This document shows, in pieces, positions 1 through 64,000 of a stretch of 64,000 nucleotides of DNA. Source of the DNA: Uranotaenia lowii (lineage: Eukaryota > Arthropoda > Insecta > Diptera > Culicidae); the NCBI RefSeq assembly GCF_029784155.1, contig NC_073691.1:28625976-28689975 (forward strand), in the 5' to 3' direction. A program made the position numbers and the translations under genes. The notes below the pieces were generated by a model. That model searched no databases and was not told where the DNA came from. It worked only from the letters and a program-made list of their open reading frames with translations. Positions within the stretch are counted from its first letter, which is position 1. Each line of letters begins with the position of its first letter.

Positions 1-40
1 CATCCCCCACAGCAGCGCGTATGGCACTTGTTCGGAATTA

Positions 41-1028
41 CAGTACCGTTCATAATTGTAGAGAAATTGGAAGCAAGCGTGCTGTCACTTCGAATTGAAC
101 TTTCATAACTTTTTACTCTGATGATACTTTTTGATCAAATGTGTTGCGTTAGATAGATCAACTATCACACTATTATATCACAAAATTTGAGCTTTCTGGA
201 GTTTGTGTGGCCTGAGAAACAGTAATTCTACGAAAAATCGGACTTTTTGGACTTTTCTCATTCAAACTGCAATATCTCTGAAACTACGCTACATTTTTTA
301 TTGAAATTTTGCACAGTGATTATTGAAATATAAAGCTAGCATGTCTGAAGTTTTCGAAAAGTTCTATCGATGAGATCAAAAGTTACGGCATGGATCTAGA
401 AATGCGATTTCTATAGAATTTTGGACGAATGTTTCCATATGAAAATCATATTCTCTGTTTAACAACCAGTAAATCTATTTCAACCAAAAAATCAAAACAA
501 TATCGCGAGATTCTGATTTCAAAACACAAATGGATCATTTATTCCATTTTATCTTTTCTTCATTGCTTTTGTCAGACATTTTTTGTCTGATTGGTGGATG
601 GAAACGATATTGTTCTCATGAATCGTCCAAAATTCTATAGAAATCGCATTTCTAGGTTCATGCCTGGAATATTGCACCTCGCGTAACTTTTGATCTCATC
701 AATAGAACTTTTTGAAAACTTCAGACATGCTAGTTTTATATTTCAACAATCACTCTGCAAAATTTCAATAAAAAATGTAGCGTAGTTTCAGAGATATTGC
801 AGTTTGAATGAGAAAAGTCCAAAAAGTCCGATTTTCATAGAATTACTGTATCTCAGGTCACACAAACTCCAGACAGCTCAAACTATGTGACATAATAGTG
901 TGATAGTTGATCTATCTAACGCAAAAAAATTGATCAAAAAGTATCATCAGAGTCAAAATTTATGGAAGTTCAAAGTCGAAGTGACAGTGCGCGTGCTTCC
1001 AATTTCTATACAATTATGAACGGTACTG
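41..1028. mobile_element. Foldback-type MITE with ~400-bp inverted arms, TA target duplication
   Basis: Two long arms are near-perfect reverse complements: left arm 41 to about 432, right arm about 623 to 1028. Both ends read CAGTACCGTTCATAATTG inward and are flanked by TA (39-40 and 1029-1030), the duplication typical of the Tc1/mariner group. The loop (433-622) shows no coding. The right arm carries an extra stretch of roughly 17 bases near 670-695 (around AATATTGCACCTCGCG) that the left arm lacks, so the arms have begun to diverge by indel. The element ends just before the N gap. Family assignment beyond 'TA-targeting, long TIR' is inference. Confidence 0.85.
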
Positions 1029-1031
1029 TAT

Positions 1032-1531
1032 NNNNNNNNNNNNNNNNNNNNNNNNNNNNNNNNNNNNNNNNNNNNNNNNNNNNNNNNNNNNNNNNNNNNN
1101 NNNNNNNNNNNNNNNNNNNNNNNNNNNNNNNNNNNNNNNNNNNNNNNNNNNNNNNNNNNNNNNNNNNNNNNNNNNNNNNNNNNNNNNNNNNNNNNNNNNN
1201 NNNNNNNNNNNNNNNNNNNNNNNNNNNNNNNNNNNNNNNNNNNNNNNNNNNNNNNNNNNNNNNNNNNNNNNNNNNNNNNNNNNNNNNNNNNNNNNNNNNN
1301 NNNNNNNNNNNNNNNNNNNNNNNNNNNNNNNNNNNNNNNNNNNNNNNNNNNNNNNNNNNNNNNNNNNNNNNNNNNNNNNNNNNNNNNNNNNNNNNNNNNN
1401 NNNNNNNNNNNNNNNNNNNNNNNNNNNNNNNNNNNNNNNNNNNNNNNNNNNNNNNNNNNNNNNNNNNNNNNNNNNNNNNNNNNNNNNNNNNNNNNNNNNN
1501 NNNNNNNNNNNNNNNNNNNNNNNNNNNNNNN
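1032..1531. other. Assembly gap (500 N)
   Basis: Exactly 500 N, the same length as the second gap in the window, so it is a fixed-size placeholder and its true length is unknown. It begins two bases after the foldback element's TA duplication, so the right flank of that element is not visible. Confidence 0.99.
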
Positions 1532-1979
1532 TTTCACTTTGGCAAAAAGTAGACGAGGGTTGGATGCGGTGGTGGGGGCGAAACGCAGCCGAAATTTGAC
1601 AGCTGGCTGTTGGTTGGTTGCTGGCTGGCTGGGATGCCAGGTGCTCTGATTTTTTTTTTGTAAAACACAAGTTTTACCAATCATCAAAATATTGCTAAGA
1701 CAAAGATTTTACCTTGATTTTTGCAAATATAATTGAAAGAATCAAAAAAAAAATCATCCGGCTGAGTTGCGGACTGCCAACTTTGTCGGTAGCGGCGAGT
1801 ATCATTAGGTAATTATGCATTACTCATGACAAATTGATGCTTATTCAACAATATTTTCCATCAAGAAAAGTCGTCGAATCGGTTAAAATGGGAATAACAA
1901 ACAAGATAATATAAATAATTTCAAAGTTATTTTATAAAGTGCCAATTTTATGATGTTAGCCATATAAAACTGAAATTAC
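1532..1979. other. Non-coding AT-rich stretch
   Basis: No gene seen. It contains CTGGGATGCCAGGTG near 1629, which resembles the terminus of the hAT-like MITE at 10217. No matching opposite end or duplication could be found, so this is at most a one-ended relic. Confidence 0.5.
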
Positions 1980-1987
1980 TCCTATAG

Positions 1988-4902
1988 CAGGGGCGGTCCT
2001 AGAGTTGGCTCTTGGGGGGGGGGGGGGGGGGGGGTGATTTTCCAAATTTTCAAAATTCAGTCAATAAGATGGATCGTAAAAATTTGATGAAAAAACGTTT
2101 ATTTTGAGAAACAGAGTGGAAGAGGGAGGGAGGGTTTACAGTTGTAAATAAAACATGTATTTTGGAGGATTCTAATTTGAAAAATTTTAAATTAGAGATA
2201 AAAAGTGAAAACTTTAAGTAAATTTTCCCAATATACTTATTTTGATATCCTTTTATAAAACCTCACCAAAATTTTGATGATTTTCATTTGCAACAATTCC
2301 AAAACAATCATTTGAGAAAAGTGTTCGTTAATAATTGCTCTGAATAAAAAACTGAATATAATTGTTTTTCTGAGGTATATTGCTGAATCGTTGTTCGAAG
2401 GTGTCAAATTATTAATAATTCTTATTTCAATTCTTCAATTTTTGAATAAAGGTTAATAAATAAGATCATTAAAATCATATTCTTGGATATGAGGCTTTTG
2501 GAACTTCATTTTTATTTGTTTTTTTTTTTCGTGAATTTCAAGCTCTCATACTAGATTTTTTATTTTATTGTAACTGAACCCAAAGAAATAGTATCTAATT
2601 TGCAACGAATAGTTTATAAAAAAAAAAGTGAAAAGTAGTATATTTTCTTCATGCTCTCAATATTTCCAAACTTTTTGTATAATGTTTGAATGAAATAAAC
2701 GAATATTGAATAAAGAGTTGATTTCTGAAAGTTAATCCTATTTCAATATTTCAGTGAAAAGTCATAATCAGTTGCAATTGAAATAGCCAAACTTTTAGAT
2801 TCAGATTGGATTTTTTTACCTTAATTATCAGGCTGGATTTCTACTCAAAATTTTAAATATTATTGTGAAGATAAGCTTAAACAGTATCGACGATATAATT
2901 GGTGTGAATCCTGAAATCCATCCGTGTTGGTAAAAATTAGAAAAATGTCTTCCGAATGTTCAACTTGAGCGAATGCCTTTTTTCCGAGAAAATAGTCGGA
3001 GATGACGGAATAGTTTTATCTCACCTGGGAAAAATTTAAACATGGGCAAGTGTTTATAGCCTATGCTTAAAAAAATGAATTTTTAAATAAATTTCTGAAT
3101 TCAATTTTTTATCAGATGTTTTTCCATCACCTCTAGTTTCAGAAGTAGTATTTTCAGTATTTTAAGAAAATTTAATTGGTCTCAGAACAACTTCATCGTA
3201 ACCATTTCTTACTTAATTACCCAAATTCTGAAAGTTTAAAATTTAAGAATGTTTTTTTTTTAACAAAAACTATTGATCATTGTTAAAAATTTTTAATTGT
3301 GATAACGGCTCAAAATGTATGATGCTTTACGAGCCAAAGGCGTGTAAATGCATAAAAGCTAATGACGTAAAATATCTCAGTAAACGAGACTTCGAAAGCA
3401 AAATAAATGATTAATCTAAAAAAAAACTTATTTCGAGAAAACACATTTTTAATTTGATGTGTTTGGCCATTTTTGATGTATTTCTTTATTTTTTTTTTCT
3501 TAATTAAAATTCGAAAAATCTGAAAAATTACCAAATCATGAAGAATCTTTTCATATCAATAAATCAAAATCGATCATTTTTGCTACGTCGAGGCAAATAC
3601 ATTCAAAGCTATTTTTTTCAAAAACGTTCCAAAATAATAAATTATTTTTAGATAAAAATTCTGAAATTTAAATGTATCTTTTTAATTTAAATTTTCTTGT
3701 CAGTTCCGGTATCTTTAATATTTTTAATTCAGAAAAAAATGGGCTTTGGAGATGCATTCTGTAAAAATCGGAGCTTGCAATGAAAATATACCAAGAAATC
3801 GAAATGTAGTATTGGATGTTCAGGTGGACATCTGAGGAAGGGAAGTAGGAGTTGCCAAATATCCACACTTGTGCACGGAGCGGTAGAAGGTGGTAAAAAT
3901 CTCTCTCAGTTATGGTCGAAATAAGTTTGCAGGTATTTATTGAACATGCCGAGTATTTGGTGAACATTATCAAAAAATGATCTGACTATATCTAAAGTTT
4001 TAACGAAGTTAGTCTGAAAAAAACATTTGCATTAAATATCTAAAAAACGAAAAAAAAAACTCATGAGCTACTCATGATAACTTATCAGATTAGTGAGACG
4101 TTGTTTAATGACAGAAAAACGCACGAAATTAAATTGTATGTTTCGCGTGATCCCAAACTTTATGCCGATACACCATACTGAGGGGTGAGCCTAAACTTTT
4201 GATCGATACTTAAGTAGCTATTTTATTTATTTAAAGCACTATGGAAGTTTTTAGCAGAAAATTTAAAATGAAAAAAGATTCAAATGCAACTCAAATTTTT
4301 AAAATCGGTCCCCGCAACCCTGAACTGATCAGGTTTCAATATATGCGATTATCAATGCGATTATTTGGAAATTTTCCAACTTTAAGCCAAGTTTAAGTCA
4401 TATTAAGTTAACATATACATTTTGCCAATAACATACGAAGAAGGTTTTGCTCATCGACTTTAAAATGAAATCAAAAGAAATGCAATATGTCATAAGATGA
4501 CTGAGATATGGCCAAACAAATTAGCTTTTTTGAGGGTGTGATCCCAAATTTATAGCCGGCAGCGTGTATGGTCAGCAAATTGGAATTGAACGCTGTAAGT
4601 ACCTCAAAAAAAAGCTATTTGGTGAATTTCGGTCCAGGGAATTGCAAGTTACAGCTGTTTTAGTTCGACGGAACTACTTTTTTCAATTTTAATCTATTAA
4701 ATGATAAATAAATTCTTTTATTGACCAAACCCCCCACGGAGTGGAAAAATTTGAGAATTCGAAAGTACACCTACTAGGAAAAGTTCTTAGTTTTTATATA
4801 AAATCCAGCGTTTGCAAGTGCTTCGTAATGGTTTTTTGCCGCTTGGGGGGGGGGGGGGTGATCACCCCGATCACCCCCCCCCCCCCCATAAGACCGCGCC
4901 TG
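1988..4902. mobile_element. Non-autonomous hAT-like element, 2.9 kb, 8-bp target duplication
   Basis: The ends are CAGGGGCGGTCCTA (left) and, read inward from the right, CAGGCGCGGTCTTA: 12 of 14 positions match. The same 8-mer TCCTATAG lies on both sides (1980-1987 and 4903-4910). An 8-bp duplication with CAGGG-type ends is the hAT signature. A long homopolymer sits just inside each end: 21 G at 2014-2034, and a G14/C14 pair at 4845-4887. The interior has no frame resembling a hAT transposase and only short scattered open frames, so it is non-autonomous. Two diverged direct copies of a module beginning TGATCCCAAA (about 4149 and 4539) suggest older insertions within it. Confidence 0.85.
4845..4887. 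repeat. G14/C14 hairpin at the end of the hAT-like element
   Basis: Fourteen G (4845-4858) followed by TGATC, a short ACCCC spacer, GATCA and fourteen C (4874-4887) form a perfect inverted repeat. It sits about 15 bases inside the right terminus. The opposite end has a 21-G run at the equivalent place (2014-2034). Homopolymer lengths in assembled sequence may be inaccurate. Confidence 0.8.
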
Positions 4903-4910
4903 TCCTATAG

Positions 4911-5235
4911 TAACTATAATCGGAATCTTTTAGAGTAATGAAAATTGATTATGGTTTCTAATATTATTTCTGTAAAGCAATAAAGTCTAAGTTTAAATTT
5001 GAAAAGAAAAAATAAATTTGTAAAATATATGTTTGAAATATCTCAATTAAAAAATAATTGGAATCAATTACCCAACGCTATCAAAAATATTACAAACTGA
5101 GGAAGTTTCAGAGAGAGTTTATTGGCAGAACAGAACAGTAAAAAATGTAGTATTTTTACATTTATAATAGATACACTTAAATAACACTTATTTATAAGTT
5201 TTTTTCTTTCTTATATCAAACGAATTATTACTCAC
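4911..5235. other. Non-coding AT-rich stretch
   Basis: Nothing recognisable. It ends in a 22-bp sequence (5236-5257) that recurs exactly at 8902-8923. Confidence 0.5.
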
Positions 5236-5257
5236 AGTGTAACAAACTAAAAGATTA
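5236..5257 (+). repeat. 22-bp exact direct repeat, copy 1
   Basis: A 22-base sequence starting AGTGTAACAAACTAAAAG is repeated exactly at 8902-8923. The pair brackets 3.64 kb and could be the target duplication of a decayed retrotransposon, but no retrotransposon coding remains between the copies. Confidence 0.7.
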
Positions 5258-6057
5258 GAGTCTCGTGTGAGCCTTTGTCGAGAACGGTCGCAAAATCAGT
5301 CGTCGCGTTTGTGTGTTTTTTTTTCTGATGTGTATAGGATGCAGCGAATATGGCGCATCGGTCAATCGGGCTGGGAAAAAATGTGCTCTAGGAAGTTCTA
5401 CGGAAGAAGTTTGTTGTAATTCAAATGTATAATTTGTTGTGAAATGACCTGATTGAAGAAGGATCGTTGTGCGTGTTTGTTATAGAATATGAAGGTTTCC
5501 AAAGCCACCGAGTGGAGAAATATTTCAGCGCTGAATTTCAGCATGTGAACGAAAATTATGCGTCTGGGAATGCAATATGGTGGCGTTAAAAATTATCATA
5601 TGCAGTGCGGTTTTGTAAAGCGGGCCATAGACTACACAAATTGGCCTGTACAAATTCGATGATTCCGCGTCGATTGTTTGATCTATGCTCGCCCACACAC
5701 TATACAAACATATTTCACGCGAACACAAATGATTGCTGGCGAAAACAGCAACAGCAACAAAAAAAACATCTGAACCCCGGCTGGGAGAATGTTTTGTACA
5801 AAATATTTCGATCCCGACCGATTTTACTCCAACCGTTTGGGCGCTCATTCAAGCAGTGCCATACACTATGCAAATCGTGCTCACAGCGACAAAATTTCAT
5901 CGAATTTCATCGCATTTGTACAAATGTTGTGTAGTCTGTGGCCCGCTTAAGGGAAGTGTTGCAGGTGAAGGGAAGTAATAAATTGAATATGCGTTTCGCG
6001 GATCGCAGCAGGCGATGGACGCCTGTACACTTACGATAAACCAAGCAGCAAATTATG
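5258..6057 (+). other. GC-richer segment; possible first exon ending in a splice donor
   Basis: Base composition is less AT-rich than its surroundings, and this segment is interrupted by a MITE (5619-5947). An ATG at 6015 opens a short frame (MDACTLTINQAANY) running into ATG-GTGAGC at about 6056, a good donor match. The beginning (TCTCGTGTGAGCC) also resembles the downstream promoter motif of Jockey-group retrotransposons. So it may be a host first exon or a retrotransposon 5' end; the sequence alone does not decide. No protein family is recognised. Confidence 0.2.
5619..5947. mobile_element. PIF/Harbinger-like MITE, 329 bp, TAA duplication
   Basis: The left end reads AGCGGGCCATAGACTACACA and the right end, read inward, AGCGGGCCACAGACTACACA: one mismatch in 20. 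A TGTACAAAT block follows in both arms. TAA lies on each side (5616-5618 and 5948-5950); a 3-bp TWA duplication is characteristic of PIF/Harbinger. No coding inside. Confidence 0.85.
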
Positions 6058-7487
6058 GTGAGCCCGTTTCAACTTATTCTCTTCCTAACTTTCGCCTTGT
6101 TATATTTTCAAGAACGAGGAACGTACTCACACGGAGCGTATGCTGTCAATGCTGGCAGTCCCGAGGAAAATCATGTTCTTACTTGCAAATAATGTTTTTG
6201 TCTCTCGCATTTCAAGCAGTTATAACTGCGAGAACAGTGCGCTCAATTTTTTTTCTTTTCAGCCTAATAAAAATTTTATCCAGTTTGGTAGGAATATGGG
6301 TTTATAGAAATGTAATTGTAATTATTTATTTTTTTACATAAATAAAACATGCAGCTTAACTTTAAATGCCATAATTTGACTGAGTCTTGGATTTTATAAG
6401 AAGACTAAGTTCGCTTCATGCAAAATAACTTAAATAATTTATGATACTCTTAGTTTCAGCTTCTATATAATTGTATTTTACCGATTAAAATACTTTTTTT
6501 AATTTTCAACAATTGGATGTATGTGTCCCAGATTATCTAGAAGGTTTTTGTCCTGCATGACATATTTAAATGTCTTGTTTATTTTTCATCTGTTATCAAT
6601 GTTTATCATCAAGTTATGTAAATAAGAAAGCTGGGATTTGGAACTCAAGATATTGTGATAACATGCAGACATCTTTCCAATGATAGATTTAAGATTTTCG
6701 TCATAAATTTTAAATTGTTTATTTTTATATACTGGGTATAGTTTTTCAGGTACACATCTTTAACCGCCTTTTAACCTTCAATCAATTTAAAATTAAATAT
6801 ATAGAAGACCTGATAAAGTTACTGACACTGATGTTAAAAACTTATACCAGAAGATTACACGTTTCAGCTTCTGTAGCAGACTATATAGATTTTCCAGATA
6901 AAAGTATCATCGACGTGAAATTTTGAACTCTCAACTCAATTTTATGATAATTCTTATTCTCATCCATTTTTATATCTCCATAATTATTCGCACTGCCGTA
7001 TTAATTTTCATTTTTTTTCATTTTTAAGGATAGAACACTAGGTTTCAGGATATCATGTTAATCTGTTTTCAACAATCCATTCTAGCATTATTTCGTTTTT
7101 GTAAATGAATTATGATTAGCAATTAAATGATCTTCCTTGATGCAAAATTAAATTACCAGTGTAGAAATCTGCTGCATCAGTATCGAAGTGATTAATTTAT
7201 GGCGAAGTCTTTGTTAAACTAATTAATCATTTTTTTCACCAGACAAAATAACTTATCTTCTTAGCTTATAAGAATTCTTCGTATTTTACTGTAATCATAT
7301 GAAACTAGATCCAATCAAAATTTATTATACGTTCATTCAAACTACAGACAAATTGATTTGCAGGGGCTCTGTCTCTCGGTATTGGAATTAAAACCAACTA
7401 GAGATTCGAAAATTAATACCTCCATTATTTTCAATTTTATAATTCATTGAACACATATATTATATTGTGTTATATTATTTTATATTG
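5951..7487. other. AT-rich non-coding stretch
   Basis: No gene, TIR pair or tandem array seen after the possible donor at 6056. The composition is typical of insect intron or intergenic DNA. Confidence 0.5.
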
Positions 7488-7489
7488 TA

Positions 7490-8401
7490 TGGGAGAGTGG
7501 GGAATCATGGGCCACTTTTTTTTCGTTGATCCATAACTTCTTTATTATAAAAGATAAAATGAAAATAAAAAATGATAAGGTTTTCAACATTTTCAAGGTA
7601 TCATAAGGTATTTTTTCAAAATTTTAGATAAGTTATTTTTCCCAAATTCTGACTGTTTGAAAAAAAGCAATATTTTTTCGATTTTGAAAAATGGTGGGGA
7701 TTCGTGGGCCACCAATTCCAAATTGACCAAATAACATGCAAAGTTTATGAGTTGACCCTAAACTGTGATTTCCTAATTCATTTCGTTATTTCATAGCAAT
7801 TTCAGATGATGAAATAAAAGGAGAGCTGTGTTTGATCGCATGGATCCCAAAACCTGGCTCGCGAAAATTTTGCAAAATTTCTTATTCAGGATGGACAAAA
7901 TATTTTTCATAACTCTTCATTTGGCATAAGAAATTTTTACAGATAGGTAAAACGTATTTTAAGTTCTGAATGTGTATGAAAATATAAAATTATAGGTGAT
8001 TCAAGATGTGTGGCCCACGATTCCCCACAAGCTATGATTTGCAAATTGGTTGCGTTTGTGTGACTTATTGATGTTTCACCAAAAATTCCTTTTCCATGTG
8101 AAAGATCATGACAAAACTAAGATCATAAGCGTATGAGCATATTTTTGTTATGCACTTTAGGATCCCCATCGATGAAATAAGCGGGTGTTTTTTTAATTAT
8201 GTAAGTAAATTTTTCTAACTTTTTTTAGCTTGATAAATAAAAGAAGCATATGATGCGTATTTCAGTCAACAACATATAGGAATATATGCTCACGCAAAGC
8301 GACGACGATGACAGTTGGTTTGAGATTTTTATCTAAACACACATCTGAGATATTAAAAGTGGCCCACGTTTCCCCATGGCCCACGATACCCCACTCTCCC
8401 C
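7490..8401. mobile_element. TA-flanked MITE with double inverted ends (GTGGGCCAC core)
   Basis: The left end reads TGGGAGAGTGGGGAATCATG and the right end, read inward, GGGGAGAGTGGGGTATCGTG, each flanked by TA (7488-7489 and 8402-8403). The motif GTGGGGAATCRTGGGCCAC recurs inverted inside the element, at about 7693-7713 and 8009-8029, and once more next to the right end near 8357-8380. The terminal sequence is therefore present several times. No transposase frame. Confidence 0.75.
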
Positions 8402-8403
8402 TA

Positions 8404-9885
8404 CAATATTACATTGTTTTATATTTAATTACATAACATTAAATATTTTACAGTTTTAGTTACAGTTTACAATTTATTTATTTATTCAGTTATTTATTTT
8501 TTGTATTCATATTTTTATTTATTTATATATTTATTTAGTATTTTAATATTTATATATTTATTACTATAATTTAATTTTTCCTAATTCCTTAACAGCATTT
8601 ATTGTAACAATATTCCGTATATACTTTCCCAAATGACATAAATTCATATTTAGGTCTTTATATATTCAAAATATTATATGAAGCGTTTGGTAGGGATCTC
8701 CACGCTTCATTCCTCCCTTGTATCCTGTATCTTTCGCGGTTTTCATCACATGGTTGGCCTGGCCGTAGTAATATCTGCAATGCATAGGAATATGTAACAG
8801 GTAATACGCTGAAAAGAAAAATTATAGACGCAAGTCTTCCATTTTCCAGGATGCCTACATGTTTTGGCCATGTTGATGTAAGTAGAAGTAGTAGAAGGAG
8901 AAGTGTAACAAACTAAAAGATTATCAATCTTACGTTGAATTGATAAAAAATAAATAAATAAAAATAAAAGTTATTTCAAGAAGAATAACAATTTTTAAAG
9001 TTTCTATTCATATAAAATTTAAGGTTTGTTTTTTCTTTTCAAGCCCTTTAATTCTATCTAAACAACATCAACAATCAAGGATAAATAATTGGTTTGAAAT
9101 CAGTTTTTGTTTAAAATTCATGTTTTCTCGTTCATCAATTATCTCTGAGTTATTTTAAATAAAACTGATTGATTTCTGAACCACTATATCACTATTTGCA
9201 GAGATGATTTATAAGACCTACCTTCAGGCTTTAAAACAAGATGTAAAATTCTTCCAAAATAATTTTCATTAACCTGAACACCAAAAATGATGATCTAATC
9301 ACAGAGCATTTTTTGTGTAGGTAACACTTTTACAGCAACAGTTCTCAACTTCCGGTTGTTAAATCACTCAAACGGTTTCATAAAACTATCAGCTTCCAAA
9401 AAGGAAAATACCTTGAAAAAGCCTTGCCGTTGATAAATATGATTTGGATTATTGGACGTCGAGATTTATTCGAGCTGCAAGGATTGAACTTTTTGATTAT
9501 GGCTCCATGTTTCGGTCGTTTGATTTTTGCAACATAACCACCAATTCGGATATGAAGTCGTCCGGAAATGCGCGGCATCGACGTTACTCTCTGCATCAAC
9601 CGCAAATATAGCACCGGTCCACGGGTCTTCCTACAAGAGGATGGATTGCAACGTCCTGTCTAACGTCCTGACTTACTCATGTTTTTGCGGAATCTAGCAA
9701 TGGGATGATGAGATCACTCTGTTCGATTCCATGAAAGTTTATAGACGATAGGACCTAGCTCGATATGCAGATGCAAGCTGCCACGTTTGGTGTGTGACTT
9801 CTGATTTCCGGTTCATGGGCGGACCGTTTCGAGGGAAGGATATTTAGGTGGCCTTTCCGGTTCATCATTCGACTCGGACAGCTGC
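8404..9885. other. AT-rich non-coding stretch
   Basis: It contains copy 2 of the 22-bp direct repeat (8902-8923), preceded by an AGTAGAAG-type simple repeat (about 8878-8900) that could be a retrotransposon tail. A 78-codon minus frame at 9378-9614 lies in slightly GC-richer sequence (9400-9860) but resembles nothing I recognise. Confidence 0.45.
8902..8923 (+). repeat. 22-bp exact direct repeat, copy 2
   Basis: Identical to 5236-5257. See the copy 1 entry for the target-duplication hypothesis. Confidence 0.7.
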
Positions 9886-10216
9886 AGTTAGACTAAGCTT
9901 GCCAGATTGCCCGGATTTATCCGGGTTTGCCCGGATATTTGATGCAAAATTTCGAGAAAGTCCGGTCCGGCCCGGTTGCCCGGATATCGTGAAAAAAGTC
10001 CGGATATTGCCCGGATTTTTTCACAATTTTCACAAAGAAACCAAAAAAAAATCAAAGTTTTTGAGTAAGTTTCAGCAAAATCGATTAACGGTATGGAAAT
10101 TTTCAACGGTTGTTTCGAATAATTTCGATTTACTTTTATAAGAGCAAACGCACCAATACGGGAGTATACGCGGCCCGATTTTACTCATTTCAGCGGACCG
10201 ATTTTGGTATACACAC

Positions 10217-10692
10217 CTGGGTTGCCAGGTGCCCAGATTTGTCTGTAAAACCAAGACTTTTGACCCTTCGTCCAGATATTGGCCAGACACAGATTTTGCC
10301 CAGATTTTTGCTGAGAGTGCACAGATTTTACAGGTTTTCAAAATTGAGTGATGAAATCAATATTCATGCATCGGATTTTATCCGTAAGTGCCAGATTAGA
10401 CTGAAATCTCGCTTGTATTCATTGGTATTTGACCAATCATTCATTAAACAGTTATTTTTTAAAATAAGATCGGCATGGTACGTGGAAGGAAACAGTGTTT
10501 GTTATATAGTTCTCTACTCGAAAATAACCCGAATACCACAGGATAACCACAGGAGTCTACCCCCCCTCTCCTCACACGCATCGTCAAATTTCTTGTTTAG
10601 TACCAAATTTGTGATCTTCCCTATGCACAGACACACACAGACTTTTTTTCAAAATTGCCCAGATTTTTACTCCTCAACACCTGGCATCCCTG
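10217..10692. mobile_element. hAT-like MITE, 476 bp, nested in the 9894-12119 element
   Basis: The ends are CTGGGTTGCCAGGTG and, read inward from the right, CAGGGATGCCAGGTG. Both are followed by a CCCAGATTT-type word that also recurs inside. ATACACAC occurs exactly on both sides (10209-10216 and 10693-10700). CAGGGNTGCCAGGT ends plus an 8-bp duplication are characteristic of hAT MITEs. Its position inside another element gives the order of insertion. Confidence 0.88.
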
Positions 10693-10873
10693 ATACACAC
10701 TCTGTCGCGCACCGGGCGGAAGAATTAATATTTTTAAATTGAGCATTGCACTGAGAAAACTATGACAGAAAATCTTAAATTAAATTCAAACTGATAGAGT
10801 AAATTTTCGGAGTTGATAGTTTATTCACTTTAATTTCGATTATTAACATTATTATTAATAATTATTATAATGC

Positions 10874-11182
10874 ATGGCGATTGTTGGCGGTCAAAGTCGA
10901 CAGCTGGTTGAACATGCCATACAGCAGCAACAGGGCCAAGCAGCTTCGAGCGACCAGCAACCGGGTCCGGTGGTGGATGCAGCAAGAACTTCTGTGCAGT
11001 AGCAGCAGGAATCATCCGAAGTCAGCGGAACTTGCGCGAAATATGCCACCTGCTGTGGAGTTCCACCATCAAGCAGGAGGTTTTCCGCCACTGGTTTCAA
11101 GACTTCGGCTTCAGTGGGTCGGACTCGTTTGCCCTGGTGTAGCGCAGCAAGGAGGATTTTATGCGTCATTGCCCCGTTTTAA
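10874..11182 (+). pseudogene. Gln-rich coding-like fragment inside the DNA element
   Basis: From ATG at 10874 a frame of 102 codons runs to TAA at 11180, broken by one in-frame TAG at 11000. The first part is Gln/Ala-rich (a QQQQGQ run, then SSDQQPGP); the second is Cys/Arg/Ser-rich. The segment is clearly GC-richer than the element around it. It could be a host exon fragment carried by the transposon or a chance frame. No domain recognised. Confidence 0.2.
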
Positions 11183-11890
11183 ACCTATTCTGTTAAAGAT
11201 ACTGCTCATGGACCTGGCTAGATGGTGAAGTTTTAAATATCTTCTATCTGCTGCGTACTTTTTCAAGCTGTACGGAGTGTAGAAAAATTTTAAATTTTAG
11301 CTTAATAAACAGTTTTTTCACTTACCTTCATCGCTTACGTTGTTGTTACTCGATGCTGGTCAATTGCAAATTCAAAATTGCACCGTTCAAAATCATGCTA
11401 ATTCCGACGACCCACTCGGCTGCAAAGAACAAACCCTGGGCCACCGATTCCGAAGGCCTAAATTTTCACCTTTTTCAACCCAGCACAGAATACTTCCAAA
11501 AATGCCTCTATATAATCTTCGACTCATTTCCGATCCCCCCTCGAACAAAATTCCGTCCACACATTCGACCGAATCAAAAGAAGAGCCCCAATTGCTCAAT
11601 TAATTAGCTAATTGTTTTTCAAAATTACAAAATTTTAATAAATGTCAACAAACTCTGCACGCTCAACGTTCGTTTGTTTAACTTACAGCCTTAAATGGTA
11701 TAGATTTTTTTCAGTGCATGTTTGCTCTCGCCCCTTTCTAGTGAGCAAATTTGGTGATTTTGTCGGTCCCGACGGCAACGGCCCTATTTTTCTCACCCTC
11801 ATACTAACCCCCGGTGCGGTATGAAAGTGATCAAACGCGTGAGCATTTTCACTATACTCGCGATTGCTGCGGATGCCCTAAACCTTTAAA
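11183..11890. other. Interior of the DNA element, no transposase seen
   Basis: Overlapping plus-strand frames of 84-87 codons at 11340-11607 have no recognisable motif. This interior separates the Gln-rich fragment from the element's right subterminal repeats. Confidence 0.4.
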
Positions 11891-12127
11891 TATTTAAGTG
11901 TTCCAAAAACCTGTTGGGAGTCTGCAATTACATTAATAAAATATTAATTTCATTTTTTTGCATTTTTTCTTTGCTTTTATATATAATAACACCTAAATTT
12001 TGCCCGGTTTTTGGATTTGAAAAATTGAAATCCATGCCCGGATTTTGCCAGGTTTTTTTTGAAAAAATGCCCGGAATTGCTAGGCCCGGACGGGAGTGGA
12101 AAAAATTCTGGCAACCTTAAGTTAGAC

Positions 12128-13403
12128 AGATGGAACGAGTCTGAGCAAACGACAGACAAACGATATGATGAATGGTTTCGTTCAACGGGATGACTTTGTA
12201 ATGAGATGAGTGTTTCTGATAGAGCAGTTGATTTTCCGCTTTGGATTGATAGTTTTGGATTTTTTTTCGATAAATTAAATTTGAAATTTTCCTAGGGAAA
12301 ATATTGATTTTAAATTTCTCTCTTAATTTTTGCTCCATTTAAGGATGCCGCCATCCCGAAAAACCATTAGCCGGAATTTTAACCATCCAAACCACTTCGA
12401 CGCCACTCTCTGAATTTAAATGAAGATCCAAAGCCTATTTAAGGCGCCCACTATCACCATTCCCACTCGCAAACAACAACGGCAAAAATACGACGATGTT
12501 CCCATTCTTAAACGCCAAGCCATGTGAAGAGGCGACATAATAGAATCTCATTTCGGGGTGCCACCGAAAATAATAAAAGTTTCCACCTCCATTCCTTTGC
12601 AACATTTCTTCCCAACCCAAAAGATTTTCCTTCCAGCCAGCTCAGGGAAAATGGCTGGTAAACAAGCTTGTCAGAAACTGCCTTCCTTCTCTTTGGAAAT
12701 GGCTGTTCATTATCAGCCTCCGTATAATTATAATCCTGTATAGGGAGGGAAGTTCCTCACCCACACTTTTTCTCACCCTCATCTTGGAGGAAATGTTTTT
12801 AAGGTTACAGAAAATTCCACCCTCCCCCAACGTCTTTCGGTTAAAAGACATTGGATAGCTACCTTTTTGGCCAAGGCTAGGCCACACCACGAGTTTAGAG
12901 TATCTTGAGCAACTTTGTTTCCAAATCCATTTTGGGAACGAAAAAGGTGAGGAATTGGACTTAAATTTACATCCTAAAGAGAGTATGGGGTTGTTTGCGG
13001 AACTGTCGGAATCCATAAGGTGCAGGGGAGAAGAATTAATAATGAGAATTGACGATGTATGGTGTTTAAATGTATCCACCTTCTTCAAACTAATTTTTCT
13101 AAATTATTTTTTATTTGTATTTCTTTATATCGAGCCTTAACATTGTTCACAAATTTTTTTTGTTTTCTCCAGTTCATGATTCCAGATATTTTTAAATTTT
13201 TTTTTCTTCCTCGACATACTGCTGTTTCTCAACTTCTAATCCTGATCCTGCTCCAATTCCCAATTCGTAAAGCCATATATCCAATTGATTATTTTTGGAA
13301 TTTTTAAAAAAATTTCTCAGCTTTTAATGTTAAGTCATATGCGTTATTTACAAAAAAAAATTTCCAATCTTTGAAATTTTTTCTTATTTTCGGGATTTTC
13401 GAG
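12128..13403. other. Unique sequence between a DNA element and the first satellite
   Basis: Mixed composition; 12340-13050 is somewhat richer in GC than usual here. Its longest frame is 148 codons on the minus strand (12642-13088) with no recognised motif. I see no repeat or RNA gene. Confidence 0.4.
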
Positions 13404-16282
13404 ATTTTTGTCATTTTTGTCATTTTTGTCATTTTTGTCATTTTTGTCATTTTTGTCATTTTTGTCATTTTTGTCATTTTTGTCATTTTTGTCATATTTG
13501 TCATATTTTTCATTTTTGTCATTTTGTCATTTTTGTCATTTTTGTCATTTTTGTCATTTTTGTCATTTTTGTTATTTTTGTCATTTTTGTCATTTTTGTC
13601 ATTTTTGTCATTTTTGTCATTTTTGTCATTTTTGTCATTTTTGTCATTTTTGTCATTTTTGTCATTTTTGTCATTTTTGTCATTTTTGTCATTTTTGTCA
13701 TTTTTGTCATTTTTGTCATTTCTGTCATTTTTGTCATTTTTGTCATTTTTGTCATTTTTGTCATTTTTGTCATTTTTGTCATTTTTGTCATTTTTGTCAT
13801 TTTTGTCATTTTTGTCATTTTTGTCATTTTTGTCATTTTTGTCATTTTTGTCATTTTTGTCATTTTTGTCATTTTTGTCATTTTTGTCATTTTTGTCATT
13901 TTTGTCATTTTTGTCATTTTTGTCATTTTTGTCATTTTTGTCATTTTTGTCATTTTTGTCATTTTTGTCATTTTTGTCATTTTTGTCATTTTTGTCATTT
14001 TTGTCATTTTTGTCATTTTTGTCATTTTTGTCATTTTTGTCATTTTTGTCATTTTTGTCATTTTTGTCATTTTTGTCATTTTTGTCATTTTTGTCATTTT
14101 TGTCATTTTTGTCATTTTTGTCATTTTTGTCATTTTTGTCATTTTTGTCATTTTTGTCATTTTTGTCATTTTTGTAATTTTTGTAATTTTTGTCATTTTT
14201 GTCATTTTTGTCATTTTTGTCATTTTTGTCATTTTTGTCATTTTTGTCATTTTTGTCATTTTTGTCATTTTTGTCATTTTTGTCATTTTTGGCACTTTTG
14301 TCATTTTTGCCATTTTTGTCATTTTTGTCATTTTTGTCATTTTTGTCATTTTTGTCATTTTTGTCATTTTTTGTCATTTTTGTCATTTTTGTCATTTTTG
14401 TCATTTTTGTCATTTTTGTCATTTTTGTCATTTTTGTCATTTTTGTCATTTTTGTCATTTTTGTCATTTTTGTCATTTTTGTCATTTTTGTCATTTTTGT
14501 CATTTTTGTCATTTTTGTCATTTTTGTCATTTTTGTCATTTTTGTCATTTTTGTCATTTTTGTCATTTTTGTCATTTTTGTCATTTTTGTCATTTTTGTC
14601 ATTTTTGTCATTTTTGTCATTTTTGTCATTTTTGTCATTTTTGTCATTTTTGTCATTTTTGTCATTTTTGTCATTTTTGTTATTTTTGTCATTTTAGTCA
14701 TTTTTGTCATTTTTGTCATTTTTGTCATTTTTGTCATTTTTGTCATTTTTGTCATTTTTGTCATTTTTGTCATTTTTGTCATTTTTGTCATTTTTGTCAT
14801 TTTTGTCATTTTTGTCATTTTTGTCATTTTTGTCATTTTTGTCATTTTTGTCATTTTTGTCATTTTTGTCATTTTTGTCATTTTTGTCATTTTTGTCGTT
14901 TTTGTCAATTTTGTCATTTTTGTCATTTTTGTCATTTTTGTCATTTTTGTCATTTTTGTCATTTTTGTCATTTTTGTCATTTTTGTCATTTTTGTCATTT
15001 TTGTCATTTTTGTCATTTTTGTCATTTTTGTCATTTTTGTCATTTTTGTCATTTTTGTCATTTTTGTCATTTTTGTCATTTTTGTCATTTTTGTCATTTT
15101 TGTCATTTTTGTCATTTTTGTCATTTTTGTCATTTTTGTCATTTTTGTCATTTTTGTCATTTTTGTCATTTTTGTCATTTTTGTCATTTTTGTCATTTTT
15201 GTCATTTTTGTCATTTTTGTCATTTTTGTCATTTTTGTCATTTTTGTCATTTTTGTCATTTTTGTCATTTTTTGTAATTTTTGTCATTTTTGTCATTTTT
15301 GTAATTTTTGTCATTTTTGTCATTTTTGTCATTTTTGTCATTTTTGTCATTTTTGTAATTTTTGTAATTTTTGTCATTTTTGTCATTTTTGTCATTTTTG
15401 TCATTTTTGTCATTTTTGTCATTTTTGTCATTTTTGTCATTTTTGTAATTTTTGTCATTTTTGTCATTTTTGTCATTTTTGTCATTTGTGTCATTTTTGT
15501 CATTTTTGTCATTTTTGGAACTTTTGTCATTTTTGCCATTTTTGTCATTTTTGTCATTTTTGTCATTTTTGTCATTTTTGTCATTTTTGTCATTTTTGTC
15601 ATTTTTGTCATTTTTGTCATTTTTGTCATTTTTGTCATTTTTGTCATTTTTGTCATTTTTGTCATTTTCGTCATTTTTGTCATTTTTGTCATTTTTGTCA
15701 TTTTTGTCATTTTTGTCATTTTTCTCATTTTTGTCATTTTTGTCATTTTTGTTATTTTTGTTATTTTTGTCATTTTAGTCATTTTTGTCATTTTTGTCAT
15801 TTTTGTCATTTTTGTCATTTTTGTCATTTTTGTCATTTTTGTCATTTTTGTCATTTTTGTCATTTTTGTCATTTTTGTCATTTTTGTCGTTTTTGTCATT
15901 TTTGTAATTTTTGTCATTTTTGTCATTTTTGTCATTTTTGTCATTTTTGTCATTTTTGTCATTTTTGTCATTTTTGTCATTTTTGTCATTTTTGTCATTT
16001 TTGTCATTTTTGTCATTTTTGTCATTTTTGTCATTTTTGTCATTTTTGTCATTTTTGTCATTTTTGTCATTTTTGTCATTTTTGTCATTTTTGTCATTTT
16101 TGTCATTTTTGTCATTTTTGTCATTTTTGTCATTTTTGTCATTTTTGTCATTTTTGTCATTTTTGTCATTTTTGTCATTTTTGTCATTTTTGTCATTTTT
16201 GTCATTTTTGTCATTTTTGTCATTTTTGTCATTTTTGTCATGTTTGTCATTTTTGTCATTTTTGTCATTTTTGTCATTTTTT
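13404..16282 (+). repeat. 9-bp satellite (ATTTTTGTC)n, ~320 copies
   Basis: The tandem unit is ATTTTTGTC. Long perfect runs (for example about 13735-14165) are broken by sparse variants (GTAA, GCC, GTTA, TTAG, GTCG). Four variant groups occur twice in the same order: a double GTAA (14174 and 15355), GGMAC...GCC (14291 and 15517), GTTAT...TTAG (14691 and 15772) and GTCG (14895 and 15886). This shows an internal duplication of roughly 1.0-1.2 kb. Because the period is a multiple of three and a stop appears in only one of six frames, frames of hundreds of codons arise; these are not genes. Confidence 0.97.
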
Positions 16283-16300
16283 TTTTAGACATTGTTAAGG

Positions 16301-18636
16301 TTTCAGATTCAGATTTCAGATTCAGATTTCAGATTCAGATTTCAGATTCAGATTTCAGATTCAGATTTTAGATTCAGATTTCAGATTCAGATTTCAGATT
16401 CAGATTTCAGATTCAGATTTCAGATTCAGATTTCAGATTCAGATTTCAGATTCAGATTTCAGATTCAGATTTCAGATTCAGATTTCAGATTCAGATTTCA
16501 GATTCAGATTTCAGATTCAGATTTCAGATTCAGATTTCAGATTCAGATTTCAGATTCAGATTTCAGATTCAGATTTCAGATTCAGATTTCAGATTCAGAT
16601 TTCAGATTCAGATTTCAGATTCAGATTTCAGATTCAGATTTCAGATTCAGATTTCAGATTCAGATTTCAGATTCAGATTTCAGATTCAGATTTCAGATTC
16701 AGATTTCAGATTCAGATTTCAGATTCAGATTTCAGATTCAGATTTCAGATTCTGATTTCAGATTCAGATTTCAGATTCAGATTTCAGATTCAGATTTCAG
16801 ATTCAGATTTCAGATTCAGATTTCAGATTCAGATTTCAGATTCAGATTTCAGATTCAGATTTCAGATTCAGATTTCAGATTCAGATTTCAGATTCAGATT
16901 TCAGATTCAGATTTCAGATTCAGATTTCAGATTCAGATTTCAGATTCAGATTTCAGATTCAGATTTCAGATTCAGATTTCAGATTCAGATTTCAGATTCA
17001 GATTTCAGATTCAGATTTCAGATTCAGATTTCAGATTCAGATTTCAGATTCAGATTTCAGATTCAGATTTCAGATTCAGATTTCAGATTCAGATTTCAGA
17101 TTCAGATTTCAGATTCAGATTTCAGATTCAGATTTCAGATTCAGATTTCAGATTCAGATTTCAGATTCAGATTTCAGATTCAGATTTCAGATTCAGATTT
17201 CAGATTCAGATTTCAGATTCAGATTTCAGATTCAGATTTCAGATTCAGATTTCAGATTCAGATTTCAGATTCAGATTTCAGATTCAGATTTCAGATTCAG
17301 ATTTCAGATTCAGATTTCAGATTCAGATTTCAGATTCAGATTTCAGATTCAGATTTCAGATTCAGATTTCAGATTCAGATTTCAGATTCAGATTTCAGAT
17401 TCAGATTTCAGATTCAGATTTCAGATTCAGATTTCAGATTCAGATTTCAGATTCAGATTTCAGATTCAGATTTCAGATTCAGATTTCAGATTCAGATTTC
17501 AGATTCAGATTTCAGATTCATATTTCAGATTCAGATTTCAGATTCAGAATTGAGATTCAGATTTCAGATTCAGATTTCAGATTCAGATTCCAGATTCAGA
17601 TTTCAGATTCAGATTTCAGATTCAGATTTCAGATTCAGATTTCAGATTCAGATTTCAGATTCAGATTTCAGATTCAGATTTCAGATTCAGATTTCAGATT
17701 CAGATTTCAGATTCAGATTTCAGATTCAGATTTCAGATTCAGATTTCAGATTCAGATTTCAGATTCAGATTTCAGATTCAGATTTCAGATTCAGATTTCA
17801 GATTCAGATTTCAGATTCAGATTTCAGATTCAGATTTCAGATTCAGATTTCAGATTCAGATTTCAGATTCAGATTTCAGATTCAGATTTCAGATTCAGAT
17901 TTCAGATTCAGATTTCAGATTCAGATTTCAGATTCAGATTTCAGATTCAGATTTCAGATTCAGATTTCAGATTCAGATTTCAGATTCATATTTCAGATTC
18001 AGATTTCAGATTCAGAATTGAGATTCAGATTTCAGATTCAGATTTCAGATTCAGATTCCAGATTCAGATTTCAGATTCAGATTTCAGATTCAGATTTCAG
18101 ATTCAGATTTCAGATTCAGATTTCAGATTCAGATTTCAGATTCAGATTTCAGATTCAGATTTCAGATTCAGATTTCAGATTCAGATTTCAGATTCAGATT
18201 TCAGATTCAGATTTCAGATTCAGATTTCAGATTCAGATTTCAGATTCAGATTTCAGATTCAGATTTCAGATTCAGATTTCAGATTCAGATTTCAGATTCA
18301 GATTTCAGATTCAGATTTCAGATTCAGATTTCAGATTCAGATTTCAGATTCAGATTTCAGATTCAGATTTCAGATTCAGATTTCAGATTCAGATTTCAGA
18401 TTCAGATTTCAGATTCAGATTTCAGATTCAGATTTCAGATTCAGATTTCAGATTCAGATTTCAGATTCAGATTTCAGATTCAGATTTCAGATTCAGATTT
18501 CAGATTCAGATTTCAGATTCAGATTTCAGATTCAGATTTCAGATTCAGATTTCAGATTCAGATTTCAGATTCAGATTTCAGATTCAGATTTCAGATTCAG
18601 ATTTCAGATTCAGATTTCAGATTCAGATTTCAGATT
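16301..18636 (+). repeat. 13-bp satellite (TTTCAGATTCAGA)n, ~180 copies
   Basis: The tandem unit is TTTCAGATTCAGA, starting 18 bases after the 9-bp array. It is nearly perfect apart from a cluster of three variants (CATATTTCAG, CAGAATTGAG, GATTCCAG) at 17516-17590. The same cluster recurs at 17984-18058, each variant displaced by exactly 468 bp, or 36 units. The plus strand has no stop in any frame, giving a spurious 789-codon frame. It decays over 18637-18760. Confidence 0.97.
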
Positions 18637-18760
18637 CCTGATTTCAGGTTTAGATTGCTGATTTCAGATTCAGATTTCAGATTTCAAAATTCAGAATTAG
18701 ATATCAAATTTTGGATTCAGATTTCAGACTCAGATTTTTATATTTGGGATTTCAATTTCG
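18637..18760 (+). repeat. Decayed edge of the 13-bp satellite
   Basis: Irregular words such as TCAGATTTCAGATTT and GATTTCAGACTCAG continue the unit with point changes and indels before the sequence becomes unique. Confidence 0.75.
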
Positions 18761-20200
18761 AATTTTATATTATTTATCCTGATCAGTTTTAAATTTCAAA
18801 TGGAAAATTCATGTTTGTTTTCAAATAATCTCAATTAAATGTTGTTGACTAACCTTGAAGCGAAACAAGAAAATGAAAAAAAATTCAGAGACAAATATAC
18901 AATCTGTACATATTCTGCAAATGTTGCTTCGCTAGCTTGCAACGAAAATCGAGCGCGGAACTTGTTTCAATTAAAATTTCCAATTATGCGATGCACCAAA
19001 TGAGCAACAATTATTTACACTTTAGTAATCGAAATTTCGGATACCATTCTATTCCAGAACGATTCGATTCAGTTCGACTTCCAAATTTACACATATGAAC
19101 CTATCGGTGTATGATGAATTTGCCAGTTTAGAGCAACTCCTCATCCCAATTTCGACTATCAAGCCGTGATACAATAGTTAGTAACATCCGGTGCAGTTCC
19201 AATTATCCGTTCTAGGGGAAAGTCGTTTATCGATGGCCATGATTCTAGGACAGGCAGATCCTACTGGATCGACGGAAACGAAGGAAAAAGTTCCGGTTAC
19301 TGATTGCAATTATTGTTCTTCGCGCGATGCACGATGATTGGTGAAATTAGATTGGAAAATCCCAAAGCGCGACAACGAAGGACAACGTGGGCGCGATTCG
19401 TGCCTGATGGATTTTCATCTGCTGCTGAATCCAGGCAGGTGCTTTCTGCGGTTGCAGCAAGTCAATCGCATCTTTCTAGGGTCTCATCTGGCAATTGGTC
19501 GGCTGTTTGAAGGATCTGTTCCGATGCCTTCGATGCTGAAGGTTGCACAGTCCAGGAAAAGTTTTCCAACCAACCGGTAACAGAGTGACGGGACTCAATT
19601 TATTTGGCTGTCGCGAAACTATCGACGAAAATGTTTGCCCAGAGGGAAATGAAAGTGTTGCCAAGAAAGTGAAATGTTCTTCAAATGTGTTTTGGAAACA
19701 GTTTGCAGTACTGTGTACTTATTGAAAAATCTGCCAAGTATTTGTATTCAAATACGCATTCCATAGAACTCTATCCAACATAAACTCTAAGTTTAGATAA
19801 TTTGGTAACCATTTAAGTGGTTTTTTGAATCAAATGAAGATTTTTGTCGATGCATAGTTGGCACTATGAACAGCATCTTTTAAGTAGATAATCACGATAA
19901 TCAATGTAATCACAAGCACTTATGTTTAATGAAAATTTGTTGTCAGTGTTTGCTTGCATGGTGAAACTGAAAGCAAAGTTGATTGTTCAACAGTTCCAAT
20001 TTATTGCATGCAGATCGGTGGAAAACATACGCTCTAAGAGTGGAATTCACCCAAAGATCAGCATTTATTCCAATCATGGCATGCCGATATTAACACCTAA
20101 TTGGCACAGGATTCACACACTTTTGGCGTTAATGAGCTCTGCAACCGTTGGATTAGTCCTCCCAGCACAGCGTCTGTCTATAAAATAAAAAATCTTCACT
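18761..20200. other. Unique sequence before a decayed retrotransposon
   Basis: Section 19040-19700 is GC-richer, with overlapping frames of 60-80 codons on both strands; none has a recognised motif. It may be host DNA or a strongly decayed upstream part of the retrotransposon at 20270. Confidence 0.35.
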
Positions 20201-20269
20201 GTTGGCGATCCGGATCCAGCGTGTTAAACTGCCAGCCAAGGTTTTCGTCAACCATGCATATTTCAGCAT

Positions 20270-21440
20270 AGAGACTACTAGACAGGCTGAGGAAGAGGCG
20301 AGAAGATCAGTATTGCGCAGTGGTCACCCTTGACGTGAGGAACGCCTCCAAGAGCGTCAGCGATTGCGCTGTCGATCATTCTTATGAGTATTCCGGCATA
20401 TATATGTAGGATGGTGGAGTGAAACTTCCGTAACCGCCAACTACAGTGTATGGCCAGCGAGAGATTAGAAACAGTGAGCGTCTCGGCATGGGTTTAACGA
20501 AGATCGATACTTGGCCCGGTATTGTGGAACATTGTCTACGAAGAACTGCTAAGACTGCGTCTCCCCACGGCATGGAAATAAGACTAGTGGAATTCACCGA
20601 CGTCGTGGTTCTCCTTGAATTCCCGCTATTCCCCACAGTAGCGATCAAACAAGTGGAAAGTCGATGCACTCCTCCTCCTCCTTGCTTCTTACTCACCACA
20701 AGATCAAGATGATGCTCTTCACAAACCTGATATCAGCACAAACAAGAACGATTTCAGCTGGACCGTGCGCAATCGAAACCAAGCGTGCGATTAAGTACTT
20801 GGGGGAGATGACCGACGATCAGCTGAATTTCACAAGCCATGTCGATTACGAATGAAAAAGTGCGGCAATGGCAACGGCAGTCCTGCAGCGGGCTATTTCG
20901 AACAACTCAGCGATCTGCTACAACAGAAGGAGGTTGCCGACGAGCTTGACCTCGTCCATTCTGTGGTACGGAGCGGCAGCCTTGAGCAGGCAGTGCAATC
21001 TACAGAGGCTCTTCAGCGTGCAGCGGTTGATGAACCTGCGGGCTATCAGCGAATACCTAACGGTGTTAGCAGCTGATGTTGTGACGGGGGTCCTGCCCAA
21101 CTCGGTCTTGTTAAGTAAGATATTTTCTGCTAGTCATAGGCATAGGCACATGCCCCTGGCAGTACCAGTAGCACAGCTCGGAACGCGGCCGGTGGACTCA
21201 TAGCTTTATCCCTAACGTCGGATTTTGGATGTATCGGAAACTTGGAGAGGTGGATTTCTGTATGACGCAGTTCTTGACTGGTCACGGATGCTTCATGCAG
21301 TGGCAGCATCGGTGCGGCTTCGCCATTCCGTCCAACCTGCGGTGGCACAGTTGAGACCCCAGAGCACGCAGTATTCAACTGTCCATGGTTCAAAAGGGTC
21401 CGCAATAACATGCTTGCCGCGAACGGTGTGAAGCGTGACT
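20270..21440 (+). pseudogene. Decayed R1/Jockey-like non-LTR retrotransposon: RT C-terminal half and CCHC
   Basis: Across several frames the translation shows the order expected of an R1/Jockey-group reverse transcriptase. First comes YCAVVTLDVRNAS (RT palm motif A, 20308-20355). Then EFTDVVVLL (20589-20616) stands where FADDVVLL is expected, with the second catalytic Asp replaced by Val. Then come AIKYLGEMTDDQLNFTSHVD (20790-20850) and a WYGAAAL block (about 20960). Then FLTGHGCF (21270-21295), and TCGGTVETPEHAVFNCP (21338-21390), the C-terminal CCHC zinc motif with H-x4-C spacing. At least three frameshifts and stops separate these pieces, so the copy is dead and 5'-truncated. The clade call rests on remembered motifs, not a search. 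Confidence 0.8.
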
Positions 21441-21464
21441 TATTCGTAAGGGAGCATCTAAGTG

Positions 21465-22230
21465 GAGTGCGTCCTAGCAGTAAAGAATACAAAGATAGGA
21501 CTTAACTTTCAGCGTATGTCGAGCTGCTTGGAACGTCGCGTACGTGTGTAGTCCGTACTGTAACCGTCGCGGAGTAACCGAGTAGAACGCGCCCTCTGCG
21601 ACGGAGGTGGGGGGTTAAGACATGACCTTCTCCGCAGTCGAACTCGTAGTAGGAAGAGGATTCACGCCGCGGAATACTATCGGGTAGTGTGCTGTGACAG
21701 GCGCGAGTCTAGGATAAGCTGCTCTACATCGGTATACGTCGAGCAAAAAAGCCTAGGGTTGTCAGGCCCGAAGTTGTCAGCCAAAAGAAGGAGGAAAACC
21801 GGACCACAGTTGGAGTAGAATGCCCTTTCGGTGGGAGCTTTCGAGTCGAGTGCGTCCGATCCTAGCAGTAAAGCATGCGAAGATAGGACTTAACCTTTTG
21901 CGTATTTTTCTGAGAGCTTTTAGGTTTGTCGCGAACGCTCCATTGCCGCGGAGTATCCGAGTGGATTTCATTCCCTCTAACGGAAGCTGCGGGAATATAT
22001 CTTTACATACTCCGCAGTTTAACTCGTAGGGAGAAAAGTATTCTCACCACGAAATAATCTCGAATAAAGTGACGTTGTCGGCGGTTGGGTCATCCGAGTA
22101 AGTGTAGGATGACGTCTTCACCGATATCATCCGAGTAGTCAGCCCCAAACTTGTGGTTTCATAGGCAATCAAGCTGGACTTCGTGTTTGGCGTTCGGGAG
22201 TTCCTCAGTTCTGTGATATGGTTGCTACGT
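21465..22230 (+). repeat. Duplicated 3' region of the R1/Jockey-like element (~383-bp unit)
   Basis: GAGTGCGTCC..TAGCAGTAAAG and the following AAGATAGGACTTAAC occur at 21465 and again at 21848. CCGCAGT..AACTCGTAG likewise occurs at about 21632 and 22012. The two units are diverged and follow the retrotransposon coding remnants directly. They are best read as a duplicated 3' untranslated region or two tandem truncated copies. Confidence 0.65.
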
Positions 22231-22249
22231 AGGTGTGGTTCATCAATAA

Positions 22250-22496
22250 CTGAGTTTTTCTGTTAGTTTATATCACGTGTTGATGATTTCTAAAAGAAAT
22301 CATTAACAGTTTCGTTATTTATTGAGTAAGCTCTAAGAATATCAATCTAATCCAATTTTCAATCACTCCTAAGGATCAATTTATGGAACAGCCCTCAGTG
22401 GTCTCTATCCCGGCATATTAAACCACGACATACGATCACCTAATGGAGTGGCGCTGAACTCTTATACCTCCAAGGGATCGGACAGTGGCGGTTACA
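22250..22496 (+). other. Possible LTR end upstream of a primer-binding site
   Basis: The sequence immediately before the primer-binding-site-like stretch ends in GGCGGTTACA, compatible with an LTR ending in CA. The LTR start could not be fixed and no partner LTR was found. Confidence 0.25.
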
Positions 22497-22499
22497 TTT

Positions 22500-22517
22500 T
22501 GGCGCCCGACGTGGGAT
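22500..22517 (+). promoter_or_regulatory. Retrotransposon primer-binding-site-like sequence (plus strand)
   Basis: TGGCGCCCGACGTGGGAT resembles the TGGCGCCCAACGTGGGG-type primer-binding sites of insect Ty3/gypsy elements (complementary to a tRNA 3' end, lysine-type by similarity). No gag or pol frame follows, so this would be a relic. Confidence 0.4.
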
Positions 22518-22754
22518 GGTGTCAAGAGTATTCACTAGACTCATGATTCTGTAAGATGCTGGATGCACTCGGTGTTTTCTCGATTTAGTTATAATTATAA
22601 ACTTGGCAATTTTCTGTAGGTTTGGGAGAAATCCTCTCAGCAAAAAGAACTTTTTGACGCTTTCACAGCATCGTTATCGAGTAGTTAAGTTTGAATACAG
22701 CTACTTCGATTTCTTGCTTTTTTACTTGTCCCAAACCTAAGGGTGGCTATTTTG
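22518..22754. other. Unassigned stretch after the plus-strand primer-binding-site relic
   Basis: AT-rich, no coding. Presumed leader of the relic LTR element, but nothing in the sequence proves it. Confidence 0.3.
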
Positions 22755-22908
22755 AGGCACTTAAATGCTAACAATGTCTTATAAACTGTTTAAAATCGTC
22801 AAGTTTTGCCTAGCTTGCTCGCTTTTTCGCCAACTGGCTGACTGACTGCGTGCACGCTTTTAGCGAACTACCCGATGACGGTTTAATCCATTCACACATC
22901 ACTCTCCT
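22755..22908 (-). repeat. LTR-like module, copy 1
   Basis: The stretch from CTTGCTCGCTTTTTCGCC to GGTTTAATCCATTCACACA matches with divergence two other stretches, at 25818-25912 and 27795-27905. Read on the minus strand it starts TGTGTGAATGGATTAAA and follows a purine-rich stretch (GATAGGAGAGTG), as a 3' LTR would. The lower boundary is uncertain. Confidence 0.4.
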
Positions 22909-24049
22909 ATCTCAGACGAAATATCATTTATATAATTACAAAGAAAACTGTTATTAAATCGTTTCTTTTAATCAAATTTTCAAGAAAAAATGACATGGAA
23001 TTGTCATAGCACAAAAAAAGTTCGTTTTCCATAGTGAAAACCTAGGTCAGGCAATTTTGCTGCAGCATTTTCTCAGCATTATTTACTTCTCGACAGACAA
23101 ATGAGCACTTTTAGAAAAGATTTGTCATCGTTTATGATAAAATTTTTTGCCGGAACCAAACAATATCAACAAAGCTGTTGTTTCATAGATGAGGCTTGCT
23201 CAGTTTGGTGAAAACTGGCTTTAGACACAATAATTATGTGGAATATCGATTCAAGATTTTACTACTATACTAGTTTGTTTTTTTGTTCAAGAACACTCGT
23301 CTACTTGGTTTCTTCATGAATCCATTTTCTTTTTCGAAGAAATGCCAATCATTGGTAAACATCTTAAATATACTTCATACAACGTGTAACCACGCATTAT
23401 AAAATTGCAGCAAGCATAAGAAACATCAGGATTTTTGGGTCAACTTTCTTATTCAAAGATTGTACAATTCGGTCCAAATTTATCCACTTACATAATGTTT
23501 ACGATATGCATTGGGTATAGACCTTTTTCCAGTGCTTTTTCCTCTCTGGTTGGTTTCACTTTTGTCTTTATTCGAACCCATGAACAGAAAACAACACTTG
23601 GTCAGTTATTCTGATCTTTACTGGAATTATCAGATATAATCGTTCTCTCATATCTATCTTTCATCTAACTCGCTGTACAATTTGAAGTTGTATTCTCTAC
23701 TCACCTTGAAACTTATTTTTAATCTCAAACTTTTCACATATCCTGCTTGGTTCAAATTGGTGAAATGTTGGGCTATCCTCTCGGTGTGCCTTTTTCTCGT
23801 TTTCCTATTAGTTTCTTGACTTTCATCACTGTTTATCCTCATCTCAAACTGTTTTCGCAACTTGTTTGACTATTTATGTTTATAATTTATTCATACTCAA
23901 ACTTTCCGCTCGACAAACACTATTTTTAATTGAAATTTCAAACTGTTAGTTTAGGTTTCCCTGAACACGCCTGATTGTTCGCTATTTTCTCAAGGTGTAT
24001 CATACACCCGGTTGATTAATTATTTATTTTATCAGATACTAAAGCTGTC
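22909..24049. other. AT-rich interior between LTR-like module 1 and the 256-bp array
   Basis: No gene. From about 23640 onward the words GCTGTCC..TC, AACTCGC and TTCAA appear irregularly, a decayed outer edge of the tandem array that follows. Confidence 0.4.
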
Positions 24050-25400
24050 CCCTTAATAATTTTTTTTAGTTTAAAGCTGTCCTCTCAATTCGCTTCAAAG
24101 TTATGGTTGAATCTTCGTTCAAGCTATCCTCTTATTCAGCTTCATTTTCAATTTGATTGGATACTTTAGCTTGACCCACTTTTTTTTCTTATTTTAAACT
24201 GTCTTCTTGGTTCGCTTTGAATTTATATCTTATCCCAAGCTTTCCTCTTAACACGCTCAATTATCAATTTGATAACTCGCTTGAATTTTCTATCGATATG
24301 TTCAGGCTGTCCTCTCAACTCGCCTTTCAATTTTAAGCTGTTTACTCAACTAGCCTTTTCAATTTCAGGCTGTCCTCTCAATTCACTTGAAAATTCTTTG
24401 GATACTTTCAGACTGTCCTCTCAACTCACCTTTTCAATTTCAAGCTGTCCTCTAAATTCGATTGAAATCTTTATCGATATGTTCAGGATGTCCTCTGAAC
24501 TCGCCTTTTCAATTTCAAGTTGTAATCTCAATCCACTTGAAATTTCAATCGATATGTTCAGGCTGTCCTCTGAACTCGCCTTTCAATTTCAAGCTGTCTT
24601 CTCAACTAGCCTTTTCAATTTCAGGCTGTCCTCTCAATTCGCTTGAAAATTCTTTGGATACTTTCAGACTGTCCTCTCAACTCACCTTTTCAATTTCAAG
24701 CTGTCCTCTAAATTCGATTGAAATCTTTATCGATATGTTCAGGATGTCCTCTGAACTCGCCTTTTCAATTTCAAGTTGTAATCTCAATCCACTTGAAATT
24801 TCTATCGATATGCTCAGGCTGTCCTCTCAACTCGCCTTTCAATTTCAAGCTGTCTACTCAACTGCGCTTTTCAATTTCAGGCTGTCCTCTCAACCCGCTT
24901 GAAATTGATATGGATATTTTCAGACTGTCCTCTCAACTCACCTTTTCAATTTCAAGCTGTCCTCTAAAGTCTCTTGAAATCTTTATCGATATGTTCAGAA
25001 TGTCCTCTGAACTCGCCTTTTCAATTTCAAGTTTTAATCTCAATCCACTTGAAATTTCAATCGATATGTTCAGGCTGTCCTCTGAACTCGCCTTTCAATT
25101 TCAAGCTGTCTTCTCAACTAGCCTTTTCAATTTCAGGCTGTCCTCTCAATTCGCTTGAAAATTCTTTGGATACTTTCAGACTGTCCTCTCAACTCACCTT
25201 TTCAATTTCAAGCTGTCCTCTAAATTCGCTTGAAATCTTTATCGATATATTCAGGATGTCCTCTGAACTCGCCTTTTCAATTTCAAGTTGTAATCTCAAT
25301 TCACTTGAAATTTTTATCGATATGTTCAGGCTGTCCTCTCAACTCGCCTTTCAATTTCAAGTTGTCCTCTCAACCCGCTTGAAATTGTTAACATGGTCCA
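24050..25400. repeat. Tandem array, 256-bp period with ~32-42-bp subunits
   Basis: The subunit core GCTGTCCTCTCAACTCGCC alternates with TTCAATTTCAAG and CTTGAAAT..ATCGATATG. The marker TTCAGGATG/TTCAGAATG falls at 24481, 24737, 24993 and 25249, a strict 256-bp higher-order period over four copies. The flanks (24050-24270) are irregular older units. Plus-strand frames of 125-157 codons here simply reflect the repeat. Degenerate relatives lie at 28860-29360 and 30215-30310. Confidence 0.9.
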
Positions 25401-25734
25401 ACTGTCCTTACGATTCACTCAACATTTCAGTTCTATTACTTCTTTAACGAATCTTGAATCAAGCTGAAGAAATTTAATTCCCTCAATTCCAGTTTCGGTA
25501 GCATTTCAAATAATGCTCATTTGCTTTTATCATCAATTCGAGCAATTAACATGTTACATAATTTACTCATTCTTTCACAACTTTTTTGTACTGGGTTATT
25601 AATAAACTGCTTGATTTTTAAGCAAGTATGATCAAAATTATTTCAGCGTGAATCGTTTGTCGCATTTGTTTACCTTTTTTGGTTCATTTTTTTTTTTAAT
25701 AATTTTTCGTTTTTTTAAGGTCTACGGGAAATTA

Positions 25735-25750
25735 CCTGCCACGGTCGCCA
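25735..25750 (-). promoter_or_regulatory. Primer-binding-site-like sequence on the minus strand
   Basis: The minus strand reads TGGCGACCGTGGCAGG, close to the TGGCGACCGTGACAGG-type (arginine tRNA) sites of mdg1/412-like Ty3/gypsy elements. It lies directly inside LTR-like module 2, as expected for a minus-strand 5' LTR. Confidence 0.45.
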
Positions 25751-25907
25751 AATAAACAGACCTGTCTGGAGCTCCTAAGTTCGGAAGCACCCGGATCAAG
25801 GGCTTTCAGAGAACACGGCTGACTTGTTCGCTTTCTTGCCGACTGACTGCCTAACTGCGCGAACGCTTAGGGCAAATGACCCGATGTCGATTTAATCAAT
25901 TCACACA
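25751..25907 (-). repeat. LTR-like module, copy 2 (possible 5' LTR of a minus-strand element)
   Basis: It shares the CTTGTTCGCTTTCTTGCC to TTTAATCAATTCACACA module with copies 1 and 3. On the minus strand it begins TGTGTGAATTGATTAAA and ends against the primer-binding site. With module 1 as the other LTR, the pair would bracket the 256-bp array as the interior of a non-coding LTR element. Confidence 0.4.
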
Positions 25908-27730
25908 CAATCGACACCGAAATTGCGTGCTAAGTATTTACTTTAATTTGGTTATAAATTTAAAAACTTTTCAACTTTGGCCAATAGCAAATGAATCCTA
26001 ATTTTTAAATATACAAATAGGTCTTTCCGAAGAATTCAAGCACAATTGAACTCCTTCACTCTCCATGGCTCGAAATTGGATTGCGTAAAGTTGTTTATTT
26101 CGCAACACTGCTCCGCTGCCATCGAAAAGACAATACAGTAGTTTCCAATTTTGGGATCGGGACGTCTCTCCCAAGTGGCGTTGGCGATGGCAAATGCGGT
26201 CGTGTAACTGCTGATGCTGATAATTACGTGTCGCGCCCAGGAGGGCAATGCCAGATCATTAAATCCACGAAGATAGATACGGCATTGGAGAACGACTCAA
26301 TTGATTCGCTAGTCTGGCGGAATCATTTGGTCGGACTTAATTTTGAAATCCAAAAACCTAACATCCTAAAATATTTCAAGAATTTTTCAAAAGTTTGGAA
26401 TGTGATGAAAACGTTTCTTAATAAAATTCTACTGGCTCATTTTTACAATCTTTCTTTTCTTCCAACTTTCTGTCCGTAAAAAACATTTACAATCTAGAAA
26501 TATTACTATAAAAAGGTCATCACCTTCACCGATTAGACCGATAAACTAATTAAAGTCCTAAATATTTTCAAAAGGTTTTGTCTTTTGAACGGAGTCATAA
26601 TTTCAACTTCCAATATCGTATATTCAATATCATTTATCTTTATTTTCTTCCGGTTCGTATGTCCAGAAACCCCAAAAACCGATCCGATCCGATAGAGACA
26701 AACATCGCTACCGAACCGGAAAAAGTCTGAACCGTAACACTTGAATGTCCAAAACAACTTCTCAACCTTTCAAAATGATTGTTGTTCTTGGCACCAGAAG
26801 AATTTCTTCTCTGAAAAAACGAAAAAAAAAGCCAATCCCAAAAGCCATGTCCCACATTGTGTCACCGATGCCGATGATGATAACACTCACTGATTAGAGT
26901 CTGGAGATATGCCACCAGAAGCTTCTTCGATTTCCGATGGACCACAACCCTAGAGCAACACTTTATTACCCATGACTCCTTTCCCCTTCCCCCCTCAAGT
27001 AAGATTGTACCTTGTAGCTTTTCCGAGTCATTCCAAGGATAAATGTCCGGATCAGCTTCCGGAAAACAACACTTGGTCCCCTAATGGTCATGTTCCGCCG
27101 ATGCTCTGGTGGTTTAGGAGGTTCCCCTTTCGAAATTTCTTTTCGACTGTATGTCTAATTTTGCTTCCCCTTTCCCCTTTGATTTGGATTCGGTCCACTG
27201 AGTTTCTCCATTTGACCGGAGCCGATTTCTTTTGGTTGCTTTCGATTGCCGGATCATCAAAGGGGCTCGATTGGCTTCAATCGGAGGGAGGTGGAAACCA
27301 GAGGAAGTTTATTTTATTTTTATGATTCCGAACAAGGACATTTTCTTCTCCACATTGGTGTCCAGATCAGAGATCTCGGTCCGTTTAGATCTCAAGAGAC
27401 CTGGACATCGATAATGGCCAATTTAGTTTTATTTATTGGAATTAGGGGGTTCGACTTCGAAGGACCAGCTATGTTTTCGGCTTGGGGAGAAAAGAAAATT
27501 TAAGTCCTTCAATCTTGCAATGGACAAAAGAGAATTGTCCGGATGATAAAAGTTGTGGAATGTTCTTTTGTTGTCAAACGCTCGAAAGGTACGATGGGGT
27601 GTTTAACAATGATTAGGCTTGGATAAATAATACATCAGGAATTTATTTTAAATAGATTTTCATCATCGCTAAAAAATACATGTGAATCATACACAAAATT
27701 TCAAATTAAAACTATATGCATATAGAATAG
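25908..27730. other. Unique stretch, no gene recognised
   Basis: Sections 26040-26340 and 26840-27500 are GC-richer, with frames up to 132 codons on the plus strand (26081-26479), none with a recognisable motif. Could be host sequence between retroelement relics. Confidence 0.35.
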
Positions 27731-27784
27731 ACTGGCCCGGTCTTCCGTAGCGGTTACCGAGGTCCACTTGACTGCACCCAGCTG

Positions 27785-27905
27785 GGGAAACTACGCGACT
27801 TGCTACTTGGCTCGCTCTTCCGATCACACTCGCTCACTGACTGCCTGGCTCACATACACGCTCGTATCTGATAACCAAGTGTCGGTTTAATCCATATGAT
27901 TATTT
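27785..27905 (-). repeat. LTR-like module, copy 3
   Basis: CTTGCTACTTGGCTCGCTC to GTCGGTTTAATCCATATG aligns with modules 1 and 2, including the GACTGACTGC and ACGCT blocks, but is more diverged. Degenerate 256-bp-array words lie to its right (28860-30310), consistent with a second, older copy of the same element. Confidence 0.35.
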
Positions 27906-28859
27906 AAACTTTTTTAAGTCTTGAAGAGACACATTCCACGCGCTTGTACCGCTCAAAAGTGATTTTTATCCGTTTGGTGGTGACCTCAATAGGGACCAGA
28001 ACCGGGATTCCACAAAGTGTTCAGTTTTTTTCTGAAAAGTAAAAAATGCTTCAGCGAATTTCTATTTGCTTGACCTGGGGCAGAACGAGTCTCAAAAACG
28101 GACCTATTACTGTCAAAAGAAAGCTTGTCAGATATAAGCCGTCCGATTTTTGTTCGGATTTTGTTCGTTTTTCCGGACCAATTCTCCGCTGCCAAAAAGT
28201 AATGTCGAATTATTATTATTATTTCTTTATAATGTTCTTGCAAAGTAAGTTTACTATCTTTTTTATTGTTATATGATTTTAATCGCCGTAATTTGTATGA
28301 TTATAATTTTAATGGCATGTGCGGCGGAATGAAAACTAGAGAGAATTTATTTTATAGAATTTGAAAGAAAGGTGGATAGACAGGCATTAGTGCGCCAATA
28401 GGAGAAAGCTCGATAAGTGTTGAAATTTTAGGCTAGAGGGCATGTTGATGAAAAGCTCCCATGAATTGCTCCCGCCTTTGCTCTGCATTAGCTAACTATA
28501 CATGAGAAACCCAAGAAGACACTTGGCCAAAAAGTTAGAACGCGGAATAGATAAAATTTGAAATGCGAAAAAATCGACAAGTAGCAACTATTCGCAGCGA
28601 ATCTGAAAAGATGGCAACGTCGATAGAACTGTTCTCGCATAAGGAAAGCTCAGTAGGCCCATGGGTTGCTACGTTTTTGCTCGTTTGAAGTGTGCGTAAA
28701 AACACGCTCTCAAACCATTGGGCTCGCTATACATGGGAATTCTCTTTCTGGGTTTCTCATGTTTTCATTTTAACAGACATTCATAATTCGTTTTCCAAAT
28801 TCAAGTAATTCTATCAAGTTCCCAGGCTATTTTAACAATTCGCACGACTTGAATTCGTC
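27906..28859. other. Unique AT-rich stretch
   Basis: An inverted CATGAGAAACCCA pair occurs at about 28501 and 28756, but no duplication flanks it. No gene seen. Confidence 0.35.
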
Positions 28860-29360
28860 ATAGTGCTCCAGCTATCTTTTTTTTTCTAGCTGTCCTCTGG
28901 ACTGGAATTCAAACATTGTCCTATCTGAGTAATTCTCTCGAATTGCCTCATTGTTAGCATTCATCCCAAACTTTCTTCTAAAATGGCTTTGTTTTAACTT
29001 TTATGTGATACCGAGCAGTTTCAAATTGTCTTCCTGATTCGCTTGCAATTAGTATCATCTGTATCGTTAAGCTGTATTCCCAAACTTGATCATTTTAAAT
29101 AATTTGTTAAAGCTGTTCTTAGACTTGCATAATCATATATTCCTATCTAAAGCTTACTTTTCAATCTGCTTTATTAAGAATTTGTGTAGATTCCGAAACT
29201 ATCCGCACAATATGCTTTCAGATTTCAAGTTGATATCTAAGCTCACTCGAAAAAAGAACAATCTGTTCGAGCTGTTCTCTCGACACACTCCGTAAGTTTT
29301 TTCTTATCTCAGACTGTCATTTCAACACGATCAGGCTGCCTTTTCAACTCGCCTTTCAAC
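28860..29360. repeat. Decayed relatives of the 256-bp array
   Basis: Recurring but irregular words AGCTGTCCTCT, AAGCTGT, CTCGACACACTC and CTTTTCAACTCGCC match the core of the 24050-25400 array without a clean period. Confidence 0.6.
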
Positions 29361-30214
29361 ACGCTTGTAGTTTCAATCAATAGTTTAAAAAAACTCAACA
29401 TGCTCTCACGTTTTCCCAAAACTCATTTTATGCTTGTTTCATTATGTTGAAACTTTTGTAGCGTTATAATTAAGTATTGGTGCTTGTTCAATTTTTAACG
29501 TTTAGTGATTGGGTTAATTCGAGCCAAAATTCTGTGTTTAGAACTAAGAGTGTGGAATGTCAGACAGCGTACAAACAGGAAAGTAAACAAAAACAAAACA
29601 ACATCGTGACCAGAAAAGGCGCAAAATTGTAAGCTCGTTTTGGCTCCATTTTCGTGCCTTCCGTTCAACCGGACCACTCCGTTTCAGCTGATTGCAGGTG
29701 AACGGTTAAAAGTCGGTTAACACGAATCGGACCGTTATTCTCCCAGGCAACGGTAGAGTTGAAGGCGAGAATATCCTGTAACGACGGGTCATGGCCAAAT
29801 CGAACAAAGCGGTAAGTAGAACCAGCTTGCCGATACCGACGGCTCCATTGGATGAGTGAAGAATTTGCGCTTCAGAAATTCTTGAGAAACAACGAACCAA
29901 CGTTTGTTTTTATATAGGCCGGTTGTTTGGGATCTGGAATCGTTTTCTTACGAGCCGATCAGCCGTTGCATGACCAAGCCGAAACAAATACAGCCGGAAG
30001 CAGACGACGGAGGTGCTCCAGGTCATTGCACCCGTGGAGCAGTGCAGCCAAGAAGGGCTACCAGATTCTGTGATACCTCAGGAAACCGAGCTATGATACG
30101 AATGTTTGTGCTTTTCGGATGTTGTCTTTGTAAATTATGGTAGACATTATGTCAAGCTAGCTTAGGTTTTTGATGTGTCGTAAGAGTAAATTGTGATTAT
30201 TGCTGCAGATGTTT
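29361..30214. other. Unique stretch with one short start-to-donor exon candidate
   Basis: ATG at 29791 encodes MAKSNKA and runs into GTAAGT at 29812. Section 29900-30140 is GC-richer. Neither is linked to a known gene. Confidence 0.2.
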
Positions 30215-30310
30215 TTTTAAATATTCAAGCTGTCCTCTCAATACGCTTCATCTTTATTATCAATACGGTTAGGCTGTCCTCTCTACTTGTCTTTCAATTT
30301 CAAGCTGTTC
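30215..30310. repeat. Isolated units of the 256-bp array family
   Basis: TTCAAGCTGTCCTCTCAA, GTTAGGCTGTCCTCTC and TTTCAATTTCAAGCTG are clear matches to the subunits at 24050-25400. Confidence 0.65.
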
Positions 30311-31945
30311 CATCAACTCGATGAATTTTGTGTATCAATAAGTTTTAAGGGTTTATGAAGAGTATTCAAATCAATTTTTACTGACAAGCTTATAGAAAAA
30401 TAACTTCGAACATGAGTGATATGCATCAGAAATTTTCTACCCACATAAACCAATAGCAACAGTAAAGCGTATCGCGAAATTTTAGTTGCCGGTGGCCAAA
30501 ATCTTTGGCGCGGTGGTCCTTTTTTGGTGGTCAAGTTTGGCGCATTTTAGTTCTATTGCACTCTAGCTAGTCTATCGGGTTGTTGAAGTTGACCGGTTTC
30601 TCGCTCCGATACCGCAGTATGTTGGCGGTGTTTTACGCACTACGGTCGGTTTGAGTTTGGCCCTCGTCCTGTCTGTACATTAGTTTTGGGAGCACGACAA
30701 AAAAAAGATGAACGGAAACGCTTCTGGTTCCGGTAGTTCCATTTGGTGCTTTAGATCCCGGAACCAATCTTGCGGAATGTGCGTTGATTTTCCAAAGGTA
30801 TGCACTGTAAAAAAAATGATACTCAAAAATTTCCAAACCGTTAATGATCAAAACTTTCAATTTCAATCAAAATCATTAATTTAATATAAATAAATTGAAT
30901 TTGAATAATTATTTCAAAAACAAACTTTTGGGAAGATTTTTCAAGTCATTTAGGAAAACATGAAGCTAATTCATGATAACTTTTTTTTTTAAATTTAACA
31001 TTAACGTTTGATTTGTTGCCTTTTTCATGGTGAATCTCGATAACCAGAATTCCTCGTTAGCAGCCTGGCCACGTATTGACGTGGTGCGTACGTATGTTTT
31101 CCTGGGGCGTATTTGCATAGATACATAGGCATACGTTTGAGCGGCTCGCGAGCCGGTTCAATCGTTTTCCGAACTGATCACTCGACCTCAAACCCCCGGG
31201 TCTTCCTGTACACCTCTTCCTTATTCCAGAAGTTCCACAGTTTCCCGTTCAAAGGCCGGAGGCCACAGGAACCGGCCAACCGGGAAACAGTTCGCTTCGG
31301 CTGCTGCATTTGGGTGTGTGTAAACATTTCGGTAAGTTTAGATTTTAGTCGATGTGGTTTCATTAGTTTTTCGGAATCAAGGAGAAGGGGGAGGAGATAG
31401 ACGTACGCACGTACACGCACGCACCATCACACATACAAAGCCATACCTACTTATACTTCTGAGTGGAAAAACGGGGGTCTATATTCGCGATTGGTGCGGA
31501 GAAAAAGTTGCGGTGCGTTTGACTCCCTAGTCGGCTTCTAACTAGGAGGATGCTGCCTAATTGCAGGCGCTCACTTCATAAGGATTACAGTTCAGACCAA
31601 ATTTAAGACGTGGCAAGTTTTTTTTATGTTTTTTTTTAATTAAAATATTTAAATTCCACTAATTGCCTTGGTCAGTAGAAGTGAGGAACTGCATTTGGAC
31701 CATATTAATTACACTAGTTTACAGCATTTTTGAACTTAGTAAACTGAAGGTCATTTTTAATGTAAAATCGGGCGCTGAATCCGAAAATGAAATTAAAAAA
31801 ACTCAGTAGAACCGAGTTACAGTCTTCGAGTGAAATATTTGTTTCAACTAAGGTTTAAGAAAAGCAACCATTAAAAACAATAGGCTAGTGATGAAAATAG
31901 TTATTGATGAAAAACCAGTATTTTTCGTTCCTCCCGGGCAAAATA
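30311..31945. other. Unique stretch up to the second gap
   Basis: GC-richer sections occur at 30480-30780 and 31060-31420. The second contains a GTAAGT at 31332 after an open stretch, a possible donor. No protein or RNA family recognised. Confidence 0.3.
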
Positions 31946-32445
31946 NNNNNNNNNNNNNNNNNNNNNNNNNNNNNNNNNNNNNNNNNNNNNNNNNNNNNNN
32001 NNNNNNNNNNNNNNNNNNNNNNNNNNNNNNNNNNNNNNNNNNNNNNNNNNNNNNNNNNNNNNNNNNNNNNNNNNNNNNNNNNNNNNNNNNNNNNNNNNNN
32101 NNNNNNNNNNNNNNNNNNNNNNNNNNNNNNNNNNNNNNNNNNNNNNNNNNNNNNNNNNNNNNNNNNNNNNNNNNNNNNNNNNNNNNNNNNNNNNNNNNNN
32201 NNNNNNNNNNNNNNNNNNNNNNNNNNNNNNNNNNNNNNNNNNNNNNNNNNNNNNNNNNNNNNNNNNNNNNNNNNNNNNNNNNNNNNNNNNNNNNNNNNNN
32301 NNNNNNNNNNNNNNNNNNNNNNNNNNNNNNNNNNNNNNNNNNNNNNNNNNNNNNNNNNNNNNNNNNNNNNNNNNNNNNNNNNNNNNNNNNNNNNNNNNNN
32401 NNNNNNNNNNNNNNNNNNNNNNNNNNNNNNNNNNNNNNNNNNNNN
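31946..32445. other. Assembly gap (500 N)
   Basis: Exactly 500 N. It cuts through a SINE whose head begins at 32510, so the missing piece includes the body of that SINE. Confidence 0.99.
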
Positions 32446-32510
32446 GCTCGAACTCACGGACAACGGCTCAGGAGACAACAGACTTGCCAACCGAGCAATA
32501 TCCCAAGCCC
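32446..32510 (-). mobile_element. SINE family A, tRNA-like head only (cut by gap)
   Basis: On the minus strand GGGCTTGGGATATTGCTCGG to GAGTTCGAGC matches the tRNA-derived head of the intact copies at 33592 and 54898, with several substitutions. The remainder is lost in the gap. It lies next to the end fragment of the CCGGGCAA element. Confidence 0.8.
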
Positions 32511-32526
32511 TAAAGATAAAAGAATT

Positions 32527-32657
32527 GAAAAAAATATTTTTTTTTTATCAAAATTCAAAAATTGAAATCCGGGCAACAAGGCCGGCTGGACTGTTCTAAA
32601 ATTTTGTATCAAATATCCGAGCAAACCCGGATAAAACCGGGCAATTTGACAACCTTA
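32527..32657 (-). mobile_element. End fragment of the CCGGGCAA-type DNA element
   Basis: Read on the minus strand from 32657: TAAGGTTGTCAAATTGCCC, then CCGGG and TTGC words and ATATTTGATACAAAATTT. This aligns with 9894-9990 (TAAGCTTGCCAGATTGCCC...ATATTTGATGCAAAATTT). The other end is not visible, probably lost in or beyond the gap. Confidence 0.75.
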
Positions 32658-33094
32658 GTTTAATTGAAACATTAGCATACCAGGTTTTAAATTTGTTTTC
32701 TATCGGTTTGGACGGACATTGTGAGCCAATTTTTGGAAAAGACATGTCTGACTTGGTTGTCTGAAAATCGTAGAATTTAGTCCAGATATGGACCGAACTT
32801 ATAGCAGAGTACAACGCCTTTTCTTTGGTTTATGAAACATATTTTTTTTCCGAAAATTGTCCGGAAATTAACTGGATTTTAAATTGATATTTTTCCGTTT
32901 TCGGAGATGTCCAGGATCAAATCTGGAACGCATTTTAAACCAGCACTTTTCTTTTTGATTGGTGGTAAGTTATATAGTTTTTATTATGGTTAGTTTATTT
33001 TGATCTACCACTGACATAAACAAGGTGAATATAACGTTTTCATTATTATGTTTATAACGGATTGGTTTTCAATGCAACTCAGAGATTGGTGATG
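32658..33094. other. Non-coding AT-rich stretch
   Basis: Nothing recognisable. Confidence 0.5.
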
Positions 33095-33210
33095 ACTCAA
33101 ACATTCAGCCAGCGAAATTTTTTGTGGAAAAATGCTTCCAACAGTGTAGCTTGAAATTTCAAGGTATAGACTAGAAGAAAATTATTGTTAAAAGACATGC
33201 AAAAGCAATG
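33095..33210 (-). mobile_element. SINE family B body, diverged copy
   Basis: AACATTCAGCCAGCGAAAT and the following TTTTTTGTGG...CTTGAAATTTCAAGG...AGACTAGA match the family B body at 36262-36343 at the word level, then fade out. No tRNA-like head is present. Confidence 0.6.
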
Positions 33211-33591
33211 CCAATTTAAAATTACCAAATATTTGTCACTTGTTTATGATCATTGATTCCGTGTTTTTGTAACATCCGAAATGGACATTTATCTTGTAGC
33301 TTTACCTGACCAAAAATTACTCGTTGTTTTGAAGATACATGATTCTTAATAGAAGATTTTGATTTGAATAAGTTTGCAGATTTTCTAGGTATAATATTCC
33401 CAAAAATTAATGATAGATTTTAATCAGTTATTAAAGATTAAAGTTTTAATCTCTTATTTAAGTTTGAGAAAAGGTACCTAACAAAAATGTTAAATATTTT
33501 TCAAGATAAGCTTTTATCAAACTATGGTGTGATTTTTTGTTTCCCTTCCTTAAAATGGAAATTTCCAAAACAGAGAAAATTCTGTTTTATT

Positions 33592-33782
33592 TTTTTTTTG
33601 TTTCGATTATAGTCGTTTTACCATCTTTATGGCATTCGCGACTTTATCAACGTTGCAGTTGGCGGATCGTTATTGAAAAACTTATCCGGTACAACTGTGT
33701 TCGATGTTTACTCTCGGGCTCGAACTCACGGACATCGGCTCAGGAGACAACAGACTTGCCAACTGAGCTATATCACAAGCCC
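33592..33782 (-). mobile_element. SINE family A, intact, 12-bp target duplication
   Basis: Minus-strand element with a tRNA-derived head: box A TAGCTCAGTTGG and box B AGTTCGAGCCC, both near-consensus pol III elements. A ~110-bp body follows (GTTGTACCGGATA, CAACTGCAACGTTG, GGTAAAACGACTATAATCG), ending in an A-rich tail. ATTCTGTTTTAT lies on both sides (33580-33591 and 33783-33794). An exact duplication and intact promoter boxes indicate a recent insertion. Mobilisation would depend on a partner LINE, which the sequence does not identify. Confidence 0.93.
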
Positions 33783-33794
33783 ATTCTGTTTTAT

Positions 33795-35258
33795 GACTTC
33801 TTAAATCAAAGCACAAATTCATAAATTTTGTTTATACTTTCTAAATGGTTTTAAAGAATGTGTACGTTTTTTTTTTTAAATTTATTTTCAGCGTCATTTC
33901 TAATTAGATATCACTTCTAACAGTTCCGATCTGAATTTTTTTCCCAGTTATCATAAAACTGAATTATTTTTATTCTACCTAAGAGATATGATATTTTTGT
34001 ACCTTATGCTATCATATTCATGCTGTTCTTACTCTGAATTATTATGACCAGCTTTGAAAAGTGGGCATCTTTCAAATAATAAATCTGAATCAACATTTTG
34101 ATTCTAAAAAAAAACATTCCCAAACAAAGAATCTCTATTTGCAATGGAATGTTAATTTCGGGATGTGATTGCTAAGCCTGAAATATATTGATGAATTAGA
34201 ACTAGACATACTAGAAATCATTCTTCAATGTTTTCGTATTCTTTGTTTATTTTTTTAAGGTTTGGGCTTTTATCAATTTTTATTAAGAATAAATAAAATT
34301 CTAGGTATTTTAATGCTTTCTTCTAAAATTCTAAGAGTTGGAAGAGTGGAAGAAAAACTTTTTAGTCCTATCTTCAAAATGTCTATGGTCGGGTTGCGAA
34401 ATTCGACATGATCCATTTGGCTGCCGACACTTATGCTTATGGTCATAGTTTATATGACAAAAATTACAAAACAAAAAATTGCTTATTATGTCTGAATCCT
34501 GAAATTTGGTAAAATTTCCTCAAAAATCGGGTGAATAAAAATAATAGCATTTTTTAAGAGGTTTTTTACACTGAGTCCTATTCAAAATTGATTTTTAAAC
34601 TTTTCCTCCATCATGTTACAATCCACTTATGTCGTTTTTTTTAAGTTGAAGCCGAAAAAAAATATTCATTTTAATTTTTAACTGCGGTGTACCATGACTT
34701 TGGATTACTTTTATAAACAAGTTTAAAAATAGTTGATAAAAAAACTTTGAATCAATTTTGAAAAACTTTGACAAACTGCTTATGATTTACTTCCAGAATA
34801 AATTTAGCACCAAAACATTTGTAGGAAGAATGACAGCTTACTGTTATTTTGATTCCTGGAAAATAAACCAAATCAACTTGAATTCATGTTAAAAATGAAA
34901 AGTAAGAACTTATGTTACTGTAAAATCTGTAAAGTATAGAAATAATTGGAAGATTTAGGGCAGAACATTCAGCCATAAAACTCTAAACATGAGATTTATT
35001 CAAAAAAAAAACAAGAGTTCGTAGAAAATCTCTGAATTTGCAAAAATGCATTTCAAACTCTGTGTAAGGTAATAATATTCAATCAACTCTAATTTACTCA
35101 AAGATTATGTAAGACTTTTCAATCATGTCTGAACCTTGTTTAGGAATTTTTAAAACTAACGTTGGTTGACTGTTTTTGACGAGGTGCTTGATATCCAATT
35201 TCATCAACTGAACAGTTTACACACTTACATCAAATTTTTCAAATATTCAGCTTTCGAA
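33795..35258. other. AT-rich non-coding stretch
   Basis: No gene or structured repeat seen between the SINE and the transposase fragment. The 5' TIR expected for the mariner-group element at 35259 was not found here. Confidence 0.5.
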
Positions 35259-35895
35259 ATGCCGTCCAAGGAAGAACAGCAGCGTATCAAAATTTTGCTC
35301 GCGCATTGCGAAAATCCGAGCTGCTCGCACGCAAAGCTGGCAAAATCGCTTAAAGTTGCCAAATCAACCGTTACAAATGTAATTAAAGTGTTTGGGGAAC
35401 GTTTGTCGACAGCCAGAGAGTCTGGATCGGGGGAAATCGAACACCGGAAGCCGCTGAGACGACAAAGAGAGTTGCCGGTAGTTTCAAGCGAAACCCTAAC
35501 CTCTCTCTCCGAGATGCCGCAAATAAGCTGGGTGTATCGTTTACAACCGTGCATCGAGCCAAAAAACGAGCCGGACTATCGACTAACAAGTAGGTAGTGA
35601 CTCCAAATCGCGATGATAAACAAAATACGACGGCCAAAACGCGATCCTGGAGGCTGTACACGACGAATTTTGACTGCGTGGTAATGGACGACGAAACCTA
35701 CGTCAAAGCCGACTACAAGCAGCTCCCGGGACAGGAGTTTAATACGGCAAAAGGAAGGGGAAAGGAAGCAAATATTTTCAAGCACATGAAACTGTCAATG
35801 TTCGCGAAGAAATATCTGGTTTGGCAAGCCATCTGTACCTGTGGCTTGAAAAGCAGAATTTCCATAGCTTCCGGGACTGTCAACCAAGAAATTTA
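35259..35895 (+). pseudogene. Tc1/mariner-group transposase fragment (MDDETY type)
   Basis: ATG at 35259 starts MPSKEEQQRIKILL. An N-terminal helix-turn-helix region follows (residues ~12-45, AKLAKSLKVAKSTVTNVIK). After a frameshift near 35455-35475 the second DNA-binding part appears (LSLRDAANKLGVSFTTVHRA, 35497-35556). Then comes the start of the catalytic domain with the first Asp in VVMDDETYVKA (about 35681) and KQLPGQEF, WQAICTCG and GTVNQEI. The frame then stops. The segment with the second catalytic Asp and the last acidic residue is missing, so the protein is inactive. The motif set resembles mosquito ITm DD37-type transposases as I remember them; a database comparison is needed for the exact clade. 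Confidence 0.85.
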
Positions 35896-35899
35896 GGTG

Positions 35900-35990
35900 A
35901 AAGGTGAAAATTTAATTTGATTTTTTAAATAAACGATTTCACCTATTTACACGCGTTTTCCCTTGACCAAATTTAGACCGTATCACCCTT
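35900..35990 (+). mobile_element. 3' end of the mariner-group element
   Basis: Non-coding tail ending ACCAAATTTAGACCGTATCA then CCCTT, followed by TA at 35991-35992. The reverse complement (AAGGGTGATACGGTC) is a plausible TIR. It directly follows the truncated frame, so an internal deletion joined the transposase to this tail. Confidence 0.5.
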
Positions 35991-35992
35991 TA

Positions 35993-36243
35993 TGACAAAA
36001 ATATGACAAATGTGGTAACAAAAAATTGACAACAATATCACATAATAATGATAAAATATTAGCTATGAAATGACAAAAAATGGAAATGAAATTACCAAAC
36101 TTGGCAAAATTATTGCATGAAATTGACAATAAAATAACAAAACAAGACAAAAATATGACAATTGAAAAAATATGACAGAATTATGACAAAAATCTGACAA
36201 ATATGACAAAATTATGATAAAAATATGACAAAAATTTATAAAC
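35993..36243 (+). repeat. Irregular TGACAAA-word cluster (satellite-like, decayed)
   Basis: Words such as ATGACAAAAATATGACAAAT and ATTGACAATAAAATAAC recur without a fixed period. They are the same words as the 9-bp satellite at 42022-42949, in the same orientation. Confidence 0.7.
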
Positions 36244-36261
36244 TATGACCCAGAGATGGGT

Positions 36262-37436
36262 CTTGAATCAAACATTCAGTCAGCGAAACTTTTTTGTAGG
36301 GAAATGAATCCTACTGTAAGTCGAAATTTCAGGGACTAGACTACACTCTAATTCTCCCTGACTCAAATTTGAAGGAAAACAATTCAAAATTCGCCAAAAC
36401 TGGGGAAACTCAAAATTTGATTAGAACGGCACAACTCAGATATGAATAATAGGGGGTTTCGCGAATTTTGAGTTGTTTTCAACCAGGCATTTTTAAGGAG
36501 CATCTGAACGGTCTGAGCCAAAACAACTCAGAATTTGTAAAATTTGAACACGGTTTGAAAGGGATTATATTTTTGAAACAAGTGAATAGAAATTTCGGAT
36601 TCAATTCAGTCTAATGAAACAAATGCGTGAATATGTTGTTTGTTTTAATTTCCTGGCATATGCTTGTTTGTTTTGTTGTCAAAAGATGAGGACTGTTGAA
36701 TTATTGAAGCGATGCATTCATTTTGCGCTGGACCGACGGAATCGTCTAGCGTAATTTTTTGAATTAAATCCTCAACCGGGCGGGCGAGTGTGACCATACA
36801 GCATTTCCAGTTGATCTGAAGCCGACAATGTTGATCCAAATTGATGCACCGAAGGAAGCAACAGAAAGCAAACGTTCTTCTGCTCTCCGTTTTTCGGGCA
36901 GCTGTTCCCGCAGAGCTGGAACCTTTTTTGTGTGGATGTTCTGCTGCCGGATGCGGTTCAAAAATTCTGACCCGAGTTGAACTTTCAGGCACCATGACAC
37001 TTGTTACCAGTTCAAATTGGAGGGATATTGCTGTTAAAAACAAGGGCAATTGTTAAAACTATCTAACATTGCAATAAACAAGACTTTTACCTGAAAAAAC
37101 CCGTTGATCACTTCCTCTTTTTTATGCCTTGCAGTTGCAAAATGTTTTTTCTTTGTGTTTTCAAATTGCTCTGAGTAGTTTTAATCCATTTTGCTCGAAA
37201 AAGTGCGCGTCTTTGCTAAGTCCCGGGTTTTTAAACTCGCTAGATGAAAACAACTCAGAATTTTGATGGATTTCAACTCAGTTGTTTTCATCTTCATACA
37301 TGGTGCGATCCATGAACCGAAATTATTCAGTCTCTGAATAATCTAAAATTACCGTGTAGATGAAAATTAATGTTGAAAAACATGCGAAAAAAAATTTTCG
37401 CCTTGTCTCCCGGTAGGACTTGAACCCACATCTTGC
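36262..37436 (-). mobile_element. SINE family B copy, split by a 1.0-kb insertion
   Basis: The minus-strand copy runs from 37436 down to 37357 (B-box-containing head remnant GGGTTCAAGTCCTACCGG and first body part). It continues from 36343 down to about 36262 (CTAGTCCCTGAAATTTCGAC, then TTTCGCTGACTGAATG). The interruption is exact relative to the uninterrupted inverted copy at 37637-37757, which reads straight across as CATCTAGTCTAGTCCC. The 5' half of the tRNA-like head is absent. Confidence 0.8.
36344..37356. mobile_element. TA-flanked insertion in SINE B, 1013 bp
   Basis: Bounded by TA on both sides (36342-36343 and 37357-37358); the neighbouring SINE copy supplies the empty site with a single TA. 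The ends are CACTCTAATT and, read inward from the right, CACGGTAATT. Inside, the word AACAACTCAGAATTT is repeated near both ends (36520 and 37250, inverted AAATTCTGAGTTG-type words also present). Open frames (36645-37049 minus, 134 codons) have no recognised transposase motif. Confidence 0.75.
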
Positions 37437-37588
37437 TCAAAAATATCCAAATTTGAGTCCAACTACCGTAAGTTGAAATGATGAGAATAGAAATAGACTA
37501 CGAAAATGATGATGATCACATGGGAAAAACAATTCCCTTCATTCCGATAGACATCGACACTCGACCAGTATAACTTTCATACGCTAGG

Positions 37589-37757
37589 TTGTCTCCTGTA
37601 GTAGAATGTTAATACATGGGCCCCGGAGAGGCGCAAGATGTGGGTTCAAGTCCTACCGGGAGACAAGGCGAATTTTTTTTCGCATGTTTTTCAACATTAA
37701 TTTTCATCTAGTCTAGTCCCTGAAATTTCGACTTACAGTTGGATTCATTTCCCCACA
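37589..37757 (+). mobile_element. SINE family B, tRNA-like head plus body
   Basis: GTCTCCTGTAGTAGAATG to CCTACCGGGAGACA forms a tRNA-like head. The T-arm is well formed: GTGGG stem, TTCAAGT loop, CCTAC stem. The B box GGTTCAAGTCC is perfect and the acceptor halves TCTCCTG/CGGGAGA pair. The A box is degenerate (TAGTAGAATGTT). The body follows (GCATGTTTTTCAACATTAAT, AGTCCCTGAAATTTCGAC). No clean target duplication found. Confidence 0.75.
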
Positions 37758-38770
37758 AAAAATATGACGAAAATTTCAAAATAAAAGGACAAAAATTCGA
37801 CTATGTAGAAATATGATAAAATGAAAAAAAATATGACAAATTTGGTTACTGTCAGATTGTTGTCATAGTTCTACCACATTTGTCATAATTTTGACATGTT
37901 TTTAAATTTTACTGTCAATTTTGAGTGATAGTTTTGTCAGATTTATGTCATTGCTGATGACAGGTGATGATGATAAATGCGGTACAAATGTTTACATCAT
38001 CACACGGTTAGGCGAGACTACAAGACAAATGGGGTTCGTGGTAACACAACAGTGTTGCCAGATATTCTGGGTAAGAGTATCAAAGTACTCATTGAGTAAT
38101 GAGCCTACTTTTCCGGTTAGGGAATATGAGAAGTAGAGTGCGACAATAGCAATCGCTAATGAATTTTGTAGTTATGTAATGACTAGATTGACGAAACATG
38201 AACAATGATAACTCTATTCCACCACTGAAACCTGCGATTTCAACATTTTGTCTTATATTTATCCCCTATGTCAATTTTTGACAAAAATTTATCGAATTTT
38301 TGTATTCTTTTTTTTGGTAAATTCATGTTTTTTTTGTCATAATTATAACTTATTTTTAGCATATTTGTCAGATTTGTCATGATTTTGTAATTTTTTTTCT
38401 CATGTTTTATCATCGTATTTTTTGTCATACTTATTGCATATTTTAGCAATATTTTATCATATTGTCATATTTGATTGATTTGTCTGATTTTTGACTTAAT
38501 TTGTCATTTTTTATTATTTTGTTTTCATATTTATGACATAATTTGTCAAATGTCAAATTTGTCAGATTGTTGTCATTTTATTGTCAAGTTTGTCAGATTG
38601 TTTACATACTATTGTCATAATTTTGTCATGTTTTTACCACATTTATTCTATTTTTGTTATAATTTTCTAACACCATTGTCATATTCATGACATAGCTTTG
38701 TGGGATTTTTATCATTTTATTGTAAATTTTTCGTCGTTGTTTTGTCATATTTTTACCATTTTTATTTTTC
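37758..38770. repeat. Irregular TGACAAA / TTTGTCA word cluster with an orientation switch
   Basis: From 37758 to about 37845 the words run as ATGACAAAA (plus). From about 37850 to 38770 they run as TTTGTCATA/TTGTCAAAT (reverse complement). Spacing is irregular. It resembles a diverged or never-homogenised version of the 9-bp satellites. Confidence 0.7.
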
Positions 38771-41700
38771 AAAAAAATTCGATCAAGTCTGAATCGGGCC
38801 GGTGCCGCGGTGGCTGGATTTCGTTGATAAATAAAAGTTCGGATTTGTTCACTTTTTTTGCGTTCAAAAAAGAAATTTTTCAGCAGTTTTATCAAATTAA
38901 ACGATCTTTCGGACGCACAATAAACGGTTTCAAATCTATCTGTGTTTTGATAAAAAAAAATGTTTTTTAACTGTTTTTTGTTATCATATAATTCCTGGAT
39001 TTTGTCCAAATTCCTGGATTTTGAATTAAAATTTTTCCAATCAAATGCCTGCAAGAAAATTTCTGGTAAGATTGATCATATTTAAGTAGGTTGTAATTGT
39101 GTATGAATTTGAAAGTTTTTTTCATGTATTTGTATCTGAAACTATTTTCAGTGTTCTGGTTTGTTTTATAGTTTTGAAACTGTTTTCGGAAAGGTAAATC
39201 TCTTAGTAGCTACCATAAAAACTTGTGAAAGATTATTTTGTTGACCACCGCTGGCCCCCTGAACTGTCTCGATTGCCCGTTAAATGCATTTCCGCTCCGG
39301 GGCTGAATTTGAATGCACTGCATCCATGTTTGTATGTATGCAAGCATGAATGCATACCCTGGGATTTCACCTTAAAGGAGGAGGGTGGGGTACAGATCTA
39401 CGAAATGCATAATGTATGTAGTGTCGATTTACCTGCCGCCATTTCCCCAACCCTTTTCCCAATCCACCTTCGCTTCACAAAAACTGCAGCCACTGTACAA
39501 CTTTCAAACAACAATCAGTAGCTACCAACTACCAACAACAACAACAACGGCAGCCAGGGAAAGGGGGGATGATTTCAATCACGGAACTTTTGTTCAAGCA
39601 GAAAGAGAGAGAAATTCGAAACAGAACCAGGAAAAAATGGCATAACCGTCAAGTAACACCGAAAGCGTTCCGGAGATGGTGCAATATAAAAATGCAATTT
39701 TTGGCGCATTGGTACCTACAAGCCACGGTTTTCGGTCATCGGAGCTACTACTGATGGTGGGGAAGGAAGTAGAGAGTGAGTTTGAGTGGGTGGAAAGTGG
39801 TTAAAAGTTGCTACTAGCTGACCCAACAGGGTTGGCAGATAGGTGGTGGGGGGGATGGCTGAGCAATTGGAAGTACCGCAACCCAGTGGGCTCCGAATTT
39901 TGGGCAGGACCAAGAGATTGGCAAAAAATGTGTTGGGTATCGCCAGGAAGTGCTGGTGTGGAGGCTTGCAGAAAGGGAAATTGTGGAAAAAGTTACGTTT
40001 GCTGCAGAATTTTCCCCACACAAAGTGTGAGGCGTGGTACTGCATTGGTTGATTTGATTGATACACTAGTTGATTGATACTTGGGCGGAAGTACATGTTT
40101 TTAAATAGAAATATGTATGTATGTCCAAGAAACTTTTACCCGTTAGAGTACCTGGAGTGTCGTTTTAAGAATCCTGAATAAAAACCGCTATATCCCTTTT
40201 TTTCTCAACCGATTTCAGAAATGAAGAGATAATCTACCCATTTTTCAAAATTTATAGTTTTGGAAACTTTTAAACGTAACTTAAATTAAACAGTCATTGT
40301 CGTAGACACAAAAAAATATGCAAAAAATATTTTTTTTTAAATTCCTAGTATCAAAATAAAAAAAAAACGTTTACTACGTTACTACACGTTTTTTCCATTT
40401 TCAAATAACGCTAACCACATGTCAATTTTGGATTCCGAAAGCCACCGCCAAAAATGAAAACGTGTGGCCAAAAACAAGAAACCGAGAAATAAAAGCTAAC
40501 CAAATTGAACTGTCAGCAATCTTATGACGTTTCCGAAGGATGGACAAAAATAAATCTAATTCACATAATTTGATTCGTTCTGGTTCGGTCGAACCCGGCC
40601 CAAGCAAGGGCAAACAATTGTCACCTAATTTTCTGCAATTTCTTTCTGCCAACCGGCTGCGCTTGGTCGGGATTAAAGATTGAGAAATGAAAAAAAACTC
40701 AAAGAAAACCTACGCTTTTTTGTCTCGAGAACGTCTTCAAAGAACAAACCGAAAGATCCTTTTGACTTTAATGTAAAATGTTCCGGATTAAGTAGAAAAC
40801 CAGTCAAGAATGGCTCTTTCCTTTGCTAGGTTTGTTGGCCTTCAATGTGGTGAATGCGATATGGAAGCTTTTTGAGTTATGTTCATTACACGCTATTCAT
40901 CAAATCTTGACCACCGTTTGGTATGGATATTGTTCAATTGAGGACAGTCATCAGGACGAATTTCTAAATACAGATATCAGAATTTATAATTCAAAGTTCA
41001 GGACATGCTGAGACAAGAGCTCAGATGAATGTCATCCAAATTGCTTGGCTAGATTTCCATCTTTACAGTTGGACTTTTTTATATAGACTTTTTCATCAAA
41101 CATAGAAATTTTTTGACTAGACACAGCTTGTACAAACGAATCAATCGGCGAGACCACCATTATTGAGACTACCGTGTGCCAAGCGCCAGACAACTTCATG
41201 TCGAAATTTTTCTGGCACCGACCACAAACCAAAGGAGTAGTGTGGCGACCGTCATTTTTTTGCCTCCCCTGGAAGCAGTTCCAAGCAGATGTTGTCCCCG
41301 CCAGAAGCACACAGAGGACCCTGCCGGCTACATCAAATCATATCCACTATGGATGAGTTGATTGCCATATTTTGGGGCCCCGAAATATGCGGGTAACCTC
41401 GTTCCCGCAACCCACAAAAGCGGTCGTTATCAAATCCCGGCCGGATCCGATACTGCACATAAAGTCTGGTTGGGTCCTGGTCCTGGTGGTGGTCGCTTCA
41501 GCGTTGTTGCGTCGCAGTTGTCGAAGCACTTGAGGAAGACAAAAATTTCCGATGCGCTTTTCCGGCCCCCAACCGATGCCTGGCAGTGGTATTTGGATCA
41601 GTTTGGGTGATGGTATGGGGAGGAATCAGAAAAAAAAACGCGGAAAAAACTGCCCAAATCCGACGATGTGTGATGGAAGATTTGGGACTTTGGGTCAGGC

Positions 41701-41990
41701 TCGACGTTCCAAAACGTGACATTTCCAATTGGTCGTAGTGTGGTTCAATGAAAAACATCCAAATAACACAATCGGAAGCATGAAGGAGATAAACCTGTTG
41801 AAACGAGACTTTGAAGGCTAAGAAATTAGCGCACAGATAAAAAAAAACTAATATTTTCGATTCAACTTAGAATAAATCCCTGAAAATGCTAAATTTTCAA
41901 AATCGGAATGTTGATACAACAAGAAAAAGATTTCCAACATATTATGGTATGACAATAAACTTAAAAAATTCACAAGAGATTCATTTCGAG
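38771..41990. other. Unique sequence between the decayed words and the large satellite block
   Basis: GC-richer sections at 39225-40080 and 41150-41760 contain overlapping short frames on both strands (up to 126 codons, 39716-40096 minus) with no recognised domain. It may hold host exons, but nothing in the sequence lets me name one. Confidence 0.35.
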
Positions 41991-42021
41991 AAAAGACAGA
42001 AAAATGAAATAGAATTGAAAC

Positions 42022-42949
42022 AAAAATAACACAAAATGACAAAAATGACAAAAATGACAAAAAAGACAAAAAAGACAAAAATGACAAAAATGACAAAAAT
42101 GACAAAAATGACAAAAATAACAAAAATGACAAAAATGACAAAAATGACAAAAATGACAAAAATGACAAAAATGACTAAAATGACAAAAATGACAAAAATG
42201 ACAAAAATGACAAAATTGACAAAAATGAAAAAAATGACAAAAATGACAAAAATGACAAAAATGACAAAAATGACAAAAATGACAAAAATGACAAAAATGA
42301 CAAAAATGACAAAAATGACAAAAATGACAAAAATGACAAAAATGACAAAAATGACAAAAATGACAAAAATGACAAAAATGACAAAAATGACAAAAATGAC
42401 AAAAATGACAAAAATAACAAAAATGACAAAAATGACAAAAATGACAAAAATGACAAAAATGACAAAAATGACAAAAATGACAAAAATGACAAAAATGACA
42501 AAAATGACAAAAATGACAAAAATGACAAAAATGACAAAAATGACAAAAATGACAAAAATGACAAAAATGACAAAAATGACAAAAATGACAAAAATGACAA
42601 AAATGACAAAAATGACAAAAATGACAAAAATGACAAAAATGACAAAAATGACAAAAATGACAAAAATGACAAAAATGACAAAAATGACAAAAATGACAAA
42701 AATGACAAAAATGACAAAAATGACAAAAATGACAAAAATGACAAAAATGACAAAAATGACAAAAATGACAAAAATGACAAAAATGACAAAAATGACAAAA
42801 ATGACAAAAATGACAAAAATGACAAAAATGACAAAAATGACAAAAATGACAAAAATGACAAAAATGACAAAAATGACAAAAATGACAAAAATGACAAAAA
42901 TGACAAAAATGACAAAAATGATGACAAAAATGACAAAAATGACGAACAT
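42022..42949 (+). repeat. 9-bp satellite (TGACAAAAA)n, ~100 copies, left flank of the mirror block
   Basis: Unit TGACAAAAA, the reverse complement of the units at 13404 and 51628. Nearly perfect from 42420 to 42915, with variants (TAACAAAAA, AAGACAAAA) toward the left edge. It switches at about 42950 to the TTACAAAAA unit. Confidence 0.97.
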
Positions 42950-45915
42950 GAAAAAATTACAAAAATTACAAAAATAACAAAAATTACAAAAATTACAAAA
43001 ATTACAAAAATTACAAAAATTACAAAAATTACAAAAATTACAAAAATTACAAAAATTACAAAAATTACAAAAATTACAAAAATTACAAAAATTACAAAAA
43101 TTACAAAAATTACAAAAATTACAAAAATTACAAAAATTACAAAAATTACAAAAATTACAAAAATTACAAAAATTACAAAAATTACAAAAATTACAGAAAT
43201 TACAAAAATTACAAAAATTACAAAAATTACAAAAATTACAAAAATTACAAAAATTACAAAAATTACAAAAATTACAAAAATTACAAAAATTACAAAAATT
43301 ACAAAAATTACAAAAATTACAAAAATTACAAAAATTACAAAAATTACAAAAATTACAAAAATTACAAAAATTACAAAAATTACAAAAATTACAAAAATTA
43401 CAAAAATTACAAAAATTACAAAAATTACAAAAATTACAAAAATTACAAAAATTACAAAAATTACAAAAATTACAAAAATTACAAAAATTACAAAAATTAC
43501 AAAAATTACAAAAATTACAAAAATTACAAAAATTACAAAAATTACAAAAATTACAAAAAATTACAAAAATTACAAAAATTACAAAAATTACAAAACTTAC
43601 AAAAATTACAAAAATTACAAAAATTACAAAAATTACAAAAATTACAAAAATTACAAAAATTACAAAAATTACAAAAATTACAAAAACTAAAAAAAATACA
43701 AAAATTACAAAAATTACAAAAATTACAAAAATTACAAAAATTACAAAAATTACAAAAATTACAAAAATTACAAAAATTACAAAAATTACAAAAATTACAA
43801 AAATTACAAAAATTACAAAAATTACAAGAATTACAAAAATTACAAAAATTACAAAAATTACAAAAATTAAAAAAATTACAAAAATTACAAAAATTACAAA
43901 AATTACAAAAATGACAAAAATTACAAAAATTACAAAAATTATAAAAATTACAAAAATTACAAAAATTACAAAAATTACAAAAATTACAAAAATAACAAAA
44001 ATTACAAAAACTACAAAAATTACAAAAATTACAAAAATTACAAAAATTACAAAAATCACAAAAATTACAAAATTTACAAAAATTACAAAAATTACAAAAA
44101 TTACAAAAATTACAAAAATTACAAAAATTACAAAAAGAACAAAAATTACAAAAATTTCAAAAATTACAAAAATTACAAAAATTACAAAAATTACAAAAAT
44201 TACAAAAATTACAAAAATTATAAAAATTACAAAAATTACAAAAATTACAATAATTACAAAAATTACAAAAATTACAAAAATTACAAAAATTGCAAAAATT
44301 ACAAAAATTACAAAAATTACAAAAATTTCAAAAATTACAAAAATTACAAAAATTACAAAAATAACAAAAATTACAAAAATTACAAAAATTACAAAAATTA
44401 CAAAAATAACAAAAATTACAAAAATTACAAAAATTACAAAAATTACAAAAATTACAAAAATTACAAAAATTACAAAAATTACAAAAATTACAAAAATTAC
44501 AAAAATTACAAAAATTACAAAAATTACAAAAATTACAAAAATTACAAAAATTACAAAAATTACAAAAATACAAAAATTTCAAAAATTACAAAAATTACAA
44601 AAATTACAAAAATTACAAAAATTAGAAAACTTACAAAAATTACAAAAATTACAAAAATTACAAAAATTACAAAAATTACAAAAATTACAAAAATTACAAA
44701 AATTACAAAAATTACCAAAATTACAAAAATGACAAAAATTACAAAAATTACAAAAATTACAAAAATTACAAAAATTACAAAAATTACAAAAATTACAAAA
44801 ATTACAAAAATAACAAAAATTACAAAAATTACAAAAATTACAAGAATTACAAAAATTACAAAAATTACAAAAATTAAAAAAATTACAAAAATGACAAAAG
44901 TTACAAAAATGACAAAAATACAAAAATTACTAAAATTACAAAAATTACAAAAATTACAAAAATTACAAAAATTACAAAAATTACAAAAATTACAAAAATT
45001 ACAAAAATTACAAAAATTACAAAAATTACAAAAATTACAAAAATTACAAAAATTACAAAAATTACAAAAATTACAAAAATTACAAAAATTACAAAAATTA
45101 CAAAAATTACAAAAATTACAAAAATTACAAAAATTACAAAAATTACAAAAATTACAAAAATTACAAAAATTACAAAAATGACAAAAATGACAAAAATTAC
45201 AAAAATTACAAAAATGACAAAAATTACAAAAATGACCAAAATTACAAAAATTACAAAAATTACAAAAATTACAAAAATTACAAAAATTACAAAAATTACA
45301 AAAATTACAAAATTTACAAAAATTACAAAAATTACAAAAATTACAAAAATTACAAAAATTACAAAAATTACAAAAATTACAAAAATTACAAAAATTACAA
45401 AAATTACAAAAATTACAAAAATTACAAAAATTACAAAAATTACAAAAATTACAAAAATTACAAAAATTACAAAAATTACAAAAATTACAAAAATTACAAA
45501 AATTACAAAAATTACAAAAATTACAAAAATTACAAAAATTACAAAAATTACAAAAATTACAAAAATTACAAAAATTACAAAAATTACAAAAATTACAAAA
45601 ATTACAAAAATTACAAAAATTACAAAAATTACAAAAATTACAAAAATTACAAAAATGACAAAAATGACAAAAATGACAAAAAATGACAAAAATTACAAAA
45701 ATTACAAAAATTACAAAAATGACAAAAATTACAAAAATTACAAAAATGACAAAAATTACAAAAATTACAAAAATTACAAAAATTACAAAAATTACAAAAA
45801 TTACAAAAATTACAAAAATTACAAAAATTACAAAAAATACAAAAATTACAAAAATTACAATAATTACAATAATTACAAAAATTACAAAAATGACAAAAAT
45901 TATAAAAATTACAAA
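42950..45915 (+). repeat. 9-bp satellite variant (TTACAAAAA)n, ~330 copies
   Basis: Same length and A5 tract as the preceding unit but TTAC instead of TGAC. It is mostly homogeneous. Short reversions to TGACAAAAA occur at 43911, 44729, 44890-44915, 45178-45235 and 45655-45750, so the two variants are interspersed near block edges. Sporadic variants (TTATAAAAA, TTTCAAAAA) increase after 43900. Confidence 0.97.
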
Positions 45916-45939
45916 AGTGTCAAAAATATTTGACTGAAA

Positions 45940-47160
45940 TTTCGAAAGATTGACAGAAATTTTAGGCAAATACACAAAACTACAAAATTTATAGAACTTT
46001 TCAGAATTTTATTGAAATTTTAAGAAATTGACAGATACTTTCAGAAATTTACAGAAACTTAAAGAAATTTACAGCAATTTCCATAAATTTACAGAAATAT
46101 GAAAAAATTTACAGACATTCACAAAAATTTGCAGAAATTTACAGAAATTGACAGAAATTATCAAAAATTTAAAGAAATTTACAGAAATTCATTGAAATTT
46201 GCAGAAATTTACAAAAATTTACAGAAATGTACAGAAATGTACAAAAATATACAGAAATTTGCAGAAATGTACAGAAATTTACTGAAATTTACAGAAATTT
46301 ACAGAAATTTACAGAAATTTACAGAAATTTACCGAAATTTACAGAAATATACAGACATTTACAGAAATTTACAAAAATTTACAGAAATTCACAGGAATTC
46401 ACAGAAATTTACAAAAAATTATAGAAATTTTACGGTAATTCACTGAAATTTACAGAAATCTACAGAAATTTACAGAAATTTACAGAAATCTACAAAAATT
46501 TACAGAAATTTACAGAAATTTACAGAAATTTACAGAAATTTACAGAAATGTGCAGAAATTAAACGAAATTTACAGAAATTTACAGAAATTTACAAAAAGT
46601 TACAGAAATTTACAGAAATTTACAGAATTTTACAGAAATTTACAGAAATTTTTAGAAATTTATTAAAATTCTCAGAAGTTTACAGAAGTTTACAGAAATT
46701 AACAGAAATTTACAGAAACTTACAGAAATTTACAGAAATCTTCAAAAATTTACAGAAATTCACTGTAATTTACAAAGTTTTTCATAAATTTGGAGAAATT
46801 TTCAGCAATTGACAGAAATTTACAGAAATGTACAGAAATATATAGATATATACAGGAATTTGCAGAAATGTACAGAAATTTACAGAAATTTACCGAAATA
46901 TACAGAAATATACAGAAATTTACAGAAATTTCAGAAATTTACAGAAATTTACCGATATATACAGGTATATACAGAAATTTACAGAAATTTCAGAAATTTA
47001 CAGAAATTTCAGAAATTTACAGAAATTTACAGAAATTTACGGAAATTTACAGAGATTTACAGAAATTAAAAGAAATTTACAAAAATTTACAGAAATTTAC
47101 TGAAATTTACGTTTGTTTACAGAATTCTGCAGAAGTTTACAATAATTAACATAAATTTAC
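45940..47160 (+). repeat. 10-bp satellite (TTTACAGAAA)n, degenerate, ~120 units
   Basis: Unit AAATTTACAG, with frequent substitutions (ATATACAGAA, GTACAGAAAT) and small indels; much less homogeneous than the 9-bp arrays. It is the reverse complement of the array at 49245-51620. Confidence 0.93.
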
Positions 47161-47529
47161 AGAATGAGAAATGAAAAATGAGAAAAAAGAAAAAAGATAT
47201 GAGAAATGAGAAATGAGAAAAGAGAATTTATAATTGAGAAATGAGAAATATAAAGAATGAGATTAGATATGAGAAATGAGAAATGAGAAATGAGAAATGA
47301 GAAATGAGAAATGAGAAATGAGAAATGAGAAGTGAGAAATGAGAAATGAGAAATGAGAAATGAGAAATGAGAAATGAGAAATGAGAAATGAGAAATGAGA
47401 AATGAGAAATGAGAAATGAGAAATGAGAAATGAGAAATGAGAAATGAGAAATGAGAAATGAGAAATGAGAAATGAGAAATGAGAAATGAGAAATGAGAAA
47501 TGAGAAATGAGAAATGAGAAATGAGAAAT
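47161..47529 (+). repeat. 7-bp satellite (GAGAAAT)n
   Basis: Irregular to about 47270, then roughly 37 nearly perfect GAGAAAT copies to 47527, with one GAGAAGT variant near 47331. No counterpart is visible on the other side of the central segment, so it breaks the mirror symmetry. Confidence 0.95.
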
Positions 47530-47650
47530 AGAAAAAAAAAATGCAATGTTAGAGTTTGGTTCTGAATTTGAATGGACTTCCCTAAACTTTGTTCGTTCTG
47601 AATTGTCCGTCAATCGGGGGATCGAGGGATTTAAAACAAAAACCGAAAAA

Positions 47651-48040
47651 CTAACAACGTCCATATTGAATTGGTTGACGGATTTTGTCTTTTTTGTTCT
47701 TCTGAGCGCCTACCCGTTGTTGTTGTTCTGATGCCGGTGGAGACGATGGCACCCGTTTTGATGATTGTCGAAATTGTGTCATTCCGAGGTTTTTATTTTC
47801 ACTCTGTTCACTTGATTCAGAAAAAGTTCTCTCGGCTGCACTGTTGTTTGGAAATGTCAGGCCGTTTCGTTGGTTCTTTGGAAGTATTGTGGAATCAGAA
47901 ATACAGCCGCAAAAAAGAGCAGATAAAAACCGTTCGTCGAAAATCAGTACGTCATACACCTGAACGGGACGAAAGTTGTGGCCGGTGTGGTCTTTGATAA
48001 ACTGTATCACTGTGTTCACTTGACTCTTTTTGGGTGCCAT
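47651..48040 (-). CDS. Hypothetical protein or exon, 130 codons, between satellite flanks
   Basis: Best host-gene candidate in the window. The minus-strand ATG at 48040 has a favourable context (GATAAAATGGCACCC). The product begins [20 protein letters not shown], with an ordered-looking N-terminal half (residues ~8-50, including [20 protein letters not shown]). It then becomes polar: Ser/Glu/Gln-rich around residues 65-110 with EQQQ, and a basic stretch QKNKKDKIR near 113-121. No transmembrane segment or signal peptide is evident. The segment is GC-richer than the satellites around it. The frame ends at TAG (47651), or could splice before it. I do not recognise the family, and no further exon was identified. 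Confidence 0.4.
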
Positions 48041-49244
48041 TTTATCAAAGGAAGCAGTCGATTGACGGCAGACACTTTACTCAATTGATGGCCGCTTCTC
48101 GATTTTACCGATTGCGATTTTTTCAAAAGGAGCTCTGTTTTTTTGGGATTTTGAACACAGTTTGTAAAAATTGGAACCTTTGACTCCTACTTTGACAAAT
48201 CAGATACATTTTTTACATTCAGTTTCCGCTTTTACATTTTCAAAATTTTCATTTAAATATTGTATCTGTTTTAAAATGCGTAAAATTCATTTTTCAATTT
48301 TCTTCCACAGAAAGATAATTCGAAATAATTTCAGTTGCATCTGTCACCCGGAGGGGGAAAACACCCAAATGATTGTCGGATTCTTCGTTTGCACATCTGC
48401 CGGCCACCATTTTAAGCCATTCACACTCTCTTGGGGTCAGGCTGAAATGCACATGCCATTGACGAACGAGAGAAAAAAAAACTGCATACCAATTAAAAAA
48501 TCGATTCACCAGAATTGGAACCGAAAAATTGTGTCCTGGCGGACAACGACGACAACATCGGAGGACCGATTTTTTTTTCTCGGATGACCCGGATGGCCGA
48601 CTTCGCTTCACTCCAGTCAGTTGGGTGAGCGGGAAAAAATCCAATTAATATTGAGGCAAATATTTTGTGGTATCCATAAAAAAAATCACCACTGTCACCG
48701 ATGATGTTGTGACCGAGCTGTGCCGTTCTTTTTTTTTGGGCGAACGAAAAAAAGTTATTGGAAGTCGCCAGACACGATGCGCGGCCAATAAATGTACAAT
48801 CGTGGGGATAACACCGAAAATGAATGGTGGTAAGTTGAGAGTGGATACAACAGTAAAAAAAACCCTCGACTAACTCTATCAGAATTTGGCCGGGGGATTT
48901 TATTCGGATCAGATTGATGGGCTTTCTGTTTCCGGTGACAACATTCGGGAGCGCGAAAAATAACTAACAATCAGCCGCCCGGGAGTTATGCGTCGTGGTG
49001 ACGAAGTCGAATTATTTGCATTTTCACGTTTTTAAGAATTTTCCAATTATTGATCGCCCAAAAGGGAAGTCGAGATAGTTGAAAATTATTGAAAATAACG
49101 ATTTTTTTTCTGAATTGAAATTCTGAAAGTTTTGGCTTAGTTTCAACCATTGATTTGTTGAAAAAAATTAAAAATAACCGTGAACTTTGTATTTTCTGTA
49201 ATGATCTAATTTTGTTAGGTTCAATATTCTGTTATTAAAAAATG
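48041..49244. other. Remaining central non-repetitive segment
   Basis: Upstream (5') side of the candidate gene. Section 48330-48630 is GC-richer and holds frames on both strands (116 codons minus at 48294-48644, 138 codons plus at 48171-48587) without recognisable motifs. 49000-49244 is AT-rich and grades into the 10-bp array. Confidence 0.35.
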
Positions 49245-51620
49245 TTTTTAAATTTCTTGAAATTTCTGTAAATTCCTGTAAATTTCTTCAAATTCCTGTG
49301 AAACTTTGTTGATTTCTGTGAATTTCTGTGAATATCTGTGAATTTTTGTTAATTTATGTAAATTTCTGTAAATTTCTGTAAATTTCTGTAAATTTCTGTA
49401 AATTTCTGCAAATTTCTGTAAATTTCTGTAAATTTCTGTAAATTTATGTAAATTTCTGAAAAATTTCTGTAAATTTCTGTAAATTTCTGTAAATTTCTGT
49501 AAATTTCTGTAAATTTCTGTAAATTTCTATAAGTTTCTTCAAATTTCTGTAAATTTCTTAAAATTTCTGTAATATTCTAAAAATTTCTTAAAACTCTGCT
49601 AATATCTGAAAACTTTTGTTTATTTCTGCAAATTTCCATAACTTTTCTGTAATGTTCTACATATGCTTGTAAATTTCTGTAAATTTCTTTAAATTGCTGA
49701 AAATTTTTTGTAAATTTCTGTAAATTTCTGTAAATTTCTGTAAATTTCTGTAAAATTTTGTAATTTTCTTCAATTTTATGTAAAACTCTGTAAATGTCTG
49801 TTGAAATCTGTATATCTGTATGTTAATTTCTGTGAATTGCTGCGAATTTCTGGTTATTAATGTAAATTTCTTTGAGTTTCTGTAAATTTCTTGATTTTTT
49901 TTTCAAAATTTCTCCATGTGTTAATCTCAATCAATTTCTGATAATTCCTGTAAATTTCTGTAAATTTCTGTAAATTTCTGTAAATTTCTGTAAAGATCTG
50001 TAAATTTCTGTATATTTCAATAAGTTTCTGTAAATTTCCGTGAATTTCTGTAAATTTCAATAAATTTCTGAACATTTCTGTGAATTTCTGTAAATTTCTC
50101 TTAATCTCGGAAATTTCTGTTAATCTCTGTAAATTTCTGTAAAGATCTGTAAATTTATGTAGATTTCAGAAAATTTCTGTAAATTTCGGTGAATTTCTGT
50201 AAGTTTCAATCAATTTCTGTAAATTTCGGTGAATTTCTGTAAATTTCTGTTAATCTCTGTAAATTTCTGTAAATTTTTGAAAATTTCTTAATATTTCTGG
50301 TATTTTCTGTAAATTTCTGTAAATTTCTGTTAATTTCTGTAAATTTCTGTAAATTTCTGTAAATTTCTGTAAATTTCTGTAAATTTCTGTAAATTCCTGT
50401 AAATTTCTGTAAATTTCTGTAAATTTCTGTAAATTTCTGTAAATTTCTGTAAATTTCTGTAAATTTCTGTAAATTTCTGTAAATTTCTGTAAATTTCTGT
50501 AAATTTCTGTAAATTTCTTCAAAATTCTGTAAATTTCTGCAAATTTCTGTAAATTTCTGGAAATTTCTGTAAATTTCTGTAAATTGCTGTAAATTTCTGT
50601 AAATTTTTGTAAATTTCTGTAAATTTCTGTAAATTTCTGTAAATTTCTGTAAATTTCTATAAATATCTGTAAATTTCTGTAAATATCTGTAAATATCTGT
50701 AAATTTCTGTAATTTTTTTTTCAATTTTTGTAAAATTCAGCAAATATCTGAAAATCTTTGTTTATTTTTGTAAATTTCTATAATTTTTCTGTGATGTTCT
50801 ATAAATGCCTGTAAATTTCTGTAAATGTTGGAAAATTTCAGTAAATTTTTGTAAATTTCTAGAAATTTCTGAAAGTTTCTGTACATTCCTGTAAATTTTG
50901 GTAAACTTCTGTAACTTTCTTCAAATTTATGTAAATCTCTGTAAATTTCTGTTAAAATCTGTATATTTCTGTAAATTACTATAAATTTCTGTCAAAATTT
51001 TGTAATTTTTTTTTATAAATGTTAATTTCTGAAAAAATTCTTCAAATACCTGCAAAACTGTTGATTTCTGTGAATATTTGTAAATTTCTGTGAATTGCTG
51101 GGAGTTTCTGTTAATTGTTGTAAATTTCTTTAGGTTTCTGTAAATTTCTGTAATTTTTTAAAAATTTCTTCAAGTGTTAATTTCAAACAATTTCGAATAA
51201 TTCCTGAAAATTACTGTAATATTCTGTAAATTTCGGAACATTTCTGTAAACTTTTGTTAAATTTCTGAAAATTTCTGTAAATTTCAATCAATTTCTGTAA
51301 ATTTCTGTAAATTTCTGTAAATTTCTGTAAATTTCTGTAAATTTCTGTATAGTTCTGTAAATTTCTGTAAATTTCTGAAAATTTCAGTAAATTTCTGTAA
51401 ATTTCTATAAATTTCGGTAAATTTTTGTAAATTTCTGTAAATTTCTATAAACTTCTGTAAATTTCTGTATATTCCTGTAAATTTCTGTAAATTTTTTAAA
51501 TTTCGGTAAATTTCTGAAAATTCCTGATAAATTTTGTGAATTTCTGTAAATTCCTGCGAATATTAGATTGGGTTGAAAATTTCTGTTAATTTTTGTAAAT
51601 ATAGGTAAATTTCAGAAAAT
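49245..51620 (-). repeat. 10-bp satellite (AAATTTCTGT)n, ~235 units, right flank of the mirror block
   Basis: Plus-strand unit AAATTTCTGT, the reverse complement of the 45940-47160 array. It is most regular at 50330-50510, where about eighteen units are almost identical, and degenerate elsewhere with TTTGT, TTTATGT and TTCTTCA variants. Confidence 0.95.
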
Positions 51621-51627
51621 TATGTCA

Positions 51628-53943
51628 AATTTTGTCATTTTTGCATTTGTGTCACTTTTGTCATTCGTGTTATTTTCGTTATTTTCGTCATTTTTGTCAT
51701 TTTTGTCATTTTTGTCATTTTTGTCATTTTTGTCATTTTTGTCATTTTTGTCATTTTTGTCATTTTTGTCATTTTTGTCATTTTTGTCATTTTTGTCATT
51801 TTTGTCATTTTTGTCATTTTTGTCATTTTTGTCATTTTTGTCATTTTTGTCATTTTTGTCATTTTTGTCATTTTTGTCATTTTTGTCATTTTTGTCATTT
51901 TTGTCATTTTTGTCATTTTTGTCATTTTTGTCATTTTTGTCATTTTTGTCATTTTTGTCATTTTTGTCATTTTTGTCATTTTTGTCATTTTTGTCATTTT
52001 TGTCATTTTTGTCATTTTTGTCATTTTTGTCATTTTTGTCATTTTTGTCATTTTTGTCATTTTTGTCATTTTTGTCATTTTTGTCATTTTTGTCATTTTT
52101 GTCATTTTTGTCATTTTTGTCATTTTTGTCATTTTTGTCATTTTTGTCATTTTTGTCATTTTTGTCATTTTTGTCATTTTTGTCATTTTTGTCATTTTTG
52201 TCATTTTTGTCATTTTTGTCATTTTTGTCATTTTTGTCATTTTTGTCATTTTTGTCATTTTTGTCATTTTTGTCATTTTTGTCATTTTTGTCATTTTTGT
52301 CATTTTTGTCATTTTTGTCATTTTTGTCATTTTTGTCATTTTTGTCATTTTTGTCATTTTTGTCATTTTTGTCATTTTTGTCATTTTTGTCATTTTTGTC
52401 ATTTTTGTCATTTTTGTCATTTTTGTCATTTTTGTCATTTTTGTCATTTTTGTCATTTTTGTCATTTTTGTCATTTTTGTCATTTTTGTCATTTTTGTCA
52501 TTTTTGTCATTTTTGTCATTTTTGTCATTTTTGTCATTTTTGTCATTTTTGTCATTTTTGTCATTTTTGTCATTTTTGTCATTTTTGTCATTTTTGTCAT
52601 TTTTGTCATTTTTGTCATTTTTGTCATTTTTGTCATTTTTGTCATTTTTGTCATTTTTGTCATTTTTGTCATTTTTGTCATTTTTGTCATTTTTGTCATT
52701 TTTGTCATTTTTGTCATTTTTGTCATTTTTGTCATTTTTGTCATTTTTGTCATTTTTGTCATTTTTGTCATTTTTGTCATTTTTGTCATTTTTGTCATTT
52801 TTGTCATTTTTGTCATTTTTGTCATTTTTGTCATTTTTGTCATTTTTGTCATTTTTGTCATTTTTGTCATTTTTGTCATTTTTGTCATTTTTGTCATTTT
52901 TGTCATTTTTGTCATTTTTGTCATTTTTGTCATTTTTGTCATTTTTGTCATTTTTGTCATTTTTGTCATTTTTGTCATTTTTGTCATTTTTGTCATTTTT
53001 GTCATTTTTGTCATTTTTGTCATTTTTGTCATTTTTGTCATTTTTGTCATTTTTGTCATTTTTGTCATTTTTGTCATTTTTGTCATTTTTGTCATTTTTG
53101 TCATTTTTGTCATTTTTGTCATTTTTGTCATTTTTGTCATTTTTGTCATTTTTGTCATTTTTGTCATTTTTGTCATTTTTGTCATTTTTGTCATTTTTGT
53201 CATTTTTGTCATTTTTGTCATTTTTGTCATTTTTGTCATTTTTGTCATTTTTGTCATTTTTGTCATTTTTGTCATTTTTGTCATTTTTGTCATTTTTGTC
53301 ATTTTTGTCATTTTTGTCATTTTTGTCATTTTTGTCATTTTTGTCATTTTTGTCATTTTTGTCATTTTTGTCATTTTTGTCATTTTTGTCATTTTTGTCA
53401 TTTTTGTCATTTTTGTCATTTTTGTCATTTTTGTCATTTTTGTAATTTTTGTGATTTTTGTAATTTTTGTAATTTTTGTAATTTTTGTAATTTTGTAATT
53501 TTTGTAATTTTTGTAATTTTTGTAATTTTTGTAATTTTTAAAATTTTTGTAATGTTTGTTGTGTTTGTCATTTTTGTCATTTTTGTCATTTTTGTCATTT
53601 TTGTCATTTTTGTCAATTTTGTCATTTTTGTCATTTTTGTCATTTTTGTCATTTTTGTCATTTTTGTCATTTTTGTCATTTTTGTCATTTTTGTCATTTT
53701 TGTCATTTTTGTCATTTTTGTCATTTTTGTCATTTTTGTCATTTTTGTCATTTTTGTCATTTTTGTCATTTTTGTCATTTTTGTCATTTTTGTCATTTTT
53801 GTGATTTTTGTCATTTTTGTCATTTTTGTCATTTTTGTCATTTTTGTCATTTTTGTCATTTTTGTCATTTTTGTCATTTTTGTCATTTTTGTCATTTTGT
53901 CATTTTTGTCATTTTTGTCATTTTTGTCATTTTTGTCATTTTT
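51628..53943 (-). repeat. 9-bp satellite (TTTTTGTCA)n, ~255 copies, right flank
   Basis: Plus-strand TTTTTGTCA. About 51690-53435 contains roughly 190 consecutive copies with no variant that I can find by eye. A TTTTTGTAA patch occupies 53438-53545 (with GTGATT and AAAATT variants), after which TTTTTGTCA resumes. It yields open frames up to 800 codons that are artefacts of the period. Confidence 0.97.
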
Positions 53944-54240
53944 GGTGTCATTTTTGTGTTATTTTTGTGTTATTTTTGTGTCATTTTTGTGTCATTTTTG
54001 TGTCATTTTTGTGTCATTTTTGTCATTATTGTGACATTTTTGTGTAATTTTTATATCATTTATGTTTAATTTTTGTCCTTATTGTGTCATTTTTGTGTCC
54101 TTTTTATATCATTTATGTTTAATTTTCGTGTCATTATTTTTTTTTGTCATTTTTATGTCATTTTTAATGTCATGGTTTTGTCATTTTTGTTTCATTTTTG
54201 TGTCGTTTTTGTGTCATTTTTTTGTCATTTTTGTTCTTTT
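53944..54240 (-). repeat. 11-bp derivative array (GTGTCATTTTT)n, degenerate
   Basis: The 9-bp unit with an added GT (GTGTCATTTTT, GTGTTATTTTT) repeats with period 11 for about 80 bases, then becomes irregular. It forms the outer edge of the right flank. Confidence 0.85.
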
Positions 54241-54884
54241 TTTCGTCCTATTCCTTGTCGCTTTATCTTTCGATCAGGAATGTCATTATGCAATTCTTCT
54301 ATATAGGAAAATAAACTCAACTGATCCTACTGATTGAAAATTCTGGAAAGTGATAACCGAACGGATACTTGATTTTCCGTAGCTCAATAAAAAATACATT
54401 CATACATAAACAGAGATAGTTCGAAATGCGAAAAATAAACATACATTTGGTGGCTATATTTTTCATCCGAAATAAAAAGCTCTAAGCAAATTTCAGAGCC
54501 ACAGAGAGGCGGAAAAATTGACAAACCGATCAAAACTTGAAAAAGGAAAAAAAAAATCAATCAGCGATTCACAAATGCACGCACACTATGGCGATCTGAT
54601 TATTCTCAACCCTAACTCGAATAAAATTGGGCAGAATGAAAAGGTATGTAGTTTGGCGATTTAGCATTAAAAAAATTGGTCAAATTCTCCCATTCATTCA
54701 GTTGAGTGTGGATGCACAAAATATATAAGAGTCAATATGAAAAATTGAGTATCTGCTATGTGAGTCCTGATTTTTTCACCGAAAGTGTATCTTTTTTTTT
54801 TTTATTGTTGTGTGATTTCTATAGTGCACTTTGTGATCCAGAACTTGAAAAAATTTCAAGTGAGTTTGGTTTAATTTGAAAAAG
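54241..54884. other. Unique AT-rich stretch
   Basis: No gene or repeat seen between the satellite edge and a SINE. Confidence 0.5.
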
Positions 54885-54897
54885 TTATCTCAACTGT

Positions 54898-55086
54898 TTT
54901 TTTTGTTTTGATTATAGTCGTTTTACCATCTTTATGGCATTCGCGACTTTATCAACGTTGCAGTTGACGGATCGCTATTGAAAAACTATCCGGTACAACT
55001 GTGTTCGATGTTTACTCTTGGGCTCGAACTCACGGACATCGGCTCAGGAGACAACAGACTTGCCAACTGAGCTATGTCACAAGCTC
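54898..55086 (-). mobile_element. SINE family A, intact, 13-bp target duplication
   Basis: Same structure as the 33592 copy. The minus-strand head has box A TAGCTCAGTTGG (preceded by ACA instead of ATA) and box B AGTTCGAGCCC, and the body ends CGACTATAATCAAAAC plus an A tail. TTATCTCAACTGT lies at 54885-54897 and 55087-55099. The two intact copies differ at only a few positions. Confidence 0.93.
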
Positions 55087-55099
55087 TTATCTCAACTGT

Positions 55100-56896
55100 G
55101 AAAATTATCTATTTTCCTGAAAATATTCGTAAGCCTGGGAAATTCAAAAGCAAGGACCTCTAGAAAACAGATTTATTATAATTTTTTGTTTGTTGAACTG
55201 TCGTATTAAAGAAATAATTATAAATTTCGAAGGAACCAGAATTTAAGGAAAAACGCCTCAATCCACGAGCAACTTTTGAACTGTTACATTATCAAATTAG
55301 TCAATTAAATTTGCCGGTGTCCGATTCGCTATCAATCCTCAATCGGATTAAACGCCAAAGTAGCAAACAGTATCAAATCATTTCAGGATTAGTCTGTCTG
55401 GGCCCCTTCTGGATTGATGAACATTCTAATATCAAATATACCCATCCACTATTCCTGTTTCGGTCAGTCAGCTAGTTAGTGATTTAGTGGGTTGAGAAAA
55501 AAAAGAACAGAAACTTTTTTTCGCAAAACACGTCACCACCAGGCCACATTTCAGAGGAAACGAGTGGCTTTGGCCAGTCAGTAGCTACCTACACCTAAAC
55601 AACTAACACGAGCCGTACCTCGAGGCCCAGAATAGAACATAGATTTTTGAAGCCAAAAGAGTACGAATGTGGGTACTGAGATTGTCCTGTGTCCAGCGAG
55701 TGAGTGGCAAAGCGAATTAAAATGTGGTCAGCGATAGCGCTGGATTACAGAAACTCAACTGTCCGCAAATTTTAATCCAATTTGCAGATATAGAGGGAAA
55801 CCACACCGAGACAAACACGAGGATCGGACATGAACCCAGTCAAAGTTGGGACATTTGGAGGAGACTCCAAGCTAATGGACTAGTTATTTTTCGGGATTTT
55901 TATTCTGCTTTCAGTTGGCACCCCATTTGTGGGCTCGCCGTGTTTTAGTGCAGTGTGGTTTTCTCGGGCTTCACTTAGATAGTTCTTGGGACTCTTCGTT
56001 TTATGTACACCCATAGAAGAGATTGCAGAAATCCAATGCCTATTAACGGGGTGGGAATGGGAACAAGAAACTGTTTTCTATTGGTGGCCGGTTTACATAC
56101 ACACGCACAGCTCAACTTGGCTGGTGATTTTTTGTCGTCGGTTGGAAACAAAGAATTTCATTTTTATAACGCTCGGTACATCATTCGACAAAATCCTTGC
56201 TGGCTGATTGTTTCCATCCTGCGTTATCTTGTGATAGGATATAGGAAATGTTTTATTTGGTTTTTTTTCAGACGTATGCAATGCAGTTGCGCTGGGTGGA
56301 CATTGCCAGTTATTAGAAAGCTTGTTAATGACGGTCCGGCATAGAATCTCATACCGATAATTCCACCTTCGAGGAAGTTCATTATTGGAGTACAGTCTGA
56401 TTTGTGGGTGTAGAAAGACTACACTTGTGGTATTCTTTTTTATTCAATTAAACCTCTTAGTAGGGTACTGTGATCTGGTTAGTGTCAAATTATTTCACTT
56501 CAACATCATAAATACATTATTGAGCATTTATTGAGATCCGGTCTAATCGTACGCCATACGCATAGTAATTGATTAATTGGCATGAGTTCTGCTGATTGGA
56601 CTATCGTCGAACAAAAGTTTAATAAAATGAAGGGTTAGTGGTGAGTGAAATACTGTTCTAAAGCTTAGTGCATTTAGAAATGGGACAGTTACAAATGTGT
56701 GTATCTCAAAAACCATTCGTTTGATCGAAATACGTTCTATGAAGAAAATAAAGGTAATATCATGATAATTCATAAAAAAATTTAAAAAAAAAATCGTCGT
56801 TTTTTTGTGAGAAAAATGTCTACTTTATTCTTGGTATCTCCCATCGGTCAGCGCACACTTTTTTCTGTCATGATATTGATCATTTTTTCCAACTTA
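55100..56896. other. Unique stretch, possible host sequence
   Basis: GC-richer between 55300 and 56350, with plus-strand frames of 73-113 codons (55724-55948, 55986-56344) lacking recognised motifs. No structured repeat. Confidence 0.35.
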
Positions 56897-56898
56897 TA

Positions 56899-57761
56899 CC
56901 GTCAACTGGGGCAACATGCAACATTTTTCAACTTCAATGGCTTCTAAAATCTTAATGCTTAATCATACCTCTTGTACATCAAAAGTTTTAAGGTTGATGG
57001 GACACCAAAATGACGTAGTCTGAAAAATTATTGGTATAACCAGTTGATTTTAAATTTACAAAAACATGCGATTTTCACCCTACTAAGAAAAAGGGGTTAG
57101 TTGCAACAAACTCTGTAATTAATGAAAAATCAAATGAAAACGTTGGAAAATTTAAAGTTTTTGATACATTTGTGATGTCATAACGCATAAAGCGCCAATT
57201 GCAGTAATTTTTGGTTTTTTCGAATTAAATTTTACATTTTTTCTGCCAAAAATATTTTGAAGAAAAAAGTGTTAATCTGATGCATAAATTTAGGGGTTAA
57301 AAATACTACAAAATATTCTATTATCTTAAATCATGTGAATAAATCTTAGAATGGATGAAATTTTAATGTTAACAAACGCATGATGCAAAACAATTATATC
57401 CCAGCATATGGAAACGCGATTTATGAGATTTAGTTCTGATTTGCATTTTGTTGCATTTTTCTCCAGACAGCTAACTGAGTTATAAAAATATTTATTTAAA
57501 AAAATTTGGGGATTGTCTGAAAAATATTTATACACCAACAGTACATCTGAATTTGTACATCTATTGCTCGATTTATTAAATTTTTTATGAGAATCAAAAA
57601 CTTTGAAAAACTCTTTCACGATGTTAAAAACTATGTCATCATCAATTTGTTATCATTCAATGATAACTTTATTACAGCATATTGAAATAAAAATTGAATG
57701 AGTGTTGTGGTATACAAATGTTGCATCTAACCCTGCTTTTGCATGTTGCCCCGTTTGACGG
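56899..57761. mobile_element. TA-flanked MITE, 863 bp (CCGTCAA ends)
   Basis: The left end reads CCGTCAACTGGGGCAACATG and the right end, read inward, CCGTCAAACGGGGCAACATG: two mismatches in 20. Both are followed by CAA and flanked by TA (56897-56898 and 57762-57763). A partial internal copy of the GGGGTTAGTTGCAACA type lies near 57092. No transposase frame. Confidence 0.85.
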
Positions 57762-57763
57762 TA

Positions 57764-58476
57764 CTTTGTCCAATCTGTATTTTAAGTGGATACACTCCTC
57801 CTTCAATATCTGCTACTTTCGGTTCGATACTTCCCTTTTTAAAGAAACTAAGGGCAATTTAGTGGATACAGCTGTTTTTAAATTAACAAAACATGATTAT
57901 TTTTGAGCCACTTCAAAGCGTTTTTAATGGAAATTCTGCTGCAAAATCTGTCAATAACGAATTTAAACCATCATGAGATTGAACTTAAAGTATAATCGGT
58001 TAGTATAGATCGTAGTTTGCGAAGGGTACATAAAAGATTACTCTTTTTAGGCTTTAAAAAACAGCGAAAACCAAAGTTTCCGATCTGAAAATTGTTGTAC
58101 TTTTCCACAGGAGCAGATTTTTGGCAAATCATTATATTTTATACAAAACGATCAGCAAATGCATAATCTGCTTGGGACCTTTCCACTAGCAGAAATTGTA
58201 TACGATTCAATCGCTGGGACTTCTTTGAAATACGGTTTTTGTCGTCCATCAGAAATGATGAGATTAGGTTTGAAAGACTCATAAATAGACAACACTTTTG
58301 GGATCTCGTAGAAAAAGTTTTTGGAAATTTCAGCTTTAGTTTTTCGTTTATAAAAAAATAAAAATTCTAGTATGAGACTTGACTTTCCTGAAGACCCTAA
58401 CCGTAGTTGCCGATCATGTGATTCTCTCCAATGCTTAATTTGAACTTTGTGGACCTTTTTTTTTCTTTGCTGTGTG
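57764..58476. other. Flank and 3' untranslated region of the minus-strand LINE
   Basis: Just below the LINE stop codon (58477-58479) the minus strand continues CACACAGCAAAGA with an A-run, probably its 3' untranslated region; the 3' end is not defined. A 117-codon minus frame at 58152-58505 overlaps this tail and is not a gene. Confidence 0.4.
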
Positions 58477-58633
58477 TCACTCTCTAAAGTGACGGCTAAG
58501 ACCATTTAGGTCATTTAGGAATTCTACTACTTGTTTGGGGTCCAACTCATTGTTTTCCTCAAGTATTTTTTCTAGTGGTTTGCAGTACTCGAGTGTAGAG
58601 TATAAGCTTATTCCCATATTGAATCTTGGGCAG
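58477..58633 (-). pseudogene. I-group LINE, C-terminal piece (separated by an insertion)
   Basis: The minus strand reads CPRFNMGISLYS...KQVVEFLNDLNGLSRHFRE and TGA. This is the direct continuation of the frame that breaks off at 61951 (CETCNEEENLKHILY). The CCHC motif C-x2-C...H-x4-C is completed only when the two sides are considered together, with the last Cys in this piece. The TGA at 58477-58479 is the protein's natural end. Confidence 0.85.
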
Positions 58634-58635
58634 TA

Positions 58636-61600
58636 CACAGAAAAAATTAATTGCTGTAAAATTACGGTAAATATCCTGTAACAAAAAGGAGCAGGACATT
58701 TACTGTAATTTTACAGGTCGAAAAAAAAAATCACGTGACATTTATTTTTAAGTGAACCATTTATATTACAAGCTGGTTTAATTTTACAGTACTGTAAAAT
58801 TTTGGTGCATTGAATTTCTTAAGCTTCATATGTTTATTTTTTGTTTTCTTAAAATATTACTATATTTTTTTCGCATGAAATAAATACAACACATATAATG
58901 TTAAAAAACTTTATTTAACCAAAAATACTGCAACTTCAAAAGTTCTAGCTAAAACTGTCCAGCTTAAAAAACTCGTACGCATCAAAAGCAGTTGTAATCT
59001 CGATTCAAGCTAGATTTACAATTCTATTAAAAATACAACCTAATATTTGCTTTTTCCCTACAAGATTTACTAATAACAGTTGCTTTAAAAACAATTTTTG
59101 AACGATAAAAATAACGTTGATCCTATCCGTCTGTCTGTCTGGTATCGCACATATTTTCTTCAGCACAGTTTAAATTAAGTCAATTTAGGTGGATCTAAAT
59201 ATGAAATATGACCTCATTATGATTTCAAATCAAAATAGGTATAAATGTTACGAGCTATCTGATTGAAAAACATACTGTTTTTTCCTTTCACAGCAAAACT
59301 ACTGGTTAAACTATGGTACTACTCTGGAAATCGATGTTGAATTTAATCGTTACTCTGTAAACCAAGTCGAGCTGCTAGATTCGACTGAATCATTGTCGAG
59401 GAAATCTCTTTTCTAGAACAAGATCCTTACTCCAAAATATAGATAAATAACTGGAAATATTAAATCATCATGAATTCTTATCATTAGCGCAAAACTTCAT
59501 TTAAATAAATCAGAAATAGGATTGAAGTTCCATTTGTAACTTCAATTTCATAACCGAGCAAGTACTTAAACTTATTTGATACACTATGCTTTTCATATAA
59601 AAGCTGACCAATATAATATGTTGTTAAAAAATTGGCTTTTATCCTTTTGATTGAACAACACTAGAACGCCGTTTTAGATTATTATTCTTATGCGTGCTAT
59701 CCGAGCCTTCAGGTTCCTCTAAGCTCTGCGAGTGAAGTATCAAACCGAGTCCAGACCAGTACGGTTGAATTCTTTTTAGGTCTTAAATTTTGTGCAAAAA
59801 GATCGTCAATCTTTATCTTGTTAAAGGTGTCTTTGTTTTTAAATCCGGTTATCGGTACCGTCTTGGAGTGTAGTCTGAAATGATAAAAGAATAACTCTTT
59901 CAATCTAGTTTTAACAAATATTTCCGGTATAACCCTGGGCATTTTAAACCTGGAAAAAGTTCGTTTAAGTTCACGAAGTTTTAAAAATTACCTTTGAATT
60001 ATCGCTTGGACCGTCTACGTTCGCCGATATTGAAGGAGTTGATCTTCGAGAAATTCGAAATCGTTTCATTTCTACTTTAACTTTCCACACGGATTCACGT
60101 AACCTCATAGCCGAGGATAGCTGGTTGTTTCTGGACATAGTAAAATGAAAATTTGTTGTTTGAGCGATAAACAGGCTACAAAAAAAAAAACAAATAAAAA
60201 AGATTTATTATAGAACTCAACGAAAAAGTAATTTAAGCGATTTAGACAGTTGAAATAATAAAAAAAATATTTATACAGAAATAATTATCAATATCCTGTA
60301 AAAAACGACTAGAGAGAATCTATATTGCAACATAAAAGTTTGGTCTAATAGAACACGATGAAGCATAGCAAATAGGCGTCTTTCGTTCAAGATCTTTAAG
60401 GGAGTTTTTGTTTATGTTAATAAGTGTTTTACGTCATTTTAAGACCCATCTTAAATAACAAATTGAATATCTTAAAATGAATCAAATGAAAATTTACAAA
60501 ACAAAAACACTGAACATAGCGTGAAGCTGTTTGCGCCTGAATTGCTGTGCTGCAACTGTAATACAACTATCTGTTTTGAAAGAGTGCGTTCAAATCCTAA
60601 CTCGTAATTGTGTAATCAATTGTGTAATCAACCAGGCTATGGAATTTGATACCAAGGCTTTTCATATTTTCGCAAGATAACGATACGATTTTTAAACCAT
60701 TTAGTACCAATTAAAATTTCCATTAAATGTTTCAAGTTGTAATTTGTGGAAAGAATATATAATATTATTATTATTCAAGTGGGGGAACGAAGACTCTTAT
60801 GGTCAGAACTTCGACACAAAAACGATAGGTATTGAGAAGAGCATCATGTAAAAGATCGCATATGACTTTGTGCAGGCGGTTAGGTCTGAAAGGGCTCAAA
60901 AGCTCAAAACTGATATGTTCAAAGTATGATTCAGGGACATCAAAGGCTGAAATCGCAGCTAAAGGAACATTTGAATATTCTTTAAGCTATAAATAGGAAA
61001 GTAATATAAACGAGATTCACTCACCTTTTTAAGCTTTTGATACAGATGAACTTTCGATAATAAGGCATTTTTAGTGGAGCTAACACTTTTTCTTTCGGCT
61101 TCGGTGACCAGCTGCATGTTGGTGCTGAATTATTTCTCCGGTGGATTATTGTGTGTTTCATTTAGGTTGAGCCACTTTACTGGAACGTGGGATAAGTAAT
61201 GAGTGGGAATTCCTCCGTTCTTAGTCACCATATCGCCATAGATGCAGAACTCGACTTTTTACCGGACAAATACTTATACAATCCTGATAGATTGGAATGA
61301 TGTATATCACCTGAAAATAGTTTATATATTGCAAAATATGTAAGTTTCTAATTCTAATTAAACTCACCTTTATGGTTTGATGATCTCCGTTAAGTCAGAA
61401 GCGACGATCGAAAATAGTTCATTTCGTACGAAACTTTGTACAGTTTTGATGTACTTGCTTCGAAAAGTTCCTGTTGACGGTTCTCTGTTTTGAACAACAT
61501 TAGTGACCAGCTGCTTCCTGAGCAATATTCTTCGGCGGATTGTCGGTCTAGTGCATCAGGAACCACCATTCAATCGATTTTTCGGGATAACTTTTCATTT

Positions 61601-61948
61601 CGGCCCGCACGAATCACGAATGTTTGTTTTTGTTTTGATCATCTGAACACTGTGTTAAATCAAGTTGTTATTTTTAAGAACAAAATGAAGAGCCACTGAA
61701 TATTATTCTAGAACAAGTAATTTTTAGTGACAATTTAAAATTATACTCGAGAAAATTATGTTCGACCTGTAAAATGCGGTGAATGTCATGCTTCTTTTTG
61801 TTGAAGGACATTTACTTTAATATTAAATGACTTTCATTTAACTTCCAGTTAAATTCATTTACAATTACAGGTTTATTGTTTTACAGGTTCTATTAATTTA
61901 CGTGCAACCATTTTCAAGTACACGTGAAATTCATTATTTTTTTCTGTG
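58636..61948. mobile_element. 3.3-kb TIR element inserted in the LINE (CACAGAAAAAA ends)
   Basis: The ends are CACAGAAAAAATTAAT and, read inward from the right, CACAGAAAAAAATAATG, flanked by TA (58634-58635 and 61949-61950). Subterminal CTGTAAAA/TTTTACAG words are repeated at both ends (58650-58800 and 61760-61895). Removing the element and one TA would leave the LINE with H-x4-C spacing, supporting TA as the duplication; a 3-bp AGT duplication is an alternative. An internal diverged duplication relates 61104-61180 to 61503-61575. No classical transposase motif is recognised; several short minus-strand frames and splice-like sites exist. Confidence 0.8.
60771..61117 (-). CDS. Possible two-exon small ORF inside the 3.3-kb element
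   Basis: The minus-strand ATG at 61117 opens 31 codons (MQLVTEAERKSVSSTKN...QKLKK) to 61025, ending at GTGAGT. After 38 bases an acceptor TTTATAG (60987) leads into 71 further codons (LKEYSNVPLAAISAFDVPES...) and TAA at 60771. Together that is 102 residues. A 38-base intron is shorter than usual for insects, and reading through without splicing also stays open for 22 codons, so the model is weak. No family recognised. The start region lies in the segment duplicated at 61503. Confidence 0.25.
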
Positions 61949-61950
61949 TA

Positions 61951-64000
61951 GTACAGGATGTGTTTCAAATTTTCTTCCTCATTGCAGGTTTCACATAAGC
62001 CATTTTCTTCCCATCCAAATTTGGCTTTTCTTTCTTTCGTGAGCGTGTGTCCTGAGCGGATCCTTCAGATTGTACGGACTTCTTCCGGGTTTAGGAGTAG
62101 GATTTTGAACCAGACGTGGGGAGGTACGGTTTGGTGGAATTGGTAGTGAAATATTCCTTTCGACAACGATTGTTCTTGGTATAATAATTGCCATTCATTC
62201 CAGGTCTGTCGTTTTGCTGTAAGAAGCAAGTCACCAAGGACCAGTGCCGTGAAATCTGTTTGCTCTTCCATTGTGGCTTGTACTGCAAGGTCGTTGGCGA
62301 ATTCGTTCCCGTTTATGACTGTATGGCTGGGAACCCATTGGATGTTTATTAACGTATGCAGAAGCTCTCTAATTCTTTTCATAATCATCCATGCTAGAGA
62401 GTTCTGGTGCCATTTATCTCTATTGATTAGGATTTTGCAGGCACTGGCCGAGTCCGTAAAGATCACAGTTTTTTTGGTAGCCTTTTCTCTTTGTCATGTC
62501 TAGTGCACTTTTGATAGCAAGTAGTTCGGCATTTGTTATCGAGTAGCTAGTTCACATTTATTTTGTCGGCGTGTTTCTGTTTGTCGGTTTCGTAAAATAT
62601 CCCTATGGCCACCCCATGTGTGTTTTTGGAAGCATCAGTGTATATTTTATTAAAGATTTTGTATTTGGTGTGATACACTTCAAAAAATTCTTTTTTCCAG
62701 GTTTCGATACATTTTCTTTCTTACTGTTGGTTTTCCCCAGGGAGGTTTTTATGATGGTGAGATATCTGGTTCTAGGAATCTTTTCCTCATCAGAAAGTTT
62801 CTTTCAGGGTCATCTAGATGGACATGATCTACGAGATATGCGTATTTTCTGGCAGTTTTAGTTAGGTATGAACCGTTGTCTACTTCGTTCTCAGTTGCGT
62901 TGATTATAAATTTGTTTATTTGGTTGTTAGAGAATTTGCTCCTTAGAATTTCCCTTTTTGTAAGCCATTCTGCTCTTACTTGCATTGGCATCTGTCCCGT
63001 ATCTGCGAGAATAACATTAATAGGGGTGTCTTTTAAGTAGCCCATGACTGAACCTAAAAAGGGCATTTTGAACTACTTCGATTTTCTGTATGTAAGTTCT
63101 GGATGCTATCCCATAGATAGAGGACCCGTATTCTAATCTGCTCCGAATAATTGAGTTTCCTACCCTGATTAGGGTTTCTTTGTTCGACCCCGAGCTTTTT
63201 CTTCCTAATAGTTTGATAATATTAAGTCTTTTGGATGCCTTCATCCTGACATGATCTCTGTGTTTTCGGTGTGTAAGATTCCTATTTAGAACGTATCCAA
63301 GGTAACAATGTGTATTGTTTATTTCTATATTTTCTCCACATATTTTTATATTGAGATGATATGTTTTTTTTTTTTAAACTATTGCCGAGCTTTTGCTGGG
63401 ATTAGTCTTAAGGTTGATCGGGTCCATACATTGTTTGAGATTGTCAAGATACGTATTCAGTTTGTGTACCATTTCTCTTAGGTCGTTTCCTTTAATTACT
63501 ATCGTGAAGTCGTCAGCAAATTGCAGGAGTTTACAGTCCTCTGATGAAGCGGTGTGTAGATTTGTAGTATGTATCTATTGAAAAGTTGTGGAGATAGGGG
63601 ACAGCCGTGTGGTAGACCATCACCTACTTCTTGTTGAAGAGTACCATCGTTGTATTCTAGGATCATTATTCTTTTTTTAAGGTAGTGCCCAATCCAGGAT
63701 ACAATTTTAGGAGGAATTGTTATTGTTAGTGATTCATCAGTAATTTTAATTTAATCGAGTCAACGGCTTTTGAGATGTCGATAAATACGACGATTACTTG
63801 TTGTTTTGTGGATTGAGCTTGTTTTATATAGTTGGTGAAATATTGTACACAGGTAATGGCAGAGCAGTCCTTTCTGAAACCGAAACTTAGCTTGGGAAAT
63901 GTGTTATGAACTGTCAATATTTCCTCTAGGCGAGACTTGATCACTCCATTGACGTACATACATATTAACTTTGTGGATCATTTTGGCAGTGTTTGCATAC
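61951..64000 (-). pseudogene. I-group non-LTR retrotransposon: RT, RNase H, CCHC (runs off the window)
   Basis: Read right to left the parts occur in the expected order. RT palm motif A is VVFIDISKAVDSI (about 63780), with FGFRKDCSAI before it; Val replaces the usual Phe after KA. GDGLPHGCPLSPQLFN (about 63610) follows. Motif C LQFADDFTIV (about 63510) keeps both Asp. The thumb region includes SIIRSRLEYGSSIYGIAS (63100-63160). The RNase H domain has YTDAS (about 62640), AELLAIK (about 62525), FTDSAS (about 62455) and GNEFAND (about 62300), so the D-E-D-D residues are all identifiable. The CCHC region CETCNEEENLKHILY then meets the inserted element. Frameshifts (near 63725, 63590, 63390, 62550) and stops make it non-functional. 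RNase H downstream of RT points to the I superfamily; the exact clade is inference. Confidence 0.88.

Follow-up and report, generated by a model that had tools for sequence, protein, structure and literature searches.

The window analysed here is a stretch of 64,000 nucleotides (C1:28625976-28689975), and positions are counted from its first base unless they carry the prefix C1. Between about 42 and 54 kb it holds a block of short-unit satellite arrays that lie in opposed orientations on the two sides of a non-repetitive centre (Table 1). On the plus strand the left-side TGACAAAAA, TTACAAAAA and TTTACAGAAA arrays are A-rich and the right-side TTTCTGTAAA and TTTTTGTCA arrays are T-rich, and the outer edges of the block fade into degenerate array. 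No N gap falls within 42-54 kb, the nearest being at 31946-32445 and 65155-65654. A preliminary description of this DNA had seen a mirror of four related satellites, in reversed order, around a 1.7-kb centre. The centre is present between opposed arrays, and the opposed orientation is real. The reversed order, however, holds for two satellite types and not for three or four, because the short GTAA patch, thought to lie between the 10-mer and the TGTCA array, sits inside the TGTCA array instead. The list of four units was also incomplete, given that the left AATGAGA array has no counterpart on the right. That the block is not a simple recent palindrome was correctly seen: the arms have only their units in common and differ in lengths and order. 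Inverted similarity, sought between the left and right unique flanks and within the centre, amounts to nothing beyond matches of 14-25 bp.

Table 1 Features of the mirrored satellite block and its centre, in window positions.
Feature	Position	Strand	Basis and remarks
Left outer arm, TGACAAAAA satellite, near-perfect units	42020-~42945 (0.93 kb)	+	Array calls; start sequence nearly identical in the duplicate
TTACAAAAA variant array	~42950-45930 (3.0 kb)	+	Duplicate has TGACAAAAA here, with TTAC traces only
Left 10-mer array, TTTACAGAAA	~45930-47165 (1.24 kb)	+	10.8% from unit; no such block in the duplicate
AATGAGA array	47163-47534 (372 bp)	+	In both copies, borders the centre on its left side only
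Centre, 1.7 kb, non-repetitive	47535-49248		One other genomic copy
Possible gene start, ATG at 48040	47651-48040	-	ORF only; 2-base insertion within it in the duplicate
Splice-donor-like ATGAATGGTG followed by GTAAGT, donor at 48830	48820-48835	+	Same sequence in both copies; motif identified by eye only
Right 10-mer array, TTTACAGAAA on the minus strand (TTTCTGTAAA on the plus strand)	about 49249-51629 (2.4 kb)	-	12.5% from unit
Right outer arm, TGACAAAAA on the minus strand (TTTTTGTCA on the plus strand)	51630-53440	-	Array calls
Short TTACAAAAA patch (GTAA on the plus strand) within the right outer arm	~53441-53552	-	Array calls
Right outer arm, second part, degenerating outward with TTTTTGTGTCA variants	53553-54235	-	Array calls

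Several other repeats lie in or near the window. A 2.9-kb TTTTTGTCA array, 19 bases and then a 2.4-kb array of a 13-mer (TTTCAGATTCAGA) occupy 13404-18737, and a closely similar 13-mer appears again at window coordinates 123373-125598. At 24280-25390 there is a higher-order tandem repeat of 256 bp, composed of 32- and 75-bp sub-units, and 62065-63373 contains a retroelement piece with an RNase H match (Pfam). Further out, the 1.6 kb at C1:28762710-28764300 (window coordinates 136735-138325) hold the same ORFs several times on both strands, as a small cluster of tandem and inverted repeats. A second, degenerate mirror consists of a TGACA-rich stretch on the left (35985-36260) and a TGTCA-rich stretch on the right (37850-38760); it encloses 54-bp inverted arms (36290-36343 and 37709-37762, 96%) and a tRNA-Ser (37591-37665) that has an inverted partner. 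Next to it, 35160-35893 carries what we take to be a mariner-like transposase piece, with weak helix-turn-helix Pfam matches only. We rejected the mariner-like element at ~35-36 kb as a source of the TGACA-rich ends: TGACA occurs 14 times there, against 0 to 4 times in the other five stretches that bear a copy.

The genome scanned comprised 1,077,602,043 bases in 2009 contigs; C1 (216 Mb), C2 (437 Mb) and C3 (370 Mb) together make up ~95% of the total, and such a three-chromosome layout has a parallel in culicine mosquitoes. Exact triples of TGACAAAAA number 2,099,343 genome-wide (1,067,627 forward and 1,031,716 reverse) and those of TTACAAAAA, the TTAC unit that is one base away from the TGACAAAAA unit, 152,230 (78,519 forward and 73,711 reverse). 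The 10-mer TTTACAGAAA, by comparison, is rare, with 97 exact triples (31 forward and 66 reverse) in 9 arrays across 1.08 Gb, a lower bound on the arrays given that exact triples miss strongly decayed ones. The fewest hits per array was 3. These arrays are the left arm (5 triples), the right arm (29) and its counterpart in a duplicate of the locus (16); the remaining six are at other loci on C1, C2 and C3, each of which has 3 to 11 triples, all on one strand. The expected number of 10-mer pairs no more than 3 kb apart is 1.6e-4 for 8 independent arrays and 0.018 for 80, so that two opposed 10-mer arrays within 3 kb are hardly a product of chance. In the stretches of 3-5 kb compared at the six other loci, nothing matched the centre of the block or its flanks, and no opposed 10-mer partner was seen, the arrays at L039 and L041 extending past their stretch. 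At one of the six (L037:1-719) a near-perfect array of another 9-mer, ATTGTCAAA, adjoins the 10-mer array, and at L041 a few TGACAAAAA units do so.

The 264 kb around the block hold no other 10-mer array among the TRF rows above 100 bp. They do hold six TGACAAAAA arrays longer than 2 kb, whose orientations run T, T, A, T, A, T (the left 9-mer run of the block counted as one), and a few short degenerate T-rich TGACAAAAA arrays. With six such arrays in mixed orientations, a mirror above chance is not demonstrated for the 9-mer pair alone, and the TGACAAAAA arms taken by themselves could be a coincidence. The 21 A-to-T array junctions that were counted stand without a T-to-A comparison and are not used as evidence. 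The whole block might likewise be an accident, in which a pair of arrays of the most abundant satellite ended up close to each other in opposition and each array mutated locally into related variants. The sheer number of TGACAAAAA triples, the mixed array orientations nearby and the closeness of the common TTAC unit to TGACAAAAA fit this reading, as do two observations described below, namely that the duplicate is without half of the claimed mirror and that the two 10-mer arms bear no sequence sign of common descent. What it accounts for poorly is the 10-mer, which is rare and yet found on both sides, centre-proximal and in opposite orientation, and we judge an accident of this kind unlikely, if worth keeping in view. 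The preliminary description had itself allowed that scattered arrays would make the mirror order a coincidence; this applies to the 9-mers, which are abundant and of mixed orientation, but not to the 10-mer, two of whose 9 arrays oppose each other here.

The stretch 39221-56047 (+) is duplicated directly at C1:28814594-28829386, ~149 kb away, with its unique flanks included and beyond the scaffold gap at 65155-65654. The single other genomic copy of the centre lies there (C1:28822363-28823873; 94% over query positions 233-1642 and 88% over 1-93). Opposed outer arms, the left AATGAGA array and the right 10-mer array are common to both copies, whereas the left TTAC and left 10-mer blocks are found in the window copy only. 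The left arm of the duplicate consists of 4.49 kb of nearly uniform TGACAAAAA, with traces of TTAC and without a 10-mer block; its inner parts are 0.42 kb of AATGAGA, a centre with 143 bp deleted and a right 10-mer array 1.34 kb long, and its right outer arm is 2.4 kb of TTTTTGTCA. The duplicate shows strong arm-by-arm turnover. The duplication did not create the mirror, given that the outer mirror is carried by both copies. An inverted join built by the assembler from one array is conceivable in that simple-repeat arrays of several kilobases are hard to assemble, but the same opposed outer arms and centre recur 149 kb away with matching junctions, and the block has no internal N gap. The position of the duplicate beyond a scaffold gap argues, indirectly, against such a misassembly, which we consider extremely improbable.

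Differences between the copies are distributed unequally along the flanks. On the left, 40 of 800 sites differ over 39225-40024 and 5 of 1,999 over 40025-42024; on the right, the counts are 52 of 631 and 41 of 945. The low-mismatch tract 40025-42024 (compared with C1:28814594-28817371) ends at the array edge and has ~5% mismatch just outside it. From this near-identity we infer a recent gene conversion that reached the array edge, although an assembly effect could have left the same tract. The 40 scored matches included no third copy of the flank that might serve as an outgroup; apart from the two known copies they consist of 38 members of a dispersed ~92-bp repeat. This repeat lies at 40123-40215 and has copies on C1-C3; the first look had given 226 candidates, from which the 40 were scored.

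The centre differs between the copies at 85 of 1,542 sites, and here too the differences fall unevenly, with 0-5 per 100 across a core at 48235-49034 and with 17 of 98 at 48135-48234 and 18 of 82 at 49135-49234. Pfam returned no match, and no transposase, for the five centre ORFs that were tried, and the PDB returned no match for the possible minus-strand gene start (47651-48040). The coding status of this ORF is uncertain, given the frame-changing 2-base insertion and the 143-bp deletion in the duplicate. The conserved core may perhaps be a gene-start or regulatory region.

If divergent genes did start in the centre, the mirror could have a functional cause. It would mark a divergent gene-start region or a replication start, and satellites would expand or survive only with their T-rich unit on the strand leaving the centre, that is, on the sense strand of those genes, through transcription or replication. 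Besides the possible minus-strand ATG at 48040 and the donor-like plus-strand site at 48830, both in or near the conserved core, two arrays elsewhere agree with this. ZP-domain-like exons on the plus strand, at window coordinates -25981 to -20251, are the best-supported host gene among the ORFs listed (Pfam ZP-N 3.4e-4, CUT_C 4.7e-6 and Zona_pellucida 1.4e-4, each below its curated cut-off); an array ends ~1 kb upstream of them, and its T-rich strand is their sense strand. At one of the other 10-mer loci (L036) the array lies downstream of two small minus-strand ORFs and is T-rich on their sense strand. The gene calls behind this agreement are nevertheless weak, in the centre for want of a Pfam or PDB match and through the altered frame of the duplicate, in the ZP-like exons because the scores stay below the cut-offs, and at L036 because the ORFs have no convincing Pfam match. 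The arms that fit, 4 of 4 where any gene guess existed, are too few and were chosen afterwards. We therefore give this functional reading little credence. Were it true, the way arrays point throughout 1 Gb would record, fossil-like, the direction of transcription or of forks, and one could read mirrored blocks as marks of bidirectional promoters or origins; an orientation that tracked gene strand genome-wide would amount to a general and easily tested rule on what drives satellite expansion. The cruciform, chromatin or replication role that had been suggested for the block finds no support here, and the explanation favoured below needs no function for the mirror.

Divergence from the 10-mer unit is 10.8% in the left arm, 12.5% in the right arm and 12.3% in the right arm of the duplicate. 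By this measure the left and right 10-mer arrays are apparently of similar age, although equal divergence could also be a steady state instead of equal age. Where the centre passes into the right 10-mer array, the initial bases of the array are conserved in both copies, and the end of the left arm next to AATGAGA aligns with a similar short 10-mer-like stretch in the duplicate. Judging from the equal divergence and this similar junction, the left 10-mer was probably lost in the duplicate rather than gained in the window copy, as far as a comparison of two copies can tell.

The array interiors were compared through the distinctive k-mers that they have in common, with the cut for ‘distinctive’ set at distance 4 from a perfect array. 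At k-mer lengths of 12, 14, 16 and 20 bp, the left and right 10-mer arms of the window have 2, 1, 0 and 0 in common (a looser count finds one left/right 16-mer, at distance 3), the left arm and the right arm of the duplicate 10, 5, 0 and 0, and the two right arms 37, 33, 15 and 5. Simulated independent arrays have on average 16-21 (12 bp), 13-20 (14 bp) and 8-11 (16 bp) in common; for the two right arms the simulations reached at most 33, 31 and 27, respectively. The two right arms thus lie slightly above the simulated values at 12 and 14 bp, and the left and right arms of the window have fewer k-mers in common than independent arrays would; with a simulated null that exceeds the observed left/right sharing, the test says little. 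Alignment was no more telling. The centre-side ends of the left and right arms score 546, no better than shifted controls (432-674). Neither do the two right arms stand out, at their inner end (595; controls mean 583, maximum 804) or at their outer end (617; controls mean 504, maximum 659). Given that even these position-matched arms align no better than controls, the interiors of the arrays are of no use for judging descent, in either direction.

Since the sequence tests within the arrays are uninformative, a common origin of the arms rests on rarity and position, and it is the rarity of the 10-mer that makes a local common origin the best reading of the opposed arms. We favour, with moderate confidence, a composite satellite that was copied locally in inverted orientation, later duplicated together with its flanks, and remodelled separately in each arm. 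A composite block, with the TGACAAAAA 9-mer outside and the TTTACAGAAA 10-mer inside, would have stood beside the centre, and an inverted copy of it would have arisen across the centre through inverted duplication or local reinsertion of array DNA. The whole locus with its unique flanks would then have been duplicated directly to a site 149 kb away; the duplicate is observed, and its place in the order of events is our reconstruction. The arms would have changed independently from then on, leaving the window copy with the TTAC variant block and the left 10-mer, and the duplicate with 4.5 kb of nearly uniform TGACAAAAA at the TTAC/10-mer site, its own left 10-mer probably lost. Recently, gene conversion between the copies may have reached the outer array edge.

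This composite-copy explanation stays close to the ancient inverted duplication, with arrays growing and shrinking independently, that had first been proposed. The rarity of the 10-mer, the equal divergence and the remodelled duplicate agree with that proposal; the lack of inverted similarity outside the arrays, the lack of distinctive 16- or 20-bp variants common to the 10-mer arms, and inner ends that align no better than controls do not. A micro-inversion with a single breakpoint in an array was also considered. It produces opposed halves but on one side leaves the 10-mer remote from the centre, and so fails the observed order unless the starting array was composite.

Two copies of one mirrored locus display change in simple-repeat arrays side by side. 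The turnover is visible in variant blocks that occur in one copy only and in 3-4 kb that are uniform in one copy and layered in the other. A near-identical tract runs to the array edge, and a 1.7-kb centre has been partly conserved amid the change in the arrays.

Among known systems, foldback transposons (Tetris and relatives) resemble the block in form: their inverted repeats contain tandem repeats and flank a non-repetitive middle domain, and such elements can seed satellites (PMC4079207). The earlier statement that the block has no described counterpart was therefore too strong. Among the matches listed, as far as their available text goes, the pattern was not described in the literature on the TGACAAAAA satellite, mosquito satellite arrays, euchromatic satellite with circular DNA, or inverted satellite duplication. 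The block could be a foldback-type DNA transposon, its tandem-repeat arms inserted with the loop as a unit and later amplified, and the opposed 9-mer and 10-mer arrays do form long inverted arms of tandem repeats. Its centre, however, is not dispersed into different flanks, the single other copy having the same unique flanks, and none of the six other 10-mer loci matches centre or flanks in the stretches compared. The arms also differ strongly in length and composition. The five centre ORFs gave no match in Pfam to the transposase that an autonomous copy should carry, but a nonautonomous copy would also be without one. We hold an origin as a foldback element to be very unlikely.

Two other known systems have features in common with the locus. 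As a segmental duplication, the locus comprises ~16.8 kb in two direct copies with flanks included, and is thus longer than the usual minimum (≥1 kb), of high identity (99.75% over a single 2-kb tract, ~92-96% over the rest of the flanks), inclusive of unique sequence and bounded by defined ends; unlike in an ordinary segmental duplication, an outer mirror is present in both copies. Dispersed satellite DNA consists of short-unit arrays scattered through a genome, with variant blocks, expansion and contraction. The same features are seen here, with tandem 9-mer units at many genomic places and the 10-mer at 9 arrays only. The block differs from such DNA in that a rare 10-mer family forms part of its opposed pair and in that a direct duplicate reveals the turnover of its arms one by one.
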